Below are positions 1 to 64,000 of a stretch of DNA of 64,000 bases, piece after piece. The stretch spans positions 2,225,758-2,289,757 of the forward strand of contig NZ_CTDZ01000009.1 in NCBI RefSeq assembly GCF_001375555.1, given 5' to 3'. The notes under the pieces were generated by a model. It ran no database searches. It saw only the letters and a list, made by a program, of their open reading frames with translations, and was not told the DNA's origin. Numbering within the stretch: position 1 is the first letter of the stretch; each line of letters starts with the position of its first letter. The position numbers were made by a program, and so were the translations under genes. This stretch comes from Numidum massiliense. GTDB lineage: Bacteria > Bacillota > Bacilli > Thermoactinomycetales > Novibacillaceae.

Positions 1-92
1 TCGGATTTGCAGTCGGGTTAATCGTGGCGAAAGTAAAGAATGATCCCGTCACTCTGATTAATATGGCTGGCCAAGAAGTGGAAAAAACTTAA
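1..92 (+). CDS. 3' end of an unidentified, probably membrane, protein
   Basis: The frame starting at base 3 is open from the window edge to a TAA at 90-92 and encodes 29 residues. It begins with a hydrophobic stretch (GFAVGLIVAKV) followed by a polar tail ending EVEKT. That pattern fits the last membrane segment and cytoplasmic tail of a transporter, but the family cannot be named from so little. A hairpin at 129-161 follows. The gene converges with the sigma-54 activator next door, which may regulate it, since such activators often sit beside their target operons. Confidence 0.45.
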   Translation, partial: GFAVGLIVAKVKNDPVTLINMAGQEVEKT

Positions 93-128
93 GGTCTTTC
101 CATGCGTTCTGTCTACAACAAGTCCCCG

Positions 129-161
129 TTAAGTCCCCGTTTCGCCGCTGCGGGGACTTAA
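129..161. terminator. Hairpin between two convergent genes
   Basis: An 11-bp perfect stem (TTAAGTCCCCG paired with CGGGGACTTAA) closes an 11-nt loop. It overlaps the stop codon of the minus-strand activator gene. There is no long T-run on either side, so termination is inferred from position. The left arm is preceded by a second copy of AGTCCCCGTT. Confidence 0.5.
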
Positions 162-1546
162 CATTCTATATTGTACTCTTTTAGTTTTTTATACAAGCTG
201 ACGCGGGAAATGCCGAGTATTTTTGCTGCGGCTGTTTTATTGCCGTACGTCTCCGTTAGCGCCTCTTTAATGCGCTCCTTTTCCAGCATCGCTTTCTCTT
301 GCGCGAGCCCTTCCCTCTCCTCACTTGCTCCTCTAGTCTTTTCACCGATCGACACTGGAAATATATCGACGAGGTCCTCTACCTGCAAACGACACTTATC
401 GTTAAAAATAATCATCCGTTCCACGACATTTTTTAGTTCACGAATGTTGCCTGGCCATTCGTAACTTGTAAACAAGTTGAGGGCGCTCGGTTGCAACTCC
501 GACATTTGCCTGTTGTATTTGATGGAAAATTCGTTCATAAAGTTTTTCACCAAAACGGGAATATCTTCGCTTCGCTCGCGCAACGGCGGGATGTTTAACG
601 TGACGACATTCAAGCGATAATATAAGTCGTCGCGAAACGACCCATTGTCCACCATCTCACTTAGATTGCTATTCGTCGCCGCTACGACGCGGATGTCCAC
701 CTTTTTCGAGCGATTGCCGCCAATGCGACAAACTTCTCGTTCTTGCAGTACACGTAACAATTTGGCCTGCATATCTAGGGGCAAAATGCCGATCTCATCC
801 AAAAACAGCGTGCCGCCGTGGGCCATCTCCACTTTCCCGGGCTTCCCATCGCGGCCGGCACCGGTGAAGGCACCTTTTTCATACCCGAAAAACTCACTTT
901 CAAACAGCGCTTCCGGAATGGCGCCACAGTTAATGGCCACGAAAGGTTCGTTCTTCCTTAAGCTCGCATCGTGAATCCCTTGCGCAAAAAGCTCCTTGCC
1001 GACGCCACTTTCCCCTTGGATTAATACGGTCGCATCCGTCGTAGCCACTTTATACGCCAGGTCGCGGGCCTTTTGGATCGCAAGGCTATTTCCGCGAATA
1101 TCGGAAAAGGGCCCCCCTTGCGCTCGCAAGCGATACTGCTTTTTTATCTTTTGCAATTGCGACGTCGTTAACGTCAATTTTTCGTTTAGTTTGACGATAT
1201 TCGTAATATCTTGGTCAATCGAGATCGCCCCGATTAAATGGTCCTCGTCGTCAAAAATCGGCGATGAGCTAATCAACACGTGCTTATCGGGTCGCGGTTG
1301 ATGGTACACACTAAACTGCGGTTCCCGCGTTTGGAGGATTTCCAGCAATTTTAGATCCTCATCTTTAAAGAACTGGTTGATTTTCTGTCCTTTAATGTCT
1401 TTTAACGGGATGCCGTACATTTGCTCGGCTATGGAATTCCAGTATTGCACGTCACCTGACGCATTAATAATCGTAATCGCTTCAGAACTCGTTTCAATGA
1501 GAGTCTGTAAATAACAACCTGTCAAGTCCTTAGGAATGTCGTTCAT
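158..1546 (-). CDS. Sigma-54-dependent transcriptional activator (PAS, AAA+, Fis-type HTH)
   Basis: About 462 residues. An N-terminal PAS domain (LIETSSEAITIINASG onward, roughly residues 10-120) is followed by an AAA+ domain with Walker A GESGVGKE and the sigma-54-contacting loop GAFTGA, a Walker B region LFLDEIG, and a C-terminal Fis-type helix-turn-helix (NKTAAAKILGISRVSLYKKL). It should bind an upstream activator site and use ATP to open sigma-54 promoters in response to a small ligand sensed by the PAS domain. The open frame extends to 1588, but the ATG at 1546 has AAAGGTG seven bases upstream and the earlier ATG has no ribosome-binding site, so I place the start at 1546. The target operon is not identifiable in the window; the ISLre2 element lies just upstream. 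Confidence 0.9.
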   Translation of the reverse strand: MNDIPKDLTGCYLQTLIETSSEAITIINASGDVQYWNSIAEQMYGIPLKDIKGQKINQFFKDEDLKLLEILQTREPQFSVYHQPRPDKHVLISSSPIFDDEDHLIGAISIDQDITNIVKLNEKLTLTTSQLQKIKKQYRLRAQGGPFSDIRGNSLAIQKARDLAYKVATTDATVLIQGESGVGKELFAQGIHDASLRKNEPFVAINCGAIPEALFESEFFGYEKGAFTGAGRDGKPGKVEMAHGGTLFLDEIGILPLDMQAKLLRVLQEREVCRIGGNRSKKVDIRVVAATNSNLSEMVDNGSFRDDLYYRLNVVTLNIPPLRERSEDIPVLVKNFMNEFSIKYNRQMSELQPSALNLFTSYEWPGNIRELKNVVERMIIFNDKCRLQVEDLVDIFPVSIGEKTRGASEEREGLAQEKAMLEKERIKEALTETYGNKTAAAKILGISRVSLYKKLKEYNIEC

Positions 1547-1602
1547 TGTCCACACCTTTACAAGTAACATGCCTGCAATCGGTTCCATCTAAAGGTATAC
1601 GT

Positions 1603-1626
1603 GATCGGATCCCATCTGATCCGATC
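1603..1626. repeat. Perfect 9-bp inverted repeat upstream of the activator gene
   Basis: GATCGGATC and GATCCGATC are separated by six bases. The repeat lies about 60 bp upstream of the chosen start of the sigma-54 activator. It could be an operator or an attenuator hairpin; no T-run follows it on the minus strand. Confidence 0.4.
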
Positions 1627-1729
1627 CTAATACGTACATTTTACCACAAAAGGTGATTCATTGTTACGACTACAGTCATTTCCGTATGTGTCAAGCTTTA
1701 CTCGACGACCTTACAGGATCAAGGATTTA

Positions 1730-3237
1730 AAGACCTAAATATGTCATTCCCTAACGTTCACTTGTTGTCCGCCCTTGAGGAGTTAACTCTTCAAGGACGG
1801 CGATTAACCACCTTATCCAAATACCCAATAGCACTTGAAGCTGATGCGGCACCTACTTGGATCCTGCCAACTTGAACCCCAATGTGATCCGACTTACCTA
1901 TTCGCCTCGCATGGCGTTTTAGTTTTTGTGTCACTTGGCGGTTGGGCCAGACAGTTAATAATGCCTGTCTCAACGTCCCATTGGTAACGCCTTGTTGTAC
2001 TTTGGCGATGGCTTGAGCCCCTTCTTCACTCCAGTACATGCCACGACGTTTCATGCGGTATGCCAGACGTCTCTGGTTCGATTCCATGCATCCCATCCTA
2101 CGAGCATTTTTTGGCACGTCTGGACTAACCTCACGCCAGTCGCAGAGGATCTCCCAGTGCCCTTCAAGATACTTCTGCATGTTCTCGATACGCTTTTCCT
2201 CTCGCTCCGTCTCTGCATTTCCCTGTGCCGTATCAATCACCGCTTTAAACCTATCCTTATTTTTTTCGGATATTGCCTTTTCAATTTGAGGAATGAGCCT
2301 TGGCTGGCGGCTCAACCCGCGACGAATACTCCTCTTTACGTGAAAAGGATCCAATTGGCGGACAACCGATGTCGCTTCAGAAAAGGTATTTTGAACGCGT
2401 TCCTCAGAGATCCATGAAGCCGCATCCGCATTAGTCGCCACATGTGTATGTGAGAGATCCCAACGATGTCGAATCGCTGCATAACCTATTTCCCAAAAGT
2501 CATCCACCGATTCAACGGTAGAAAAGACGTGACGATCTGTTAACGAGACACGCTGTCCGTTTTGCTCCCACCCGGTATAGGCAAGCATATTTTTGATCTC
2601 TATTCCTTTGCCTCTCCCTTTGACGTATAAGCCATCTGCTTCGCAATATAAGTGCTTAACGGACGGAGAGTTAGGAATTACCGTATCCTCAAAAATTCGA
2701 TCCCTTTTTTCAGCATCCATGACAGCTTGAGCTTCACCTGCTTCTTTTACTAAGCGCTGAAACGTCGTATGGCTGATCGTTATACCGGCAAGTTTTTGCG
2801 TGACCTCTGAGGCGAGGCGGTAGGTCATTCCCGGCGCTGCAGCTAACTCTGCTCCGAGCATCATAAGGTCTGGGCTGTATCTTTTACGGCGTTTTAAACC
2901 GATTGCCTCATCGACAGGGTAATGTGCGTTTCCGTTTCGGTCGTACATCAAGTGGCGTTTATAGGACACTGTCCCAAAAAAACTGGTGAACTCCCGGCTG
3001 TCCAATCGCTCACTTTTCCAACCGTATTTTTCCTTGTAATGCGTCGTCATCATCTGATCGAGCTGCTCCAAAAATTCTCCGAACAGATCAGCCATCACTT
3101 CCATCAGGCGAATACGTAAGCTTTCCCAAAACGACAACATATCTGTAGACTGTTCCAAGATAGTAGCGATTTCTGGTATAATGGTTTTCAAGGAAGACCT
3201 CTCCTTTCGTGGTGGTTAGGAGTACTATTTAGGTCTT
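1730..3237 (-). mobile_element. ISLre2-family insertion sequence
   Basis: One transposase gene is bracketed by a 12-bp inverted repeat: AAGACCTAAATA at 1730-1741 and its complement TATTTAGGTCTT at 3226-3237. The outer limits may lie a few bases beyond; I could not find a convincing target duplication. Inside the right end, GGAAGACCT (3192-3200) pairs with AGGTCTTCC (3231-3239), giving a hairpin that spans the transposase ribosome-binding site. A 24-bp near-palindrome at 1773-1796 overlaps the transposase stop and may terminate its transcript. Confidence 0.85.
1791..3191 (-). CDS. ISLre2-family (UPF0236) transposase
   Basis: 466 residues, the usual full length for this family. The N-terminal part is helical, and the central part carries the conserved blocks of UPF0236 transposases (LYCEADGLYVKG, THVATNADAASW, RQLDPFHVKRSI) that supply acidic catalytic residues. 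Translation starts at a TTG with AGGAGAGG about eight bases upstream. That ribosome-binding site sits in the loop and arm of the terminal hairpin, which could limit expression. The frame is uninterrupted, so the enzyme may still be active. Confidence 0.9.
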   Translation of the reverse strand: MKTIIPEIATILEQSTDMLSFWESLRIRLMEVMADLFGEFLEQLDQMMTTHYKEKYGWKSERLDSREFTSFFGTVSYKRHLMYDRNGNAHYPVDEAIGLKRRKRYSPDLMMLGAELAAAPGMTYRLASEVTQKLAGITISHTTFQRLVKEAGEAQAVMDAEKRDRIFEDTVIPNSPSVKHLYCEADGLYVKGRGKGIEIKNMLAYTGWEQNGQRVSLTDRHVFSTVESVDDFWEIGYAAIRHRWDLSHTHVATNADAASWISEERVQNTFSEATSVVRQLDPFHVKRSIRRGLSRQPRLIPQIEKAISEKNKDRFKAVIDTAQGNAETEREEKRIENMQKYLEGHWEILCDWREVSPDVPKNARRMGCMESNQRRLAYRMKRRGMYWSEEGAQAIAKVQQGVTNGTLRQALLTVWPNRQVTQKLKRHARRIGKSDHIGVQVGRIQVGAASASSAIGYLDKVVNRRP

Positions 3238-3611
3238 CCTTTTCTATATTCTCCCTCCAAATTCCTGCTAAAACCCTTCGAGAGAAATGTTACACATACG
3301 TCATTTCCGGCTTTGGACGGTCTCGCCCTTCTTCGCTCCGCAGCGCGAAATGGTATCCTACCGCCCAATTCCGGGTTTCAACCGATACTCCTCAATCGCC
3401 TTTTGCACCATCGCCACCCCGACTGGTGTCCTAATGTTCCTCGACAAGACGAAGCGACGGAAATGGTGACAACGGCAAAAGCTGACCTCCGTATTATAGT
3501 CGAGGTCAGCTAAGCGGGGGACATCTTCTAAGTTGGTCAGTAATCATCGTTTGCTTTGTTATTGCGCGGCCTGCGCGGCCATTCCGCCGTCAATCGAATA
3601 GGTACAAAAGC
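3238..3611. other. Gene-free stretch right of the ISLre2 element
   Basis: No intact gene. It contains a rho-independent terminator for yclQ at 3481-3510. On the minus strand, an open frame ending with TAG at 3358-3360 reads ...TPVGVAMVQKAIEEY..., which looks protein-like but has no start and no family I recognise. It may be the tail of a gene destroyed by the insertion. Confidence 0.4.
3481..3510 (-). terminator. Rho-independent terminator of the yclNOPQ operon
   Basis: A 9-bp perfect stem (GCTGACCTC with GAGGTCAGC) is followed on the minus strand by TTTTGCC. It lies about 100 bp downstream of the yclQ stop. Confidence 0.75.
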
Positions 3612-4589
3612 CTACTTCAGACCTGCTTCCACTTCTTTCGCCATTTCCGCCACGGAAACGAGACCGCCGCCAGACAAATACCAGTAGTTCGGATCTAAAT
3701 AAACGACATGATCGTTTTTGTACGCTTTCGTCGTTTTCACCAATTCGTTTTCAACGACTTGTTTCGCCGACGATTCACCGCCAACGACAGCGCCGCGATC
3801 GACAATAAACAAGTAGTCAGGGTCTTTTTCTACGATGTATTCAAACGACACGCTTTGCCCGTGCGTCGCTACTTCAATCTTCTCGTCCGCCGGCTTAAGG
3901 CCAAACACATCGTGAATGATGCCAAAGCGAGAATTCGGCCCATACGCGCTCACTTTGCCGTCGTTCGCTAAAATGATTAAACCGTTCTTGCCACTCTTGG
4001 ACGCTTTTTCATGCAATTTGTCAATTGTCTCATCGATTTTGGCCAACTCTTCCTCGACGGCCGACTCTTTGTCGAAGATTTTCCCTAACGTTTTCGCATT
4101 TTCTTTAAATGATTCCATGTACTTGCTCGGGTCGATGCCTAAATAAATCGTCGGCGCAATTTCTTTAAACTGTTCGTACAAATCCGCTTGTCTTCCGGAT
4201 ATAACAATCAAATCCGGACCGATTTCGTGGATTTTCTCAAAATCCGGGTCCTTTAAGCTGCCGACATTTTCATACTTGTCGTCCTCAAACTTGGACAAAT
4301 AGGGGGGCACGTGGCCTTTCGGGAGTGCTGCCACTTCGACCCCAAGTTTATCTAACGTATCGAGGGAACCGTAATCGAACACGACAACTTTTTGCGGGTT
4401 TTTCTTAACGATCGTTTCATCGAGTTCGTGCTTAATCGTCAGTTCTTCGCTGGCGCTCTCCCCGCCCGCTTTCTTTGTCTCCGTCCCTTTGGACGGTTCA
4501 TCCTTCGCCCCGTCAGCCCCGTTCGCCCCACACGCGACGGCCATGATCGCAAACACAGCAATAAATACAAATAGAAAAGCCCTTTTCAT
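3612..4589 (-). CDS. yclQ: Siderophore-binding lipoprotein of an iron ABC importer, YclQ-like
   Basis: About 325 residues. The N-terminus is a lipoprotein signal peptide (MKRAFLFVFIAVFAIMAVAC) with the lipidated Cys about 20 residues in, followed by a low-complexity linker and a TroA/FhuD-type substrate-binding fold. The segments VVVFDYGSLDTLDKLGVEVA, PTIYLGIDPSKYMESFK and THGQSVSFEYI closely follow my memory of Bacillus YclQ, which binds petrobactin and its precursor. I prefer the ATG at 4589 because GAGGTGA lies six bases upstream; the GTG three codons earlier sits inside that ribosome-binding site. It captures ferric siderophore outside the membrane and hands it to YclN/YclO. A Fur box at 4762-4780 suggests its own promoter. 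Confidence 0.9.
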   Translation of the reverse strand: MKRAFLFVFIAVFAIMAVACGANGADGAKDEPSKGTETKKAGGESASEELTIKHELDETIVKKNPQKVVVFDYGSLDTLDKLGVEVAALPKGHVPPYLSKFEDDKYENVGSLKDPDFEKIHEIGPDLIVISGRQADLYEQFKEIAPTIYLGIDPSKYMESFKENAKTLGKIFDKESAVEEELAKIDETIDKLHEKASKSGKNGLIILANDGKVSAYGPNSRFGIIHDVFGLKPADEKIEVATHGQSVSFEYIVEKDPDYLFIVDRGAVVGGESSAKQVVENELVKTTKAYKNDHVVYLDPNYWYLSGGGLVSVAEMAKEVEAGLK

Positions 4590-4761
4590 GCGATTCACCT
4601 CAGTTTATATTTAATTTCCTTGTCTCAATCGACATCAAATGGAAGACTTGCTTCACCCACACTATATAGCTCTCTTGCCGATTAGCGATAACATCTTGGT
4701 TACTCCCTTACACGTCTACATTCGAATCACCCCTTTAAAAAGGTAAACATCTGTCGATTGC

Positions 4762-4780
4762 GATAATCATTCTCACTATC
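4762..4780. promoter_or_regulatory. Fur box upstream of yclQ
   Basis: GATAATCATTCTCACTATC matches the 19-bp Fur consensus at 15 of 19 positions by eye. It lies in the 276-bp gap between yclP and yclQ, so the binding protein can probably be transcribed separately, in excess over the permease, under iron limitation. Confidence 0.65.
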
Positions 4781-4865
4781 AGCTTAAAAAAAGACGCAAT
4801 GTATGGTCAGACGGATCGGTTTATCGCCTACGGCCGCAACTTTCGACTGCTCACCTAACATCGCA

Positions 4866-5624
4866 CTAAGCAAAGTACACGCAGATTTTACAGCGATCAA
4901 TGTCGCGCACATGAATGTCCATATCGTATATTTCTTTTAATGCCGCCTGGTTTATAATCTCCTCCGTCGCCCCTTCCCGCACGACCTTTCCCTCCCTAAG
5001 CGCCACGATGTAATCGGAATAAACGGAGGCAAAGTTAATGTCGTGCAGCACGATGAGGATTGTCTTGTCGAGCTCGTCTGCCAGCTTGCGCAATATTTTC
5101 ATAATCTGCACTGAATGTTTCATATCTAAGTTGTTAAGCGGCTCGTCGAGCAAAATATATTCCGTGTCTTGGGCGATCACCATCGCGATGTACGCCCGTT
5201 GCCTTTGCCCTCCACTTAACTGGTCTATATACTTCTCTTGAATGTCCTCGAGCCCCATATAGTGAATGGCTTCCGCTACGTATTGCCAGTCTTCCTGCGT
5301 CAACCGTCCTTGCGAATACGGAAAGCGACCGAAAGAGACGAGCTCCCTTACCGTCAGGCGCAGCGCAATGTGGTTTGACTGCTTTAATATGGAGATCTTT
5401 CTTGCCAGCTCGTTGCTTTTACACTGACCAACCTCCCGCCCTTCGATAAAAATCTCCCCTTCATCGCAAGAAATGAGTCGACTAATCATCGCTAATAACG
5501 TACTTTTGCCCGCGCCGTTCGGTCCGATGAAGGAAGTGATTTTTCCTTTAGCGATACGGACGGAAACGTCGTCTACGACCTTCTTGTTACCGTAAGTTTT
5601 CGAGACGTTCTTCACTTCTACCAA
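4866..5624 (-). CDS. yclP: Iron-siderophore ABC importer ATPase, YclP-like
   Basis: 252 residues, standard for FepC/FhuC-type ATPases. Walker A is GPNGAGKSTLL, the signature motif LSGGQRQRAYIAM, Walker B YILLDEP, followed by the D-loop and switch His (IVLHDINFA). It powers uptake through the YclN/YclO permease. The start is TTG at 5624 with GGAG eight bases upstream, and the start overlaps the end of yclO by seven bases, so translation is probably coupled. Confidence 0.92.
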   Translation of the reverse strand: MVEVKNVSKTYGNKKVVDDVSVRIAKGKITSFIGPNGAGKSTLLAMISRLISCDEGEIFIEGREVGQCKSNELARKISILKQSNHIALRLTVRELVSFGRFPYSQGRLTQEDWQYVAEAIHYMGLEDIQEKYIDQLSGGQRQRAYIAMVIAQDTEYILLDEPLNNLDMKHSVQIMKILRKLADELDKTILIVLHDINFASVYSDYIVALREGKVVREGATEEIINQAALKEIYDMDIHVRDIDRCKICVYFA

Positions 5625-6568
5625 GATTTATTCTCCTTTAGCAATAAATATATGAAGTACACGCCACCGACAAAGTTGATAATGACACTGAGCGTCGTCG
5701 CAAACGTAAATACGTGCTCCACGATCATTTGTCCGCCTACTAACGCGATGATACTTATACATACAGCACCTAAAATCAAGTACTTATGCCGATACGTCTG
5801 CAGAAACTGATACGTCACATTGACGACGAGCAACCCGAGAAACGTGATCGGCCCGACTAATGCCGTCGCGACGGAAATGAGCACCGCTACGACGATCAGT
5901 AGCCGTTTGACGACGTGATCGTAAGCCACTCCCAAGTTGATCGCCTGTTCTCTTCCGAGTGCGAGGACGTCTAAGTACTTCGTAAACCGCAAACAATACA
6001 GCGTCGCAAGGAACAAACAAAGGCCGGCAATGAACAGCAAATCGGTATTAATGTTGTTAAAGCTAGCGAACATTTTGTCTTGTACGATCTGAAACTCGTT
6101 CGGGTCGATCAACACTTCCATAAACGTCGCTAAACTTTGAAACAGCGTACCAAAAATCAATCCAATTAAGAGGAGGAAGTAAATATTTTGCTCTTCCCGC
6201 TTAAAAAGCACCTTATACAACACAGCCGAAAACAGTACCATCAACCCGACCGACAGTAAAAAGTGGGTTTGGCTGTTCATCAACGTCAGCGTCGTCCCAC
6301 CAAAGGCGAACACGATCACCGTCTGGATCAACATATAGAGCGAATCTAACCCTAAAATACTCGGCGTCAAAATGCGGTTGTTCGTAATCGTCTGAAACAC
6401 GACGGTCGAGAAAGCGATCGCCGCCCCAGTAAGGACGATGGCTAGTAGTTTCAGCCCCCGTCGCGGTAAGGCGTATTCCCAATTGCCCCCTAGTTTGACA
6501 GACAAAAACGAAACGACTAATAGCGCGGCGACAGTTGCGAGCATTCCCGTTTTCGCTTTATAACCCAT
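5618..6568 (-). CDS. yclO: Iron-siderophore ABC importer permease, YclO-like
   Basis: 316 residues of the FecCD/BtuC permease family with about nine to ten membrane segments and the conserved coupling region near ALGREQAINLGV, where the ATPase docks. It pairs with YclN to form the channel. It overlaps yclN by 11 bases and yclP by 7 bases, giving a tight N-O-P order as in Bacillus subtilis. Confidence 0.9.
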   Translation of the reverse strand: MGYKAKTGMLATVAALLVVSFLSVKLGGNWEYALPRRGLKLLAIVLTGAAIAFSTVVFQTITNNRILTPSILGLDSLYMLIQTVIVFAFGGTTLTLMNSQTHFLLSVGLMVLFSAVLYKVLFKREEQNIYFLLLIGLIFGTLFQSLATFMEVLIDPNEFQIVQDKMFASFNNINTDLLFIAGLCLFLATLYCLRFTKYLDVLALGREQAINLGVAYDHVVKRLLIVVAVLISVATALVGPITFLGLLVVNVTYQFLQTYRHKYLILGAVCISIIALVGGQMIVEHVFTFATTLSVIINFVGGVYFIYLLLKENKSW

Positions 6569-7511
6569 ATGTCCTTCTCCTCATGAGTAAGTAAGCAAAA
6601 ATCCCACTGCCGATCACTCCGACGGTCAAGCTGATCGAGATCTCGTACGGATAAATGATCACCCGGCCGAGAATGTCGCAAAACAACACGAAGGAAGCCC
6701 CTAACAGTGCCGTGTGAGAAAGACTCTTCTTCAAGTGATCCCCTTGGTAAATTGTGACGATGTTCGGGATGATCAAACCGAGAAACGGAATCGTCCCGAC
6801 AGTTAGCACGACCGCGGACGTCACTAAGGCGACGATGATTAAGCCGATATTGACAACCTGTTTATAGTTTAACCCTAAGTTCTTCGCGAAATCTTCCCCC
6901 ATCCCCGCCACCGTAAACTTATTGGCAAACGCGTAAGCGATGATGACGAGCGGAATGCTTATGTACAACAGCTCGTAGCGACCTTTAATAATCATCGAAA
7001 AATCGCCCTGTAACCATGCCGACATGTTTTGAATGAGGTCGTGCTTATACGCAAAAAACGTCGCGAGCGAACTCATAATGTTCCCGAACATCAACCCGAC
7101 GAGCGGGATGAAAATCGTGTCCTTAAACTTAATCCGCTCGAGAATCTTCATAAACAAAAACGTCCCAAGTAGTGCGAACACGAACGCGACAAGCATTTTC
7201 TGCAACGGACTCGCCGCCGCAAATAGCATAAGCGAAACGAGAACGCCCAACCGTGCCGCGTCCAACGTGCCTGCCGTCGTCGGGGAGACAAACTTATTGC
7301 GGCTTAAGTTTTGCATAATGAGCCCGCAAATACTCATACTCGCCCCAGCTAATACAATACTAATGAGCCGCGGCAACCGACTGACGAGTAAAATTTGTGT
7401 TTGCTCGTCAGTCAGACGAAATAAATCTAGCGGTTTCACATCTTTTACCCCAATGAACAGTGATGCGAACGACAACACGATCAGTGCGATCCATAAGTAT
7501 CTTTTTTTCAT
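6558..7511 (-). CDS. yclN: Iron-siderophore ABC importer permease, YclN-like
   Basis: 317 residues, FecCD family, first gene of the operon. It has multiple hydrophobic segments, the motif LAGASMSICGLIMQNLSRN typical of the second helix, and the ATPase-contact region GMGEDFAKNLGLNYK. The ATG at 7511 has AAGGA seven bases upstream, and a near-perfect Fur box lies about 20 bp further up. Gene order and sequence agree with the petrobactin importer YclNOPQ; the exact siderophore is inferred. Confidence 0.9.
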   Translation of the reverse strand: MKKRYLWIALIVLSFASLFIGVKDVKPLDLFRLTDEQTQILLVSRLPRLISIVLAGASMSICGLIMQNLSRNKFVSPTTAGTLDAARLGVLVSLMLFAAASPLQKMLVAFVFALLGTFLFMKILERIKFKDTIFIPLVGLMFGNIMSSLATFFAYKHDLIQNMSAWLQGDFSMIIKGRYELLYISIPLVIIAYAFANKFTVAGMGEDFAKNLGLNYKQVVNIGLIIVALVTSAVVLTVGTIPFLGLIIPNIVTIYQGDHLKKSLSHTALLGASFVLFCDILGRVIIYPYEISISLTVGVIGSGIFAYLLMRRRTYGL

Positions 7512-7531
7512 GAGCCATCCTTTTATATATT

Positions 7532-7550
7532 AATAATGATATTCATTATC
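7532..7550. promoter_or_regulatory. Fur box of the yclNOPQ operon
   Basis: AATAATGATATTCATTATC matches the 19-bp Fur consensus at 17 of 19 positions, with the AATGATATTCATT core palindrome. It lies just upstream of yclN, so binding of Fur-Fe would block the operon promoter in iron-replete cells. Confidence 0.85.
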
Positions 7551-7829
7551 AATGATGCTAATGAGTATTATAACACCCCTTTAGCAACAGTCAATACTTT
7601 CGTCTTATTTTGTTGGAAAAAATTATAGGACACTGCCTTAAATAGCATCTACTATAAATTAGTGGCAAAAAGTAGAAAACCACCCTTGAGACTACTGGAC
7701 ATCTCATTGGGTGGTAACCGTTAGGTGATAAACGTTAACACGACTCACTCTTCTATGACATACATGCTCAGCACGTACAACTTCTACGCTCTCGACATGC
7801 ACAAATCCCACGCTCTCGGTGTACACAGC
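7551..7829. other. Gene-free stretch between yclN and the murG-like gene
   Basis: Besides the Fur box and the murG terminator (7679-7715) I see no coding frame with a ribosome-binding site here. The operon promoter is expected in the AT-rich part at about 7551-7620. Confidence 0.5.
7679..7715 (-). terminator. Probable terminator of the murG-like gene
   Basis: ACCACCC (7679-7685) pairs with GGGTGGT (7709-7715), and an inner GAG/CTC pairing extends the stem. On the minus strand the stem is followed by TTTTCTACTTTTT. It is 115 bp downstream of the gene's stop. Confidence 0.65.
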
Positions 7830-8906
7830 TCACTTGGCGCTTTCTTCTAGTAGGGCGATCACTTTGTCAATCGCTTCCTCGCCTTCTTTTTGCTCCATTT
7901 GGCGGGTAATTTGCGCCCTGTTCTCATACACGCGGCGCACAGCAGCGACGAACGACTCGTCGGTCAACGCTTCTTCTTGCAACACTTCCGCATAGCCCGC
8001 GTCCGCAAACGACTTCGCATTCAAGATTTGATCGCCGCGACTCGCAGCCCGCGACAGCGGGATGAGCAGCATCGGTTTACGCAAGGCGAGAAATTCAAAA
8101 ATCGCATTCGAGCCCGCCCGCGATATGACAAAATCAGCCATCGCCATTAGGTTCGGCAATTCTTCGCTCACGTACTCAAATTGTTTGTAGTGGCGTTCCT
8201 CGATCGACGGGTCAACTTGCCCTTTTCCGCAAATGTGTACGATTTGAAACTCAGACAGTAATGTGGACAAGTTGGCGCGTACCGTTTCGTTGATGCGCTG
8301 TGAGCCTAAACTGCCGCCCATGATCAATATGACCGGCTTCGTCTTCGTAAATCCACAGTACGTAAACCCGCGGAGCGCATTCCCTTGCTTCAACTCGTCG
8401 CGCACGACTGCCCCGACGTGCACAACCTTATCGCCTTTCAAATGCTTAGCCGTCTCCGGAAACGTCGTACACACTTTCGTCGCAAAAGGAATCGACAACT
8501 TGTTCGCGAGTCCCGGCGTTAAATCCGATTCGTGGATAATCGTCGGTACTTTATTTAACCGTGCGCCGATGACGACCGGTACCGACACGAAACCGCCTTT
8601 GGAAAAAATGACAGCAGGTTTCTCCCGTTTAATAATCCGGTATGCCTGAAAAATCCCTTTCATCACCTTAAACGGGTCTTTAAAGTTGTTCCAGTCAAAA
8701 TACCGCCGCAATTTCCCTGTCGCCACGGCAAAATACGGCACATCGTCCAAGTTGCCGACGAGTTGCTTCTCGATCCCGTCACGCGACCCTATGTACGCAA
8801 CGTCCCATCCTATCTGTTTAAATCTAGGTATTAACGCTAAATTTACCGTCACATGCCCCGCCGAGCCGCCACCGGTAAATATGATTTTCTGTTTCAGTTT
8901 GCCCAC
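7830..8906 (-). CDS. murG: MurG-type UDP-GlcNAc:undecaprenyl-PP-MurNAc-peptide transferase
   Basis: About 358 residues, GT-B glycosyltransferase fold. The N-terminal [16 protein letters not shown] is the MurG glycine-rich loop that contacts the lipid substrate; [17 protein letters not shown] and the [20 protein letters not shown] donor-site motif are MurG hallmarks. It would add GlcNAc to lipid I on the inner membrane face. It stands alone, outside any division/cell-wall cluster, so it may be a second murG copy as seen in some bacilli. The open frame runs to 8954, but the family start is near residue 17; the GTG at 8906, five bases after GAAGG, fits best, and a CTG three codons later is an alternative. 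Confidence 0.85.
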
Positions 8907-9058
8907 CCCTACCTTCGGTACGCTTGTGCAACGCCCGTTGCCAGTAACGATCAATCCTCATTAATGCTATTATAACATCTCCGCCCAGTTTTTCCTGTAT
9001 CGTTGTATCATCTAAACAACGCACGCCTCGAATAAAGCGGGGGTTAAATAGGTTTTCC

Positions 9059-10210
9059 TTAAGCTTTGCTAGTTTTTTTCTCCTGCTTTTGCCGCCGATA
9101 GTCGATGACCATCAGGACGATGACTCCGAGGAAGAAAAAGCTAGATATTTCAAACAGGGCTGCCGTTCCGACGAACGGTTTTAGCGCCCCCATCGCAAGT
9201 GCACTAATCCCGATGCCGAAATCGATCGCTGAGTAAAACATCCCGTTAGCGATGCCGCTCTTTTCCCGCGTCGTCCGCGCGAGAATCCACGCTTGGATCG
9301 CCGGAAGCATCGAGCCGTAACCGAGACCGAACAAAACGCCAGACAATATTAAATGTCCATTGTTTTCCGCAAGCGCCAGCGCCCACATGCCGAGAAACGC
9401 TAAGACGGCGCAAACGATCGTCAGCGACCACGGCCCGCGCCGGTCAAACCACTTACCGGTAATTGGGCGCACGACGGTTGCAGCGATGGCATTACACAAA
9501 TAAAAAAGGTAAACCTTGTCTAGCTGCTTTTCTTCAGAAAAAATGACGATGAAGGTGACGATCGCTCCGTATCCGAACGTTGTAATGAGCGTTACGAGTG
9601 CCGGAAACAAACTGTTTTTCTCGATGAGTGACCCGAAGAAAGAAAACGATTTAATAGATAACTCATTCTTAGTCACACTCTCGGGCGTTTGAAACGTTGT
9701 CGCGACAAATAGCCCCAAGGCGATTACACCCAAAATGGCTGCGACGACGATCAACTGCTCGAATGGATAGTGTTGATAGACGTAAATCCCTAAACTCGGC
9801 GCAATAATCATCCCGAGTGTTATAGAGAGACCGTAATACCCCATCCCCTCGCCGATTCGCTTCGTCGGTACGAGGTCGACTGCCGCCGTGCCGTTCGACG
9901 TCGTCGCCCACCCCCAGGCGATCCCGTGGACAAACCGCAACAACAGAAAGGCGCCGACAAGTGGAAACAGCGCATAGCAGACGGTGACGATTAAGAGCGC
10001 CACGGAACCGGAGAGCACGAGCTTTTTCCTCGTCTGGCTTTCTAAGATGAAGCCGATCAGCGGGCGGATGACGACGGCTGCGATCGAAAAAAGCGTCGTC
10101 GCCAACCCGACTGCAATTTCCGACCCGCCCAGCTGCTGCAAGTACGGAGGTACCGTCGGCACGAGCATTTGGAAACTCATAAACGTGAACAGGTTGGCAA
10201 GTATTAACAA
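9059..10210 (-). CDS. MFS transporter with an unclear start codon
   Basis: At least 383 residues with about twelve hydrophobic segments, of the drug/sugar exporter type (YwoG/YfkF-like). The annotated start is a TTG at 10210, but the frame stays open for 33 more codons upstream and continues with family-like residues (WAIRIQPKLWTKSFI just before the first helix). This extension has no ATG, GTG or TTG. The true start may be a rare codon such as the ATA 11 or 13 codons upstream, behind GGAAAG, or the original start may have been lost. Substrate unknown. Confidence 0.75.
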   Translation of the reverse strand: MLILANLFTFMSFQMLVPTVPPYLQQLGGSEIAVGLATTLFSIAAVVIRPLIGFILESQTRKKLVLSGSVALLIVTVCYALFPLVGAFLLLRFVHGIAWGWATTSNGTAAVDLVPTKRIGEGMGYYGLSITLGMIIAPSLGIYVYQHYPFEQLIVVAAILGVIALGLFVATTFQTPESVTKNELSIKSFSFFGSLIEKNSLFPALVTLITTFGYGAIVTFIVIFSEEKQLDKVYLFYLCNAIAATVVRPITGKWFDRRGPWSLTIVCAVLAFLGMWALALAENNGHLILSGVLFGLGYGSMLPAIQAWILARTTREKSGIANGMFYSAIDFGIGISALAMGALKPFVGTAALFEISSFFFLGVIVLMVIDYRRQKQEKKTSKA

Positions 10211-10377
10211 AATAAAGGACTTCGTCCATAATTTCGGTTGTATACGTATCGCCCACTTTCCGAATGAATAAGCACCATTGTACCATAAGCAAACACGTAA
10301 GGAATGATGTTAAACAGTAATACTAGCTTTATAGATTCGCTTCTCGGAAAAAAACGGCACTTTCTTCCACCATTCGC

Positions 10378-10982
10378 TTATCGTTTTTTGTACGGTAGCA
10401 CAATTTCAGCCATTGGTGGTAAATGGTCGGAAGCGTTAGTCAGTAACACTTCGGTGCGACTTATTTTAAATTTTTGGATCGAAAAAATATAGTCGATCCG
10501 GGCATACGGAGCAGATACAGCCCCCGTTTTTGCATGTTTGTACGGAGTCGGATACGTGTACGCTGCAGTTTCACTCGCAAACACATCGTTGAAATGTGAT
10601 GCGAGCCATAGTATTTCTGGACTTTGCGGATACGCGTTGAAATCGCCGACGACGATGCTGTGGCCATTTCTTTTTGTAGTGATCGCCAGTATTTCCTTAG
10701 TATGGCGCGCTCGTTCTTGTGCCGATAAACCAAGGTGAGTCGAATAAAAATATATGTCTTGACCACAGACGTTAAGACGTACTTCCAACAAACCGCGCCG
10801 TTCATGGTTGCCGCGCCTTTTCCTAGTAGAACCGCGGTATTATGTTCGTCCTTTGGCGTGCTAACGGGCTCTTGAAAGAATACCTCAACGATAAAAAACA
10901 AAAAAGTAACTGCAACAGTAAAAACAGCAGTAATAACGATCCTTACTGCCGTTCTAAATCGTGTTCTCCGCGGCTCTCTCAT
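10378..10982 (-). pseudogene. Endonuclease/exonuclease/phosphatase family gene, frameshifted and internally deleted
   Basis: The 3' part (10378-10791 and a little upstream in the same frame) encodes the C-terminal half of an EEP-fold enzyme: YSTHLGLSAQERARHTKEI, IVVGDFNAYPQS and LTNASDHLPPMAEIVL carry the catalytic Asp-Asn and Asp-His. The 5' part (start ATG 10982, GGGAG seven bases upstream) lies in another frame and encodes a short basic N-terminus and one membrane anchor (VRIVITAVFTVAVTFLFFIV). The expected central region of roughly 100 residues is missing and a TAA interrupts the 3' frame. I read this as a dead membrane-anchored nuclease or phosphatase. Confidence 0.7.
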
Positions 10983-11092
10983 TTTTCTCTCCCACAAGGT
11001 GAAAATATATGTACTAGATGAACGATACAATTATTACAATTCGCACCTAACATTTTACTATACGATCCGCATGTATGGAATGATTGAATCCT

Positions 11093-11206
11093 TTTGATGT
11101 AAACATTTGATGTAGACGTTTGAAGTAAACATTTGATGTAGACGTTTGAAGTAAACGTTTGATGTAGGCGTTTGAAGTAGACGTTTGATGTAGAAGTTTG
11201 AATAGG
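11093..11206. repeat. 13-bp tandem repeat, about 8.8 units
   Basis: The unit is TTTGAWGTARRCR. Units alternate between TTTGATGTA- and TTTGAAGTA- versions, so a 26-bp higher-order repeat is superimposed. It is a noncoding minisatellite adjacent to decayed genes. Confidence 0.9.
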
Positions 11207-11214
11207 GTTGAAGC

Positions 11215-11277
11215 AAAAAAAAGGGGCAACCTGTCAGCGTGATCACTGAGCGAAGAGCGATCACCTGGGGCAGCCCC
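11215..11277 (-). terminator. Rho-independent terminator
   Basis: GGGGC (11223-11227) pairs with GCCCC (11273-11277), with an inner GTGATC/GATCAC stem. On the minus strand the hairpin is followed by eight T residues. It ends the transcript of the decayed gene at 11292-11870. Confidence 0.85.
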
Positions 11278-11291
11278 TATCGTTTCAAATG

Positions 11292-11870
11292 TTAGTCATT
11301 TACATAAAAGTGAAGCGGGTACGTCCGGTACTTAGCAACTGGCATTTTTTCCGTCGTATAATAACCTGCTGGCGCTTCAAGGAGATCGGGAATGCGGTTT
11401 ACAACTGTGGCACACGTTAATTCAACGGTTGCCGGGCAAGCGATATTGACCACCGTTTCCGGTTCGCCGCGCAGCACCCAATCGTTACGGTCCACTTCCC
11501 CTTCGGCATACACTTTTCCGATACATTCGGTTACGACGACCGGCCCTTGGTGGGTGACGGTCGTGACGATGGCCGACATTCCCGTCGCGTGACCCGCTGG
11601 AATCGTTTTGCCTAACGTTTCCGAGTGTAAGTCGTGATCACAAGTCATTGGCACTAATTGTTGCACTGTCGATTTAATCGTCCATCCGAACTGCGAACAC
11701 AACCAGTCGTTCGCGTTGCGCATAAACGACGGAAGATCTTTGTTGCTGGCGATTTTTTCTTCGAATTCTTCTAACGAAAGCCCGGCTCCGTGTACTTCGG
11801 CTAAAGCAATGCCGTAAACAGGCAGAAAAGCGCGGAGAAAGACCCGATTCGGAAGAGCGACAGGCCTATA
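11292..11870 (-). pseudogene. 5'-truncated dihydrodipicolinate-reductase-like gene
   Basis: The open frame encodes about 190 residues resembling the C-terminal half of DapB-like/2,4-diaminopentanoate dehydrogenase-like proteins (IPAGHATGMSAIVTTVTHQG, ECIGKVYAEGEV, ATVVNRIPDLLEAPAGYYT). The frame is closed by TAG at 11871-11873, and the N-terminal NAD(P)-binding half is absent. An ATG at 11723 is internal to homologous sequence that continues upstream as GIALAEVHGAGLSLEEFEEK. The gene is therefore a fragment. It sits at the downstream border of the biosynthetic operon, and its substrate cannot be assigned. Confidence 0.6.
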
Positions 11871-12057
11871 CTAACGATTCTGCTTAACGTTCAACAGTGG
11901 CAATCTTATTCCGGCGCCGAAACGAACCGACCCATGCAAAAACGAACGAGAATAAAAGCAAAAAAACAAACCGATACGCAGACCAAAAGCAAAGCTCATA
12001 TTGCCGCCACTCTTTTTCTTTTGCTTCAGAGACAGCGGGCGACGAGAAGTTAGACCT

Positions 12058-13308
12058 TTACGCTTCGCCCATATCAACACGAATTTGCACCGTACGATCA
12101 ACCTCTTGGCAGCGGTTTATAGCTTCCTGTACGTTAGTCCCTCTAGCCACAACCCACCCAAAACGATCATACGATTCCCTTAAGCGATGTACGTAATCTC
12201 CACGTTTAACCCCTATATTAAGTTCGACAACTCCTTCTAGATGCTTAACGTCATCCTCTCCAGAAACCTCTTGAACGATGCCCTCACGCGTCGTAAAAAA
12301 ATGGATCGCCGATCCACCCTGAATTTGTGGTGAAGTCTCCAATGGTTCCACAAGCCCACAGGGCCACCCGAGCGTCATTTCTTTCATATCGACACCGTAT
12401 GCGAGACGGACTAACTCGTTAATGCGATCGCCCCCGGGGCGATCGTGAGACTCTACGATCCTCGGCCCTTTATGCGTGAGCTTAATTTCTGTATGCGCCG
12501 GACCTTCTGCGAAGGTTACTGCATCGAGGAACGTATGGACAAGGTTAACGACGAGATCGTACGTCTCCTTATCAAGTTGTGCGGGAATTGAGTGGCCAAT
12601 TTCCACCGCGTCTAGTGTTCGCTTATCGGTAACTGCTAATATCACGTGTCTTCCGTGAAATGTAAACGATTCTACGCTGATCTCCGGACCGTCGAGATAC
12701 TCTTCTAGCAAGAACGGCGATATTTTCAAGGCTTGTATCTGCCGCCATATATCCTTTAACTGCACGGTATCATCTACACGGAATACGCCAAAACTACCCG
12801 CTTCCGCCGTCGGCTTAATTACAAATGGCGTGCCATGAGTATCCCCGAAAGCGATGATATCTTCCAGCGTGTGACCAACTCGAGCAGCGACGGGACTGAT
12901 CCCTAGCGTATTTAATTTCTGCCGCATAAGGGATTTATCCTTAAGGAGCTGTACGGTTTTCGTTGAATTACCGGATAACCCTAATGCATCACGCACATGT
13001 GCGGCAGGAACAAGCGCATCCTCACTCATTGAGAGTGCACATGTAAACGGAAAGATAGTCTGTAACGTCTTCGCGATTGGAATGAGGACATTATTGTCTC
13101 TGTAATCAATTAGAACAACCTTATCGACGTAGTCTAACAACATATCATTGAATTTATTCTTTTGTTGAATGTAGAGGACTTCTAAATCGAGAGACTTGGC
13201 CTTTTGCAATGTCTCCAGCGCCTCCCGCCCTCCGCCGATGTAAAGGATTCGCTTTCCCGACGACATTTTGCCGCATTCCCCTTCCGAATGATTGGTTTCA
13301 CAACACAT
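12058..13308 (-). CDS. ATP-grasp ligase, last gene of the biosynthetic operon
   Basis: Up to 416 residues. An N-terminal Rossmann-like domain (KRILYIGGGREALETLQKA) precedes an ATP-grasp domain: the ATP-lysine motif GTPFVIKPTAEAGSFGV, FLLEEYLDGPEISVESFT, and the metal ligands EGPAHTEIKLT...GPRIVESHDRPGGDRI. This is the BacD/carboxylate-amine ligase branch, which activates a carboxylate as acyl phosphate and joins it to an amine. The start could be ATG 13308 (GGGGA eight bases upstream) or ATG 13266. It is a paralogue of the other ATP-grasp protein at 18225-19433 (same Cys-rich start region absent there). Together they suggest two peptide-bond-forming steps; the substrates are inferred to be products of the upstream enzymes. 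Confidence 0.82.
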   Translation of the reverse strand: MCCETNHSEGECGKMSSGKRILYIGGGREALETLQKAKSLDLEVLYIQQKNKFNDMLLDYVDKVVLIDYRDNNVLIPIAKTLQTIFPFTCALSMSEDALVPAAHVRDALGLSGNSTKTVQLLKDKSLMRQKLNTLGISPVAARVGHTLEDIIAFGDTHGTPFVIKPTAEAGSFGVFRVDDTVQLKDIWRQIQALKISPFLLEEYLDGPEISVESFTFHGRHVILAVTDKRTLDAVEIGHSIPAQLDKETYDLVVNLVHTFLDAVTFAEGPAHTEIKLTHKGPRIVESHDRPGGDRINELVRLAYGVDMKEMTLGWPCGLVEPLETSPQIQGGSAIHFFTTREGIVQEVSGEDDVKHLEGVVELNIGVKRGDYVHRLRESYDRFGWVVARGTNVQEAINRCQEVDRTVQIRVDMGEA

Positions 13309-13322
13309 GCGTTCATTCCCCG

Positions 13323-13356
13323 GCTAGTGATCGGCAGGCCTTCGCCGATCACTAGC
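13323..13356. repeat. 13-bp perfect inverted repeat between operon genes
   Basis: GCTAGTGATCGGC and GCCGATCACTAGC enclose an 8-nt loop between the flavin monooxygenase and the last ATP-grasp gene. No T-run follows on the minus strand, so an mRNA-stability or processing element is more likely than a terminator. Confidence 0.6.
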
Positions 13357-13371
13357 GTTATTCCTTGGCTG

Positions 13372-14730
13372 TTATTCTGTGTATAAAGAAGGTTCTTTCT
13401 GTACGACATAGTTCGGACGTTCCAAACCGAGGTTCTCGCGCAACGTCGTCCCCTCGTAATCTTCGCGAAACAACCCGCGATTCTGTAATTCGGGTACAAC
13501 CATTTCTACAAAATCTGTTAGGCCGTCCGGCAGGTAGGGTGGCATAATGTTAAACCCATCTGCCGCACCGTTAACGAACCAATCCTCTAACTCGTCTGCA
13601 ATAGTCTGTGGCGTTCCCAAAATAAAACGATGCCCACGAGAACCCGTAACAGAGAGATAGAGCTGGCGGATGGTCAATCCTTCGCGACGCGCTTGTTCGT
13701 AAATAAGTTTTTGGCGGCTCGTACTCCCCTCTGTTTCAGGCAACTCGGGTAGCGGACCGTCCAGCGGATATTGCGAAATATCCACGTCGCCTAACAATCC
13801 CGTAAGTAAACCGAGTCCGACAACTGGGTCGACCAAATCCTGCAACGTCCTATACTTTTCCTCCGCTTCGGCTTTCGTCCGACCGATGACGGGAAATACA
13901 CCCGGAAGGATCTTCACTTGATCTGGCGAACGACCGTAATTTGCGGCCTGTTTTTTCATGTTACTGTAAAACGTTTGCGCCTGTTCAAGAGTCTGGTGAG
14001 CTGTAAATACTACCTCTGCCCAACGTGCGGCGAAATCTTGTCCATCTTTCGACGCGCCTGCTTGTACAATTACCGGATATCCCTGCGGGGGGCGCGCCAC
14101 ATTTAACGGTCCACGGACAGAAAAAAATTCACCCTTATGGTTTAAAATATGTAGCTTCTTCGGATCAAAGTAACGCCCAGATTGTTTGTTGTATAGAAAG
14201 GCATCGTCTTCCCAACTGTCCCACAATCCAGTGACAACCTCCATAAATTCCCGTGCCCGCCGATACCTCGTCCTATGTGTCGGCTGCTTGTCTAGGTTGA
14301 AATTTTGTGCCTCTACGTCCGTAACAGAAGTGACGACGTTCCACCCGGAGCGGCCACCGCTAAGGTAATCCAACGAGGCGAATTTGCGCGCAATGTGAAA
14401 CGGCTCGTTGTAAGTGGTCGAGGCGGTAGCGGCTAAGCCGATATGCTTAGTAACGACTGCGAGTGCCGACAGTAAAGTCAATGGTTCAAAGTGGACGATA
14501 CGCCCCCAGCGGCTTAACTCGTCTTCGTCTTTATAGTGGGTACGAATACCTACCCCGTCAGACAGAAAGACCATGTCGAACTTTCCGCGCTCCGCCGTCT
14601 GAACGAGTGAACGGTAATAATGAAAATCGAGTCCGCCATCGGGTTGCGCATTTGGGTGACGCCACGCCGCCACGTGGTGACCCGGAGCTGGTAGAAAAGC
14701 CCCCAGTTTGAGCATCCTTTGTTTTACCAT
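13372..14730 (-). CDS. Bacterial-luciferase-like FMNH2-dependent monooxygenase, NtaA/SnaA/DmoA family
   Basis: About 452 residues, the usual length for this family. Markers include HHVAAWRHPNAQPDGG near the N-terminus, ERGKFDMVFLSDG, TYNEPFHIARKFASLDYLSGGRSGWNVVTS (quoted in two parts: TYNEPFHIARKF and DYLSGGRSGWNVVTS), and YPVIVQAGASKDGQDFAA. The family uses reduced flavin and O2, supplied by a separate reductase, to oxidise C-N or C-S bonds or heteroatoms. I place the start at ATG 14730 because AAGGAG lies nine bases upstream. In this operon it probably tailors the amino acid or the peptide product. No flavin reductase gene is seen nearby. Confidence 0.88.
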   Translation of the reverse strand: MVKQRMLKLGAFLPAPGHHVAAWRHPNAQPDGGLDFHYYRSLVQTAERGKFDMVFLSDGVGIRTHYKDEDELSRWGRIVHFEPLTLLSALAVVTKHIGLAATASTTYNEPFHIARKFASLDYLSGGRSGWNVVTSVTDVEAQNFNLDKQPTHRTRYRRAREFMEVVTGLWDSWEDDAFLYNKQSGRYFDPKKLHILNHKGEFFSVRGPLNVARPPQGYPVIVQAGASKDGQDFAARWAEVVFTAHQTLEQAQTFYSNMKKQAANYGRSPDQVKILPGVFPVIGRTKAEAEEKYRTLQDLVDPVVGLGLLTGLLGDVDISQYPLDGPLPELPETEGSTSRQKLIYEQARREGLTIRQLYLSVTGSRGHRFILGTPQTIADELEDWFVNGAADGFNIMPPYLPDGLTDFVEMVVPELQNRGLFREDYEGTTLRENLGLERPNYVVQKEPSLYTE

Positions 14731-14853
14731 ACTTTTCAACTCCTTTTTAATAAACCCATTCGGCCACTGCTAGTCTGTCATCGCATCAACCGATCGATTA
14801 GAAACGTGCTCGCTCGTAACCGTGCAAGCGCTCCTAGTAAAAAAACAGTGCCA

Positions 14854-15816
14854 TTAAGACAGTACTCTTATAGGAGAGTCAGTTAGAAAGGCCTGTATGT
14901 TCTCCACTACTTCACGGTAATACGTCTGGTAATTCGCTTGCGACACATACCCGATATGCGGGGTACAAAGAACGTTAGGCAGCAAACGAAAGATATCGTT
15001 CTCCGGCAGAGGCTCCGTCTCGAACACATCAATGCCTGCACCGGCAATCCAGCGGTTTTGTAGCGCCTCTATGAGCGCCGCTCGATCGACAATGGACGCG
15101 CGCGACGTATTGATTAAATATGCCGAAGGGCGCATAAGCTTAAGTTCTGTAGCCCCGATCAAACCTCTCGTTCGTTCACTCAACTTAAGGTGGATCGAGA
15201 CAAAATCACTGCTCGCAAGCAATTCCTCTTTCGACGTGGCTAGGCTTACCCCTACGTCTTCAGCCCGTTCTTTAGTCAAATTTTCACTCCACGCGACGAC
15301 TTCCATGCCGAAGGCGAGACCGATACGCGCAACCTGACTACCAATCTTTCCAAGGCCGAGTAGCCCGAGTCGTTTACCATATAAATCCTCCCCAACCGTG
15401 CTTTGCCACGGACCATTGTGGCGTAAGGCATCATTTTCTTGTACGATATGGCGTGCAAGCCCGAGGATGAGTGCCCACGTTAACTCAGTCGGGGGCTGGG
15501 AACTACTTTTTGTCCCGCAAACGACGACACCGTGTGCAGCGGCAGCTGCCAAATCGATCGACGCATTGCGCATACCTGTTGTAATCAATAACTTTAGTTG
15601 CGGCAGACGCTTAAAAAGCGATGCGCGAAAAGGCGTTCTTTCCCGCATAATCACGACAATTTCACAGTCGTCAATCGCCTGTACGAGATCATCTTCCTTA
15701 TCAATATGTTTGTAAAAGGGTCTAACCTCTACTGTATCCGCAATCTTTGACCAATCGGCTACGGTTAATGCCACCTGCTGGTAATCATCCAATACCGCAC
15801 AGCGAAATTTTTTCAT
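14854..15816 (-). CDS. D-2-hydroxyacid dehydrogenase (NAD-dependent)
   Basis: 320 residues. The NAD-binding loop is LGLLGLGKIGSQVAR, and the catalytic triad is visible as Arg in NTSRASIVD, Glu in DVFETEPLPEND and His in CTPHIGYVS. The family interconverts 2-oxo acids and D-2-hydroxy acids. The ATG overlaps the stop of the upstream epimerase gene (ATGA), so the two are translationally coupled. In context it could reduce or oxidise a 2-oxo/2-hydroxy di- or tricarboxylate intermediate made by the citrate-synthase/aconitase-like pair; the direction and substrate are inference. Confidence 0.88.
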   Translation of the reverse strand: MKKFRCAVLDDYQQVALTVADWSKIADTVEVRPFYKHIDKEDDLVQAIDDCEIVVIMRERTPFRASLFKRLPQLKLLITTGMRNASIDLAAAAAHGVVVCGTKSSSQPPTELTWALILGLARHIVQENDALRHNGPWQSTVGEDLYGKRLGLLGLGKIGSQVARIGLAFGMEVVAWSENLTKERAEDVGVSLATSKEELLASSDFVSIHLKLSERTRGLIGATELKLMRPSAYLINTSRASIVDRAALIEALQNRWIAGAGIDVFETEPLPENDIFRLLPNVLCTPHIGYVSQANYQTYYREVVENIQAFLTDSPIRVLS

Positions 15817-16934
15817 TGTTGTTCTACCTCCGTTCGAGTTTTCCGATACTTCTCAGACTGCGTCGTCACACCGATTCCTGGCTTTTCCGGTAACAAAATC
15901 TGACCGCGTACAACGGTCATCCCACTGTAGGGATCATCGGACAAGTCGAGGTGTCCGTCAAGATCTAAGTAGTCGGCAAGCCCTGCCAGTTGCGCCATCG
16001 CTGTAATACCGACGACACTCTCTGTCTTACAGCCAAGCATAACTGCAAACCCTAAACGGCGCGCTAACCGTATCATTTCTAAGGCTCGACGTAAACCGCC
16101 GCACTTGAGAAGCTTGATATTAATAACGTCGGCACAATCTTTGACCCGCAGCACATCTTGAGGTCCGAAACAATCTTCGTCCACCACAATCGGAATCGGC
16201 GAATACTCGCGGACAACGCGTAAACACTCAAGTAAGCCAGCTCGAATGGGCTGCTCTAAAAGCTCCACACCGCATTCGTAGAATACTTCTGAGGCAGCAA
16301 CAGCCTCTTTGGCATCCTCCCAAGAGCCGTTGCCGTCGATCCAGATGCGACCGGCATACACGTCCCGAAGACGGCGAACGAGATGGACGTCATGCGCAGC
16401 TGTCAACTTGATTTTAAGAATCGGCCACTGTGCAAATTGCTGCACGCGTTCGATTAACTCTTGCTCATGCCTAACACCGACAGAGAGGCCAGTCGACGGC
16501 AACGGTAAACCGTCGAACCCCCATAATCGATGAAGGGGCAAACCGACGACCTTGCCGAGGAGGTCGTGAAGCGCCATGTCCACCGCAGCAACAACTGTTG
16601 GTTGCCCTGGCACAACGGCTTCGACCAGATCAAGAAGGTGCTCGATCTCAAAAGGTGTTGCGCCGCTGAAAAGTTTCGCACATTTGGCGAGCGCCTCCTG
16701 CACAGTATGGGCGTGCATGCCGTACTCTTTCGCAAAGACAGCGGTTCCTATCCCTACATACCGTTCCCAATGCAGATGAACGACCATCTGGCGAACGTTT
16801 GTCACACTTCCTTTGTTGCTGACAAACGGTTCATCGAGGTGTAGGTTCAATATATCGAGGGTCAGTTTTATAAGACTCACCTCCTCTCTAACTCTCTGTA
16901 GTCCCCCCACATGCATACATTCCCCCGTCGCCAT
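15813..16934 (-). CDS. Enolase-superfamily epimerase (dipeptide epimerase / MLE-like)
   Basis: Up to 373 residues with the mandelate-racemase/muconate-lactonizing fold. Catalytic residues are all visible: Lys-x-Lys in ILKIKLTAAHD, metal ligands Asp in WIDGNGSW, Glu in ELLEQPI and Asp in VVDEDCF, and the second acid/base Lys in NIKLLKCGGLRRA. This set matches L-Ala-D/L-Glu-type dipeptide epimerases, which invert the alpha carbon of a dipeptide residue. ATG 16934 is eight bases from the upstream stop. A strong GGAGGTGA lies further in, at about codon 18, with no canonical start at the right distance, so the start is uncertain. The gene supports a di- or tripeptide as the pathway product. Confidence 0.85.
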   Translation of the reverse strand: MATGECMHVGGLQRVREEVSLIKLTLDILNLHLDEPFVSNKGSVTNVRQMVVHLHWERYVGIGTAVFAKEYGMHAHTVQEALAKCAKLFSGATPFEIEHLLDLVEAVVPGQPTVVAAVDMALHDLLGKVVGLPLHRLWGFDGLPLPSTGLSVGVRHEQELIERVQQFAQWPILKIKLTAAHDVHLVRRLRDVYAGRIWIDGNGSWEDAKEAVAASEVFYECGVELLEQPIRAGLLECLRVVREYSPIPIVVDEDCFGPQDVLRVKDCADVINIKLLKCGGLRRALEMIRLARRLGFAVMLGCKTESVVGITAMAQLAGLADYLDLDGHLDLSDDPYSGMTVVRGQILLPEKPGIGVTTQSEKYRKTRTEVEQQ

Positions 16935-16941
16935 TCACAAC

Positions 16942-18228
16942 CTATCCTCTTCCCGTCGTCACATGCTTTCCTTGCGGGTGTTCCCCCAACAAGTTTGCTC
17001 CCAATACACGAGAAAGTCCGAATACGATCGCGATCGCTGTAAACGCTAAGCAAATACCGCCGCTTAGTATGAACGCCCACTCTAGAGAGAAGTCTAGTGT
17101 TTTAGAAACTAGTGGGACTAAAGCTGCTGCGGTAACCGACGTTAGCAAATTGCGCGCAGTGCCAATCCGACCTTTAATCGGCCGTCCTTGGACTCTGAGC
17201 TGCAAGGTAGTCATTAACACGGTCCAAGATATCGTGTTGCACGCACCTATTCCGAAAGTTAAACCTAACGTTAGCCATGTTTGATCGGTAAGACCTAGCA
17301 ACAGGAAACATACGGCTTGACCACCAACACCGATGACGACTGTCGTATGCGACCCCCAACGGTTCGTTAGCGGTGCAACTACGACAGCTGTCGCCATCGC
17401 GCCGACAGCGAAGGCGCCGTCCACGATTGAGAGCCAGTAAGCGCTACCGCCGTACCTTACTGCCACAAGTGGAACTAATACAAGATTGAACAAGATGACG
17501 GCAAGCGAGTCGACAGTGTTCAACATAAGGTGCCATCCGAGCCCAATTTCTCGCCGAAGAAGCAAGAAAAATTCACGCCATTCCTTTAGTAACTGTTTCC
17601 ATGAAATACGTGGTGACATGCCGGTTGCGCGTACTATCTCCGCATGGGGAACAGTGATGAAACTTATTGACACGGCAGAAAAAATAAATGTCACTCCATT
17701 TATCAAAAACGCAGCTGGTGCCCCCCAATAATGAATAACCACACCGGCCAAAGCGACACCCAACAGCTGTCCCCCTTGTAGACAAATATTCGAATAGCCG
17801 TTAAAACGGCCGAGTGACTCGCTCGACATCACTGCTGGCGCTAAAGCAAATGTTGCCGCGCGGTAAAAAGGTTGGGTCACTTTAATACTTAACGTCATCA
17901 GCATGATCCATAAAAACACATTGTGCGAAACGAGCATGGCCAGCGCAAAGCCGATTAACAATCCGCCGCGTATCAGTTCAACTTGGACACACGTACGTTT
18001 CGGATCGCTACGATCAACTTTAGGACCAGCGACCACTTGCATCAGGAAGCTGATGACTTGCTCAAAAATGATAACGGCACCAAAGGCGGCAACTGATCCC
18101 GTACTGTCGTACAGAAGCTTGCCGGTGGCAAGCGTATGCATCCCGTTTCCCACAGTCGTCACGAGTGTTGCGGCCAACAGCCAACGGCCAGCTGGGGGCA
18201 CGCCTAAACGGCCCGCAAACTTACTCAT
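16942..18228 (-). CDS. MFS exporter within the biosynthetic operon
   Basis: 428 residues with about twelve membrane segments, of the MFS_3/enterobactin-macrolide exporter type (GPKVDRSDPKRTCVQVELIRG is the cytoplasmic loop 2-3 motif region). Its ATG overlaps the stop of the upstream ATP-grasp gene by four bases. Co-translation with the ligase and epimerase suggests that it exports, and gives self-resistance to, the operon's product, as BacE does for bacilysin. Confidence 0.85.
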   Translation of the reverse strand: MSKFAGRLGVPPAGRWLLAATLVTTVGNGMHTLATGKLLYDSTGSVAAFGAVIIFEQVISFLMQVVAGPKVDRSDPKRTCVQVELIRGGLLIGFALAMLVSHNVFLWIMLMTLSIKVTQPFYRAATFALAPAVMSSESLGRFNGYSNICLQGGQLLGVALAGVVIHYWGAPAAFLINGVTFIFSAVSISFITVPHAEIVRATGMSPRISWKQLLKEWREFFLLLRREIGLGWHLMLNTVDSLAVILFNLVLVPLVAVRYGGSAYWLSIVDGAFAVGAMATAVVVAPLTNRWGSHTTVVIGVGGQAVCFLLLGLTDQTWLTLGLTFGIGACNTISWTVLMTTLQLRVQGRPIKGRIGTARNLLTSVTAAALVPLVSKTLDFSLEWAFILSGGICLAFTAIAIVFGLSRVLGANLLGEHPQGKHVTTGRG

Positions 18229-19433
18229 GATACGACAAACCTAAGATGTTCTGCCGCCTTTTGTGCACGTACCGTCGCCTCCGTACTCGTATCACCTACC
18301 GCAATGACACAAGCCCCTCGCGAAAACGAATCATAGGCCCCTTGCACTTTGGTCCCTAAATCTTGAAGTACTTCAACGCGCACGACGCCGGCCATCGACG
18401 AAGCGTCTTCTACTCTCTCGACCCGTTCGAGAGTTCCCATTCCCCGCGGTGTGACAAAATAGATGGCGGCGAATCGGTCTAATCGGCTGGGAACCTCATC
18501 AAACACCTGCTCTCCAGCAGTTTGCCGAATCCACAGCTCGTCGAGATCAGTGCCGCTCACCAATTGGATCAAATCGACAATACTGTCGCCTCCTAATCGC
18601 GCATGAGTTTCAACGATACGCGGGCCATCCCCCGTAAGAATAACCTCTGTGTGCGACGGCCCATTTTCCAAGCCTAGAACAGTGAGCGCACGTGTTACGA
18701 AATGCGCAATAAGCGTATGCGTGTCATCTGTAATGGGAGCTGGTAGACAGTGACCTGTTTCGACACTCGTTATAGGATCTTTAAATTTTTGTGTGACACA
18801 AACGACGCGGTGCCTGCCCCTTTCCGAGAATGCTTCGACACTGTATTCCTCACCCTCTAAAAATTTTTCTACGAGCATCCCATAACCCGGCGACCACGTG
18901 TTAAACCAATCGAGCGCAGCTGGAATTTCTCGACTGTTACGTACAATAGAAACTCCCAAACTACCGCGTCCATCTACAGGTTTTATCACGAGCGGATAGC
19001 CGTAATCTTCTCCGAATGCTGCGATTTCGTCGGGACTAGTAACGAGAAGTGAGGGGGTCGGATCTAGCCCATTTTCGCGCAACACCCGTCGCATCTCGTC
19101 CTTTTTCCCTATACGGCGAATAACTTCCGGTACGTGAAACGGAATCTGTAAGGCACGCGAAATAGTGGCTGCATATCCCTGAAACACTTCGTTGAATCCG
19201 CCTATGGCGTCAATAGGATCCGAACGGTGAATCATGTGTGCTGCCGCCACCCATTCCTCGACCGGTGCCGTCGCGGGCAACCCAACGAGACGATCGTAAA
19301 GGTTTAAACGGTTCGGCGTTTGAAGCTTCGACATCGGAATCAGCATGCTTAGCTTCATGCCTAACTGCTTCGCTTTAGCGTGCACTTGTCGTGACCTCCC
19401 GACAAGTAACATATGACAGGACATGGAGAACAC
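18225..19433 (-). CDS. ATP-grasp ligase (amino-acid/peptide ligase type)
   Basis: Up to 402 residues. The ATP-grasp core shows YGYPLVIKPVDGRGSLGVSI, MLVEKFLEGEEYSVEAFS, and the metal-binding segments NGPSHTEVILT and GPRIVETHARLGGDSIVDLI. The layout and motifs match those of the second ATP-grasp protein of this operon and of BacD-type L-amino-acid ligases. It probably makes an amide bond between a carboxylate intermediate and an amino acid. Two starts are possible: GTG 19433, three bases after AAAGGAG, or ATG 19424, twelve bases after it. The stop overlaps the start of the exporter gene. Confidence 0.83.
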   Translation of the reverse strand: MFSMSCHMLLVGRSRQVHAKAKQLGMKLSMLIPMSKLQTPNRLNLYDRLVGLPATAPVEEWVAAAHMIHRSDPIDAIGGFNEVFQGYAATISRALQIPFHVPEVIRRIGKKDEMRRVLRENGLDPTPSLLVTSPDEIAAFGEDYGYPLVIKPVDGRGSLGVSIVRNSREIPAALDWFNTWSPGYGMLVEKFLEGEEYSVEAFSERGRHRVVCVTQKFKDPITSVETGHCLPAPITDDTHTLIAHFVTRALTVLGLENGPSHTEVILTGDGPRIVETHARLGGDSIVDLIQLVSGTDLDELWIRQTAGEQVFDEVPSRLDRFAAIYFVTPRGMGTLERVERVEDASSMAGVVRVEVLQDLGTKVQGAYDSFSRGACVIAVGDTSTEATVRAQKAAEHLRFVVS

Positions 19434-19498
19434 TCACTCCTTTAACGCGTTTTTTCTCGTTTCTACTACATCTATAATTCCTAATTCTCGCAAGGACA

Positions 19499-20998
19499 TT
19501 ATGTGTTAAATAGCGCCCCGACAATCATACACGCTTGTCGGATCGTTAACTCCCGAAATCCTGCGGGCTCTACTGGGGTACTAAAGGTATGGCTTTCTCC
19601 CTCGTTCAAAATACCTTGCCGGGGGTAGAAACGATTAAGAAAGTATCTCGACAGCTTCCCCTCGTTATTTTGCAACCACTGCGCCACCACTCGTTCTACT
19701 TCTTGCATCATAAGATCCGACTGAGGAGAGAAAGGATCCGTCGACCGCTTCACTTCTCTAAACAATACCTCCAAACGTTCACGATCCCCAGCGTGGCAGT
19801 CTGTCGGACACAACGCGAAGATCACGACGGGCATGAGAACAATAAAGATAGGATCGACGGTTGAAAAATTCCTAATTATGGTCTGACAAATCTTTCGATA
19901 GCTCTTTATCGTAGATTTCTCATAAAAGTAGCCTCTCCTTTTGGGCGGATACCCTGCCATTGCCCGTGCTCCCCAGTGAAAATGCGGATTGAACGGTTGA
20001 GTCATTAATGCGCGCTCGATCGAATATCCCGGGTAGTGCGTACAGAAAATCGCCGAGAGGACACCGGTTAATACATTAGACATGATTGGAAGATAGTTCG
20101 GAAACTCCCTGATTCGATCGAAAAACACATTAGGCTCAGTTACGGCAAGATACGGTAGTATCGCGGCATCAACCAATTCCTCGGCATTTGCGTAATACGC
20201 CTTACCCATCCGATAACCGCGTCCCACACGCTGAAGATCCATACGCCGCATCCGCCCATCCAATGTGACCTGATGACTCAACAGATCCTGAAAAGCGCGC
20301 CGCGCGTTATTTTGATGAGCTGCTTCATCGAGTAATACGTGCAAAATTTCTTTGACAAATGCTTCGTTCTCACGTATTATCGACGCTTCCAAACGAAACG
20401 GAAATGTCCCCAACCGTTGCATCCGCCTCCAGTGAAACTCGGTAATCGAGATTAAATGGCCTCCGACTTCGGTCTGAACGAACGGTGTAAACAGCGGCTC
20501 TTCACGGCTACGCCTTACGAAATGGGTGCCATCCCACGTAAAGAGTGGCAATACTGTCCGTTGGCCATTTTCAACACTTGAGCCCGGAAGGTACACCCAA
20601 TCACCATGCTGCATGGCGGCATCTTCCGTTTGGTTAAAGCAGTAGATTAGCGGATACCCGTACCTTCCTGCACAGACAGACTTGTTAAAATCCATCATTC
20701 CCGCTCGTCCCCGCACAATCTCTTCCCAATTTCCCATATGTCCAGTGCGCGGTGGCAACAACTGTGGCGTATTGTGGATTAGGTCTAAAAGCTTCCCGAT
20801 CGTAACGTCTGTCGTTCCTAGATGAATCCATTCGAACGCACGTTTGCGCGTTCTGAATTGTTCTATTAAAGATGCCAGGGAATTCTCACGAAGGTTTTCT
20901 CTAGTAAGGGACAGTTCGGAAAGCAGTTGGACAGGCGTAACTGTACCAGGCTCCACAGCTTTCCTTGAGACTAGGTCTTCCTTTGCTCGGATTACCAT
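19499..20998 (-). CDS. Unrecognised 499-residue protein of the biosynthetic operon
   Basis: I do not recognise a family. The start ATGGTAA overlaps the stop of the aconitase-like gene, so it is translationally coupled and surely part of the pathway. The sequence is soluble-looking for the first 380 residues. A probable helix at 210-230 contains two closely spaced ExxH motifs (EILH 217-220, EAAH 225-228), the kind of motif used by non-haem di-iron enzymes, and a His/Trp-rich stretch (TEFHWRRMQR) precedes it. Residues 381-397 (VDPIFIVLMPVVIFALC) are hydrophobic and could be a membrane segment or buried helix. It could be an oxygenase, but the metal idea rests only on the motifs. Confidence 0.6.
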   Translation of the reverse strand: MVIRAKEDLVSRKAVEPGTVTPVQLLSELSLTRENLRENSLASLIEQFRTRKRAFEWIHLGTTDVTIGKLLDLIHNTPQLLPPRTGHMGNWEEIVRGRAGMMDFNKSVCAGRYGYPLIYCFNQTEDAAMQHGDWVYLPGSSVENGQRTVLPLFTWDGTHFVRRSREEPLFTPFVQTEVGGHLISITEFHWRRMQRLGTFPFRLEASIIRENEAFVKEILHVLLDEAAHQNNARRAFQDLLSHQVTLDGRMRRMDLQRVGRGYRMGKAYYANAEELVDAAILPYLAVTEPNVFFDRIREFPNYLPIMSNVLTGVLSAIFCTHYPGYSIERALMTQPFNPHFHWGARAMAGYPPKRRGYFYEKSTIKSYRKICQTIIRNFSTVDPIFIVLMPVVIFALCPTDCHAGDRERLEVLFREVKRSTDPFSPQSDLMMQEVERVVAQWLQNNEGKLSRYFLNRFYPRQGILNEGESHTFSTPVEPAGFRELTIRQACMIVGALFNT

Positions 20999-23754
20999 AC
21001 TGCAATCCCCTGATCCAAAGTTTCGTCCCGATTTTTCTTTGCGGTCAACAATTTTCGAACAACGAGATGGAGCAACCCGCCATGCTGGTAATATGTCAGT
21101 TCGCTTTCTGTGTCAATGCGCGCACGAACAGCAAAACGAACGATCTCCCCGTGAGTCTTCCGCGCCTCCACAATCACTTCTTCCCCTGGCTTAAGTGTTT
21201 CAACACCATTTATTTCATATATTTCCGTTCCGTCCAACCCGAGTGAGCGCCAACTTTCTCCCGAACGAAACTGCAGAGGGAGAACACCCATACAAATCAA
21301 GTTAGAACGATGAATACGCTCGAAGCTATTGGCTATGACAACGCGAACGCCAAGTAGACGTGGGCCTTTAGCGGCCCAATCTCGCGATGAACCCGCGCCG
21401 TACTCTTTACCCGCAAGAATAATTAGTGGGATATCGTCAGTAGCATATTGCATAGCAGCTTCGTATATGGTCATCATCCGGCCGGAAGGATGATGAATCG
21501 TCATTCCTCCCTCGACTCCCGGTAACAGCATGTTTTTCAAACGTATATTAGCCAGTGTACCTCGCATCATCACCTCGTGATTTCCCCGTCTGGCTCCATA
21601 CGTATTAAATGCAGTCGGTTTTACTCCGTACGCCGCCAGATAGTGACCAGCAGGACTAGTGGGGTCAATTGTTCCCCCTGGGGAAAGGTGATCAGTCGTT
21701 ATACTATCGCCTAATAAAGCGAGTACGCGTCCCCCTGAAATTGACTTCGGCGACGAAGCCGAATGAGTCATCGAGTCAAAATAGGGAGGCCTCTTAATAT
21801 ACGTGCAGTCTTTCTCCCAACTGAACAAATCGCTCTCCGGCGCGGAAATAGTCTCCCACTGCTCGGTCGCCCGAGAATCTTGTCGGTAGCGGTCGCGAAA
21901 CATACGTGGAGAAATGGATTTGTTCATCACAGAGGAAACCTCTTCGTCCGAAGGCCAGATATCGGAAAGGTATACCGGAACACCGTGCGTATCAGTGCCT
22001 AGCGGTTCGCGCGTGAGGTCGATCTTGACTGTACCCGCGATGGCGTATGCAATGACTAACGGCGGAGAGGCTAAATAATTCGCCCTAACTAGAGGGTGAA
22101 TCCGCCCTTCGAAATTGCGGTTACCACTAAGGATAGACGTCGCCACCAGATTATTCTCTTTTATTGCGGTAGCCAGTCGTGGATCCAGCGGCCCACTACT
22201 ACCGGAACAGGTCATACACCCGTAACCCGTCACATGGAATCCAAGTGTTTCCAGTGGCGAAATCAACCCTGCAGCCTTCAAATAATCGGTAACAACTTGT
22301 GATCCCGGAGAAAGACTAGTCTTTACATACGGCGGGACAGTCAGTCCCCGAGTCACAGCGCGACGCGCCAGCAGACCTGCCGCAATCATAACAGACGGGT
22401 TCGATGTATTCGTGCACGAAGTAATAGATGCAATTAAGATGGAGCCGTGGGTAAGAGTCACCGTACGGTCATCGAACGCCACATTCACCTTAATCGCACC
22501 GTCTCTATTCTCAGATGCTATTAAAGGTGCATAAGTTGTCGTAAGTGTGCGAGAAAATGACGTTTTCAGCTCTTGAACCGATACGCGTTGTTGAGGCTTG
22601 GCGGGACCGGAAACGCTCGGTACAACCTTAGTTAAATCGAACGTCACGAGCTTGTTGAAAATAGGGAGCGGTTCTTCGTTATGACAAAACAAGCCTTGAA
22701 ACTTGTAGTAGCGGTCCACGAGCTGAACTAGCGACTCAGGGCGTCCAGTGGCGCGCAAGTAGCGCAACGTCTCTTCGTCTACTGGAAAATAAGCCGAAGT
22801 AGCTCCATATTCCGGAGCCATATTGGCAATTGTCGCTCGCTCAGCAAGACTTAATGCGCGTACTCCTTCGCCGCAGAACTCCACAAACTGATCGACAACG
22901 CCTTCCTGGCGGAGTCGTTCCGCTACGGACAACACCAGATCAGTAGTCGTAACCCCCGGCCTCAAGCGGCCAACTAGCTTTACACCGACCACAGGGGGAC
23001 GCAGGAGCATGAACGGATGGCCCAGCATGGCGGCCTCTGCTTCAATACCGCCAACTCCCCACCCTAATACACCGAGACCGTTAATCATCGTTGTATGACT
23101 ATCTGTGCCACAGACGCTGTCAGGAAATGCGGTCAATATACCGTCACGCTCTTGTACCCGTACGACCGTAGCGAGGTTCTCTAAATTTACCTGATGGACA
23201 ATTCCTGTGCCAGGAGGAAAAACTCTCAGGCCTTGAAACGCTCGTTCCCCCCAACGCAATAACTTAAAGCGTTCTCGATTCTGTACAAATTCTTGCTCTG
23301 TGTTATACTGCAATGCTTTTGTACACGCGGCTACGTCCACCTGAATTGAATGGTCGACAACCACATCAGTTGGTAACACAGGGCTGACTAGTGCTGGGTC
23401 GCCCCCAAGCTTCTTCACCGCTTCACGCATTGCCGCTAAATCTACAATGACCGGAACGCCAGTATAGTCTTGTAAGAGCACACGGGCGGGCAAGTACGGC
23501 ATAACGACTTGTTCTTCCCCTCCGGCAAGTGCACGAAGCGTCGCATCTGCCGTATCCACACTTGCAAATCTAGCCGTAACAGAACGCAAAAACGCCTCCA
23601 TTAGCAGTCTGATCGAATAAGGCACTCGCGAGAGTTGCAGACCGAGTCGATTCTCTAAACGTTTGAGAGACCAAATGTTATACTGCTTTCCCGCAAATTC
23701 CATTGGAACACATACCCCGAGTGGATCTTTTACAATGTTTTTCAACGGTCTCAC
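20992..23754 (-). CDS. Aconitase-family hydro-lyase (AcnA-like) in the biosynthetic operon
   Basis: 920 residues, the size and domain order of AcnA/IRP-type aconitases including the swivelling C-terminal domain. DSHTTMINGLGVLGWGVGG, the cluster Cys residues in SCTNTSNPS and GCMTCSGSSGPL, and the catalytic Ser region KEYGAGSSRDWAAKG are present. Near the active site it departs from ordinary aconitases (usual TTCIGNSG and SNLVGMGVLP read here as MTCSGSSG and SNLICMGVLP), which suggests an altered substrate. It should move a hydroxyl group within a citrate-like tricarboxylate by dehydration and rehydration, with a [4Fe-4S] cluster. GTGA overlap with the adenylation gene indicates coupling. It may isomerise the product of the carrier-citrate-synthase fusion, as phosphinomethylmalate isomerase does in phosphinothricin biosynthesis. 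Confidence 0.87.
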   Translation of the reverse strand: MRPLKNIVKDPLGVCVPMEFAGKQYNIWSLKRLENRLGLQLSRVPYSIRLLMEAFLRSVTARFASVDTADATLRALAGGEEQVVMPYLPARVLLQDYTGVPVIVDLAAMREAVKKLGGDPALVSPVLPTDVVVDHSIQVDVAACTKALQYNTEQEFVQNRERFKLLRWGERAFQGLRVFPPGTGIVHQVNLENLATVVRVQERDGILTAFPDSVCGTDSHTTMINGLGVLGWGVGGIEAEAAMLGHPFMLLRPPVVGVKLVGRLRPGVTTTDLVLSVAERLRQEGVVDQFVEFCGEGVRALSLAERATIANMAPEYGATSAYFPVDEETLRYLRATGRPESLVQLVDRYYKFQGLFCHNEEPLPIFNKLVTFDLTKVVPSVSGPAKPQQRVSVQELKTSFSRTLTTTYAPLIASENRDGAIKVNVAFDDRTVTLTHGSILIASITSCTNTSNPSVMIAAGLLARRAVTRGLTVPPYVKTSLSPGSQVVTDYLKAAGLISPLETLGFHVTGYGCMTCSGSSGPLDPRLATAIKENNLVATSILSGNRNFEGRIHPLVRANYLASPPLVIAYAIAGTVKIDLTREPLGTDTHGVPVYLSDIWPSDEEVSSVMNKSISPRMFRDRYRQDSRATEQWETISAPESDLFSWEKDCTYIKRPPYFDSMTHSASSPKSISGGRVLALLGDSITTDHLSPGGTIDPTSPAGHYLAAYGVKPTAFNTYGARRGNHEVMMRGTLANIRLKNMLLPGVEGGMTIHHPSGRMMTIYEAAMQYATDDIPLIILAGKEYGAGSSRDWAAKGPRLLGVRVVIANSFERIHRSNLICMGVLPLQFRSGESWRSLGLDGTEIYEINGVETLKPGEEVIVEARKTHGEIVRFAVRARIDTESELTYYQHGGLLHLVVRKLLTAKKNRDETLDQGIAVW

Positions 23755-25391
23755 CCCTGAATCTCACCTGCTTCAAGGCGACGTAGTAGTTCTTTACGGT
23801 CCACTTTTCCGTTAGCATTCAACGGCATATCTTCAACAATATAGATACTCCGCGGTACCATATAGTTCGGCACCTTTTCCCGTGCTGCTTCAATAAGTGT
23901 TGTAGCGTTCACTTCGGGGCTAGCAATGACAAAAGCAACGATTCCTTTCGCTGTTCCATTTTCAACCGGCCAACTTAAAGCCACCGCCGAAAACACTCCG
24001 TGTTGTTGCGATAGCACACCTTCAATTTCACTCAACTCTATCCGATAACCTTGTATCTGTACTTGATGATCGATCCGCCCCATATACGCAAGATTACCGC
24101 TAGATAGATAGCGAACGCGATCGCCCGTTCGATAATACTCTTTTACCTCCCCGGACGCCTGTTTAATCCGGACGGTACGCTGTTTGGTTTGTTCCGGGTT
24201 GCGCCAGTAACCGGGGAAGGTCTGTGGTCCAGCCACACATAATTCCCCTTCGGAACCACGAGGCACAGGTTCAAGATTTTCATCGAGTAAGCACGCATCG
24301 AGTCCGGGATAAAGTTGACCGATAGGAACGATATCGTTGACACACTCTTTTGGGGACTCTATTGGATGCCAGCGGTACGCTGTGCAGGCAATCGTCAGCT
24401 CGGTAGGGCCGTAAAGGTTTTCAATGACTGAATGTGGTGCCGCTACTTGCCAGGCTTCCGCAGTCGCTCTCGGGAGTGCCTCTCCACAGAAAAGGCTCAA
24501 ACGCAAACTCGAAAGACTATTCGGTTTTAAGAGGTTTTGCTTACGGAGCAATGCGGCAACAGACGGTACGGAAAACCACACAGTAATACCTTTGTCTCGT
24601 ACGTAGCGAAACGGTGACAACAGTTCAATCGGTTGTATCACGCAAACGGCAGCCCCTCCTCCCCAGGCCATGAAAAGGTCAAACACGGAGAGATCGAACG
24701 TCTGGTCAAACGTTTGTGTCAAACGATCTTCAGGTGTGATCTGGTAACGCTGCTGATTGATCGAGATAAAGTGACTGACATTGGAATGGGTGATTGGCAC
24801 ACCTTTTGGCACGCCTGTACTACCCGAAGTGAATAACAGATAAGCCATTGCCTCTGAAGAAATAACGGGTAGCCCCTCGACGGGGACAGCATACTCTACA
24901 TCTAGTCGATCCCGAATTTCAACTGCAACGTGGGGAAAATCCTCTTTGTGCGAATCTGGCAAGAGGATGCAATAAGGAAGCCGTCGCAAATCTTTGACGA
25001 TCTCGTAAAACTGTGGCAGAGAAGCTTTATCTACAATTAACGCGTCGAGCTCTGCCTGCTCGATCATCGCACGCGTCCGCTGTGTAGGAAAAGTGCGATT
25101 TAGCGGAACGAATGCAGCACCGGAAAACAAGCTTGCCAATACCCCTATGTAAGACACCTCACTTCGATAAGCAAATATACCGATCCTTCTAGGTGCAGCA
25201 TGCATACTATTGCGAATGACGAACGCCCAACGTCGAGCGATGTCATCGATTTCGGCGTATGTCCATTCACGGTTAGCGATCGTTAATGCCAAGGCATCGG
25301 GGTAACGTTCAACGCTAGAAAGAAAACCAGCATGAAGTAAGGTACTTGAAGTACGTATTGCTAAAGGACGACTGGATCGAATATGTGCCAT
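23751..25391 (-). CDS. Stand-alone NRPS-type adenylation enzyme
   Basis: 546 residues. All adenylation core motifs are readable: A3 LLFTSGSTGVPKGVPITHSN, A4 FDLSVFDLFM, A5 NLYGPTELTIACT, A7 YRTGDRVRYL, A8 GRIDHQVQIQGYRIEL and A10 PLNANGKVDR. No condensation, carrier or thioesterase domain is attached. The Asp of the FDLS motif is retained, so the substrate should be an alpha-amino acid. My by-eye pocket reading is D-L-F-S-L-C-L-I-A-K, which suggests a small side chain but is tentative. The ATG has AAGGAGGGG upstream. It probably loads the carrier domain of the neighbouring citrate-synthase fusion, the only carrier protein in the operon. Confidence 0.9.
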   Translation of the reverse strand: MAHIRSSRPLAIRTSSTLLHAGFLSSVERYPDALALTIANREWTYAEIDDIARRWAFVIRNSMHAAPRRIGIFAYRSEVSYIGVLASLFSGAAFVPLNRTFPTQRTRAMIEQAELDALIVDKASLPQFYEIVKDLRRLPYCILLPDSHKEDFPHVAVEIRDRLDVEYAVPVEGLPVISSEAMAYLLFTSGSTGVPKGVPITHSNVSHFISINQQRYQITPEDRLTQTFDQTFDLSVFDLFMAWGGGAAVCVIQPIELLSPFRYVRDKGITVWFSVPSVAALLRKQNLLKPNSLSSLRLSLFCGEALPRATAEAWQVAAPHSVIENLYGPTELTIACTAYRWHPIESPKECVNDIVPIGQLYPGLDACLLDENLEPVPRGSEGELCVAGPQTFPGYWRNPEQTKQRTVRIKQASGEVKEYYRTGDRVRYLSSGNLAYMGRIDHQVQIQGYRIELSEIEGVLSQQHGVFSAVALSWPVENGTAKGIVAFVIASPEVNATTLIEAAREKVPNYMVPRSIYIVEDMPLNANGKVDRKELLRRLEAGEIQG

Positions 25392-25472
25392 AACAGCCCC
25401 TCCTTAATTGAAAACACCCATAAGAAAAATATTTAAGCGCTGTCAATGATAGTGAAACACGTCACCCAACCG

Positions 25473-27038
25473 TTAGCTGGACTTGCGGCCTCTAGTGTCC
25501 CGTTGATCAATCGGCAGATAAGGGGAATCTGTCTCCCCTACATACTGAAGAAGCGGTCTAATGAGAATGTTATTCTCGAACTGTTCTTTTACCTGAGAGA
25601 TCCAGCCAGGCATCCGACCAATCGCGAATGCTGCGACAAAAAGATCTTGTGGAATCCCAAGTAGATGGTAGATAATACTTGCATAAAAATCGACATTGAC
25701 GTCGACACCTTTTTTTACGTACGATCGCATCGCATTAACTACCGCTTCTAATATGTCGTACCACTTCTTTTCTCCCAACTGTACACTTAACTCGTAAGCC
25801 GCCTGCCGCAAATGCCGAGCCCGTGGATCCTCCGTCTGATATACCCGGTGACCAAAGCCCATGATCGGCTCGTTCTTAGATTGAAGACGTGCGACATACT
25901 CAGCGGCACGATCTGGTTCGCCAATTTCCTGAACCATGGTGAGAACATTCTCGATGGCTCCCCCGTGAAGCGAACCGGCAAAAGCAGCAATAGCAGCTGT
26001 TAGCGTGGCGTACAGATCGGAGCGTGTACCCGCTACGACCCGAGCAGCGAATGCCGAAGCATTCGATCCGTGATCAGCATGTAGGATAAGGATTTTGTCT
26101 ATGGTTTGGACCGCTCGCTCGTTAGGAATCTCACCGTGAATCATATACAAGAAGTTGGCTGCATGGGAAAGTGTAGGGCTAGGTAGTAGAGGCTGTTTAC
26201 CACGGCGAATGGCTTGGTGAGCAGCCACCAATGTCGGTATTTGGGCAATGAGGCGAATAGCCTTTTGCTGTAGCGATTTGGCCGAGTTATCACCCCGATG
26301 GACATCAAAGGTTGCTAAGGCAGAAACTGCCGTTCGAAGGACTTCCATTGGATGAGCATGTTGCACCATACGGATAACTTCAAGGATTGGGGCCGGTACC
26401 GACCGGGCTGCCTTTAATTCGCTATCGAAGCCGTTAAGCTCCTCGCGATTAGGTAACGCGCCATAAAGAAGAAGGTATGCTGTTTCTTCAAAAGTTGAAT
26501 GGGCTACTAAGTCGTGGATGGAGTACCCTCTGTAAAGGAGTTTACCCTGCCGATCGACTAATGTCGTACGCGTTCGATCAAAAATGACTCCAGCAAGCCC
26601 ACGACAAATAGTCGTTGCATCATGGGTTCCCGTGAATACCTCTTTCACTGCAATACGATTCCCCGTCGACTCAAGCTGAGGGGAGGACTCCGCCTCGCTA
26701 TTCATTGATGCAACGTTCGCTATCCCCACATATTCACGCCCTTCATTGCCCCGATCATAACTTTCTTCCCGATGAGAGACATGTTGTTGCACAAAGGCGC
26801 GAATAGCTGCTACACTATTAAGTTCAACGATTGTGTCAGCGTCTAGTGGAACACCGTATTCCTTCTCGAGGGCTATCATAAGATTGACATGCGCCAAGGA
26901 ATCCCATGCCATAATTGATCGATACGCCAAGTCATCGGTAATTTGATCCTCCGGAACTTGGAGTACGTGTGCAATTAACGTCTCAACCCCCCTTATTTTT
27001 CTACTTTGCCCCTCTTTACAAATTTCCCCTCTTTTCAT
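25473..27038 (-). CDS. Carrier protein-citrate synthase fusion
   Basis: 521 residues. Residues about 15-90 form a phosphopantetheine carrier domain: LIAHVLQVPEDQI, then AWDSLAHVNLM with the modifiable Ser47 in the D-S-L motif, then EKEYGVPLD. A 40-residue linker leads to a complete citrate synthase (residues about 133-515). The catalytic residues are present: His358 in GSLHGGA, His397 in GFGHRVY and Asp450 in NVDFYA. Canonical GPLHGGANE reads here GSLHGGAIE. The obvious reading is that an acyl or aminoacyl group tethered to the carrier replaces acetyl-CoA as the nucleophile in an aldol-type condensation with a 2-oxo acid. I know of no described enzyme with this architecture. It is the first large gene of the operon. 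The ATG at 27038 has a GGGAG 12 bases upstream, overlapping the end of a small upstream frame. Confidence 0.88.
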   Translation of the reverse strand: MKRGEICKEGQSRKIRGVETLIAHVLQVPEDQITDDLAYRSIMAWDSLAHVNLMIALEKEYGVPLDADTIVELNSVAAIRAFVQQHVSHREESYDRGNEGREYVGIANVASMNSEAESSPQLESTGNRIAVKEVFTGTHDATTICRGLAGVIFDRTRTTLVDRQGKLLYRGYSIHDLVAHSTFEETAYLLLYGALPNREELNGFDSELKAARSVPAPILEVIRMVQHAHPMEVLRTAVSALATFDVHRGDNSAKSLQQKAIRLIAQIPTLVAAHQAIRRGKQPLLPSPTLSHAANFLYMIHGEIPNERAVQTIDKILILHADHGSNASAFAARVVAGTRSDLYATLTAAIAAFAGSLHGGAIENVLTMVQEIGEPDRAAEYVARLQSKNEPIMGFGHRVYQTEDPRARHLRQAAYELSVQLGEKKWYDILEAVVNAMRSYVKKGVDVNVDFYASIIYHLLGIPQDLFVAAFAIGRMPGWISQVKEQFENNILIRPLLQYVGETDSPYLPIDQRDTRGRKSS

Positions 27039-27047
27039 ATAACCACG

Positions 27048-27248
27048 TCACTCCCACGTTTTTTTATTAAGTGCCATTTTCTGTCCGATTTCTTCAAAAA
27101 AGCTGACCCACCGTTCGCAAGATAAGGAAGACATTTCTTCCAAATAGTAAAACAATAATGCACAAGCTATAGCTATTTTGACAACCCCTGCAGCATGTCG
27201 AAGTAAGAACCTTGTATTAATCGTCTCCGGCTGCATCGTTTGTCTCAT
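27048..27248 (-). CDS. Small open reading frame at the head of the biosynthetic operon
   Basis: 66 codons with no recognisable family. It has a weakly hydrophobic centre (GVVKIAIACALLFYYLEE) and ends nine bases before the carrier-citrate-synthase start; its last codons form that gene's ribosome-binding region, which hints at coupling. Its own ATG lacks a clear ribosome-binding site. It could be a leader peptide or a remnant. Confidence 0.35.
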   Translation of the reverse strand: MRQTMQPETINTRFLLRHAAGVVKIAIACALLFYYLEEMSSLSCERWVSFFEEIGQKMALNKKTWE

Positions 27249-27671
27249 AAGCTAATTCGACAACAAATCGCAAATTCCTGCCCATTTCATGAATTTTTTT
27301 ATCTCGTTTGAGTTTGTAACCTTGATGACGATAGTAGTATTGTAGAATGACTAAATATAGCTCTTTTAAAAGAATTACCTCATTAGGAAAATACCCTCTA
27401 TGTTTGGGCTAATTCCTTTTACAATAAATTTGCAGTGGTTCGAACCGGACAATCAACGCATCGATCACCCTTAATCACCCTTTTGCTTCTCTTGGGTTGT
27501 TCTGGACCAATTTGGATGGTTGCCTTTTTGAAGTGATGACTGTTGAGTCATTATTGGGATGTGTTCAGCCTTCTTTCCTTTATTTTGGAAGGGCTTTGTT
27601 CTAGGCAAATATATCACCCCCTTCTATAATTAATTATAGGGTAGAAAATTTACAAATAGGAGGTGAACACT
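27249..27671. other. Divergent intergenic region between the biosynthetic and PTS operons
   Basis: 423 bp without a convincing gene; it must hold the promoters of both operons. It contains the perfect palindrome at 27624-27639. A minus-strand frame around 27420-27520 reads ...GPEQPKRSKRVIKGDRC..., with no start and no family, probably a shadow or a remnant. Confidence 0.5.
27624..27639. promoter_or_regulatory. 16-bp perfect palindrome, probable promoter/operator of the PTS regulator operon
   Basis: CTATAATTAATTATAG contains a TATAAT on each strand and ends 32 bp before the TTG start of the PRD regulator. It can act as a -10 element in either direction or as an operator overlapping it. No good -35 at 17 bp spacing was found. 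Confidence 0.45.
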
Positions 27672-29648
27672 TTGAAAAACAGACGAATCAACCAAATTAT
27701 TAACGAATTAATCACGTGCGGCAAACTGAACGACAACGATTATTGCGCCGAGTATTTCCGCGTCTCTACACGGACCATTCAAAATGACTTAAATGCCATT
27801 TCCGAAATGCTGGCGGATCATTATCAACTTTGCTTAACTAAGGATGCTAATCAAAATTGGACTCTTCAAGGTAGCGAGGAGCAAATACAGCTTTTCCACG
27901 ACGATTACAGGACGGAAGAAAAGCAATTTTTATCTCCAACTGAACAGCGTCAACTTGCTATTATGAATAAATTGCTCATCAATGGGGAGACTGTCTCCTA
28001 TCAAGCGCTATCGGAGGAATTCTTTGTCAGTCGGAGTTCAATTGCCGCTGATATGAAAACGATCAAAAAATTTTTCTTATTAGATCGAAATTATTTGGAA
28101 ACGAACAATAGTGGCACTTTCTTCGTCGGAGATGAGTATCAACGACAAAACATATTGCTACAATTTATTCTCTCTATGGATCAGCACCATACAGGGGATG
28201 CAAACAGTCTTAAGCCACTGTACAGGAGCTTATTCGGTGACGCGATGGTAAGCACACTCTCTCTCATTCTCGATGAATTTTTCGGTAAACTGAAGCACCG
28301 TGTAAACAATCAGTCGATGAAGGTTATCCAAACATCGCTTGTCATTATGGTGGGGCGAATTTTACAAGGGCATCGTATTGAGCTGGTCGAAGAGGATCCT
28401 TTTAATTTCGAGCAACTTCACGATATGACCACATATTTTTTGACCCTTGAATTAAGTGATCTTATGGAAAGTGCCTTTGAAATCAAACTGACAGATGCCG
28501 AGCTGCGGTCAATTAATAAACTGTTTATTGCTAGTGGTATTGAACCGATAAAAAACGACGTAGAAGTAACCGAGAAATACATCGATTTAATTGATGCAGC
28601 CATTAAAAAGATGGCCTATTCAACGGAAGTGCCTTTAGAAAACGACCGATTACTGCGGGAAGGTTTAATTACCCATATCATTCCCATGATATACCGCCTA
28701 CAGAACGATATTAACATTACGAATCCCTTGTTAGACGTTATTAAGGAAAAATATAGCGTGATGTACGGGTTGACTTGGTTTGTCATGATGGATATTGAAA
28801 AAGAGTTAAATCTTAACTTAACCGAAGATGAAGTCGCCTTTATCATGGTCCATTTCCAAGCTGCCATCGAACGACATCGCCAATCGATCCGCGTGCTCTT
28901 TGTCTGTCCCAACGGCTATGGCACTTCTTCCTTAATTGCCAGCCAAGTAAAACAACTGTTGCCGAATATCGATAGTTATGAAACGTTGTCGCTCTCCAAG
29001 ATTGGTTCAAAAGACTTGTCCCAATTTGACTTTATTATTTCGACCGTTCCTTTGGAGGCGCAAGAACAGACAGAAGAACAGACCATAATCAAAATATCAC
29101 CGATTCTCACACGCCAAGATGTAAAAATAATTTTGGAGCACTACGGCGAGTGGTTTATACAGCGTAGCGCCATAACAAATAGGAACATGGCCACAAATTC
29201 GCTCCTTTCGGAAGTTTTACGTCCGAAAGATATTTATCTGAATCATTCACTGAATGAAAAGGAGGAGGTTATCGGTTTTCTCTGTGACGAACTAGTGGCA
29301 GAAGGATGTGTCACTAATGAATTTAAGGAATCTGTCTACGGCCGAGAATCGTTGGCACCGACTCATATGAGTAACGGCGTGGCAATGCCTCACGGTAATC
29401 CACACTTCGTCACAAAATCAAAAATTAAAATTTTTGTCAATCCTCAGCAAACGATCTGGGATGACGAAAAGATTGATGTCGTCATTTTATTAGCTATTCA
29501 CAAAGAAGATGTGGAACATGTAGAGCCGATCCTACAGACCCTCTTCAACATTATTTTCGATCGGCAAATGATTGAGGCCATTTTCTTCCAAGAGGAAGGG
29601 CAATATATTTATGACAACATTGTTAAAGGAGTCGTCAATTATGGCTGA
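27672..29648 (+). CDS. PRD-containing PTS-controlled transcriptional regulator (MtlR/LicR type)
   Basis: About 658 residues. N-terminal helix-turn-helix domains (CAEYFRVSTRTIQNDL, FFVSRSSIAADMKTI) are followed by two PTS regulation domains (about 170-395), an EIIB-like domain with the Cys motif VLFVCPNGYGTSS, and a C-terminal EIIA domain with its His in GVAMPHGNPH. Phosphorylation of the PRD, EIIB and EIIA sites by the PTS sets its activity. The TTG at 27672 has AGGAGG seven bases upstream; the GTG at 27663 lies inside that site, so I reject it. It heads the operon and overlaps the EIIA gene by eight bases, so it likely activates its own PTS genes when the sugar is transported. Confidence 0.9.
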   Translation: MKNRRINQIINELITCGKLNDNDYCAEYFRVSTRTIQNDLNAISEMLADHYQLCLTKDANQNWTLQGSEEQIQLFHDDYRTEEKQFLSPTEQRQLAIMNKLLINGETVSYQALSEEFFVSRSSIAADMKTIKKFFLLDRNYLETNNSGTFFVGDEYQRQNILLQFILSMDQHHTGDANSLKPLYRSLFGDAMVSTLSLILDEFFGKLKHRVNNQSMKVIQTSLVIMVGRILQGHRIELVEEDPFNFEQLHDMTTYFLTLELSDLMESAFEIKLTDAELRSINKLFIASGIEPIKNDVEVTEKYIDLIDAAIKKMAYSTEVPLENDRLLREGLITHIIPMIYRLQNDINITNPLLDVIKEKYSVMYGLTWFVMMDIEKELNLNLTEDEVAFIMVHFQAAIERHRQSIRVLFVCPNGYGTSSLIASQVKQLLPNIDSYETLSLSKIGSKDLSQFDFIISTVPLEAQEQTEEQTIIKISPILTRQDVKIILEHYGEWFIQRSAITNRNMATNSLLSEVLRPKDIYLNHSLNEKEEVIGFLCDELVAEGCVTNEFKESVYGRESLAPTHMSNGVAMPHGNPHFVTKSKIKIFVNPQQTIWDDEKIDVVILLAIHKEDVEHVEPILQTLFNIIFDRQMIEAIFFQEEGQYIYDNIVKGVVNYG

Positions 29649-30111
29649 AACTGAAAATAAATTGAAGCAATTACTGACGAAGGAACGTATGCTACATCTT
29701 CAAGCGGTGTCCTCATGGGAGCAGGCGGTCGACCTTGCGTGTGAACCGCTTTTAAATGAAGGATCGATTAGTGACCTATATGTAACGAACATCAAAAAAA
29801 ACGTAAAAGAAAATGGCCCCTATATGGTTCTCGCCGATTACTTCGCCTTGATGCATGCTAAAGCTGGTGAAGGCGTCAACGAACTGTCCATGTCACTGTT
29901 AATTGTGGACGAAGAGGTAGATCTCGTAGGGGTTCCTGTGAAGCTCTTTCTCATCTTGGCCGCCGAGGACAGCCGCACTCATATCGATGCATTAGCAGAT
30001 ATTACTACCTTATTAATGGATCAGGCATCATTTAATACATTTCTAAACGGAGACATTGAACAAATTTCGCGATTAATTGAAACCAATGTGAAGGGAGGTG
30101 ATCAATCGTGA
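29641..30111 (+). CDS. PTS EIIA component, ascorbate (Ula) type
   Basis: 156 residues of the PTS EIIA type-2 family, closest in pattern to UlaC. The phosphorylated His is in YFALMHAKAGEGVNE. It passes phosphate from HPr to the EIIB encoded next. ATG 29641 has AAAGGAG nine bases upstream; the frame is open further left but those codons lie inside the regulator gene. The stop overlaps the GTG start of the EIIB gene. Confidence 0.88.
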   Translation: MAETENKLKQLLTKERMLHLQAVSSWEQAVDLACEPLLNEGSISDLYVTNIKKNVKENGPYMVLADYFALMHAKAGEGVNELSMSLLIVDEEVDLVGVPVKLFLILAAEDSRTHIDALADITTLLMDQASFNTFLNGDIEQISRLIETNVKGGDQS

Positions 30112-30386
30112 AGTTTTTAGCAGTGTGTGGTTTTGGGGTCGGTTCCTCCATGGTCTTAAAAATGACGTTAGAGCGTGTGGCACGGGAGTTAGGGATTGAA
30201 GCTGACGTAGAAAACACCGATCTCAGTAGTGCAAAGGGCACAGCTTGCGATGCCATCTTTACTAGCCACGAGCTCCTCGGGGAATTAGAGAGTTCTGTCA
30301 ATTGTCCGATCTATCCGATTAAAAAGTACATGGACACGAACGAAGTAAAAGGGGCGCTGCAATCATTTTTAGAAACGAAGGCTTAG
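30108..30386 (+). CDS. PTS EIIB component, ascorbate (Ula) type
   Basis: 92 residues with the phosphocysteine loop CGFGVGSSMVLKMTLE at the N-terminus, as in UlaB. It starts at GTG 30108, overlapping the stop of the EIIA gene by four bases, with GGGAGGTGA eight bases upstream. It donates phosphate to the incoming sugar on EIIC. Confidence 0.9.
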   Translation: MKFLAVCGFGVGSSMVLKMTLERVARELGIEADVENTDLSSAKGTACDAIFTSHELLGELESSVNCPIYPIKKYMDTNEVKGALQSFLETKA

Positions 30387-30408
30387 CGTGCAAGTAGCAG
30401 GATGATGT

Positions 30409-30463
30409 CAAGCCCTTCTTTTAACGTATCGTCGCTTTTGATGGATGTGTTAAAAAGGGCTTG
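30409..30463 (+). promoter_or_regulatory. Long hairpin between EIIB and EIIC genes
   Basis: CAAGCCCTTCTTTTAAC pairs with GTTAAAAAGGGCTTG, one base bulged, around a 23-nt loop. It lacks a T-run, so it probably protects or processes the transcript or attenuates EIIC expression rather than fully terminating it. Confidence 0.6.
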
Positions 30464-30490
30464 AACACAATATACAAGGAGGCGTTTGAA

Positions 30491-31735
30491 TTGGATTTTA
30501 TAGCCAACCAAATTCTTAAAAATCCCCCTGTTCTACTTGGTCTAATAGCGGCCATCGGATTAATTGTGCAGAGGAAAAGCTTTTCTGATATTGTCAAGGG
30601 TTCTCTTGCAGCAGCCTTCGGGATGGTGCTCCTAAGTAAAGGCGTGGAAATGTTAGTCGGGACGATCGCTCCGATCAATACCGCTTTCCAAGGTGCCTTA
30701 GCTGGAGGTGAAGTTGCCGACGGATTGAACGATGCCACCTTCACCGCTTCATACGGTGGCGATGTAGGGATGGCTATGTTTTTGGGCTTAATCATTCACT
30801 TATTGATTGCCCGATTGACGCCTGTTAAGACGATTTTCTTAACTGGTCACATGTTGTGGTGGTTCCCCTTCGTCTTTATCGCTGCTGGCGTGGAAGCCGG
30901 TATGAAAGGTACGACGCTCATTGTCTTCGGGGCCATCTGTTCTGCACTCTATTGGTCCTTCATGCCTTGGATTATGCGTAAATACGTTTGGGATGCAACG
31001 GGTGACAATTCTTTCCTAATCGGGCACCCCACAGGATTCCTCAGCTTGATCTCAGGTTTTGTCGCCAAACGAGTCGGCAACAAAGAAAAATCAACGGAAG
31101 ACATAAAGGTGCCAAAGAGCTTGTCCTTCTTCCGCGAAATTTCCGTCACAGGCGGCATTGTCATTGCCATTATGTACGTAGTCGTCGGCTTATTGATCCC
31201 ATCTTTAATTGAAGATGGCGAGTATTTATCAATGACTGCCGTCAACAACGGTCTTAGCTTTGGTGCTGGTTTACTCCTCATGCTATTCGGTGTAAGAATG
31301 TTGATTAACCAAATCATTCCCGCTTTCCAAGGTATTTCGGAAAAGCTCATTCCAAATGCAGTTCCGGCTTTTGATGCACCCATTATTTTTAACTATCGAC
31401 CGAACGCCGTCATTATCGGCTTCGTTGTCGCCATGATCACGTCTACCGTAATGATTGTAATTGCCAATACGACGAATATGTTCGGTGTGTTGCTCGTACC
31501 GTTGGTCATCACCAGCTTCTTCGAATGCGGTGCCGCGGCCGTGATTGGCGAAGGTCAAGGGGGCTTACGGGGAAGTATTATCGGGAGTGCCGTCGCTGGT
31601 GTTGTGATGGTCTTGGTGATGGGTGTCTCGGTGACGATGTTCGACAGCACCATTCAAAACTGGCTCTTAATCTTCGGCGGTAACGACTTCTCTATTTTCG
31701 GACCAATTGCGAAGTTAATTGCAAGCATCTTTTAA
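30491..31735 (+). CDS. PTS EIIC permease, ascorbate (UlaA/SgaT) family
   Basis: About 414 residues with around ten to eleven membrane segments. The start region FIANQILKNPPVLLGLIAAIGL and the conserved FNYRPNAVIIGF are typical of UlaA-type EIIC proteins. It transports the sugar and presents it to EIIB. TTG 30491 has AAGGAGG eight bases upstream; the earlier TTG at 30461 falls in the hairpin arm. The exact sugar (ascorbate or a pentitol-like compound) cannot be fixed, because no ulaG/D/E/F-type catabolic enzymes follow. Confidence 0.88.
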   Translation: MDFIANQILKNPPVLLGLIAAIGLIVQRKSFSDIVKGSLAAAFGMVLLSKGVEMLVGTIAPINTAFQGALAGGEVADGLNDATFTASYGGDVGMAMFLGLIIHLLIARLTPVKTIFLTGHMLWWFPFVFIAAGVEAGMKGTTLIVFGAICSALYWSFMPWIMRKYVWDATGDNSFLIGHPTGFLSLISGFVAKRVGNKEKSTEDIKVPKSLSFFREISVTGGIVIAIMYVVVGLLIPSLIEDGEYLSMTAVNNGLSFGAGLLLMLFGVRMLINQIIPAFQGISEKLIPNAVPAFDAPIIFNYRPNAVIIGFVVAMITSTVMIVIANTTNMFGVLLVPLVITSFFECGAAAVIGEGQGGLRGSIIGSAVAGVVMVLVMGVSVTMFDSTIQNWLLIFGGNDFSIFGPIAKLIASIF

Positions 31736-31770
31736 TGTCAGCATCTTATAATGTCAGCATCTTTTAATGG
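31725..31770. repeat. 16-bp tandem repeat over the EIIC stop codon, three units
   Basis: GCATCTTTTAATGTCA, GCATCTTATAATGTCA and GCATCTTTTAATGG follow each other. The first unit contains the last codons and the TAA of the EIIC gene, so the array looks like slippage duplication of the gene's end. Confidence 0.85.
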
Positions 31771-31779
31771 GGTGTGATC

Positions 31780-32520
31780 ATGACCTTTCAATATTTCAAC
31801 AAAATGGCGGAACTACTTGCTACGGTAGAAAAAGAGGAAAAGGACGCTATGCTAAAGGCCCGAGATATCTTAGTGGAGGCTACAGAGAAGAAGCGTTCGA
31901 TCTATATTTTTGGTGCGAGCCACGCCGGTATTTTGGCGCAAGAGATGTACTATCGCGCCGGCGGTTTAATGACCATCAATCCGATCTTCGGCAGAGAGCT
32001 GATGTTAGACAATGAACCAATCACGCTCACTAGCCAGATGGAACGCTTAGTCGGCTACGGGACAGTGTTAGCTAAAAAAGTAAATTTTAAAGCAGACGAT
32101 GTCTTAATCTTACACTCGGTCTCCGGCCGCAACCCTGTGACGATTGAGATGGGAATGGTCGCCCAAGAAAAAGGAGTTAACGTCATTTCCTTAACGAATA
32201 TGACTTACTCTAAAGGCACCACTTCCCGCCATCCGTCTGGCAAAAAATTGTACGATGTGAGCGATGTCGTCATCGATAACCACGGTGCCATTGGCGACGC
32301 TACCTGTACCATCGAAGGCATCGATCAAAAAGTCGCCCCTTCTTCTACGGTTGTAGGGGCAACGATCTTGAATGCCATCGTCGTTGAAGTGTGTCAAAAG
32401 TTAGTGGATCGCGGGATGAAGTACCCGCCGATTTTTTACAGTGCCAACTTAGACGGTGGCGATGCATTGAATCAAGCACTGTACGAGAAATACAAGGATA
32501 GTATTCACTATCGTTTCTAA
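31780..32520 (+). CDS. SIS-domain protein (UPF0309 type)
   Basis: About 246 residues. A sugar-isomerase (SIS) fold: RSIYIFGASHAGILAQEMYYRAGG forms the phosphosugar-binding loop at the N-terminal side (key residues GASHAG), DDVLILHSVSGRNPVTIEM the second Ser-rich loop, and GVNVISLTNMTYS the next strand. Such proteins isomerise, deaminate or cleave phosphorylated amino sugars or sugars. As last gene of the PTS operon it probably acts on the imported sugar phosphate. ATG 31780 follows GGGGTG. Confidence 0.82.
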   Translation: MTFQYFNKMAELLATVEKEEKDAMLKARDILVEATEKKRSIYIFGASHAGILAQEMYYRAGGLMTINPIFGRELMLDNEPITLTSQMERLVGYGTVLAKKVNFKADDVLILHSVSGRNPVTIEMGMVAQEKGVNVISLTNMTYSKGTTSRHPSGKKLYDVSDVVIDNHGAIGDATCTIEGIDQKVAPSSTVVGATILNAIVVEVCQKLVDRGMKYPPIFYSANLDGGDALNQALYEKYKDSIHYRF

Positions 32521-32543
32521 ACGATTGCCTAGCTGCCAGTGAA

Positions 32544-32600
32544 AAAGGAATTGGCAACAGTATGGGTTAACACCTCCCCCCTCACTGCGCCAATTCCTTT
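32544..32600 (+). terminator. Hairpin after the PTS operon
   Basis: AAAGGAATTGGC pairs perfectly with GCCAATTCCTTT over a 33-nt loop, 24 bp past the stop. GCGTGCTTTTC follows, so the T-run is weak; terminator by position. Confidence 0.55.
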
Positions 32601-32624
32601 GCGTGCTTTTCAATGTGCCGACCG

Positions 32625-32741
32625 CGACTGTATGCCGATCGCGACTGCATGCCGGCCACGACTGCATGCCGGCCACGACTGCATGCCGGCCATGACTGTA
32701 TACCGATCGCGACTATATGTCGGCCACGACTCTCGGGCACA
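32625..32741. repeat. 17-bp GC-rich tandem repeat, six to seven units
   Basis: The unit is CGACTGCATGCCGGCCA with substitutions (CGACTGTATGCCGATCG, CGACTATATGTCGGCCA). Units contain GCATGC and GGCC palindromes. The array sits between the convergent PTS and DUF5085 operons and is not separated by spacers, so it is not a CRISPR. Confidence 0.85.
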
Positions 32742-32749
32742 CGTGTACG

Positions 32750-33208
32750 TTATGCAACCTCGACCCCGACTCCGACACTCATCTCCACATAAGGTTCCCC
32801 GGCGTTGCTTCTTTTGTAGACCACGAAAATCGGCGTCCTCTGACTCATGTCGTGCTTGTTTATATAATCGATCAGCGCCCAGTACTGCACTTGTGATTGT
32901 TCGTTAAAATCGGCGGTGATCCGCGTCATGAGCATTTGGTCGACGAAGAAATAGCTGTGGAATTGAATCTCTTCTTCCGGATCCACGTCAAAATCGTCTT
33001 CCTCGATCGCGAGAAATAGTTCCGCAGTCATAATTTCCGCGGTCGGATCACTCATGATGGTAAAGAATAAAGTGCCGTTCGTATGATAGCCATGTTCACG
33101 CAAGATCGTGTCAAAATCAGTCATGGCCAGATCGATCTCCTCCGGCACAAACCGGTACAGCTTGGACGCGACGTTCCGGTGGGCGATGACATGGTTCTCC
33201 ACAATCAT
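32750..33208 (-). CDS. DUF5085-family protein of the LXG operon (second copy)
   Basis: 152 residues, similar in length and pattern to its upstream neighbour (NGTLFFTIMSDPTAEIMTAE, IQFHSYFFVDQMLMTRITAD). DUF5085 proteins are found beside LXG toxins of type VII secretion in bacilli; their biochemical role is unknown to me, and a chaperone or adaptor is a guess. It overlaps the preceding gene by four bases and is the last gene of the toxin operon. Confidence 0.65.
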   Translation of the reverse strand: MIVENHVIAHRNVASKLYRFVPEEIDLAMTDFDTILREHGYHTNGTLFFTIMSDPTAEIMTAELFLAIEEDDFDVDPEEEIQFHSYFFVDQMLMTRITADFNEQSQVQYWALIDYINKHDMSQRTPIFVVYKRSNAGEPYVEMSVGVGVEVA

Positions 33209-33663
33209 GACTGATCACCTCGCTCCCGGATGGGGACGTATAAGTCAATAATGATGTCGTCGAACACTTTCAACAACACACAGTAATACGTGTCCTCCAG
33301 CTCGATCTGTTGTTCACTGGCATACTGCTTCACTCGATCGTAAGCATCATAAAAGTCAACGGCTTCGTCCGCCTGTCGCAAGACGAGGGCGTCATCGATG
33401 CGGAACTGCTCTTCAAAGCGAAAATGCGTCTCGTCACTTAAGCTTATAGGGACATTGATCGGTAAGTAGTACGTAAAGTGGACAAATTCGGCTTTACCGT
33501 CCTCCGGTGACACAGAGAAAAACACGGGACCGTTTTGATAAATATCCCGCGTTAACGGAAAATCTTCCAGAATAAAAATACCTTCCTGCCAGTCTTTCTT
33601 TAACTGCCGTGTTTCATAAACAATGACGTTGTCAAAAATGAGGGGGCGCTGCTCGATCTTCAT
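33205..33663 (-). CDS. DUF5085-family protein of the LXG operon (first copy)
   Basis: 152 residues from ATG 33663, which has AGGAGAGG about ten bases upstream; the longer frame to 33729 has no ribosome-binding site. IYQNGPVFFSVSPEDGKAEF and FTYYLPINVPISL are typical DUF5085 strands. A decayed copy of about 110 bp of this gene recurs at 37665-37775. Confidence 0.7.
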   Translation of the reverse strand: MKIEQRPLIFDNVIVYETRQLKKDWQEGIFILEDFPLTRDIYQNGPVFFSVSPEDGKAEFVHFTYYLPINVPISLSDETHFRFEEQFRIDDALVLRQADEAVDFYDAYDRVKQYASEQQIELEDTYYCVLLKVFDDIIIDLYVPIRERGDQS

Positions 33664-33754
33664 CGTTAACAATCCTCTCCTGTATGTTCGCTCTTCTCGA
33701 TGACATCTGTGACTCTTACGACTTGACATAGACTCTGACTGCGTGACATTGCAA

Positions 33755-34054
33755 TTATATAGCAGCTTGTGGACCGGAAACTTTGTTGCTAGCTCGGGCT
33801 AACGCTTCATCCTGCTTTTGGATGGATTCACCAACCTTCACCAGTGTCTGAATGTCGGCCTCGAGGATCTCCTTGTACCTTGCAAACAGTTTGGTCGCCT
33901 CGATAAACATTTCCAAGTCGTCCGTGAACGGCTTAATATTCGTTCGATTAAATGAGGCATAGCAACCAAAGGTCGTTAAGCCAGACTGGGAGTTTTTAAT
34001 TTGCCCGACTTTGTCACGGTATTCTCCGATATTAATGCTTACTTGCTTCGACAC
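33755..34054 (-). CDS. Small helical T7SS-associated protein, YwqI-like (DUF5344 type)
   Basis: 99 residues, predicted all-helical, of the TIGR04197/DUF5344 group encoded beside LXG toxins. The N-terminus SKQVSINIGEYRDKVGQIK and the closing QDEALARASNK resemble YwqI. These WXG100-sized proteins bind the LXG domain and help target the toxin to the type VII secretion machine. Seven bases separate it from the YwqH-like gene. Confidence 0.72.
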   Translation of the reverse strand: MSKQVSINIGEYRDKVGQIKNSQSGLTTFGCYASFNRTNIKPFTDDLEMFIEATKLFARYKEILEADIQTLVKVGESIQKQDEALARASNKVSGPQAAI

Positions 34055-34060
34055 TGTACA

Positions 34061-34480
34061 TCACTTCCTTCGCTCTCGTTCAATTTGGTTGCTAATACTC
34101 GTTATTTGTGAAGAGATGGTAGACAACTCGGACTGATACATACCTTGCAGGCTTTCTGCCCGCGCAATTTCCTCGTCCACCTGTTCTTTGATTCCCTCTG
34201 TTTTGGCCACGAAGTTTTTGACGCTCTCTTTGTACGCATTGTACCGATCGTCAAATTTCTGCTTATGCTCACCTTTCCACTGGCCTTCGTCAACTGTTAA
34301 ACTGTCTACTCGTTGTTGATGGCCTTTCAAAGTAGTGATCTGAGTAGACAATTCCGTTGCAGCTGTCCGCAAACGGCTGATTTTTTCGTTCACTGTCGTA
34401 AGTTGGCCTTGAAGATTGTCTTTTGCGCCAATGAGTCTCGCTTGCTGTCCATATAACATCTCGATGGCAGCCCGGTTCAT
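34061..34480 (-). CDS. Coiled-coil T7SS-associated protein, YwqH-like (DUF5082)
   Basis: 139 residues, nearly all helix or coiled coil, with the W-x-G element in EGQWKGEHKQKFDDRY. This is the YwqH/Lap1 type, a partner of LXG domains. In Bacillus subtilis the ywqH-ywqI pair precedes the toxin gene; here the pair follows toxin and immunity genes. A truncated second copy with over 95 percent identical residues lies at 38036-38285. Confidence 0.78.
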   Translation of the reverse strand: MNRAAIEMLYGQQARLIGAKDNLQGQLTTVNEKISRLRTAATELSTQITTLKGHQQRVDSLTVDEGQWKGEHKQKFDDRYNAYKESVKNFVAKTEGIKEQVDEEIARAESLQGMYQSELSTISSQITSISNQIERERRK

Positions 34481-34676
34481 AGGATCACGTCCTTTCGGTT
34501 CACTTGAGATGGAATGTCACTAACGGCCTAGATGTCCAGTTTTAGTAGGTGCTCGATTTAGAATAACTTGTCGGTGAGTCATAGGTACCGTCCCTCGTGT
34601 TCATTCGTAGCTGCTTTTCTATAACTTTAGGGACACACACGACCACACTTAACCTGCTACGGACACTTAACGCACG

Positions 34677-35489
34677 TCATAGGCTAGCACCTTCCCCCGT
34701 CTCTTCGTCTTCCATATGGTCTTCCGTCAGCAAGTTACCGTCCATGTCAAAATTGAAGCTTTTAAAGCGGAACTTGCAATATAGAATGACGAGTTGCTCT
34801 GGGAGAACGAATAACATCGCATAAAAGAGTAAAATACCAAGAACCAAAATTAATATTATTTCTACATCCGAAAAACCAATCGTTCGAAATAAATACTGCA
34901 GTACAAATACTAAACCAGTGCTGGCAATGATAATCATCGGTAAATAGGATTTAATATTTCCTTCAATGCTTCCCCTAAGTTGATCCTTTTTGGAGCCCTT
35001 CCGGTAATGACCTTTGTGCAACAAGATAAAAAAGCGAATGCATGTTGCAATAAAGATCAATGCGCCAAAGGATAACGTGACATAAGTAAAGGTGAGGGAC
35101 GATGCTTCATCCATTCCCGTCCGCGAAGAAAAAATAAAAAACAAAGCCATGATATAGAATGAAACACCCGCATTTTGCGTTACGATAGTCACTAGTAAAT
35201 ATTGTACTTTCTGGCTTCGTTTATAGACAGCAGGAATGGCATAGAACAAGGAAGCAACAGCAACAATTAATGTGATCCAAAAATGAACTGAAAACATTTT
35301 TTCCTTATTCGGGTAATAAGTGCTATCTGCCGCAACGACATAGGACAAGAAAAACAGAAGCGCTTGTAAAAATATAAATAAAAATAGAGCGCGCCCTAAA
35401 ATCTCCGGACTTTGCCTTCCTGACTCAAAGGGTCCTCTTAATACCGCAAAATCTTCTTCAGATAATTTCTTTAACACTTGTAAATACAC
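34677..35489 (-). CDS. Six-segment membrane protein, probable immunity protein to the LXG toxin (copy 1)
   Basis: 270 residues with six clear membrane segments (for example LFLFIFLQALLFFLSYVVAA and EIILILVLGILLFYAMLFVL) and an acidic cytoplasmic tail (LLTEDHMEDEETGEGASL). It begins 12 bp after the toxin stop. Two paralogues occur at 38401-39204 and 46386-47180, each beside the decayed 3' end of a toxin gene. Pairing with a toxin that has a glycine-zipper C-terminus suggests immunity against a membrane-depolarising toxin, as for TspA/TsaI or TelE/TipE. I do not recognise the Pfam family. Confidence 0.7.
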   Translation of the reverse strand: MYLQVLKKLSEEDFAVLRGPFESGRQSPEILGRALFLFIFLQALLFFLSYVVAADSTYYPNKEKMFSVHFWITLIVAVASLFYAIPAVYKRSQKVQYLLVTIVTQNAGVSFYIMALFFIFSSRTGMDEASSLTFTYVTLSFGALIFIATCIRFFILLHKGHYRKGSKKDQLRGSIEGNIKSYLPMIIIASTGLVFVLQYLFRTIGFSDVEIILILVLGILLFYAMLFVLPEQLVILYCKFRFKSFNFDMDGNLLTEDHMEDEETGEGASL

Positions 35490-35501
35490 CTCCGTTTTAA
35501 C

Positions 35502-36980
35502 TTAATGAAACCAGCCTTTAATCCGATCCATCACCGACTTTTTGCTCTTACCGAACTTTATATTCAAAGCTGAATTGATGAGTATTCCTGCACCAACCCC
35601 TATCGCCGTACCAACACCCGGTATTGGTATTGTCGCTGTAAAAGTAGCTACAGTTGCCGCCTGCACTGCTCCGCCAACCGCGGTATCAATCGCCGTATCG
35701 ACAGTCGCTCTGGCTGTGGCGTCAATCCCCCTTAGTCCAGCATCTTTTGCCTCTTGATAGTTGCTGTAAAAGCTTAATCCCGCTCCTACCGGCGCGAGCG
35801 CTTTACCGGTCCCTTTGACAAACCCGCTTTTGGCGATTCCCTTAAAATCGCCAATGTCTTTAAAGGATGTCACGGTTCCTTTCCAGGCCGCCTTTCCGAT
35901 AACTTTCGTTCTTTCACTAAGGCTAGCCCCATCCGTCATGTAACCGATTTCCGGATATTTCTTAAGCGCCTCTTTACCCGTGGCGGACCAATTTGCATCC
36001 CCCTTATTGTTGACGTACCTCAACTTCAACCTGCTTGCTTTGTATGTTTCCCAATGTTTTCTTTCCCATTGACTTTTATCCTTTGGAAGTCTATTATACC
36101 TTTTTGGATCACTTATACTTTTATCCAAGTCTACTTTATTCGGTTTAATGCCTAGACGATTAAGTGCTTCCTCAGAGGCAACAACTTCATAATACTTTTT
36201 CCCATCTTTACCGTTTATCACCCTTGTTTCTAATCCGGCATCTTTAGCTGCTTGATACATCTTATAGCCCGTAATAACCCCCTTTACTGCCGTTCTTCCC
36301 TTCCTAGCATAGCCGACGATATCCTTCATCGTCTTAATCGCAGCAATACCAGAACCGTCCTTAAGCTCCTTAAATCGCGCTTCGCCACTTATATTGCCGG
36401 TTTTCGCCATCACCGTGTGAACGGCCTGCAAGATCGTTTCTAGACTCGAGCTGTGGTCTAAGGGATCGTCTATAGGAACCGCCGTAAATTTATGTAGGTT
36501 CCGATCAAGGCGTTCGATATATTTCGTCACCTCTGACTGATCGCGATGGAGGGAATAAGTTCCCGGTTTTACGAGATGACTAATGTCAGCGATATTACGA
36601 ATCGTTTGTTTGACCTCATTTACTGTATCGTTCAAGGCATCGTATTCGCTCGTAATCGTGTCCTGATGATCTCGCAAGTAATCACTGACAATTATTGCGG
36701 AATCGTCCTTATCAACATCCGCTCGAAATTTGGCGATATGATATTTAAATTGCTGCCCCAGTACAGAAAACAATTCATCAAACGCCAAGATTAACGTCCG
36801 ATGGATCGTGTCTAAGTACCCCTTCGCTGCATCAGCCGATGCCCCTCTAAAGGTGTCCATCTTCTCGAAATCGTAAATAGAGGTTAAGAGAGAATCCAGA
36901 CCAGTGCGTACATCCTCGACCTTTGAAGTTACTTCTTTTGACAAACTAAGCACTTCGCTCATATCCACTTGGTGACCCAT
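35502..36980 (-). CDS. LXG-domain type VII-secreted toxin with glycine-zipper C-terminus
   Basis: 492 residues. Residues 1 to about 210 form the helical LXG targeting domain (DMSEVLSLSKEVTSKVEDVR, MDTFRGASADAAKGYLDTIH). A middle region of unknown fold follows, and the last 90 residues are Gly/Ala-rich and hydrophobic (AVGGAVQAATVATFTATIPI, PGVGTAIGVGAGILINSAL) with a basic amphipathic end (KKSVMDRIKGWFH). This C-terminus resembles pore-forming or depolarising LXG toxins such as TelE. No catalytic motif is seen. It is first in the operon toxin, immunity, YwqH-like, YwqI-like, two DUF5085. No secretion-machine genes are in the window. Confidence 0.82.
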   Translation of the reverse strand: MGHQVDMSEVLSLSKEVTSKVEDVRTGLDSLLTSIYDFEKMDTFRGASADAAKGYLDTIHRTLILAFDELFSVLGQQFKYHIAKFRADVDKDDSAIIVSDYLRDHQDTITSEYDALNDTVNEVKQTIRNIADISHLVKPGTYSLHRDQSEVTKYIERLDRNLHKFTAVPIDDPLDHSSSLETILQAVHTVMAKTGNISGEARFKELKDGSGIAAIKTMKDIVGYARKGRTAVKGVITGYKMYQAAKDAGLETRVINGKDGKKYYEVVASEEALNRLGIKPNKVDLDKSISDPKRYNRLPKDKSQWERKHWETYKASRLKLRYVNNKGDANWSATGKEALKKYPEIGYMTDGASLSERTKVIGKAAWKGTVTSFKDIGDFKGIAKSGFVKGTGKALAPVGAGLSFYSNYQEAKDAGLRGIDATARATVDTAIDTAVGGAVQAATVATFTATIPIPGVGTAIGVGAGILINSALNIKFGKSKKSVMDRIKGWFH

Positions 36981-37074
36981 GTGCCTCGTCCTCCTTCACT
37001 AAATTATCGCTTGACTGACCATTGCATATCCGTTACTTCATGACGATTCTTACTTTTCGTCCCCTGACTTTGCT

Positions 37075-37405
37075 TCAGTTACTACCTTCCTTTTGATCCG
37101 ATTTTCGTTCGTGTTATCGTTTTCTTTTTTCGCTCTTCCCGATGCTGTATTTTCCTGTTGTGAAGTTTCAGTAGGCATGTTTTCTAGCCATTCCGCTACC
37201 ACTACCAGTGGCGATTGTTCGTTTAAAGAGCCGATATGTTAGATCAGCCCCTGTGGTTACCCACCATTTTTTTGTATTGCGTTCAAAAGAGGTGTTACAA
37301 CGCTAAAAAATACTATGGTAAACATGTTATTAAGCATTATAATATTTTGGAGTTATTGTGTAAAGAGAAATTCAAAGATTGACTCCAACAGTCTAACAGA
37401 CACTT
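37075..37405. repeat. Duplicated block upstream of the LXG cassettes, copy 1
   Basis: About 330 bp nearly identical to 47556-47896. On the minus strand it encodes a tail reading ...LVVVAEWLENMPTETSQQENTASG... ending in a stop near 37051. On the plus strand its end encodes the signal-peptide-like start of a DUF1433-like lipoprotein (MLLSIIIFWSYCVK at about 37324). Both are fragments. The block marks the upstream border of the toxin cassette in both places. Confidence 0.75.
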
Positions 37406-37664
37406 CAACCGATATCGGTATAATTTCTTTGTAGCGTTTACAATTATTGACGTTGTCCCGATAGGAAACGCTTTCGCACGCTACGTTACGTTCGTATGAT
37501 GACGCCAATTTCGCAATCGTGTCCCCGACGGTCATGTTGCCGATGGCGACAGTGCTTCCTTGTACCGGTTTGTCCTGAGCGTCGGAACAGAACCCGATTA
37601 GCTCAGCGATCGCCAACTGTTCCGTCAAGTGATCCTTGCAAATCGCTAATGTGCATCAAGTAGT
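37406..37664 (-). pseudogene. Unidentified gene fragment
   Basis: A minus-strand frame ending inside the repeat block encodes about 72 non-repeat residues (MTEQLAIAELIGFCSDAQ, SSYERNVACESVSYRDN). I recognise no family. It lies between two pieces of toxin-cassette debris and runs into unrelated sequence, so it is probably a remnant. Confidence 0.3.
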
Positions 37665-38035
37665 ACGGGACTATTTTGATAAATATCCCGCGTTATCAGA
37701 AAATCTACCAGAATAAAAATGCCTTCCTGCCAGTCTTTCTTTAACTGCCGTGTGTCATAAACAATGACGTTGTCGCTTGACAAGGGATCGAGAATAGTAG
37801 TACGAGCCCTAAATGACTTGGACTTTGCCTCCCGGACTCCAAAGGGCCCTCAATACTGCAAAATCTTCTTCAGAACACTTTTAAATACACCTCCGTTTTA
37901 ACTTAATGAAACCAGCCTTTAATCCGATCCATCACCGACTTTTTGCTCTTACCGAACTTTTGATTGATTACCCAGTTCACCCCTATACAAATGCGCCTAC
38001 CGCTGTATCAATGCCGTATCAACAGTCGCTCTCTT
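37665..38035 (-). pseudogene. Mosaic debris of the LXG cassette
   Basis: Three pieces copied from the intact operon are joined: 37665-37775 matches the DUF5085 gene around 33525-33640; about 37795-37890 matches the start of an immunity gene (around 35400-35490); 37891-38035 matches the 3' end of the toxin gene (around 35500-35700) with deletions. None can encode a working protein. Confidence 0.75.
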
Positions 38036-38285
38036 TATACGCATTGTACCGATCGTCAAATTTCTGCTTATGCTCACCTTTCCACTGGCCTTCGTCAACT
38101 GTTAAACTGTCTACTCGTTGTTGATGGCCTTTCAAAGTAGTGATCTGAGTAGACAATTCCGTTGCAGCTGTCCGCAAACGGCTGATTTTTTCGTTCAATG
38201 TCGTAAGTTGGCCTTGAAGATTGTCTTTTGCGCCAATGAGTCTCGCTTGCTGTCCATATAACATATCGATGGCAGCCCGGTTCAT
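38036..38285 (-). pseudogene. Truncated YwqH-like gene
   Basis: The first 85 codons are almost identical to the gene at 34061-34480 (MNRAAIDMLYGQQARLIGAK, same start region) and then run into toxin debris after NAYKES. It retains the WKGEHKQKF motif but lacks the last third of the protein. Confidence 0.8.
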
Positions 38286-38400
38286 AGGATCACGTCCTTT
38301 CGGTTCATTTGAGATGGAATGTCACTATTTGTAGCTGCTTTTCTATAACTTTAGGGACACACACGACCACACTTAACCTGCTACGGACACTTAACGCACG

Positions 38401-39204
38401 TCATAGGCTAGCACCTTCTCCCGTCTCTTCGTCTTCCATATGGTCTTCCGTCAGCAAGTTACCGTCCATGTCAAAATTGAAGCTTTTAAAGCGGAACTTG
38501 CAATATAGAATGACGAGTTGCTCGGGAAGAACGAATAACATCGTAAAAAAAATCAACATAAACATACCCATCATAATTATCGTATCTAGTTCAGCAAAAC
38601 CGCTCGATCGAATTAAATATTGCAGTACAAATACTAAACCGGTGCTGGCAACAATAATCATCGGTAAATAGGATTTAATATTTCCTTCAATGCTTCCCCT
38701 AAGTTGATCCTTTTTGCAACCCTTCCGGTAATGACCTTTGTGCAATAAGATGTAAAAACGAATGCACGTCACGATAAAGATCAATGCGCCAAAGGATAAC
38801 GTGACATAGGTGAAAGTTAATGCCGATGCCCCATCCATCCCTATTCTCGGGGAAAATATAAAAAACAAGGCCATTATATAAAAGCTCACACCAAATAAAT
38901 TTTGTGATAACAAAATAGTAACTAAGTATTGCATCTTTTGACCCCTGTTGTAAACAGCTGGGATGGCATAGATCAAGGAAAAAACAACTATAATTAACGT
39001 GATCCAAAAATGAACTGAAAACATTTCTTCCCTATTCGGGTAATAAGTGCTATCTGCCGCAACGACATACGTCAAGAAAAATACAAGTGCATGAAAAGGG
39101 ATCGATAATAGTAGTATGGACCCTAAATGACTTGGACTTTGCCTCTCGGACTCCAGAGGGCCCCTCAATACCGCAAAATCCCTTTCGGATAATTTCCCTA
39201 ACAC
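38401..39204 (-). CDS. Orphan LXG immunity-type membrane protein (copy 2)
   Basis: 267 residues, six membrane segments, with the same acidic tail as copy 1. It differs from copy 1 mainly in the loops around residues 85-125 and the last membrane segments (AELDTIIMMGMFMLIFFTML). GTG at 39204 follows GGAGG by 11 bases. Its cognate toxin survives only as the frameshifted 3' end immediately upstream, so this is an orphan that could protect against toxins of neighbouring cells. Confidence 0.72.
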   Translation of the reverse strand: MLGKLSERDFAVLRGPLESERQSPSHLGSILLLSIPFHALVFFLTYVVAADSTYYPNREEMFSVHFWITLIIVVFSLIYAIPAVYNRGQKMQYLVTILLSQNLFGVSFYIMALFFIFSPRIGMDGASALTFTYVTLSFGALIFIVTCIRFYILLHKGHYRKGCKKDQLRGSIEGNIKSYLPMIIVASTGLVFVLQYLIRSSGFAELDTIIMMGMFMLIFFTMLFVLPEQLVILYCKFRFKSFNFDMDGNLLTEDHMEDEETGEGASL

Positions 39205-39219
39205 TTACGCTTGCACCTC

Positions 39220-39637
39220 CGTTCAATAATTAATGAAACCAGCCTTTGATCCGATCCATCAACGATTTTTTTACTTTTACCTATCTTTTTATTTGTAATG
39301 GTATTTGCAACTGTTCCGACGCCGACGCCTACACCTACCGCTTTACCAACACCCGGAATTGGTATAGCCGCCGTAAAAGCTGCTACGGCCCCCGCCTGCA
39401 CTGCTCCGCCAACCGCAGTATCGACTGCTGTATCGACAGTCGCTCTTACTGTAGCGCGCCCCCGCTCAGTCCCGCATCTTTCGCCTCTTGATAATTGCTG
39501 TAAAAGCTCAGTCCCGCTCCGATGGGATCCAGCGCCCTGATGACCCCTTTGCCGACTCCGCTTTTTGCGATACCATTGAAGTCGACAGCGGCGTTAAAAG
39601 GCGCCTTCTACCCCTTTTAACGCCGCTTTACCCGTGA
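39220..39637 (-). pseudogene. 3' remnant of a second LXG toxin gene
   Basis: Frameshifted sequence related to the last 130 codons of the intact toxin: KSGVGKGVIRALDPIGAGLS, FYSNYQEAKDAGLSGG, then in another frame DTAVGGAVQAGAVAAFTAAI and PGVGKAVGVGVGVGTVANTI. The LXG domain is missing. It abuts the brxL remnant. Confidence 0.8.
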
Positions 39638-39727
39638 TAAGGGACGCACATTGGCGATTTTTTTCACCCGCGCAACGCCATCCTCGATACTGTCTTCGTC
39701 ATCCGTCGCTGCAAACATGCCGCGTAC
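39638..39727 (-). pseudogene. brxL: 5'-proximal remnant of brxL
   Basis: Immediately after pglZ, where BREX type 1 loci carry brxL, about 30 codons read MFAATDDEDSIEDGVARVKK followed by IANVRP. This corresponds to a conserved early segment of the BrxL Lon-like protein (…CATDDEESIEEG…VKKIL), as I remember the family. The reading frame then passes directly into LXG toxin debris. The rest of brxL is not in the window. Confidence 0.6.
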
Positions 39728-39730
39728 ACA

Positions 39731-42295
39731 CTAAAAATCAAAGTCGCTCACGATCCCCAAGTTAATCGTAAACGGGATTTTTTCTACAATGACGCCCGTT
39801 TCCGTATCTTTCACGATGAAGTAGTACGCCTTCTGCTTATCGTAAGCGAGTTGCTTCAACACGAACTGCCGCTTAAAGGTGCGATCGCTTGGGTCGTCAG
39901 AATGACGATCGCCGATGATCGTCTCTTCGTTCGACAGCACCGTTCCCGCTTCGTCGACGAAATAACAGACGACCGTACGCGGCAACACTTTGTCCCCGGC
40001 ATTTTCCGTTTGGAAAAAATCTAAGTGGAACAACCGATTCGTGATTTTTCGCGTCACACTCGTCAAGCGGATGTCCACCTTCTCTACCGCCCGCACCCCT
40101 TTTTGTCCGACGCGCTTGTTTTTGAAAGAGAGGAGCGGGACGACGATCTCTTGCAAACTCGCGCCGCCGTGTACAAAATTAGCACCCGCCCCTTGCCGTT
40201 TAAAGCGAATCGCCGCCTTCGGCACGTACGCCTTAAGCCCTTGCTCATTGGCGACAACGGCCGACAAATCGATCTTTAGTAGCCCCGGCACCTCTCTCTG
40301 TTCGGGCGAGAGCACATAGCGCCGCTTCGCCTCGATCGCCGCCATCTGTTCATTCCCGATCTTGTCACTTTCCGCGAGAGCCCCGCGCTCGTATAAAAAA
40401 CCGTGGTCGGCCGTGATGTACACATTCGTGCCGCCCAAATCGTCGCCGATCATTTTTACGAGTGCGTACAGTTCGTCCACCGCTTTTTCTACCGCGTCAA
40501 ACGTATATATTTCCGTCGCCGCTTTGTCCCCCATCGCATCAATCGTGTCGTGGTAAAGATAGATCAGTTTCTTGCCTTTAAATGTTTCGCGGCGCGCTGC
40601 TTTGTTCATCGTCAGCATATCGCTCGCGTGCCTCACGATGCTGTCTTTCGCCTTCGTCTCCACGATCTGTTTGCGGTTTTCCAGTCCCGCTGTATCCTTC
40701 CCGTCCACGAGGACGCGTCCGTCGGCGGCAAAATCGAGCGTGCGGTGCGGCAGTAAGGCGGCCATGCCAAGCTTCGTTACCGACGGCACGACCCCGAGCA
40801 ACGGTGTCACTTCACATTCACCGACCGTCTCCGCGTTTAACCGATTGCTTAATTCCACCCCCGCCTCATAACGAAAGGCATCGGACACGATCACGAACAC
40901 GCGCGCCCCTTCTTGCAGCTTCGGAGACACACACTCACGGTAAAAGTTCTGCTGCTTCTCAGCGCCGGGCAGTGCCCACTCGTCCTGCATGTCCGCTGCA
41001 ACCGCCTGCGACCAGTGCGTGCTCAATTCGCCCATGTACCAGTCGGTGTACAAATGCTCCACCATTTTTTGCAGCTTTTTCATGAGCTCGTGCGTACTTT
41101 CCCGGTCATAGGCGACGTAAAACTTGCGGTAATACGTATCCATCACATAGTAATCGTCCACATACGAACGGTATAAATCACCCGCTCGCCCTTGCGGAAT
41201 GCGGCCGCCTAGGCGTTTATGGAAAGCGTGCATCTCGACCGTGTAGTAAAGCGCGTCGTACAGTGCCGCATACTGCGGGTAGTAATGTTTCGTGCGCCGC
41301 AGGCGAATGAGTGCTTTGTAAGCCTCGTAGTCTTCTAACCGCGCGTGCAAACCGTTAACGATGTACATAAGAATTGCCCGATCGACGTAAGGAAAAATAT
41401 CTGCTTCTTGAAAAGCTTCCAGCGGCATTTGCTTTATGAGGCGTGCCAACTGCAGCTCTTGTTCCGCCATTGCAGCATATGTGTTAAAGACGGCGTCGTC
41501 CACCTTATGATGCATCCAGTGGTCAATAAACACGAGCGCATTCGCCCGGTTACGCGTCGCGATAAAATCCTCGACATCTTGCAAATATTTCTCGTCGACG
41601 GCATGACTGAAGGCGGTCACCGTTAAATGCATAAACAGTGTCTTTAGCGATCGTTGTTCGCGCTCGCGCTCATAGCCGTAAGTGTTCGCCACGTACGTCC
41701 AAAACACATCCACATCAAAAAACTTGGCAAACTGCGTTAAATATTTGTTTTCCGCATCGTCGAGCGTGTCCATTAACACAGTTTTCAACACCGCTTCAAC
41801 GTTCGGTGTCTTCACGTTGCACAACACACTCATAATAGCGGTCTCGATCAGTGGCTCCGTATACGCCTCGATCTCGAACGCTTGAAACTTACGAAAGCGC
41901 TGCTTATTGTTGAAAAACCGCTCGTACTTTTTCACGACCGCGCGCAGCGACGGATCCATACCCAATTCGCTCAAAATGAGCGACACGCGATCGGCGTAAA
42001 ACGTCTGCGCATACAACACCGTATCCATCAGCCAATTGTCTTCCGTCGCCAGTTCCAACTGTGTGTATATGAGAAAAGCGGAGGTCGGGTCGTCTTCCTC
42101 CAGTAAGTATTTCGTGTAAAACTGATTGTGCGTCGTTAACGTATGTACCTTGACGTCTTCCAGCGACAGCCGTGCGACGTCTTCTGCAAACTCGCCGTCC
42201 CGGTCGACCCAGAACACAATTTTGCGCTGCTCCCCGTCTGTTAGCGGCTGCGCAAAAATGTCCGCGAGTGCTGATTCGATTTGCCCGATATTCAC
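39731..42295 (-). CDS. pglZ: BREX-1 phosphatase-like protein PglZ (type A)
   Basis: About 854 residues. The C-terminal half carries the alkaline-phosphatase-type PglZ domain: VFVIVSDAFRYEAGVELSNR supplies the first metal-binding Asp, and VYITADHGFLYERG the later Asp-His pair. The N-terminal VNIGQIESALADIF start and length fit BREX type 1 PglZ-A. I set the start at GTG 42295, behind GAGAGGTGA; upstream codons in the long frame to 42379 run through a hairpin. In BREX it works with PglX in host methylation and phage exclusion. Unusually, 9.4 kb of foreign genes separate it from pglX, so it needs its own promoter; TATAAT at about 42316-42321 (minus strand) may be its -10. Confidence 0.9.
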   Translation of the reverse strand: MNIGQIESALADIFAQPLTDGEQRKIVFWVDRDGEFAEDVARLSLEDVKVHTLTTHNQFYTKYLLEEDDPTSAFLIYTQLELATEDNWLMDTVLYAQTFYADRVSLILSELGMDPSLRAVVKKYERFFNNKQRFRKFQAFEIEAYTEPLIETAIMSVLCNVKTPNVEAVLKTVLMDTLDDAENKYLTQFAKFFDVDVFWTYVANTYGYEREREQRSLKTLFMHLTVTAFSHAVDEKYLQDVEDFIATRNRANALVFIDHWMHHKVDDAVFNTYAAMAEQELQLARLIKQMPLEAFQEADIFPYVDRAILMYIVNGLHARLEDYEAYKALIRLRRTKHYYPQYAALYDALYYTVEMHAFHKRLGGRIPQGRAGDLYRSYVDDYYVMDTYYRKFYVAYDRESTHELMKKLQKMVEHLYTDWYMGELSTHWSQAVAADMQDEWALPGAEKQQNFYRECVSPKLQEGARVFVIVSDAFRYEAGVELSNRLNAETVGECEVTPLLGVVPSVTKLGMAALLPHRTLDFAADGRVLVDGKDTAGLENRKQIVETKAKDSIVRHASDMLTMNKAARRETFKGKKLIYLYHDTIDAMGDKAATEIYTFDAVEKAVDELYALVKMIGDDLGGTNVYITADHGFLYERGALAESDKIGNEQMAAIEAKRRYVLSPEQREVPGLLKIDLSAVVANEQGLKAYVPKAAIRFKRQGAGANFVHGGASLQEIVVPLLSFKNKRVGQKGVRAVEKVDIRLTSVTRKITNRLFHLDFFQTENAGDKVLPRTVVCYFVDEAGTVLSNEETIIGDRHSDDPSDRTFKRQFVLKQLAYDKQKAYYFIVKDTETGVIVEKIPFTINLGIVSDFDF

Positions 42296-42327
42296 CGCAT
42301 TCACCTCTCTATCCTTTATTATAAAGC

Positions 42328-42359
42328 AAGGATACACCAGCCGAAACCGGTGTATCCTT
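42328..42359. terminator. Hairpin between the lipase module and pglZ
   Basis: AAGGATACACC pairs with GGTGTATCCTT over 10 nt. On the plus strand T5 follows. On the minus strand it ends the 104-aa gene transcript, though TTGCTTTA is a weak T-run. It resembles the hairpin after pglX (GGGTACAC with GTGTACCC). Confidence 0.6.
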
Positions 42360-42386
42360 TTTGGGGTGGGTGAAGCCACTGAATGA

Positions 42387-42701
42387 CTAACGCGTTCTTA
42401 TTTTGGAGTGGAATGATGTGTAACACATGTCTAGGGTGCTAAGTTTCGCACGGTTTTCATCCATACGGCCGAAAAGCGCTTCTATTGCTTCTCCATCAAA
42501 CGTATGGTAAATCCGACTGAATAGCTCGTTTTGCTTTTCTACAACGTAAGGTACAACGTTGCTGTGGGTAATATATGCTTGGAGGAAGTTTATTTCCGCC
42601 TCCATATCGTCCTTTATATTTTTCCTCAAATTGCTCCTCTGCTCTACTTCTTTCATTAAATCCTTGTTCTCGTAATACTTCGGATTAAAGTCGTGGGGCA
42701 C
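42387..42701 (-). CDS. Small helical protein next to the lipase toxin, possible secretion partner
   Basis: 104 residues, predicted helical, Asn/Glu/Lys-rich (NPKYYENKDLMKEVEQRSNL, FGRMDENRAKLSTLDM). No family recognised. It lies 17 bp after the lipase gene on the same strand. In Staphylococcus the lipase toxin TslA is secreted with small helical partners (TlaA1/2), and this gene has the right size, position and character; the assignment is from context only. Confidence 0.5.
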   Translation of the reverse strand: MPHDFNPKYYENKDLMKEVEQRSNLRKNIKDDMEAEINFLQAYITHSNVVPYVVEKQNELFSRIYHTFDGEAIEALFGRMDENRAKLSTLDMCYTSFHSKIRTR

Positions 42702-42718
42702 AGCATATCCCTCCTTCG

Positions 42719-43584
42719 CTATTTCTGCTTAATCGTTTGTGCCAGTCGTTGATCGGTCTCTGCAAACTTTTCCGCTATTTGCTCTATGTGATAAGCGATT
42801 TCAGCAGTGCCGTTTACCGTCTCGCCTAGCAGTTGAAAGGTGTAGTCAAATAGCGATGCGTCGTAAAATAGGGGAACCGTTTTGTCAAATGACTGCGCGA
42901 TTCGTTTGAAGGCTTCGTCCACGTCAGCAGCCGTCATTTTGTCGTATGCACCAGTACCAACTAGACGGTAATATTTACTTTTTACAGCATTAACTGCATC
43001 ATCGTTGCGACTGGGGAACTCTCTAAATTGTTTTAAGCTATTAGAAAGTAGTTCTTGGGTCGCTCGCAACTCTTCCCCATATGCCCGCATGATTTCGGTC
43101 TGTAGAAAAATAGCAACGTTTCCTTGTCCGCTGTACTTCAGCGCTAACGGCGATTGCGGAACGCGACCGTATGTGAGTTCATCGTATAACACGTCGGCAC
43201 GGAGGTAACCGTCTTCATCGTACAACTTAGCATTTGTAAAGTTAGCAATACCGTGTTTAAAAAACCAAGCACCATCCGTCAGCGGATCACCGACGTAGTA
43301 GACAGAGCCGATTGACTGGGAATGCATCGTTCCCGCAAAGTCGAGTGGGTATGTATAAGAAATGATCTTGTCCCGATAGGCGCCTTCCCGCACTTTCTTC
43401 TTCTCCGCATCTGTTAGCAACTTGTAGGCGTCGGCTGCAGCGAAAGTAATGGCATGTGCGTTATGTTTGACCGCATAATATAATGCGAGTGCTCCACCCA
43501 GTGAGTGCCCGACAAAAGTGACGTTATCGGCGCCGTACTTTTTGATGTACCGGATAAACCCCTTAAAACTGGACATACATAACT
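42719..43584 (-). pseudogene. Lipase-type T7SS toxin gene, 3' part (split by IS3)
   Basis: About 286 codons: the nucleophile motif VTFVGHSLGGALALYYAV, the rest of an alpha/beta-hydrolase, then a C-terminal helical half (EELRATQELLSNSLKQFREF, EIAYHIEQIAEKFAETDQRL) that could be an LXG-like targeting domain. This lipase-first, helix-last order is that of TslA. The 5' part lies at 44997-45501. Removing the IS and one copy of ATAACT rejoins the halves in frame (...KHFKLCMSSFKGF...), giving a protein of about 453 residues. Confidence 0.75.
43579..43584. repeat. Target-site duplication of the IS3-family element, left copy
   Basis: ATAACT, repeated at 44997-45002. The lipase reading frame is restored if the sequence between the copies plus one copy is removed. 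Confidence 0.6.
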
Positions 43585-43741
43585 ACAAGCTCACGTTATC
43601 TCTGGTTCTCGCTTCCTTTCGTCAATAGAAGTGTAGTCGCTTCAGACCTTCCGTCAAGGGTAAAGGCTACGCCCTCGCTTTCGCTCGCCCTTGACGTCAC
43701 GTCTTACAGCGGCTGTTGGCTTGGAAGACGAAAGGGAAGGA

Positions 43742-44563
43742 TCAGAGTCGAACGGCTTTCGTGCGCAACGAAGATGTTTGATGCGCATGGAAAAACTGCG
43801 CGGGGCTCATGTCCCCAATACTACCGTGTATGCGGCGGTTGTTATAAAAGTCCATAAAGCCTATGACGGTACGATATGCTTCCTCGTACGTCTCAAAGGA
43901 ATACTTGTTGAAGCATTCGTCCTCAACGATCCGATGAAACGCCTCAATATGGGCATTTTTATTCGGTGTGTTCGGCGGAATACGTTCGTGCTCACAACCG
44001 TAGTGTTCACAAGCTTCTTCGAATACTTTAGATACGAACTGTGGACCATTGTCCGTCCGGATGATCGGCTTTTCTTGTGCCTCCTGAAGCCCGCGTGTCG
44101 AAAGCGCTCGTTGTAGCACCTGAACAGCGTCTTGACCTTCGCAAGCTAATCCAACATGATAGTCAATAATCGAACGGTCATAAACGTCAATGTAGGAAAG
44201 CAGGAAGAAAAAGCGGTTTTCTCCGGCAATGTACCCATACTTGATGTCTGTTTCCCACAGCTCATTCGATCGCTCAACGAGGCGGTTACGTGCAAGGCGC
44301 CTAGGGTGGCGGATTCGCTTCCGTCGCTGCGGCAGTAAGATGCCTAACCGTTTGCAGAGACGGTACACTTTTTTCTTATTAATGACTAAATCGTACGTCG
44401 AACGGAGCGCCACCGTTAATTTTCGGTACCCATACGCGTAGCCATCACCCGAGACGAGCTCCATAAGCCATTCTTTAATTTGTTCGTCGGACACTTTTTG
44501 CCCGCTGTTTGTGAAGGAGTAACCTGGTGCCGGTCTCCCCCCACTTACTTTCTTCTCCTTCAC
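43742..44563 (-). CDS. IS3-family transposase OrfB (DDE integrase domain)
   Basis: 273 residues from the first start, but the frame is open up to 44690 and continues the protein upstream (...AEKIEVADKWISKGYPIQTV...), so OrfB is expected as an OrfA-OrfB fusion. The catalytic DDE residues are Asp in WETDIKYGYI, Asp in IIRTDNGPQF and Glu in NAHIEAFHRIVEDECF (IEAFHR). A conserved HTH-like segment DGYAYGYRKLTVAL precedes the core. Confidence 0.9.
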   Translation of the reverse strand: MKEKKVSGGRPAPGYSFTNSGQKVSDEQIKEWLMELVSGDGYAYGYRKLTVALRSTYDLVINKKKVYRLCKRLGILLPQRRKRIRHPRRLARNRLVERSNELWETDIKYGYIAGENRFFFLLSYIDVYDRSIIDYHVGLACEGQDAVQVLQRALSTRGLQEAQEKPIIRTDNGPQFVSKVFEEACEHYGCEHERIPPNTPNKNAHIEAFHRIVEDECFNKYSFETYEEAYRTVIGFMDFYNNRRIHGSIGDMSPAQFFHAHQTSSLRTKAVRL

Positions 44564-44658
44564 CCGATAGTGTTTCTGATAGTAATAGGTGGAACGCGGT
44601 ACGTGGACAATCCGTAAAACGGTTTGGATCGGGTATCCCTTAGAAATCCACTTGTCCG

Positions 44659-44970
44659 CTACTTCAATCTTTTCAGCAAGTGAGGGTGCTGCTTTTTTAC
44701 AAGATCACGCAAAATGGCAATTTCTAAATCCTTTTCGCCCAACAACCGTTTTAGCTGATCATTTTCCTGAGCAAGATCACTGAATTCGCGTGGTTGGGCG
44801 GATTCGATCGGGACGTCCCCGTAGTGCCCGTCCTTATATTCGCGAACCCATCGGTTAAGCAAGTTAGAACCGAGATCATAGCGGCGAGCAACTAGCGCTT
44901 GGTTACCAACCTCCATGGCTTCCTTTGCGACTTGGATTTTAAATTCCTTGGTGAACTGACGGCGTTTCAT
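44659..44970 (-). CDS. IS3-family OrfA (helix-turn-helix)
   Basis: 103 residues: KRRQFTKEFKIQVAKEAMEV, a helix-turn-helix, and a leucine-zipper-like end (LAQENDQLKRLLGEKDLEIA). A slippery A-AAA-AAG heptamer lies at 44692-44698 (minus strand). A -1 shift there leads into the OrfB frame without a stop, the usual IS3 mechanism for making the active transposase. Confidence 0.88.
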   Translation of the reverse strand: MKRRQFTKEFKIQVAKEAMEVGNQALVARRYDLGSNLLNRWVREYKDGHYGDVPIESAQPREFSDLAQENDQLKRLLGEKDLEIAILRDLVKKQHPHLLKRLK

Positions 44971-44996
44971 TTGATTCTGCCCCTTTCATCACTAGT

Positions 44997-45501
44997 ATAA
45001 CTTAAAGTGTTTAGTGATGTCCAAGTTACTATAGGGGCTTAATAGGTACTTATTGACAATGTCTTCCGACGCCGTGAATTGGTTTTTGTTCTTAATGTAA
45101 AAATCGCCGTCTTTGACATAAGCCCTGTCACTTGCGAGTAGAGCATCTTGTGAAGGTGAACCCCGATATTTTCCACTACGGTATTCCTTTTTAACGTGAT
45201 TCGGAGTCCCAGTAACGGTGCCGTTTATATCCTCTTCTATGTCTTTAACTGTTTGTTCCACCGCAGAGAGTTTATCGGGTGGTCTTGTTCCTTCAAAACT
45301 AATGACGACTTCCTTCGTTTTAGGGTTCTGGATGACGTACATATGTAGGCCTGTTTCTTTGTCCCTAATTTCGTCGATGACTTTCCAGATGGTCTTAGTA
45401 CCGTTTTTCATTTTTACTTTAATAGTAGTTTTCGAGTACTTATACGACTCCTTAGCGATTTCGGCCGCTGCCTGATCTCTAATCGTTATACCCATAGTCA
45501 T
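44997..45501 (-). pseudogene. Lipase-type T7SS toxin gene, 5' part (split by IS3)
   Basis: 168 codons from ATG 45501 (AAAGGGATGG upstream). MYVIQNPKTKEVVISFEGT contains the oxyanion-side strand of class-3 lipases (VVISFEGT), which normally precedes the GHSLGG elbow found in the 3' part. The frame stops inside the IS end just after HFKLY. It is divergently oriented to the DUF1433-like gene 45 bp away. Confidence 0.75.
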
Positions 45502-45545
45502 CCATCCCTTTTTTTAGTATGATGAATATAAGGAGTGTTGTAACC

Positions 45546-45884
45546 TTGAAAAAATTAACTGTGGTGGTCATCTTGATAGCCATTATAATATTGGGGGGAT
45601 ATTTTGTGAAGAGCAATGTGATGATTGACAAAAAAGTTGCCAACAAGGCGAAGATAAAGGTAGAAGATTACATTCGTAAAAACTATGAAGGAATAGAAAC
45701 AGTCGAATTTACGGATGTATCTAGAAGCCCACTAGGGGGACTTATGGTTGACGGGATCGTAAATGGAAAGGCTGGTTTTTCGGCAAGCGTCGACGATTCA
45801 AGTGATTATTACATTGGAAGCATTGGTGAGGAAGAAGGCTTTCCACCAGAAAAGGAAGAGTGTGTTGAAAAAGTTTGTGAATGA
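45546..45884 (+). CDS. DUF1433-like membrane-anchored protein, candidate immunity to the lipase toxin
   Basis: 112 residues from TTG 45546, with AAGGAG ten bases upstream. One N-terminal membrane anchor (LTVVVILIAIIILGGYFVKS, no lipobox Cys), then a small domain: VEDYIRKNYEGIETVEFTDV, SRSPLGGLMVDGIVNGKAGF. This pattern resembles DUF1433. To my knowledge, TilA immunity lipoproteins against the staphylococcal lipase toxin TslA belong to that family. It is transcribed divergently from the disrupted lipase gene. Confidence 0.65.
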   Translation: MKKLTVVVILIAIIILGGYFVKSNVMIDKKVANKAKIKVEDYIRKNYEGIETVEFTDVSRSPLGGLMVDGIVNGKAGFSASVDDSSDYYIGSIGEEEGFPPEKEECVEKVCE

Positions 45885-45917
45885 ACTGCTACCTATACCC
45901 AGCAGGGGCGGTAGGTA

Positions 45918-46201
45918 ACGGATCAATGCCCAATTCGCTCAAAATGATCGAACACGCGATCGGCGTGAAACGTCTGCGCATACAACACCGTATCCATCAG
46001 CCAATTGCCTGCCGTCACCAATTCCAACTGTGTGTCGTCCAGCGACAGCCGTGCGACGTCTTCCGCGAACTCGCCGTCCCGGTCGACCCAGAAACAATTT
46101 TGTGCTGCTCCCCGTCTGTTAGCGGCGCGCAAAAATGTCCGCGAGCGCCGATTAGATTTGCCCGATATTCACCGCACTCACCTCTCTATCCTTTATTATA
46201 A
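45918..46201 (-). pseudogene. pglZ: Duplicated 5' fragment of pglZ
   Basis: About 285 bp correspond to 41950-42315 of the intact pglZ, including the region upstream of its start, with an internal deletion and several substitutions (VWFWVDRDGEFAEDVARLSL-type residues survive as DRDGEFAEDVARLSLDD). The frame is broken. The copy lies in the inserted region 3.6 kb upstream of the real pglZ. Confidence 0.85.
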
Positions 46202-46385
46202 TGTGAAAGGGAACGATTTGTGCGTGCTGCCTTGCACTTGCATGATGATCCGAGGGAGAGGGAAGCTTTTTGTCTGGGTAAAACAGCCAATATACCCACT
46301 TAACGACGAAGTTTATGCCGTAATAGACAGAAGCAGCAACGACTAGTGCCGAGTAAAAGGAAGCCCGCCCGGCGCTCAACACTTG
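46202..46385 (-). other. Short hydrophobic frame of unknown origin
   Basis: Directly after immunity copy 3, a frame encodes FYSALVVAASVYYGINFVVK and WVYWLFYPDKK before running into the pglZ fragment. It looks like a membrane segment from some other gene; no start with a ribosome-binding site. Probably a remnant. Confidence 0.25.
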
Positions 46386-47180
46386 TCACAGGCTAGCATT
46401 TTCTCCTGTCTGGTCGTCATCCTCCGTCAGCAGGTTCTCATCCATGTCGAAATTGAAGCTTTGAAAGCGGAACTTGCAATATAGAATGACGAGTTGCTCG
46501 GGAAGAACGAATAACATCGTATAGAAAACAATAAAAGCGATGACCACAAAAATGATCGTATCTGGTTCAGCAAAACCGCTCGATCGAATTAAAAATTGCA
46601 GTACAAATACTAAACCGGTGCTGGCAACAATGATCATCGGTAAATAGGAATTTATATTTCCTTCAACGCTTCCCCTGAGTTGATCCTTTTTGGAACCTTT
46701 CCGGTAGTGCAATAAGATGTAAAAACGAATGCACGTCACGATAAAGATTAATGCGCCAAAAGATAACGTAACATAAGTGAAAGTTAGAGCCGATTCCCCA
46801 TCGATCCCCGTCTCCGGGGAAAATATTAAAAACAAAGCCGCTATATAAAAGCTCACAACAAATATTTGGGATACTAAGATGACTAGTAAATATTGCATCT
46901 TTTGACTTCTATTGTAAATAGCTGGGATGGCATAGATCAAGGAAAAAACAACTATAATTAAAGTGATCCAAAAATGAACTGAAAACATTTCTTCCCTATT
47001 CGGGTAATAAGTGTTATCAGCCGCAACGACATACGTCAAGAAAAATAGAAGTGCATGAAAAGGGATCCATAATAGTAGTATGAACCCTAAATGACTTGGA
47101 CTTTGCCTCCCGGACTCCAAAGGGCCCCTCAATACCGCAAAATCTTCTTCAGATAATTTCTTTAACACTTGTAGATACAC
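46386..47180 (-). CDS. Orphan LXG immunity-type membrane protein (copy 3)
   Basis: 264 residues, six membrane segments, very similar to copy 2 in the first 80 residues. It is divergent in the third segment (LVILVSQIFVVSFYIAALFL) and the last one (IIFVVIAFIVFYTMLFVLPE), with a shortened acidic tail (LLTEDDDQTGENASL). It lies just after the remnant of a third toxin gene, in the region inserted into the BREX locus. Confidence 0.72.
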   Translation of the reverse strand: MYLQVLKKLSEEDFAVLRGPLESGRQSPSHLGFILLLWIPFHALLFFLTYVVAADNTYYPNREEMFSVHFWITLIIVVFSLIYAIPAIYNRSQKMQYLLVILVSQIFVVSFYIAALFLIFSPETGIDGESALTFTYVTLSFGALIFIVTCIRFYILLHYRKGSKKDQLRGSVEGNINSYLPMIIVASTGLVFVLQFLIRSSGFAEPDTIIFVVIAFIVFYTMLFVLPEQLVILYCKFRFQSFNFDMDENLLTEDDDQTGENASL

Positions 47181-47189
47181 CTCCGTAAC

Positions 47190-47510
47190 TTAATGAAACC
47201 AACCTTTAATCCGATCCATCACCGACTTATTGCTTTTTACCGAACTTATAATTCAAAGCCATATTCGCAAGTATTCCTGCACCGGCTCCTATCGCCGTAC
47301 CAACACAGGAATCGGAATAAATGCCGTCCCTGCCGTAGTTAATGCTGTCTGCACTAATGCTTCGTAGCCCTTTTATCTGGTTTAATACCAAGCCGATCGA
47401 GCGCTTCGCGGGAAGCTAAAACTGCATAATATATTTCCCATCCGTCCCATTTATCACTTTTGTATCCAAACCAGCATTCTTCCCAGCCTGATACATCTTA
47501 TAGTGTGATG
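47190..47510 (-). pseudogene. 3' remnant of a third LXG toxin gene
   Basis: Matches 35502-36270 of the intact toxin gene in two blocks with a large deletion and frameshifts. The end (AATGAAACCAACCTTTAATC on the plus strand) and the middle piece around residues 240-290 (tyrosine/lysine-rich) are recognisable; the LXG domain is absent. Confidence 0.75.
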
Positions 47511-47555
47511 AACACTTCTCCTTCCGCCGCAAAACAAAGGATATCATTTATCGTT

Positions 47556-47896
47556 TCGGTAGTTACTACCTTATTTTTGATCCGATTTTCGTTCGTGTTA
47601 TCGTTTTCTTTTTTCGCTCTTCCAGATGGCTGTATTTTCCTGTTGTGAAGTTTTAGTAGGCGAGTTTTCTAGCCATTCCGCTACCACTACCAGTGGTGAT
47701 TATTCGTTTAAAGAGCCAATATGTTAGATCAACCTCTATTGACCCACCATTTTTTTTGTATTGCGTTCAAAAGAGGTGTTACAACGCTAAAAAAAACTAT
47801 AGCGAACATGTTATTAACCATTATAATATTTTGGAGTTGTTGTGTAAAGGGAAATTCAAAAATTTACTCCAACAGTCTAACGGACACTTCAACAGC
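47556..47896. repeat. Duplicated block upstream of the LXG cassettes, copy 2
   Basis: Nearly identical to 37075-37405 (from GATCCGATTTTCGTTCGTG through CTCCAACAGTCTAA). The plus strand encodes a lipoprotein-signal-like fragment (MLLTIIIFWSCCVKGNSK, from about 47808) similar in style to the start of the DUF1433-like protein. The minus-strand tail has a frameshift relative to copy 1. Confidence 0.75.
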
Positions 47897-48226
47897 CAAT
47901 TTATTCGCATGACGACGAAGGTGATGACGGAAATTGATGGCGTATAAATAGATGCAACGACCGCTGGTGCGGACAATCAGAGGAAGTCCGCACCGTCGCT
48001 TCAAAAAGCACCGTCGTTGTCCATCCTGCGATCGACCAAAGGTCTAAGGAGATAGGCTAAATTGCCGCTTCTATTTTAACATGGCTGTTTATCGGTTGGA
48101 GTGTAATACCCCTTGCTTATTAACGCTTCTAAATCTCGATCGACCGAACTTGTCGGGAAAAGCGTAATAAAATCCTTAAAGGCGAGGCGATAAAGGATAG
48201 GACGACGACACAGAAAAATAACGAAA
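47897..48226. other. Gene-free stretch before the first pheromone gene
   Basis: About 330 bp. GGTGCGGAC (47972-47980) and GTCCGCACC (47989-47997) form a perfect hairpin. No frame with a ribosome-binding site or familiar product was found. Confidence 0.45.
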
Positions 48227-48248
48227 AGGACAGCTGTCCGGCTGTCCT
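48227..48248 (-). terminator. Terminator after pheromone gene 1
   Basis: AGGACAGC pairs with GCTGTCCT; on the minus strand TTTTCGTTATTTTTC follows. The same hairpin recurs after pheromone gene 2. Confidence 0.8.
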
Positions 48249-48278
48249 CATCATTTGAAGTGCAACAGAAGCATGATT

Positions 48279-48431
48279 TTATTTGCCCTGTGAATTCTCT
48301 ACATGTATTTTCCCAACAGGCCCTTTATCACCTTGTGTTTTATAAGGACCTGGGCAACTACCACCCGCAAACACGGTAATAGGCATGACCAATAGTGCAA
48401 CGACGATGGCTGAAGTGACAAATTTTTTCAG
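48279..48431 (-). CDS. Phr-like signalling peptide precursor 1
   Basis: 50 residues, too short for most gene finders. A typical Sec signal peptide (KKFVTSAIVVALLVMPITVF, cleavage near F-A-G) is followed by a polar 28-residue tail ending ENSQGK, from which a short pheromone could be cut. The start codon is CTG at 48431, where the second copy has TTG, and the ribosome-binding site is weaker (AAAAGGTAGG against AGGAGGTAGG), so expression may be poor. It lies 52 bp after the stop of its receptor gene, in the same transcript. Confidence 0.7.
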   Translation of the reverse strand: MKKFVTSAIVVALLVMPITVFAGGSCPGPYKTQGDKGPVGKIHVENSQGK

Positions 48432-48483
48432 CGATACCTACCTTTTACGTATTAAGTGCCTCTGCATATAACATATTTTTCGC

Positions 48484-49764
48484 TTATTGCAGAGATACCT
48501 CGCTATTGACATTCTGTTCGTAATAATTCGCCAACACACAGTAGAAGTCCTTCTTTTTGTTGTGCAAATTACTCTGTTCGGCTAGGCGCAGCCCCTCATC
48601 ACAGATTGCCTTCACTTCGTCGGCGTTTTTACCTAAGCTAATTCTGGCTTTCAGCAGCAATAACTGTAAATACTCCGAGGAAAGGTCAAATTTCTGCGCT
48701 AGTTCGGCGGCCTTGTTTACATATTCAGTAGCTTTCGCAAACTGATTGGTCTCGTAGTAAACTTCTCCGTACGAAAAGTAAAGCGTAGCGAGTATGTCCT
48801 GATCATTTGCTTTGTTGCACAGCTTATACGAAATGTCGTAATAACGGAGTGCCTGATCGTACATTTTTTTGTGATAGTGAGCATCACCTAAATTGAGATA
48901 CAACACGCTACCTATCCACGGGTCAACGTAATTCTTGCGCGTGAGGTCAATCGCCTGTTGAAACACTGCAATTGCCTGGTCGTACAGATATTGACGCTTC
49001 AACGCGGTCGCTTCTAAATTGTAGGTCAATAAGAGATGCTTGATGTCGTAGCCCTTCTCACAAGCCCCCCGTGCCTCCATCGCATACCTAAACGCCTCCC
49101 CGTATTGCTCAAGATGGAAGTGGCAATTAGCCTTATTATACAAAATACGACCTTTGAGCTCCGTTTCCTCTCCATCGTCGCGGAATGCTTCAAGGGCTTT
49201 ATCCGTGTAGGCGATCCCTTGCACGTAATCTTGATCGCCGAGGACGAAAGCGATCGACAAGTTGAAATAAGCCTCGGCAGCTAGGTTGGTCGCATCGTCC
49301 AGATCCTCTTCTTGCAATAACCGCAGCACTTGGTTCAGTGCCTTCTTAGCCCGCTCCCACTGGCCTTGTTTCCGTAACACAATCCCTTTAAGGAGCTGAG
49401 CCGTCGTCGCATAAAGCGGAAAATCGTTCAGTCTCTCATCCTTCTCAAGTGCGCTCACTTCTTTGCGTGCCTCATCGTACAGCTCTAATTCGGTCAAGTG
49501 GCGGATGAATGAAAGCTGACGGGCGAAACGCTCCTGCTCGACTTCCGTCTTTTGCATCATTTGTTCCACCATCTCGTCCGTTAAACCCAGTTTCTCGCGA
49601 ATGTAAGCGACCTTATCGCTAACGACGTTACCAGTGATGCCGCGTTCGATGTTGCTAATCGTCGGCACCGAAATGTTTTCGTTAGCCAAGTCGTTCAAGG
49701 TCAGACCGAGCGCCTTGCGGCGTTGCCGAATGAGTGACCCGAGTGAAATAGGATCGAGTGTCAT
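48484..49764 (-). CDS. HTH-TPR quorum-sensing receptor/regulator, RNPP type, copy 1
   Basis: 426 residues. An N-terminal Xre-type helix-turn-helix (GSLIRQRRKALGLTLNDLAN, ISVPTISNIERG) is followed by about nine TPR-like helical repeats (for example YLNLGDAHYHKKMYDQALRY, TLYFSYGEVYYETNQFAKAT) that form a peptide-binding superhelix as in NprR and PlcR. It should bind a re-imported peptide and switch DNA binding. Residues 1-172 are identical to copy 2, and the rest is diverged. It ends about 15 residues earlier than copy 2. A pheromone gene follows directly. It lies between pglX and pglZ of the BREX locus, on the same strand. Confidence 0.85.
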   Translation of the reverse strand: MTLDPISLGSLIRQRRKALGLTLNDLANENISVPTISNIERGITGNVVSDKVAYIREKLGLTDEMVEQMMQKTEVEQERFARQLSFIRHLTELELYDEARKEVSALEKDERLNDFPLYATTAQLLKGIVLRKQGQWERAKKALNQVLRLLQEEDLDDATNLAAEAYFNLSIAFVLGDQDYVQGIAYTDKALEAFRDDGEETELKGRILYNKANCHFHLEQYGEAFRYAMEARGACEKGYDIKHLLLTYNLEATALKRQYLYDQAIAVFQQAIDLTRKNYVDPWIGSVLYLNLGDAHYHKKMYDQALRYYDISYKLCNKANDQDILATLYFSYGEVYYETNQFAKATEYVNKAAELAQKFDLSSEYLQLLLLKARISLGKNADEVKAICDEGLRLAEQSNLHNKKKDFYCVLANYYEQNVNSEVSLQ

Positions 49765-49870
49765 GACTTTTCCCCTCCCTCTTTTTGGTTTGTTGTTTCT
49801 GCCGTCGTCTAAGATGTTATGGGTATTATTCTACGGGACTAGCCGAATTCCTGCTTAGTGGGCGAAATTT
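49283..49870. repeat. Receptor 5' region, direct repeat unit 1
   Basis: The promoter region and first 172 codons of receptor copy 1 are nearly identical to 50943-51530 of copy 2 at DNA level. This indicates a recent tandem duplication or gene conversion. Confidence 0.85.
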
Positions 49871-49927
49871 TTTGTTATTTATTTGGGATGGTGCCGAAAC
49901 AAAATGACCCGATACATAAAAAAGTAA

Positions 49928-49951
49928 AAGGACAGCTATGTGGCTGTCCTT
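49928..49951 (-). terminator. Terminator after pheromone gene 2
   Basis: AAGGACAGC pairs with GCTGTCCTT; on the minus strand TTTTACTTTTTTATG follows. Confidence 0.85.
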
Positions 49952-49975
49952 AATAATGATGTGCTACAAAAAATA

Positions 49976-50092
49976 TTATTTATCCTGCGAATTATAGGCA
50001 TTCATATCAACAGGATTCTTATCAGCGGCAAACGCGGTAATGGGCATGATCAAAAGTACACCGACGATGACTGAAGCGATGAGTTTTTTCAA
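49976..50092 (-). CDS. Phr-like signalling peptide precursor 2
   Basis: 38 residues. Sec signal peptide KKLIASVIVGVLLIMPITAF with an A-F-A-A cleavage site, then a short hydrophilic tail DKNPVDMNAYNSQDK. TTG start at 50092 with AGGAGG nine bases upstream. It lies six bases after the stop of receptor copy 2, the normal layout of RNPP receptor-pheromone pairs. The shared ending NSQ(D/G)K between the two precursors marks their common origin. Confidence 0.78.
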   Translation of the reverse strand: MKKLIASVIVGVLLIMPITAFAADKNPVDMNAYNSQDK

Positions 50093-50098
50093 CGATAC

Positions 50099-51424
50099 CT
50101 ACCTCCTACGTATTTGAGCCTCTGCAAAATACATATTTTCCGCTTCTTGCCGAAATACTTCACGATTGCCGGTTTGTTCGTAATAACTCGCTAACACGAA
50201 GTGGAAATCCCTCTTTTTATTGTACAACTTACTCTGTTCAGCTAGACGTAACCCTTCCTCACAGATTGCCTTCACTTCGTTGGAGTTTTGGTCTGAGCAA
50301 ATTTTCGCTTTTAGCAGCAAAAACCGTAAATAGTCCGGAGTCAGGTTGAACTTTTGTGCTAGCTCGGCAGCTTTGTTGACATATTCAGTTGCCTTCGCGA
50401 ACTGTTTGGTCTCGTAGTAAATTTCTGCATATGAAAAATACAGAATGGCAAGCGTGTCCTGATCAGTCGTTTTCCGACACAAATTATACGATATGTCGTA
50501 ATAGCGCAATGCCTGATCGTACATTTTTTTGTGATAGTGGGCATCCCCTAAGTTGAGATACAACACACTACCCATCCGCACTTCGGGGTGCCACTTGCTC
50601 GCAAGGTCAATCGCTTGTTGAAACACTGTAATCGCCCGATCATACAAGTGTTGGCGCTTCAACACATTTGCCTCTAAGTTGTACGTCAACAGGAGATTTT
50701 TGATGTCGTGGCTCGACTCGCAAACATCTCGTGCCTCCATCACATACCGAAACGCTTCGCCGTATCGCTCCAGATGGAGGTAGTAAGCTCCCTTTTGATA
50801 CAAAATACGACCTTTGAGCTCTATTCCCTCCCCATCCTCGCAGAATGCTTCAAGGGCTTTATCCGTATAGGCGATCCCTTGCTCGTAGTCTTGATCACCA
50901 AGGACTACAGCGATCGACAAGTTGAAATAAGCCTCGGCAGCAAGGTTGGTCGCATCGTCCAGATCCTCTTCTTGCAATAACCGCAGCACTTGGTTCAATG
51001 CCTTCTTAGCCCGCTCCCACTGGCCTTGTTTCCGTAACACAATCCCTTTAAGGAGCTGAGCCGTCGTCGCATAAAGCGGAAAATCGTTCAGTCTCTCATC
51101 CTTCTCAAGTGCGCTCACTTCTTTGCGTGCCTCATCGTACAGCTCTAATTCGGTCAAGTGGCGGATGAATGAAAGCTGACGGGCGAAACGCTCCTGCTCG
51201 ACTTCCGTCTTTTGCATCATTTGTTCCACCATCTCGTCCGTTAAACCCAGTTTCTCGCGAATGTAAGCGACCTTATCGCTAACGACGTTACCAGTGATGC
51301 CGCGTTCGATGTTGCTAATCGTCGGCACCGAAATGTTTTCGTTAGCCAAGTCGTTCAAGGTCAGACCGAGCGCCTTGCGGCGTTGCCGAATGAGTGACCC
51401 GAGTGAAATAGGATCGAGTGTCAT
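50099..51424 (-). CDS. HTH-TPR quorum-sensing receptor/regulator, RNPP type, copy 2
   Basis: 441 residues, same architecture as copy 1: helix-turn-helix at residues about 7-65, then TPR-like repeats to the end (QEAENMYFAEAQIRRR). After residue 172 it differs from copy 1 at about a quarter of positions, concentrated in the TPR region that would read the peptide. ATG at 51424 follows GAGGGGAAAAGTC. It is the first gene downstream of pglX, beyond a terminator. Confidence 0.86.
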   Translation of the reverse strand: MTLDPISLGSLIRQRRKALGLTLNDLANENISVPTISNIERGITGNVVSDKVAYIREKLGLTDEMVEQMMQKTEVEQERFARQLSFIRHLTELELYDEARKEVSALEKDERLNDFPLYATTAQLLKGIVLRKQGQWERAKKALNQVLRLLQEEDLDDATNLAAEAYFNLSIAVVLGDQDYEQGIAYTDKALEAFCEDGEGIELKGRILYQKGAYYLHLERYGEAFRYVMEARDVCESSHDIKNLLLTYNLEANVLKRQHLYDRAITVFQQAIDLASKWHPEVRMGSVLYLNLGDAHYHKKMYDQALRYYDISYNLCRKTTDQDTLAILYFSYAEIYYETKQFAKATEYVNKAAELAQKFNLTPDYLRFLLLKAKICSDQNSNEVKAICEEGLRLAEQSKLYNKKRDFHFVLASYYEQTGNREVFRQEAENMYFAEAQIRRR

Positions 51425-51665
51425 GACTTTTCCCCTCCCTCTTTTTGGTTTATTGTTTCTGCCGTCGTCTAAGATGTTATAGGGATTATTCTACGGAACT
51501 AGCCGAATTCCTGCTTAGTGGGCGAAATTTTTTTATGATTTATTTACGGCGATGTCCTCGTAATCCCGTGCTTGTGATGACGCTATTCGCGTTGATTTAC
51601 AATAAGGGTAAAAAAAGACATAACAATTGTTCAGGTGTGTTCGTTTACTCGTAAAATAAAGAACG
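51425..51665. promoter_or_regulatory. Promoter region of receptor copy 2
   Basis: Intergenic; shares about 105 bp with the region upstream of copy 1 (including AAGATGTTAT and CTAGCCGAATTCCTGCTTAG). Because both receptors have identical DNA-binding domains, any autoregulatory operator should lie in this shared part. I cannot pick out the operator by eye. Confidence 0.45.
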
Positions 51666-51697
51666 AAAGGGTACACAACTGATGCCGTGTACCCTTT
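51666..51697 (-). terminator. Terminator after pglX
   Basis: AAAGGGTACAC pairs with GTGTACCCTTT over a 10-nt loop, ten bp after the pglX stop; TTTATTTTACG follows on the minus strand after CG. It separates pglX from everything downstream, including pglZ. Confidence 0.75.
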
Positions 51698-51707
51698 TGT
51701 CCTTTGA

Positions 51708-54700
51708 CTATATTTTGGCGACTAAGCCTTTAAACTTGGCGTAATTCACCTTCACCCCGTCGTCGAGGTCAATCTCGATCTGCTGGTCGGCCATGTTGTG
51801 TAATAACTCATCATATGCCTTCAGCTCATCGATTTTCTTCTCGAGCGACTTTAACTCTTTCTTGGCCTTGCTGATTTCGCGCGCTGTCGACTCTCCTTCG
51901 ATCGTGTCCAGCAAGTCCTGTTTCTCCGCATCGAGGCGCACTTGGTATTCGTGCAAGTAATCGGTACGGATGCGGGAGAGGGTCGACTTGTCGTAACGGT
52001 GCATGTAAATAAGGCAGTTGAACGCCTTCTCCTTGCCTGACGTAAACAGCCAGTAAATCGGGCGCTTCTTGTACGTCTGCGCGTGGTCTTTGAAGAAATC
52101 GTTCATGAAATAGCGCCGAATCGTCTCCCGCGCCGTCTCCCCTTTCCGTCGCTTCAACGCATCGGCAATGAAGTCAAGATTCTCCTCCAACGTCTCCTCG
52201 CCAAAGGTCACTTGCACGAATTCAACGAACCTAGACACGATGTCGTCCTCGAAGTACGCCCCCGGTAAAATCGGCAGGATGTTGTCTTCGTCGGCGCGGA
52301 AGGTTTTGTAGCGAGACGGATCGAATTCACCGCCCGCGTAGATGAGACCTTCTTCGTCGAGTGAGTACCTGCCGAAGGCACAGCCAATGGCGTAGGAGAG
52401 GAAGGATTTTATTTGTTCTAATTGAGTAGGTATAGTAACAGGTACATCACTCTCCTTAATTTTAGGATTGAGTACATCCTCAAACTGATATAATTCAATG
52501 AAGAATTCATTTATTGTTTCTTCATTATTCTTTAACCTCATGAATTGGTTATTCACATTTTTTATCCATTCCTCGCTCATATCTTTTATTGTACGACTAG
52601 AGTCACTATAAATCATAAATGGATGTGTCAAAAAATCTATTGAGGTCTCAACGCTATCCCAATCCTGTTTTGCGATTCTAATATTCTCATCTGCATATTT
52701 TTCTAACTCAGATACACATACTTCATCCTCAGGAAAAATAACCGGGATGTTCTTGACGTCTTGTACGTTCGCATGATACGTTGGATTGAATATATTTAGA
52801 AATTCATTGGCAACTTTAGAGTTTAGAAATGCAATAAAATAATGTAGTTTACTAACCCTTGTTATTCCGGGACCTGCAATTGAGAAAATACACCCCTCTG
52901 GCATATATCTACAATTAAACCCTCGCATGGTTAATTCTGTATAAGTAATACCTTCGAGATACCAATATTTGCGATCAAGAAGGTTAGAAGTAGGATTTTC
53001 TGAATAGAAGTTCCTTGCCGCCTCAGACCAATCTACTACGTATTGTAAATTCCCATACCACTTCCGGAATTCCCCACCCTTTACAAATAAAACCCATCTT
53101 TTTCCCCTTCCAACTTCTCTATTATTTATCTCCCAATGATATCTCAAATATTTTTCATTATTGGCCGTTTTATGTTGGGCTCCTGTATAGTCACTATAAT
53201 CATCTATACTCTTAGACTGATCAAATTTTTCTATAATCTTCTCATTTACCCAATAAGCGATACGGAATCCAGGAATATTAACCGATTTGTTTTGATCAAA
53301 AGAAAAACGATGAGAAACTGATGAATATTGTACAGCTTCTAATGTTTTCTCTTTCTTTTCTCTTGGTGATTTTACATCAGTCAACCGCACATAAGAACCT
53401 TTCATTTCTGTAATGTGATAATTCCTTAATACAAACGCTGTAGTTTGTACTACTTCACCACTAATTTCATCAAACGCCCTAGGTCCTAAGTGCAACATAG
53501 AATCAATTAATTTATCTCTTACTACACTCTCTCTTAACTTCGCGAAGCTCGACAAAAACATCCATGAATGCTGATTGATGATTGAAAAGAGAGAACCATT
53601 CCCCAAATAATGATCCAGCTCCATAAACGAAGCAAACAAATCACTTTTTGAGTCAGGATAATTCTTCTTTAGAAAACCCGACAAAACGGCGTTCATACTT
53701 CTCGAACCCATATACGGCGGGTTCGTCACAAGCACATCGTATCGACCACTCATGATAGAAGCCTGCTTCATTAATTGCGAAAGTAACGGTAACGTTCTTT
53801 CTCTCCTCGCCGTCGCAAACAAGTCTGTTACTTGATCCGTTTTAATGCTATCCATTCGCTCTTTCAAAAACTCACGCGGAAAGTGTTCTACTTTAATCAA
53901 CGAACCGATCGTTTTTCCATCGCGGAATTGATCAATAAACGCTTTTGTTTGCTCGAAGTTTGTTCCCTGGTCTTCCCCAGCGATGTAGGCAATGTCTTCG
54001 TCTGTCAATACATTCGTTTCCTGTATAGAAGCTAAATTCAAAGTCAGACCGTGTCTGGCAATGCTACGCAAGAAGCGCTTATTGTATGCCATCGCCTTCA
54101 TGACGACGGAAAAACACGCCAGTTGATAGGCACGATCATCAATATCGAGCCCGTACAGGTTATTTTCAATAATCAGCCTCGGGATTTCCCGCTCCATGTA
54201 GCCACATTTGCTGTATATTTCATACAGTACGTCAAACATGTACACTAAAATATGCCCGCTCCCCATTGCCGGATCGAAGCATTTAATGTCTTCCACGTTT
54301 AACTGTTTATTAATGTAAGGCGCTAGTTTCTCCTCGAGCTCGGCATCCCGTTCCGGATGTTGCATGTAGAACTCCCAGTTTTCCAGCAAGTCTCGATGTT
54401 CGGGATGCGCTTCGACCCAGTAGCGCCCTAACGAATTTTGTACCATGTAACGGACGATCCAGTCAGGGGTAAAAAGCTGTGTCGCATAAGGAATTTCTTC
54501 CGCTTTATACTTTTTCTTCGCTTTAAACACCCGGTCCTTTTCTTCGGCAATATAAAATTGGTACAGCCAGCCGATCACTTCGATTTTCCGCCAATCGTCC
54601 TCCGGAATGACATCCGTATCCGTCATCTCACGGACAAAAGAATCCGTTGCTAGCAAGCCATCCGGAAAGAGAATCTCCGTATAGTCGTCGATCGTTTCAA

Positions 54701-55199
54701 ACATAAACGGCATATAACGGTTTAAATCGTTACAATGTTTAATGACGAGGTACTTGAATAGCTCCTCTGTGTCGTTGTCCATCTTCAACTTGTACACGTG
54801 TTCCTTATCCAAGTCCAAGTCGAGCGATAACGCTTCTTTAATCATTTCCGGCTCAGCACTGTCTACATCTGCGGCAGACAAGACGCGTACACGCGTCGGA
54901 AGGTAGTCGTTTACTTCCATGAAACGTAACGCGGTTAAGCGGTTGAACCAGGTGTAAGCGACTTCTTCCTTTACACGGTCGAAGCCAATTTCTTTTATGC
55001 GATCGATAAGCTTGTCCCGTTGCACTTTTTGGGCGTGATCAAGCGGTTCGCCATCTAGGATGATGGCGTCCGAGCTTTCGATTTCCGCTTTTTTGATCGC
55101 ATCGGCAGTAATGCCGAGTTTAAAGGCACGCGTTTCTACTTTTTCCAGCAACTCTTTCCGTGCGCTCGTGGCGAAGTTTTTCAACGCTGTTTTGTTCAT
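51708..55199 (-). CDS. pglX: BREX-1 adenine-specific DNA methyltransferase PglX
   Basis: 1163 residues, typical for BREX type 1. The SAM-binding region (CFDPAMGSGHILVYMFDVLY) and the amino-methyltransferase motif DVLVTNPPYMGSRSMN are intact. The N-terminus MNKTALKNFATSARKELLEK is characteristic. It methylates host DNA at a short asymmetric site so that BREX spares it. Codons about 500-920 (52440-53700) are clearly richer in A+T than both flanks; this is the target-recognition region, suggesting a swapped specificity domain. A long C-terminal helical segment follows. It lies 42 bp after brxC. Confidence 0.93.
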   Translation of the reverse strand: MNKTALKNFATSARKELLEKVETRAFKLGITADAIKKAEIESSDAIILDGEPLDHAQKVQRDKLIDRIKEIGFDRVKEEVAYTWFNRLTALRFMEVNDYLPTRVRVLSAADVDSAEPEMIKEALSLDLDLDKEHVYKLKMDNDTEELFKYLVIKHCNDLNRYMPFMFETIDDYTEILFPDGLLATDSFVREMTDTDVIPEDDWRKIEVIGWLYQFYIAEEKDRVFKAKKKYKAEEIPYATQLFTPDWIVRYMVQNSLGRYWVEAHPEHRDLLENWEFYMQHPERDAELEEKLAPYINKQLNVEDIKCFDPAMGSGHILVYMFDVLYEIYSKCGYMEREIPRLIIENNLYGLDIDDRAYQLACFSVVMKAMAYNKRFLRSIARHGLTLNLASIQETNVLTDEDIAYIAGEDQGTNFEQTKAFIDQFRDGKTIGSLIKVEHFPREFLKERMDSIKTDQVTDLFATARRERTLPLLSQLMKQASIMSGRYDVLVTNPPYMGSRSMNAVLSGFLKKNYPDSKSDLFASFMELDHYLGNGSLFSIINQHSWMFLSSFAKLRESVVRDKLIDSMLHLGPRAFDEISGEVVQTTAFVLRNYHITEMKGSYVRLTDVKSPREKKEKTLEAVQYSSVSHRFSFDQNKSVNIPGFRIAYWVNEKIIEKFDQSKSIDDYSDYTGAQHKTANNEKYLRYHWEINNREVGRGKRWVLFVKGGEFRKWYGNLQYVVDWSEAARNFYSENPTSNLLDRKYWYLEGITYTELTMRGFNCRYMPEGCIFSIAGPGITRVSKLHYFIAFLNSKVANEFLNIFNPTYHANVQDVKNIPVIFPEDEVCVSELEKYADENIRIAKQDWDSVETSIDFLTHPFMIYSDSSRTIKDMSEEWIKNVNNQFMRLKNNEETINEFFIELYQFEDVLNPKIKESDVPVTIPTQLEQIKSFLSYAIGCAFGRYSLDEEGLIYAGGEFDPSRYKTFRADEDNILPILPGAYFEDDIVSRFVEFVQVTFGEETLEENLDFIADALKRRKGETARETIRRYFMNDFFKDHAQTYKKRPIYWLFTSGKEKAFNCLIYMHRYDKSTLSRIRTDYLHEYQVRLDAEKQDLLDTIEGESTAREISKAKKELKSLEKKIDELKAYDELLHNMADQQIEIDLDDGVKVNYAKFKGLVAKI

Positions 55200-55241
55200 T
55201 CGTCACTCACCTGCTTAGTCGTTAATGTTAGTTGCGATGTC

Positions 55242-58200
55242 TCAGTCGATAAATTCGATCCGTTTATTCGTGCGAATGATTTGCTTTAATTTATGGGACA
55301 AGGTGTGGATGTACTGATCGACAGCCTCTTCACTGTCCAACCTTTTTACCCCGACGAGTTTGGTCACATTGACCGACTCGACAGGTTTTGCAGCGGCGAT
55401 GCGTGTCCGTGTCGTTGTGCTCCCAGTCGAGTCTTGCTCCACGCGGTCATTGGCCGCAAGATCTATGTTTACAGCCTCGGCCTTAGCTCTCGCGTTTTCA
55501 CCTGCTGCATCGCCAGTAGCTGTGGTTGCAACAACAGATCCAGTTCCCGAACTGTTAGCAGTCGTTTCATCCGTTGCACCCGTCGCACCCGTTCCCGTTC
55601 TACTCTCATTCGGATCGGCAATCGCCGCATCTTGCCGTTTTTTTTGCTCTTCCGCTTGCCGCTCTTCCCACGCCGCAATTTCCCGTTGAATGCGAGGCAC
55701 CATTTTCTCGACGTAATTCGCACTTTGCGTAATGAACGCATCGATTTTAAAAAGGTCGGTAGACGTATCGATGCTCGCGGACAACGCGTCGTAGAAATCG
55801 TCGACCTCTTTCTTTGTCGCGTCAGAAACGCCGTATTGCGTGACCAATAATGACAGGTGCTCGTAATTAGGTGTTACCTTCTCGCGGGCGTGGGCACGTT
55901 TTTCCGTCAACACCGCTTCGATCTGTTTGTCCAGCGCGTCTAACAGTTCCGGGATGTGTTTAATCTTGCGGTACGGTATCGGGTCTTCCAAGATCGCCCG
56001 CAGCGATTGCACGACTTCCTCGATCTCCCCGCCACTCAAATACATCCGGTCTTCTTCGTACCGCTCGATCGCCGCTAAGCCGCGGTCAAAAATTTTCTGC
56101 TGGTCAGTATGAAAGAAGCCTTCGATGTACGTCATATCTTCGATCCAGTCGAACAAGTTGTCTTCTAACTCTTTCAGTTTCGTGAAGAAGGAGACGTTGT
56201 CTAGCCCTTTATGAAATGCCCCGAAGTATTCCAGCCCTTTATCGAGCAGGCTCATCCCCGGATACTTGCGATTGACATAACGGGCTTTATACGCCTCTAT
56301 TTCCGCGACTTTCTCTGCAATGAGCGCGTTGATGTCTTCCACTAAGCCGTCTTCGTCGTCCTTTAAGTCCGTCTTGTTGAAGACATCCCGACAGATGCTG
56401 CGCGCCGTGCGCAACAACTTCTCGTCCACTTTTTCCCGCTTGGACACGATCGCGATGTCTGCCTCTGCCGTCTTCGTGAAGACAGTGACGAGGGTGTCGG
56501 CATCTGTAGCGGGCTCCAAATATTCGCCCTTATAGCGCATGCGAATGTCTTGCGCTTTTAATAGCTGGGCGATGATCGCTGCTGTATCGAGCATTTTCCA
56601 GCCATACGGTTTATCGTGAAAGCGGTCGAGTAACATTTTTACCCGTACTTGTTTGTTTAGTTCATCTTGCAAATTAATAAAACTTCTAATCTCGCCTTTG
56701 GCCAGTTTGTTTGCCTCAACTGCCAACTGTCCGTCGAAGGAGACTTGGTTGTCATTCAAGAGTAACAATGCCCGTAATTCGCGCGCGTCGCCAATGTGTT
56801 CCTTCATATAGCCTAACTTCGTGTACACGTTGTCGACGAGTAAGGCGAAGGCAGCGTTAATTTTATCTTTTACCGTGGCACCTTTAATGTCCGGTTTGCT
56901 GCCGTTGACGAAGAAGGCGCCGTCCTTAATCGCTTCTTCCATTAACTCGCGCACGCGGCGACGTCTTTCGCGCGCTTCGACCCGCTTGTTGTTCAAGATG
57001 TTTTGAATGTTTTCCGGTAGTTGCGAGACGTTCTTTTTCTTCAAGTACTCTTCGATCTTGAGCGCTTCTTCCATTTCCTCCACATACGACTCGTTGCCGC
57101 CGAGTTTTAGTAGTAACTCGCCACTGTCCGACGTCATGATCATTAGTTCGTTGTCGATTTTTTGATAGTGGTCGGACAGCGGGGAAATGACAGTGAGCCC
57201 GATCGTCGCCGTTTGGTTGCCGTAGTTCTTCTCGTCCATCTTCTGGTTGTACGGGAAATCGTATGCCTTCGAGTACCGATACTTGTTCACGTCGTACAAG
57301 TCGTGAAACACGTAGTCCGCCAGCTCCCGCTTCAAGATGTCTTCGTCGACGGTCACGGCCTTAATCTCGCGGTTAACGTCTTGCTCGTCATCGGTGAGGA
57401 AGATGAAGTGCTCCCCGTTTTTTTGCACGAGCGTCTGGGCGATTAGCTTGCGCAAGGACACTTTAATTTTCTCTTTTAGCTTCAATTTATCTTCATCGAT
57501 GTGCGTCACCATTAAGGTGGCGATGTTGTCGATGTTAGCCGGCAGTTCTTTAATGTACTTAATCATGAACAGCACTTTCAGCAAGTCCATGTTGAAGGCG
57601 TCGTCTTGCAGTGCCGGGTTTTCATACGCCCCGTCAATTACCCGGGAAATAGACGGGTTCAAAAACTCTTTGATCGTGTCGTAAAAGGCGTAAAACGGCA
57701 CGAGTGAGCCTTCTTCCGCGTCTTTGTAGCGGAGTCCGGCTTCCTTAAACGCCGACAGCATGGAACGTTCCCCTTCGGACAAGTGTTTGCCCGAGGAACC
57801 GTGCTTGCGCACTTCTTCAAACACGTTTTGCAACAGCTTGAATTGGTACGGGATAAACGGGTACACGTCGGCAAATTCTTGCGCATGGTCGTAGCCGCGT
57901 AAGTCGGCCGTGCTCTCGCGGAAGCTGATCAAGTTTTTTAAGACCGCGCGCTTCTCCGGAAACAATAACTTCAGCTTGTCGCTCGCGACATCTGTCTTTA
58001 GCAAAATGCGCTTCTTGATCACTTCGTCGACAGAAATGGACGACAGTGAGAGGCGCGTGTCGAAACGCCCTTGAATGCGCGAGAAGTCATCGCCTTTCAC
58101 TTTAACGATGCTGTCGATGCTTTCTTGGGACGTGACCATAATCCACACGTTCCCCTGACAGTAGGTGCCGAGGTCTTCGGCGACGGTCTGCAAGTTCAAC

Positions 58201-59024
58201 ATTAAGCTGCGGCTGTCGCCGATGTATTGCCCGATCTCGTCGACCAAAAACACGAGGTGGAAGTTGTCCCCTTTTTTCGCCACGTACTCTTGCACGTCTT
58301 TGGCGAATTTTTCAATGCTTATTTCAAAATTATTGACACCGTTATCGAACCAGTTGCGCGCCGTTTCTTCTGTCATGTCCGTCACTTTGGTCAAGGCGCC
58401 GATGACGTAGTCCGCGTCAAAGTAAAACGTGTGGCGTCGTTCGCGCCACTCTTCTCCGGCCAGCGCCTTGAATTCGCGTTGAAACGCGTCGTAAAGGCCT
58501 TGCTCGTCCAAATACTTCTCCATCTCTGCCACGCCGGGAATGTCGCCGTAATAGCCGCGGTGTTCGTAAAACACTTTCATAAACACACGCAAAATCGCGT
58601 CTTCTTTCGACTTGTTGTCGAGGGCGCTTTTGGAGTCGATGTTGAACAAGATCACTTCTGTATCGACATCTGCTGTGCGCTGCATGTTGGCGTACAACGA
58701 CGGGTCGGCGATTTTATCGGCAAAAAAGTCGACGGCGCGCTTCCCTTTCACTTGCTTGTTCTCGAGTAAATAGGCTAATATTTTTAAAAAGTGCGATTTC
58801 CCCGAGCCGAAAAAACCGGAAATCCAGACGCCCATTTTGTCGGTGGCGCTGTCGATCCCTTTTTGGTAGTTGTCGTAAAACTTGGAGAGGTGCTTGTTTA
58901 ATTCTCGGGTGACGACGTACTCGTCCAGTTCTTGGTAAATATTATCTTCATCTGTTTGTGCGACCTTAATGACGCCGCGAATGTCGCGGGTAATATCTTT
59001 TTGGAACATATCTTTAATGATCAT
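55242..59024 (-). CDS. brxC: BREX ATPase BrxC
   Basis: 1260 residues. A DUF499/AAA-type ATPase with Walker A WISGFFGSGKSHFLK near residue 70 and a Walker B-like LVFLVDEIGQYIGDSR. The long helical middle is followed by a Thr/Ala/Gly-rich low-complexity linker (about residues 1140-1210), then a conserved C-terminal cap (EAVDQYIHTLSHKLKQIIR). It is a core component of the BREX complex. Starts 22 bp after brxB. Confidence 0.93.
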   Translation of the reverse strand: MIIKDMFQKDITRDIRGVIKVAQTDEDNIYQELDEYVVTRELNKHLSKFYDNYQKGIDSATDKMGVWISGFFGSGKSHFLKILAYLLENKQVKGKRAVDFFADKIADPSLYANMQRTADVDTEVILFNIDSKSALDNKSKEDAILRVFMKVFYEHRGYYGDIPGVAEMEKYLDEQGLYDAFQREFKALAGEEWRERRHTFYFDADYVIGALTKVTDMTEETARNWFDNGVNNFEISIEKFAKDVQEYVAKKGDNFHLVFLVDEIGQYIGDSRSLMLNLQTVAEDLGTYCQGNVWIMVTSQESIDSIVKVKGDDFSRIQGRFDTRLSLSSISVDEVIKKRILLKTDVASDKLKLLFPEKRAVLKNLISFRESTADLRGYDHAQEFADVYPFIPYQFKLLQNVFEEVRKHGSSGKHLSEGERSMLSAFKEAGLRYKDAEEGSLVPFYAFYDTIKEFLNPSISRVIDGAYENPALQDDAFNMDLLKVLFMIKYIKELPANIDNIATLMVTHIDEDKLKLKEKIKVSLRKLIAQTLVQKNGEHFIFLTDDEQDVNREIKAVTVDEDILKRELADYVFHDLYDVNKYRYSKAYDFPYNQKMDEKNYGNQTATIGLTVISPLSDHYQKIDNELMIMTSDSGELLLKLGGNESYVEEMEEALKIEEYLKKKNVSQLPENIQNILNNKRVEARERRRRVRELMEEAIKDGAFFVNGSKPDIKGATVKDKINAAFALLVDNVYTKLGYMKEHIGDARELRALLLLNDNQVSFDGQLAVEANKLAKGEIRSFINLQDELNKQVRVKMLLDRFHDKPYGWKMLDTAAIIAQLLKAQDIRMRYKGEYLEPATDADTLVTVFTKTAEADIAIVSKREKVDEKLLRTARSICRDVFNKTDLKDDEDGLVEDINALIAEKVAEIEAYKARYVNRKYPGMSLLDKGLEYFGAFHKGLDNVSFFTKLKELEDNLFDWIEDMTYIEGFFHTDQQKIFDRGLAAIERYEEDRMYLSGGEIEEVVQSLRAILEDPIPYRKIKHIPELLDALDKQIEAVLTEKRAHAREKVTPNYEHLSLLVTQYGVSDATKKEVDDFYDALSASIDTSTDLFKIDAFITQSANYVEKMVPRIQREIAAWEERQAEEQKKRQDAAIADPNESRTGTGATGATDETTANSSGTGSVVATTATGDAAGENARAKAEAVNIDLAANDRVEQDSTGSTTTRTRIAAAKPVESVNVTKLVGVKRLDSEEAVDQYIHTLSHKLKQIIRTNKRIEFID

Positions 59025-59046
59025 CGGAATCCCCCGCTTCCTTTGT

Positions 59047-59619
59047 TTAATCGACTAAGCGAAACGCGCGGTAGTAGTTGTCGTCTTTGAACTTGCCGAA
59101 CAGCTGCAGCGACTGGCCGTCATACGTGCCCGGGAAGAACATGATGACCGGCGTTTTGTCTAGCACTTCCTGCAAATTGTTCAATATGTTGTGCGAGCGC
59201 ACGAACGGGTACACTTTCCCCACCCCGGTCAGGAACACGACATCGTATTGGACGCGATCCATCTGCTCGTTAATTTTTTGTAAAAAGATGTCTGGTTTGG
59301 CGAAAGTCGTCATCGCGCGAAACAGCGCCGCCTGCCCTTGCCGCTTTTCCATTTGAAAAATGCGGTCGAAAATGTGGCGTTCCTGGGCGATCTCCAGCAT
59401 CATTTTGTAAAGGTCAAACTCGATAATGCGCCGATTCGAGCCTTCGTAGTTGAACGTCCTTTTGATGTGGGCGATGTAGTCCCGCACGAGGAGCTCGTGC
59501 TCCGGTTCATAATCGAACACGTAGAAGCTGATTTCGTTGCCGAGCCCGCGGCCGTCGACAAATTTTGCTTCTTTAATTTTAGGGATAATCTGATCGAGTC
59601 TCCCGTTTAAGCTGGCCAT
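59047..59619 (-). CDS. brxB: BREX protein BrxB (DUF1788)
   Basis: 190 residues, standard length. It shows the DUF1788 pattern: YDVVFLTGVGKVYPFVRSHN followed by TPVIMFFPGTYDGQSLQLFG. It is an essential small BREX component with no assigned enzymatic activity. Nine bp separate it from brxA. Confidence 0.9.
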   Translation of the reverse strand: MASLNGRLDQIIPKIKEAKFVDGRGLGNEISFYVFDYEPEHELLVRDYIAHIKRTFNYEGSNRRIIEFDLYKMMLEIAQERHIFDRIFQMEKRQGQAALFRAMTTFAKPDIFLQKINEQMDRVQYDVVFLTGVGKVYPFVRSHNILNNLQEVLDKTPVIMFFPGTYDGQSLQLFGKFKDDNYYRAFRLVD

Positions 59620-59628
59620 GATGTGTCC

Positions 59629-60225
59629 TCATTCCCCCATTGCTTGCACGTAGCGCTGATCGCCGATCCGCCGCAGATGGTCTTTAACGTCCGCATCGAG
59701 CAGGAGGCGATTCAACTCACCCGATGCCTTGTCCTTTAAAATGCCGGTTTCGAGTAAAATTTTTAGATATACTTCTTTTAGCTTGTTGACTGTTTGCGCG
59801 CTCCACGCGGCGACTTTCTCCTCTTGCTCGGCTTTTGTGGTAAAATATGTATTCAGTTCCTTCTTTTCCAAGTTGTAGTCGTCGGTCGCCCATTTCTCTT
59901 GAATCACTTCGTCCATAAACTCGCGGAATAGGCGATCGGTCTTCATGATGGCGTACAGGTTGAGCCCTTTGACCGTTTCGTGCGAGCCTTCTAAGGCGTA
60001 TCGCCTAAGGGTGTCGTCTAGCGCGTTCACTCGCCTAAGTAAGGAAGTGATTGCGCGCTTCGCACTGGAAATTTTCTCATATTGAAACACGTTGTCGCTG
60101 ACGACTTTTTCGCGGATCTCGCGATCGGACAGCCCTTGTGCCTTCAATTGAACCACTTGCTTGAATTCGTATAGTAAAAATGCTGCACCTGTGAGCACAG
60201 CGGCGTATGTCTGTTCCGTATGCAT
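59629..60225 (-). CDS. brxA: BREX protein BrxA (DUF1819)
   Basis: 198 residues. The DUF1819 pattern is visible in LLYEFKQVVQLKAQGLSDRE and FREFMDEVIQEKWATDDYNL. First gene of the BREX operon; reported to be a DNA-binding, NusB-like fold protein. The ribosome-binding site before ATG 60225 is weak (TGATGGA). Confidence 0.9.
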   Translation of the reverse strand: MHTEQTYAAVLTGAAFLLYEFKQVVQLKAQGLSDREIREKVVSDNVFQYEKISSAKRAITSLLRRVNALDDTLRRYALEGSHETVKGLNLYAIMKTDRLFREFMDEVIQEKWATDDYNLEKKELNTYFTTKAEQEEKVAAWSAQTVNKLKEVYLKILLETGILKDKASGELNRLLLDADVKDHLRRIGDQRYVQAMGE

Positions 60226-60817
60226 TCCATCAGCCGGCCTTTCGCATTGGACGGTGTGTAATTATCGCGCGACGATGTGACAATCGGACGCGTTTGCACG
60301 TTTGTGCGTTTGCACGTTTGCGCTCCTTATCTGCCTAACGATCTGTTCACGTGATGATTTCGCTCGCCCGATGCTTCTTTCCTTTAATTTTACCCTTCTT
60401 ATGCGGTTCGGACAAGGGAACGGCAGAATAAGGGAGTGCCTGGGACGGATGGTGTTGTTATGAGTACGCCTATGAGTACGCCCCTGTACCTGCCACGGAA
60501 CGGTGTGCTGTGCGTTATGTGTCGTGACATGAGGCAATGGGCCTCATGTTTAATGTGCCACAATGGGGCAATGAGCCTCATGTTTAATGTGCAAGACACG
60601 GGACGGAATACGCTAGTTGTCGCGCACGAAACAAAATTTGCTATTCTCTGCGCTGCTAAACTGTATACGCCACGGGTGATGCTCTATGTTAGTTATACCA
60701 TAGGGATGGTGTCAAATTCGGTCAGCGAACAGGCGTTTTGTATCGCGGGGAGAGCACAGGGAGATCGTAGGGAGGAGGGGGAAGAGAGGACGTTGGATGT
60801 TAGCGAAATGCAAAAAA
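60226..60817. other. Repeat-rich intergenic region upstream of the BREX operon
   Basis: No convincing gene in nearly 600 bp; it should contain the BREX promoter. It holds short runs of CGTTTGCACGTTTGTGCG type at 60287-60325, a doubled TATGAGTACGCC at about 60459-60482, an inverted repeat at 60527-60549 and 26-bp direct repeats at 60533-60592. Frames crossing it are irregular and lack ribosome-binding sites. Confidence 0.5.
60527..60592. repeat. 26-bp direct repeats with an inverted repeat upstream of brxA
   Basis: GGCAATGRGCCTCATGTTTAATGTGC (given here as GGCAATG-R-GCCTCATGT plus TTAATGTGC) occurs at 60533-60558 and 60567-60592, one substitution apart. The first copy overlaps an inverted repeat ACATGAGGC/GCCTCATGT (60527-60535, 60541-60549). 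Possible operators or a recombination scar. Confidence 0.75.
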
Positions 60818-60834
60818 ACCACTCTTGGAGTGGT
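60818..60834 (-). terminator. Rho-independent terminator of the Rpn-family gene
   Basis: ACCACTC pairs with GAGTGGT over three bases; on the minus strand seven T residues follow. Confidence 0.85.
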
Positions 60835-60911
60835 AGGCGGTTAATTCGAGTGGATCGAAGAAATGGGCTGGACCTCGTTGGTTGTGGAGACAGTCCGTTA
60901 ATCCATGAAAA

Positions 60912-61772
60912 TTACATTTCGTCCCCCAGACCTTCTTGTAATCTCTTGACTTCGTCTTCGGTTAATCCGGTCACTTCGGATACAAGACTTACGGAAGAGC
61001 CCTTTAGCAGAAGTTTTTTTGCAACTTCCTTTCTTTCTTTCTCCCTTCCTTGTTCCCACCCCTTTTCTTCAGCAGAAGCTATAGCGGATCGTTGGTCGAG
61101 AAGGGCTTTCTTCCGCATGTCATACATTAAGCGCGCTTCTTTATCCTGACTCAGAAAATCGAGTGTCGTCATCGCTTTTTCCAATTCCGGTTCACCCCTT
61201 GCGAGTTTTTCCCAATTTGATTTGTCTACTCCTTTTAAGAAAAGCAGCCACTTTACTAACCCGTCCTGAAGACTGTGCCCACCTTCCTGTAGTTTTTGCA
61301 GTTCCATGATGTGAATTTCGATGTCGTCGGTAAGGACTATGCGCGATGTATTTTCCCGTAAGTGAAAAATGCTGTGGTATTGATTGTTGTTTAGAAATTT
61401 GAAGTCCAATATGTTGATGGTGATCGTTTTCTTCAGTTCGTGGTAACGTTGACCTTCCTGCAATTGTTCCGTATACAGTTTCGCCCAATAGTACAACGTG
61501 CGTTTGTTCATATCGTACTGATTGGCCAGTTGGATTTCAATGTTAACTTGCTTCCCGTCCTCCGTGACCGCACGAATGTCCAGAACGGACTGTTTGTCAT
61601 TAAGCATATTCTTATCGAGAAACGGATTTACAATCGTTAGATCGGTGATCGGTTCGGGTTCCGTCGTCTTCAGCGCTTCGTTCAGAAAGGCACGTAGCAC
61701 ATCTTTGTTTTCTTCGCTGCCGAAGATGCGTTTAAAAACAAAGTCGATTTTCGGATCGAGTAGGTCGTCCAT
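60912..61772 (-). CDS. Rpn-family recombination-promoting nuclease (PD-(D/E)XK)
   Basis: 286 residues. Begins DLLDPKIDFVFKRIFGSEEN, the signature of the Rpn/PDDEXK_2 family; the catalytic Asp is in VLDIRAVTEDG and Glu-x-Gln in VNIEIQLANQ. The C-terminus carries a helical EKGWEQGREKERKEVAKKLL tail and a small domain (SEVTGLTEDEVKRLQEG). Such proteins are DNA endonucleases that promote recA-independent recombination and some act in phage defence. ATG 61772 follows GGTGGTGA. It stands beside the BREX operon but is separated by its own terminator. Confidence 0.88.
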   Translation of the reverse strand: MDDLLDPKIDFVFKRIFGSEENKDVLRAFLNEALKTTEPEPITDLTIVNPFLDKNMLNDKQSVLDIRAVTEDGKQVNIEIQLANQYDMNKRTLYYWAKLYTEQLQEGQRYHELKKTITINILDFKFLNNNQYHSIFHLRENTSRIVLTDDIEIHIMELQKLQEGGHSLQDGLVKWLLFLKGVDKSNWEKLARGEPELEKAMTTLDFLSQDKEARLMYDMRKKALLDQRSAIASAEEKGWEQGREKERKEVAKKLLLKGSSVSLVSEVTGLTEDEVKRLQEGLGDEM

Positions 61773-61844
61773 ATGCCGTCACCACCTTAAGCCTTATCAC
61801 GAAACTTTCTTTATATTTATTATACCACACAACAGTGGTCTGTA

Positions 61845-62016
61845 CACGGCCAACTTCATATAACCGCATTTGTTGGGAAAACGCCAATAATAGTTCCTCA
61901 CGGTCATACATTTTGTATTTTTCCTTGTTATACTGTTTGATTAAAAAAACACCTGAATCCGTCGTATTTTTCCACTTAAGATTTAACCATCCACGTTTTA
62001 TCGGGGGTAGCTTCAC
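61845..62016 (-). pseudogene. 5' fragment of an aminoglycoside-phosphotransferase-like kinase gene
   Basis: About 56 codons (GWLNLKWKNTTDSGVFLIKQ, YDREELLLAFSQQMRLYEVG) look like the N-terminal ATP-binding lobe of APH/choline-kinase-type phosphotransferases, including the invariant Lys in LIKQY. The homology then stops and the frame runs into the Rpn-family gene. A GTG at 62016 could start it, but the catalytic loop is absent. Confidence 0.55.
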
Positions 62017-62045
62017 GTACGTTAAATCCTAATGGCCACTGTAAA

Positions 62046-62072
62046 GCCGATAGACTCCCTCAATCTATCGGC
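62046..62072 (-). terminator. Hairpin downstream of the YfcC-family gene
   Basis: GCCGATAGA pairs with TCTATCGGC over nine bases; TTTAC follows on the minus strand. Weak T-run, 209 bp past the stop. Confidence 0.5.
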
Positions 62073-62140
62073 CTACACGAACCTCTTCTTTTGGACGTAT
62101 CCTCTTACGCATTCCTTTACAGAGAATGCACTTGATTATA

Positions 62141-62240
62141 CTCGATTTCTCTCCTGCTGAACAACACTCTACTATACTTGATTTCTCTCCTGCTAGAACA
62201 GCACTCGACTACTCGATTTCTCTCCTGCTAGAACAACTCT
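62141..62240. repeat. 35-36-bp tandem repeat, nearly three units
   Basis: The unit starts ACTCGATTTCTCTCCTGCT and continues AGAACAGCACTCGACT. Copies are at 62141-62176, 62177-62211 and 62212-62240 (partial). Noncoding, in the 3' region of the YfcC-family gene. Confidence 0.88.
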
Positions 62241-62280
62241 TTAAAAATCTCCTACCACTCCTCTTAATACTCCCCGTCCC

Positions 62281-63684
62281 TTAAAACGGCCCCCAATTCA
62301 TCAACACGCCGCCCACGAGGAACGCAATTCCCAACGCGGTCCAAATGAGGAGCAGCGGAAACACGAACCGCACCCACTTTGTCCACGGTACACCGGCAAT
62401 GGCGAGGGTCGCCATCAAGATCCCCGACGTCGGCGTAATGACGTTCGTAAAGCCGTCGCCTAGTTTGTACGCCTGCACCGCCACTTGGCGCGGGATTTCC
62501 ATCAAGTCGGCCAGCGGGGTCATAATCGGCATGACGATGACGGCTTGTCCACTGCCTGACGACACTAAAATGTTGAACAGCTCGTTCGCAATGAACATGA
62601 CGACCGCACCACTGACACTCGTAAACGGCGTCATCACGGTAGCCATTCCTTGCACGATCGTATCCAAGATTTTTCCATTTTCCAAAATGACGACGACCGA
62701 CCGCGCCATCCCGATAATCATTGCACCGTAGACGAGACCTTTAGCGCCGTTGAAAAACTCATTCACGAGGCGGTTGGGCGATATTTTAGCAATAATCGCT
62801 GTACCTACCGCAATGATTAAGAACATCGCAGCCATTTGATTCAACGACCATTCGAAGCGGAACACGCCAAACACATAAATGCCAATACCGACCGCTAACC
62901 AGAGCAGGACAATTTTGTGCAAACCGGTGAACGGCACTTCCTTACTTAGCTCTTCTTTTTCCTCCATTTTCGGGAAGGGCGTGTCGCCTAACACACTTTT
63001 AGTCGAATCCTTCTTAATTTTTTTCACATAATACGCAACGTACAAAATAGTCGCTAACAGTACCGCCAAGTAAATAACGATCCGATAACCAATCCCCGAG
63101 AACAGAGGGAGCTGCGCGATTTGTTGTGCCGTCCCCGTCGTGAGGGGATCGAGGAACGCCGTGTTAAAACCGGCATAGGCACCGAGATAAATCATCGCCA
63201 CCCCGACGACGGCGTCAAGTTTCATCGAGCGCGCTAAAATGATGCCAATCGGTATAAAGGCAATGACGGCATTGACGATAATGCCGAGCGCACCAAAGAT
63301 GGAGAACAAAATAGCGACGACGGTCATCAAGAGTATTTCTTTGTTCTTCGTCTTTTCGATCGTTTTTAAAATGAGCGCGTCGATCGCCCCTGTCGATTCA
63401 ATGACGGCAAAGGAGCCACCGATGACGAGGACGAGGAAAATGAGTGGCGCCGAGTCGATCATCCCTTGTTGAATGGCGAGGAATACGTCCATTAAACTCG
63501 CAGGCGACGATTCGATTTGCTTGTAACTGTCGGGCACAACCATGGAAATACCTTTGACTTCTTCGCGGGCAAATTCCCCAGCCGGTATGATGTACGTCAA
63601 GAGGGCAATTAACACGAGGATGCCGAATAGTATGACATATGCGTCTGGGATACTCCACTTCTTTTTGTCTTTCGCTTTATTCAT
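62281..63684 (-). CDS. YfcC-family membrane transporter (DcuC/ArcD-like)
   Basis: 467 residues with about twelve hydrophobic segments. WSIPDAYVILFGILVLIALL and TYIIPAGEF at the start, ESTGAIDALI, and NILVSSGSGQAVIVMPIMTP in the second half are hallmarks of the YfcC/C4-dicarboxylate or basic-amino-acid carrier superfamily. It likely exchanges or takes up an amino acid or short peptide/dicarboxylate; the substrate is not determined by sequence. It is divergent from an RpiR-type regulator 100 bp away, which probably controls it. Confidence 0.85.
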   Translation of the reverse strand: MNKAKDKKKWSIPDAYVILFGILVLIALLTYIIPAGEFAREEVKGISMVVPDSYKQIESSPASLMDVFLAIQQGMIDSAPLIFLVLVIGGSFAVIESTGAIDALILKTIEKTKNKEILLMTVVAILFSIFGALGIIVNAVIAFIPIGIILARSMKLDAVVGVAMIYLGAYAGFNTAFLDPLTTGTAQQIAQLPLFSGIGYRIVIYLAVLLATILYVAYYVKKIKKDSTKSVLGDTPFPKMEEKEELSKEVPFTGLHKIVLLWLAVGIGIYVFGVFRFEWSLNQMAAMFLIIAVGTAIIAKISPNRLVNEFFNGAKGLVYGAMIIGMARSVVVILENGKILDTIVQGMATVMTPFTSVSGAVVMFIANELFNILVSSGSGQAVIVMPIMTPLADLMEIPRQVAVQAYKLGDGFTNVITPTSGILMATLAIAGVPWTKWVRFVFPLLLIWTALGIAFLVGGVLMNWGPF

Positions 63685-63783
63685 TTGGCTACCTCCAGTA
63701 AATTCTTAGTTGACTAACGCTATAATAAATCATACAATTTATTTTAACAACTATAAAGCAAAAACTTTTTTTGGGAGCTGACG

Positions 63784-64000
63784 ATGACGTACCGCAAAAA
63801 GACGCAACAGCATTACGACAATTTGACGAAAGGGTTGAAAAAAGTTGGCGAGGCGCTCCTTGCTGATCCGGCGCTCTTCGCGACCCACCCGGCCAAAACG
63901 GTAGCACGGGCTATCGATGTGAGTGAAACGATGGTGATCCGCTTTTGTCAGGCGATCGGCTTTAACGGTTACAGCGACTTGCAGAAAGACGTGCAGCGCG
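63784..64000 (+). CDS. RpiR/MurR-family transcriptional regulator, N-terminal part
   Basis: 72 codons to the window edge. The helix-turn-helix (FATHPAKTVARAIDVSETMV and IRFCQAIGFNGYSDL) is the HTH_6 domain of RpiR-family repressors, which normally carry a C-terminal SIS sugar-phosphate sensor, outside this window. ATG 63784 has GGGAG seven bases upstream. Divergent from the YfcC-family transporter. Confidence 0.85.
   Translation, partial: MTYRKKTQQHYDNLTKGLKKVGEALLADPALFATHPAKTVARAIDVSETMVIRFCQAIGFNGYSDLQKDVQR

Follow-up and report, generated by a model that had tools for sequence, protein, structure and literature searches.

The window, a 64,000-nucleotide stretch of the Numidum massiliense genome, encodes a citrate synthase with a phosphopantetheine-binding carrier domain at its N-terminus, and this fusion protein probably joins a glycyl group held on the carrier to oxaloacetate, giving an amino-citrate. 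The broader form of this proposal, in which the donor is some aminoacyl group on the carrier, can be held with greater confidence. A sequence-only reading of the same DNA had suggested a carrier-bound aminoacyl nucleophile, and that suggestion has gained indirect support from the recurrence of the fusion in ten of ten loci, a near-invariant glycine-type pocket in the neighboring adenylation enzyme, a retained oxaloacetate site, the near-complete loss of four basic positions, and the finding of a PP-binding domain in the fusion alone among the ten cluster proteins of the window.

If this reading is correct, one branch of a well-studied enzyme family has exchanged acetyl-CoA for an aminoacyl group on a carrier, and beta-branched alpha-amino acids rich in functional groups can be made without a cofactor. 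The fusion would also point to a family of peptide clusters, as yet unstudied, that spans at least three phyla and for which the uncharacterized DUF6025 protein provides a handle. We give roughly even chances to the widest version of the proposal, in which PLP-independent C-C bond formation at the glycine alpha carbon and shadow TCA steps, run by the carrier-synthase, the altered aconitase, and in some loci a D-2-hydroxyacid dehydrogenase, would supply amino analogs of TCA intermediates to exported antimetabolite peptides, a chemistry that would be spread among distant bacteria.

A carrier domain fused to a citrate synthase

The reading frame of the fusion fills exactly the interval named in the sequence-only reading and runs on the minus strand from 27038 to 25473, the strand having been absent from that reading. 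Translation of the plus strand over the same interval meets many stops. Profile searches recover both parts, with PF00550 (PP-binding) matching residues 18–82 (E = 5.9e-07; score 30.1 bits, cut-off 20.8) and PF00285 (Citrate_synt) matching residues 147–495 (E = 1.3e-123; score 413 bits, cut-off 27). These are the only Pfam matches at E ≤ 0.001, with no HpcH/HpaI (CitE-type) domain among them. The carrier motif previously read in the N-terminal region is present, with Ser47 lying within AWDSLAHV; the catalytic residues His358, His397, and Asp450 are where they had been placed, and the counterpart of GPLHGGANE does read GSLHGGAIE in the window fusion.

The best NCBIfam model for the protein is TIGR01800, the methylcitrate/citrate synthase II subfamily, whose cut-off is just exceeded (427.4 versus 421.3). 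Among the 25 of 29 families listed, the fusion falls below the cut-off of every citrate or methylcitrate synthase equivalog, for example PRK14034 (387.9 versus 594) and PRK12351 (301.3 versus 550). An AlphaFold model of the monomer is of moderate quality (pLDDT 72), with a mostly confident synthase core that matches Thermus and other citrate synthases in Foldseek, a helical carrier domain, and low confidence across residues 89–156, as expected for a flexible tether. Because the same fusion with the same serine occurs in ten of ten related loci, a frameshift, an assembly accident, or a chance fusion is excluded.

Distribution of the fusion

The ten loci comprise the window and nine others reached through the neighboring DUF6025 gene, and they come from Bacillota, Chloroflexota, and Gamma- and Alphaproteobacteria. 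The presence of DUF6025 in all of them is therefore by construction, while the fusion and the adenylation enzyme were not selected for. Seven are genome loci, from Herpetosiphon aurantiacus, Paenibacillus sambharensis, Thermoactinomyces, Metabacillus iocasae, Rossellomorea vietnamensis, a Lysobacteraceae MAG, and a Hyphomicrobiaceae MAG; these are the 7 confirmed among 89 stretches matched in a scan of genome contigs with two short peptide patterns, a scan that surely missed relatives. Vibrio tubiashii has two plasmid records with a DUF6025 gene, one of which was examined, and a further locus (L031) is from a member of the class to which the window belongs. In the Lysobacteraceae MAG the cluster is divided between contigs L013 and L034, and the fusion is found in L020. 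Genome G771, apparently the same contig as the Thermoactinomyces locus (L010), was counted once, and L032, where nothing but a dehydrogenase and a DUF6025 remnant of 71 residues is present, does not enter the counts.

DUF6025 is rare. Among 398 genomes sampled from the phylum it occurs in one, which is that of the window itself, and among 398 sampled from the class it occurs in four, counting the window's own and one remnant. A scan of IMG/VR with a single DUF6025 protein, by exact peptide patterns that reach close relatives only, gave no match. When the fusion protein was used to scan the 398 class genomes (E ≤ 1e-104), 28 genomes were listed, among which only the window genome and G771 score clearly above ordinary synthases. 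A known fused copy in G679 is missing from these 28, so the scan leaves room for fusions without DUF6025. Two Streptomyces plasmid synthases (L006 and L007) were considered as relatives and dropped, as no other cluster gene matched there.

Acceptor and donor sites of the synthase domain

In a midpoint-rooted tree, one branch (support 100/99) separates the ten fusions from 15 ordinary citrate synthases, which were drawn from these and other genomes; several long branches, that of the Vibrio copy included, carry a flag. Within the fusions, the parts needed to handle oxaloacetate are kept. The three catalytic residues are invariant in all ten, as are the oxaloacetate residues His323, Arg406, and Arg494; a fourth, Arg475, is present in nine and replaced by Gly in the Lysobacteraceae copy. 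Residue roles were taken from the accounts of solved synthases in PMC6386500 and PMC4601594. Since these residues are invariant or nearly so, the acceptor is very probably oxaloacetate or a close analog. The carrier serine and its WDS motif are likewise kept in 10 of 10 fusions, even in a carrier domain that shares only 19 of 71 positions with that of the window.

The donor side differs. The residue after HGGA, Asn362 in 15 of 15 ordinary synthases, is changed in every fusion (Ile in eight, Val in one, Ala in one), and Leu353, equally constant in the ordinary enzymes, is Phe in 10 of 10 fusions. Of the motif alteration pointed out in the sequence-only reading, the Asn-to-Ile change is thus a hallmark of the group, while the Pro of GPLH varies within it, being Pro in three and Ser in two of the ten. 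Basic residues common in the ordinary synthases have also nearly all disappeared at four positions: 389 (Lys in 12/15, against 1/10 fusions), 391 (Lys or Arg in 12/15, against Pro in 10/10), 491 (Arg or Lys in 14/15, against Ile in 9/10), and 496 (Arg in 12/15, against 1/10). Position 259 shows a weaker loss, from Lys in 12 of the 15 to a basic residue in 4 of the 10. Positions 389 and 391 lie immediately ahead of MGFGHRVY, a loop that corresponds to one contacting CoA in the pig enzyme. The lost basic residues suggest that the CoA site has gone, which fits a donor held by the tether and not by the CoA phosphates.

A conserved biosynthetic gene cluster

The fusion is the first gene of a tightly packed ten-gene operon on the minus strand, running from 27038 to 12058 (Table 1). 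With coordinates set by the first start codon, four junctions overlap: adenylation enzyme/aconitase, aconitase/DUF6025, ATP-grasp/MFS, and enolase-type enzyme/dehydrogenase.

Table 1. Features of the fusion protein and its gene cluster in the window
Feature	Coordinates	Strand	Basis
ACP-citrate synthase fusion, 521 aa	25473..27038	-	Pfam, NCBIfam, AlphaFold model, homolog alignments
Parts of the fusion: carrier, residues 18-82 (Ser47); low-confidence linker, ~89-156; citrate synthase, ~147-495 (~513 in homolog alignments)			
Stand-alone amino acid adenylation enzyme, predicted to activate glycine	23751..25391	-	TIGR01733, pocket DLFFLCLIAK
AcnA-type aconitase, second copy in genome, GCxTC-IGN-SG changed to GCMTC-SGS-SG	20992..23754	-	TIGR01341, alignment
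DUF6025 protein (PF19490)	19499..20998	-	Pfam
ATP-grasp ligase with L-amino acid ligase C-terminal domain (LAL_C2)	18225..19433	-	Pfam
MFS transporter, presumed exporter	16942..18228	-	Pfam
Enolase-superfamily enzyme	15813..16934	-	Domain matches; structure relatives muconate cycloisomerase, dipeptide epimerases
D-2-hydroxyacid dehydrogenase	14854..15816	-	Pfam, NCBIfam
NtaA/DmoA-family FMN monooxygenase	13372..14739	-	NCBIfam; structure relatives
Second ATP-grasp ligase (LAL_C2)	12058..13308	-	Pfam

A Pfam scan of the ten cluster proteins of the window reported no PP-binding domain outside the fusion, which makes the fusion the only visible partner there for the adenylation enzyme, referred to below as the loader. 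Counting matches to the window's genes on the examined stretches, the fusion and the loader are present in all ten loci and the aconitase in nine, with none on the examined stretch of L014. The monooxygenase and the enolase-type enzyme occur together in eight (L014 and L031 lack both), and the D-2-hydroxyacid dehydrogenase occurs in five (the window, L005, L008, L010, and L013). The operon of L031 includes a SelA-like PLP enzyme, and L014 has a homolog of leucyl/phenylalanyl-tRNA protein transferase, with no ATP-grasp match on its examined stretch. The core of the cluster is the loader, the carrier-synthase, and DUF6025, usually with the aconitase, while caps and tailoring genes vary. The most conserved gene is the monooxygenase (68–80% identity in 7 loci), whose nearest solved relative is 7e36, an oxidoreductase of the nitrilotriacetate monooxygenase family, followed by YtnJ. 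For the enolase-type enzyme, the nearest is a muconate cycloisomerase, followed by dipeptide epimerases.

Besides the fusion, the window genome encodes two citrate synthases, with 43% and 37% identity to it, and one further aconitase besides that of the cluster; another citrate synthase was found in 8 of 8 host genomes searched, and a second full-length aconitase in 7 of 7 genomes with the cluster copy on one contig. The Lysobacteraceae MAG yielded only two pieces of the cluster aconitase and no second one, and the Hyphomicrobiaceae MAG has two aconitase pieces outside the cluster. Given these further copies, the cluster synthase and aconitase look dedicated. The window genome also contains two genes of the phosphopantetheinyl transferase family, with frames of 123 and 253 codons, which by their size would be AcpS- and Sfp-like.

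The cluster aconitase and DUF6025

The cluster aconitase of the window scores 1224 against a cut-off of 945 in TIGR01341 and keeps the three Fe-S cysteines and the Ser/Arg motif (SCTNTSN, GCMTC, GSSRDWAAKG). The stretch beside the Fe-S cysteines reads IGN in seven of seven other aconitases but SGS in seven and NGG in one of eight cluster copies, a count that omits the partial pieces from the Lysobacteraceae and Hyphomicrobiaceae MAGs (L053, L054, L062, and L063). An altered substrate would be the simplest reason for these changes.

The structural model of DUF6025, built from 8 sequences, has a pLDDT of 78, and among the 80 Foldseek matches listed for it none reaches E = 0.001. Weak structural matches were obtained to BshC (VIA Z 5.9, rmsd 16.3) and class I LysRS (Z 5.6, rmsd 5.8), with several class I tRNA synthetases also among them, and the protein has a GHxGN motif reminiscent of HIGH. 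These features hinted at an aminoacyl-tRNA-synthetase-like fold, which drew no support from comparing its profile against six sequences of BshC and four of MetRS (probability at most 0.3%). The sequence, structure, and profile searches run returned no recognizable relative of DUF6025.

Amino acid predicted for the loader

The amino acid adenylation enzyme that the sequence-only reading had placed next to the fusion is indeed there, scoring 348.8 bits against a cut-off of 317.4 in TIGR01733. Its ten pocket positions, placed by motif with GrsA numbering, are identical in seven of the ten loci, with one change each in the other three. Asp235, Leu236, Phe239, Phe278, Cys301, and Leu322 are present in all ten loaders, as is Lys517; Asp235 is presumably the contact for the amino group. 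The solved structures closest to the loader core are, in order, 8k4r, IdnL7 (6akd), and AlmE (4oxi). Since 8k4r, the best-scoring chain, has Cys in place of Asp235, close relatives of the loader can have other substrates.

Of the nine variable positions, the loader shares six with AlmE, whose aligned pocket reads DLHLFCLIA, and differs from it at 239, 278, and 299; it shares six with IdnL7 as well, and differs from that enzyme at 236, 301, and 331. In PMC11253843, AlmE is described as activating glycine, its L248 and C316 sitting at the alpha carbon and keeping out D-amino acids and larger L-amino acids, a role confirmed there by mutagenesis, while the acceptance of Gly, Ala, or Ser by IdnL7 is ascribed to C217, A285, and T318. 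The positions at which the loader equals AlmE and departs from IdnL7 (236, 301, and 331) are thus those deciding the range of IdnL7, which favors AlmE as the template. Together with the presence of Leu236 and Cys301 in every locus, this makes glycine the best prediction from pocket similarity, clearly preferred over other small amino acids.

Alternative readings of the fusion

By the same logic, the carrier may instead hold L-alanine, L-serine, or another small amino acid, in which case the product would be an alpha-substituted amino-citrate. That IdnL7 shares as many pocket positions with the loader as AlmE does speaks for this reading, as does the match of the loader to DltA, the D-alanine enzyme, whose pocket also has a Leu/Cys pair according to PMC11253843. 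The AlmE pair at 236 and 301 is nevertheless found in ten of ten loci, where IdnL7 has Cys and Ala, and the pocket of a citrate synthase should less readily allow the quaternary centre that a substituted amino acid would entail, so that we consider such a donor unlikely. A further departure would keep acetyl-CoA as the donor: the citryl-CoA formed would be intercepted by carrier-bound glycine acting as an amine, giving N-citryl-glycine and not free citrate. Intact catalytic residues and a glycine-type loader would serve this scheme well, and amide formation is the usual fate of aminoacyl carriers. It would, however, leave unexplained why nearly all of the four basic positions of CoA-using synthases are lost and why residues as constant as Leu353 and Asn362 are changed in every fusion, and the cluster aconitase should be better suited by a free tricarboxylate; we find it distinctly improbable.

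The remaining two readings dispense with an aminoacyl donor. In one, the carrier holds acetyl or another simple acyl group, the synthase makes plain citrate or an alkyl-citrate precursor, and the adenylation enzyme serves another carrier. Condensation partners of this kind, carrier-bound acetyl and oxaloacetate, are known from citrate lyase, and the domain does score within the methylcitrate/citrate synthase II subfamily; yet the ten scanned cluster proteins of the window offer no second PP-binding domain, the adenylation enzyme is of the amino acid type with Asp235 in all ten loci, and each of the eight host genomes searched already has another citrate synthase, which together make this reading very improbable. 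In the other, the fusion is an ordinary citrate synthase whose carrier domain is vestigial or regulatory, as its retention of the catalytic and nearly all oxaloacetate residues would allow. A carrier that keeps its serine and WDS motif in every fusion, even at 19 of 71 identities to the window's domain, group-specific changes in the synthase part, and the constant company of the adenylation gene set in ten of ten loci leave this reading barely plausible.

Proposed pathway

The preferred reading, condensation of a glycyl-S-carrier with oxaloacetate, implies a sequence of steps in which the loading, the condensation, the hydrolysis, their order, and the product are all what we infer from directly read features, namely the fusion, its residues, the loader pocket, the cluster, and the extra gene copies. 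A phosphopantetheinyl transferase would arm Ser47, and the neighboring adenylation enzyme would activate glycine and load it onto the Ser47 arm. The synthase domain would bind oxaloacetate in the usual way, Asp450 with His358 would remove a proton from the glycyl alpha carbon, and the resulting enolate would add to the oxaloacetate carbonyl, assisted by His397. Hydrolysis of the thioester would then free 2-aminocitrate (1-amino-2-hydroxypropane-1,2,3-tricarboxylate).

The cluster aconitase could move or take off the hydroxyl group, converting 2-aminocitrate to amino-isocitrate or amino-aconitate. DUF6025 may carry out one core step, and variable tailoring by the enolase-superfamily enzyme and the FMN monooxygenase, sometimes with the D-2-hydroxyacid dehydrogenase, which would suit a 2R alcohol, would yield an unusual amino acid. 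The ATP-grasp ligases would cap this product with further amino acids, and the MFS pump would export the resulting small peptide, probably an antimetabolite. That the cluster product is a small exported peptide is likely in view of the LAL C-terminal domains of the ATP-grasp ligases and the MFS transporter in the window. The downstream part of this scheme is not universal, since L014 lacks the aconitase on its examined stretch and both L014 and L031 lack the monooxygenase and the enolase-type enzyme.

Relation to known systems

The fusion resembles the dimeric citrate/2-methylcitrate synthases (1ixe and 1iom from Thermus, 3hwk from M. tuberculosis) in its fold, its catalytic His/His/Asp set, and its oxaloacetate residues. 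Unlike these bacterial and archaeal enzymes, it has an N-terminal carrier, forms its own group in the tree, carries Ile, Val, or Ala in place of Asn after HGGA, has lost four conserved Lys/Arg positions, and sits in a biosynthetic cluster. Its loader is comparable to the AlmE/AlmF system of lipid A glycylation in Vibrio cholerae, where a stand-alone glycine-type adenylation enzyme with the Leu/Cys pair loads a carrier, but in the present cluster the carrier forms part of a citrate synthase, and the predicted site of reaction on glycine is the alpha carbon and not the carboxyl group. The best-scoring single-domain solved relatives of the loader are the chain 8k4r, which lacks Asp235, and IdnL7 (6akd), of the IdnL7/VinM type; in contrast to the Leu/Cys of the loader, IdnL7, with its range of Gly, Ala, or Ser, has Cys/Ala.

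Carrier-bound chemistry with oxaloacetate as partner has a precedent in citrate lyase, in which CitD and CitE handle acetyl and citryl groups on a phosphopantetheine-type arm. That enzyme works in the lyase direction, belongs to the unrelated HpcH/HpaI family, and uses acetyl instead of aminoacyl groups. The description of the proposed reaction as unprecedented, made in the sequence-only reading, accordingly holds for the citrate synthase family as far as checked, but has to be narrowed by this precedent from another protein family. The recruitment of central-metabolism enzymes is likewise familiar: FrbC/FrbA of FR-900098 and the belactosin/cystargolide pathways use a chain-extension condensing enzyme borrowed from central metabolism to make a special acid or amino acid, with an aconitase-like partner in the phosphonate case. 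Those cassettes differ from the fusion in using isopropylmalate/homocitrate-synthase-type enzymes with acyl-CoA.

Searches of the open-licence literature found no description of this family of fusion/DUF6025 clusters and no paper on DUF6025. The sole open-licence match to the aminocitrate terms, PMC6268044, deals with a penicillin-binding protein as the target of a phosphonic bioisostere. The matlystatin/actinonin (PMC5719088) and lydiamycin (PMC12130866) pathways were considered for shared enzymes and set aside, the words "citrate" and "aconitase" being absent from the main texts.

Alahopcin was considered as a possible product type. It contains a special amino acid whose six-carbon skeleton is the one expected from joining glycine to oxaloacetate, and it bears an alanine cap. 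It appears among the works cited in PMC9712658 as a cyclic hydroxamic acid natural product and, by the title of its structure paper, a dipeptide.

Variants of the cluster in other bacteria

The full ten-gene set occurs, with its gene order changed, on plasmid p251 of the shellfish-associated bacterium Vibrio tubiashii (L005). Its monooxygenase is 68% identical to the window gene, and the other nine genes are 34-42% identical to their window counterparts.

The L014 cluster, in which no ATP-grasp match was found, contains a leucyl/phenylalanyl-tRNA protein transferase homologue, which suggests tRNA-dependent capping of the same warhead. In L031, the monooxygenase and enolase-type enzyme are absent, and a SelA-like PLP enzyme is placed between the carrier-synthase and the adenylation enzyme. 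PhzF-family genes flank the cluster in 2 distant bacteria, Herpetosiphon (L008) and a Lysobacteraceae MAG (L013), and the Herpetosiphon locus also contains an RraA-like gene.

The carrier-citrate synthase fusion of L020, from a Lysobacteraceae MAG, has Gly in place of Arg475, the oxaloacetate arginine that is invariant in the other fusions, and reads GGAAE at the GGAIE motif; these changes are either real divergence or sequence error. L032 (genome G415) is an apparent decayed copy of the cluster, with a 71-residue DUF6025 fragment separated by about 60 bases from a dehydrogenase that is 73% identical to the window dehydrogenase.

Features within and around the window cluster

Between the monooxygenase gene and the final ATP-grasp gene lies an inverted repeat of 13 perfectly matched pairs, which may act as an operon-internal terminator or attenuator. 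Across the whole region, terminator-like hits are about as frequent as in shuffled sequence (15 observed, 16.0 expected). Divergent from the cluster is a phosphotransferase sugar operon, and elsewhere in the window are a candidate type VII secretion-type polymorphic toxin with an LXG domain and a set of BREX phage-defence genes.

Coordinates of features in the window and at related loci
Feature	Location	Strand or orientation
Inverted repeat	window 13323-13356	
PRD/EIIA/EIIB-containing regulator, EIIC-GAT permease, SIS-domain protein	window 27663-32520	divergent from cluster
LXG-domain protein	window 35502-36980	
BREX genes, whole span	window 39731-59024	minus
PglZ-domain protein (BREX)	window 39731-42379	minus
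Eco57I/MmeI-type methylase (BREX)	window 51708-55199	minus
BrxC (BREX)	window 55242-59024	minus
Ten-gene cluster	L005, p251 9407-23597	
PhzF-family gene	L008 2940-3842	
RraA-like gene	L008 20198-20818	
PhzF-family gene	L013 7622-8560	
Transferase homologue	L014 11406-12203	
SelA-like PLP enzyme	L031 5248-6366	
Dehydrogenase	L032 13006-13965	
DUF6025 fragment	L032 14023-14235 (contig 169023-169235)
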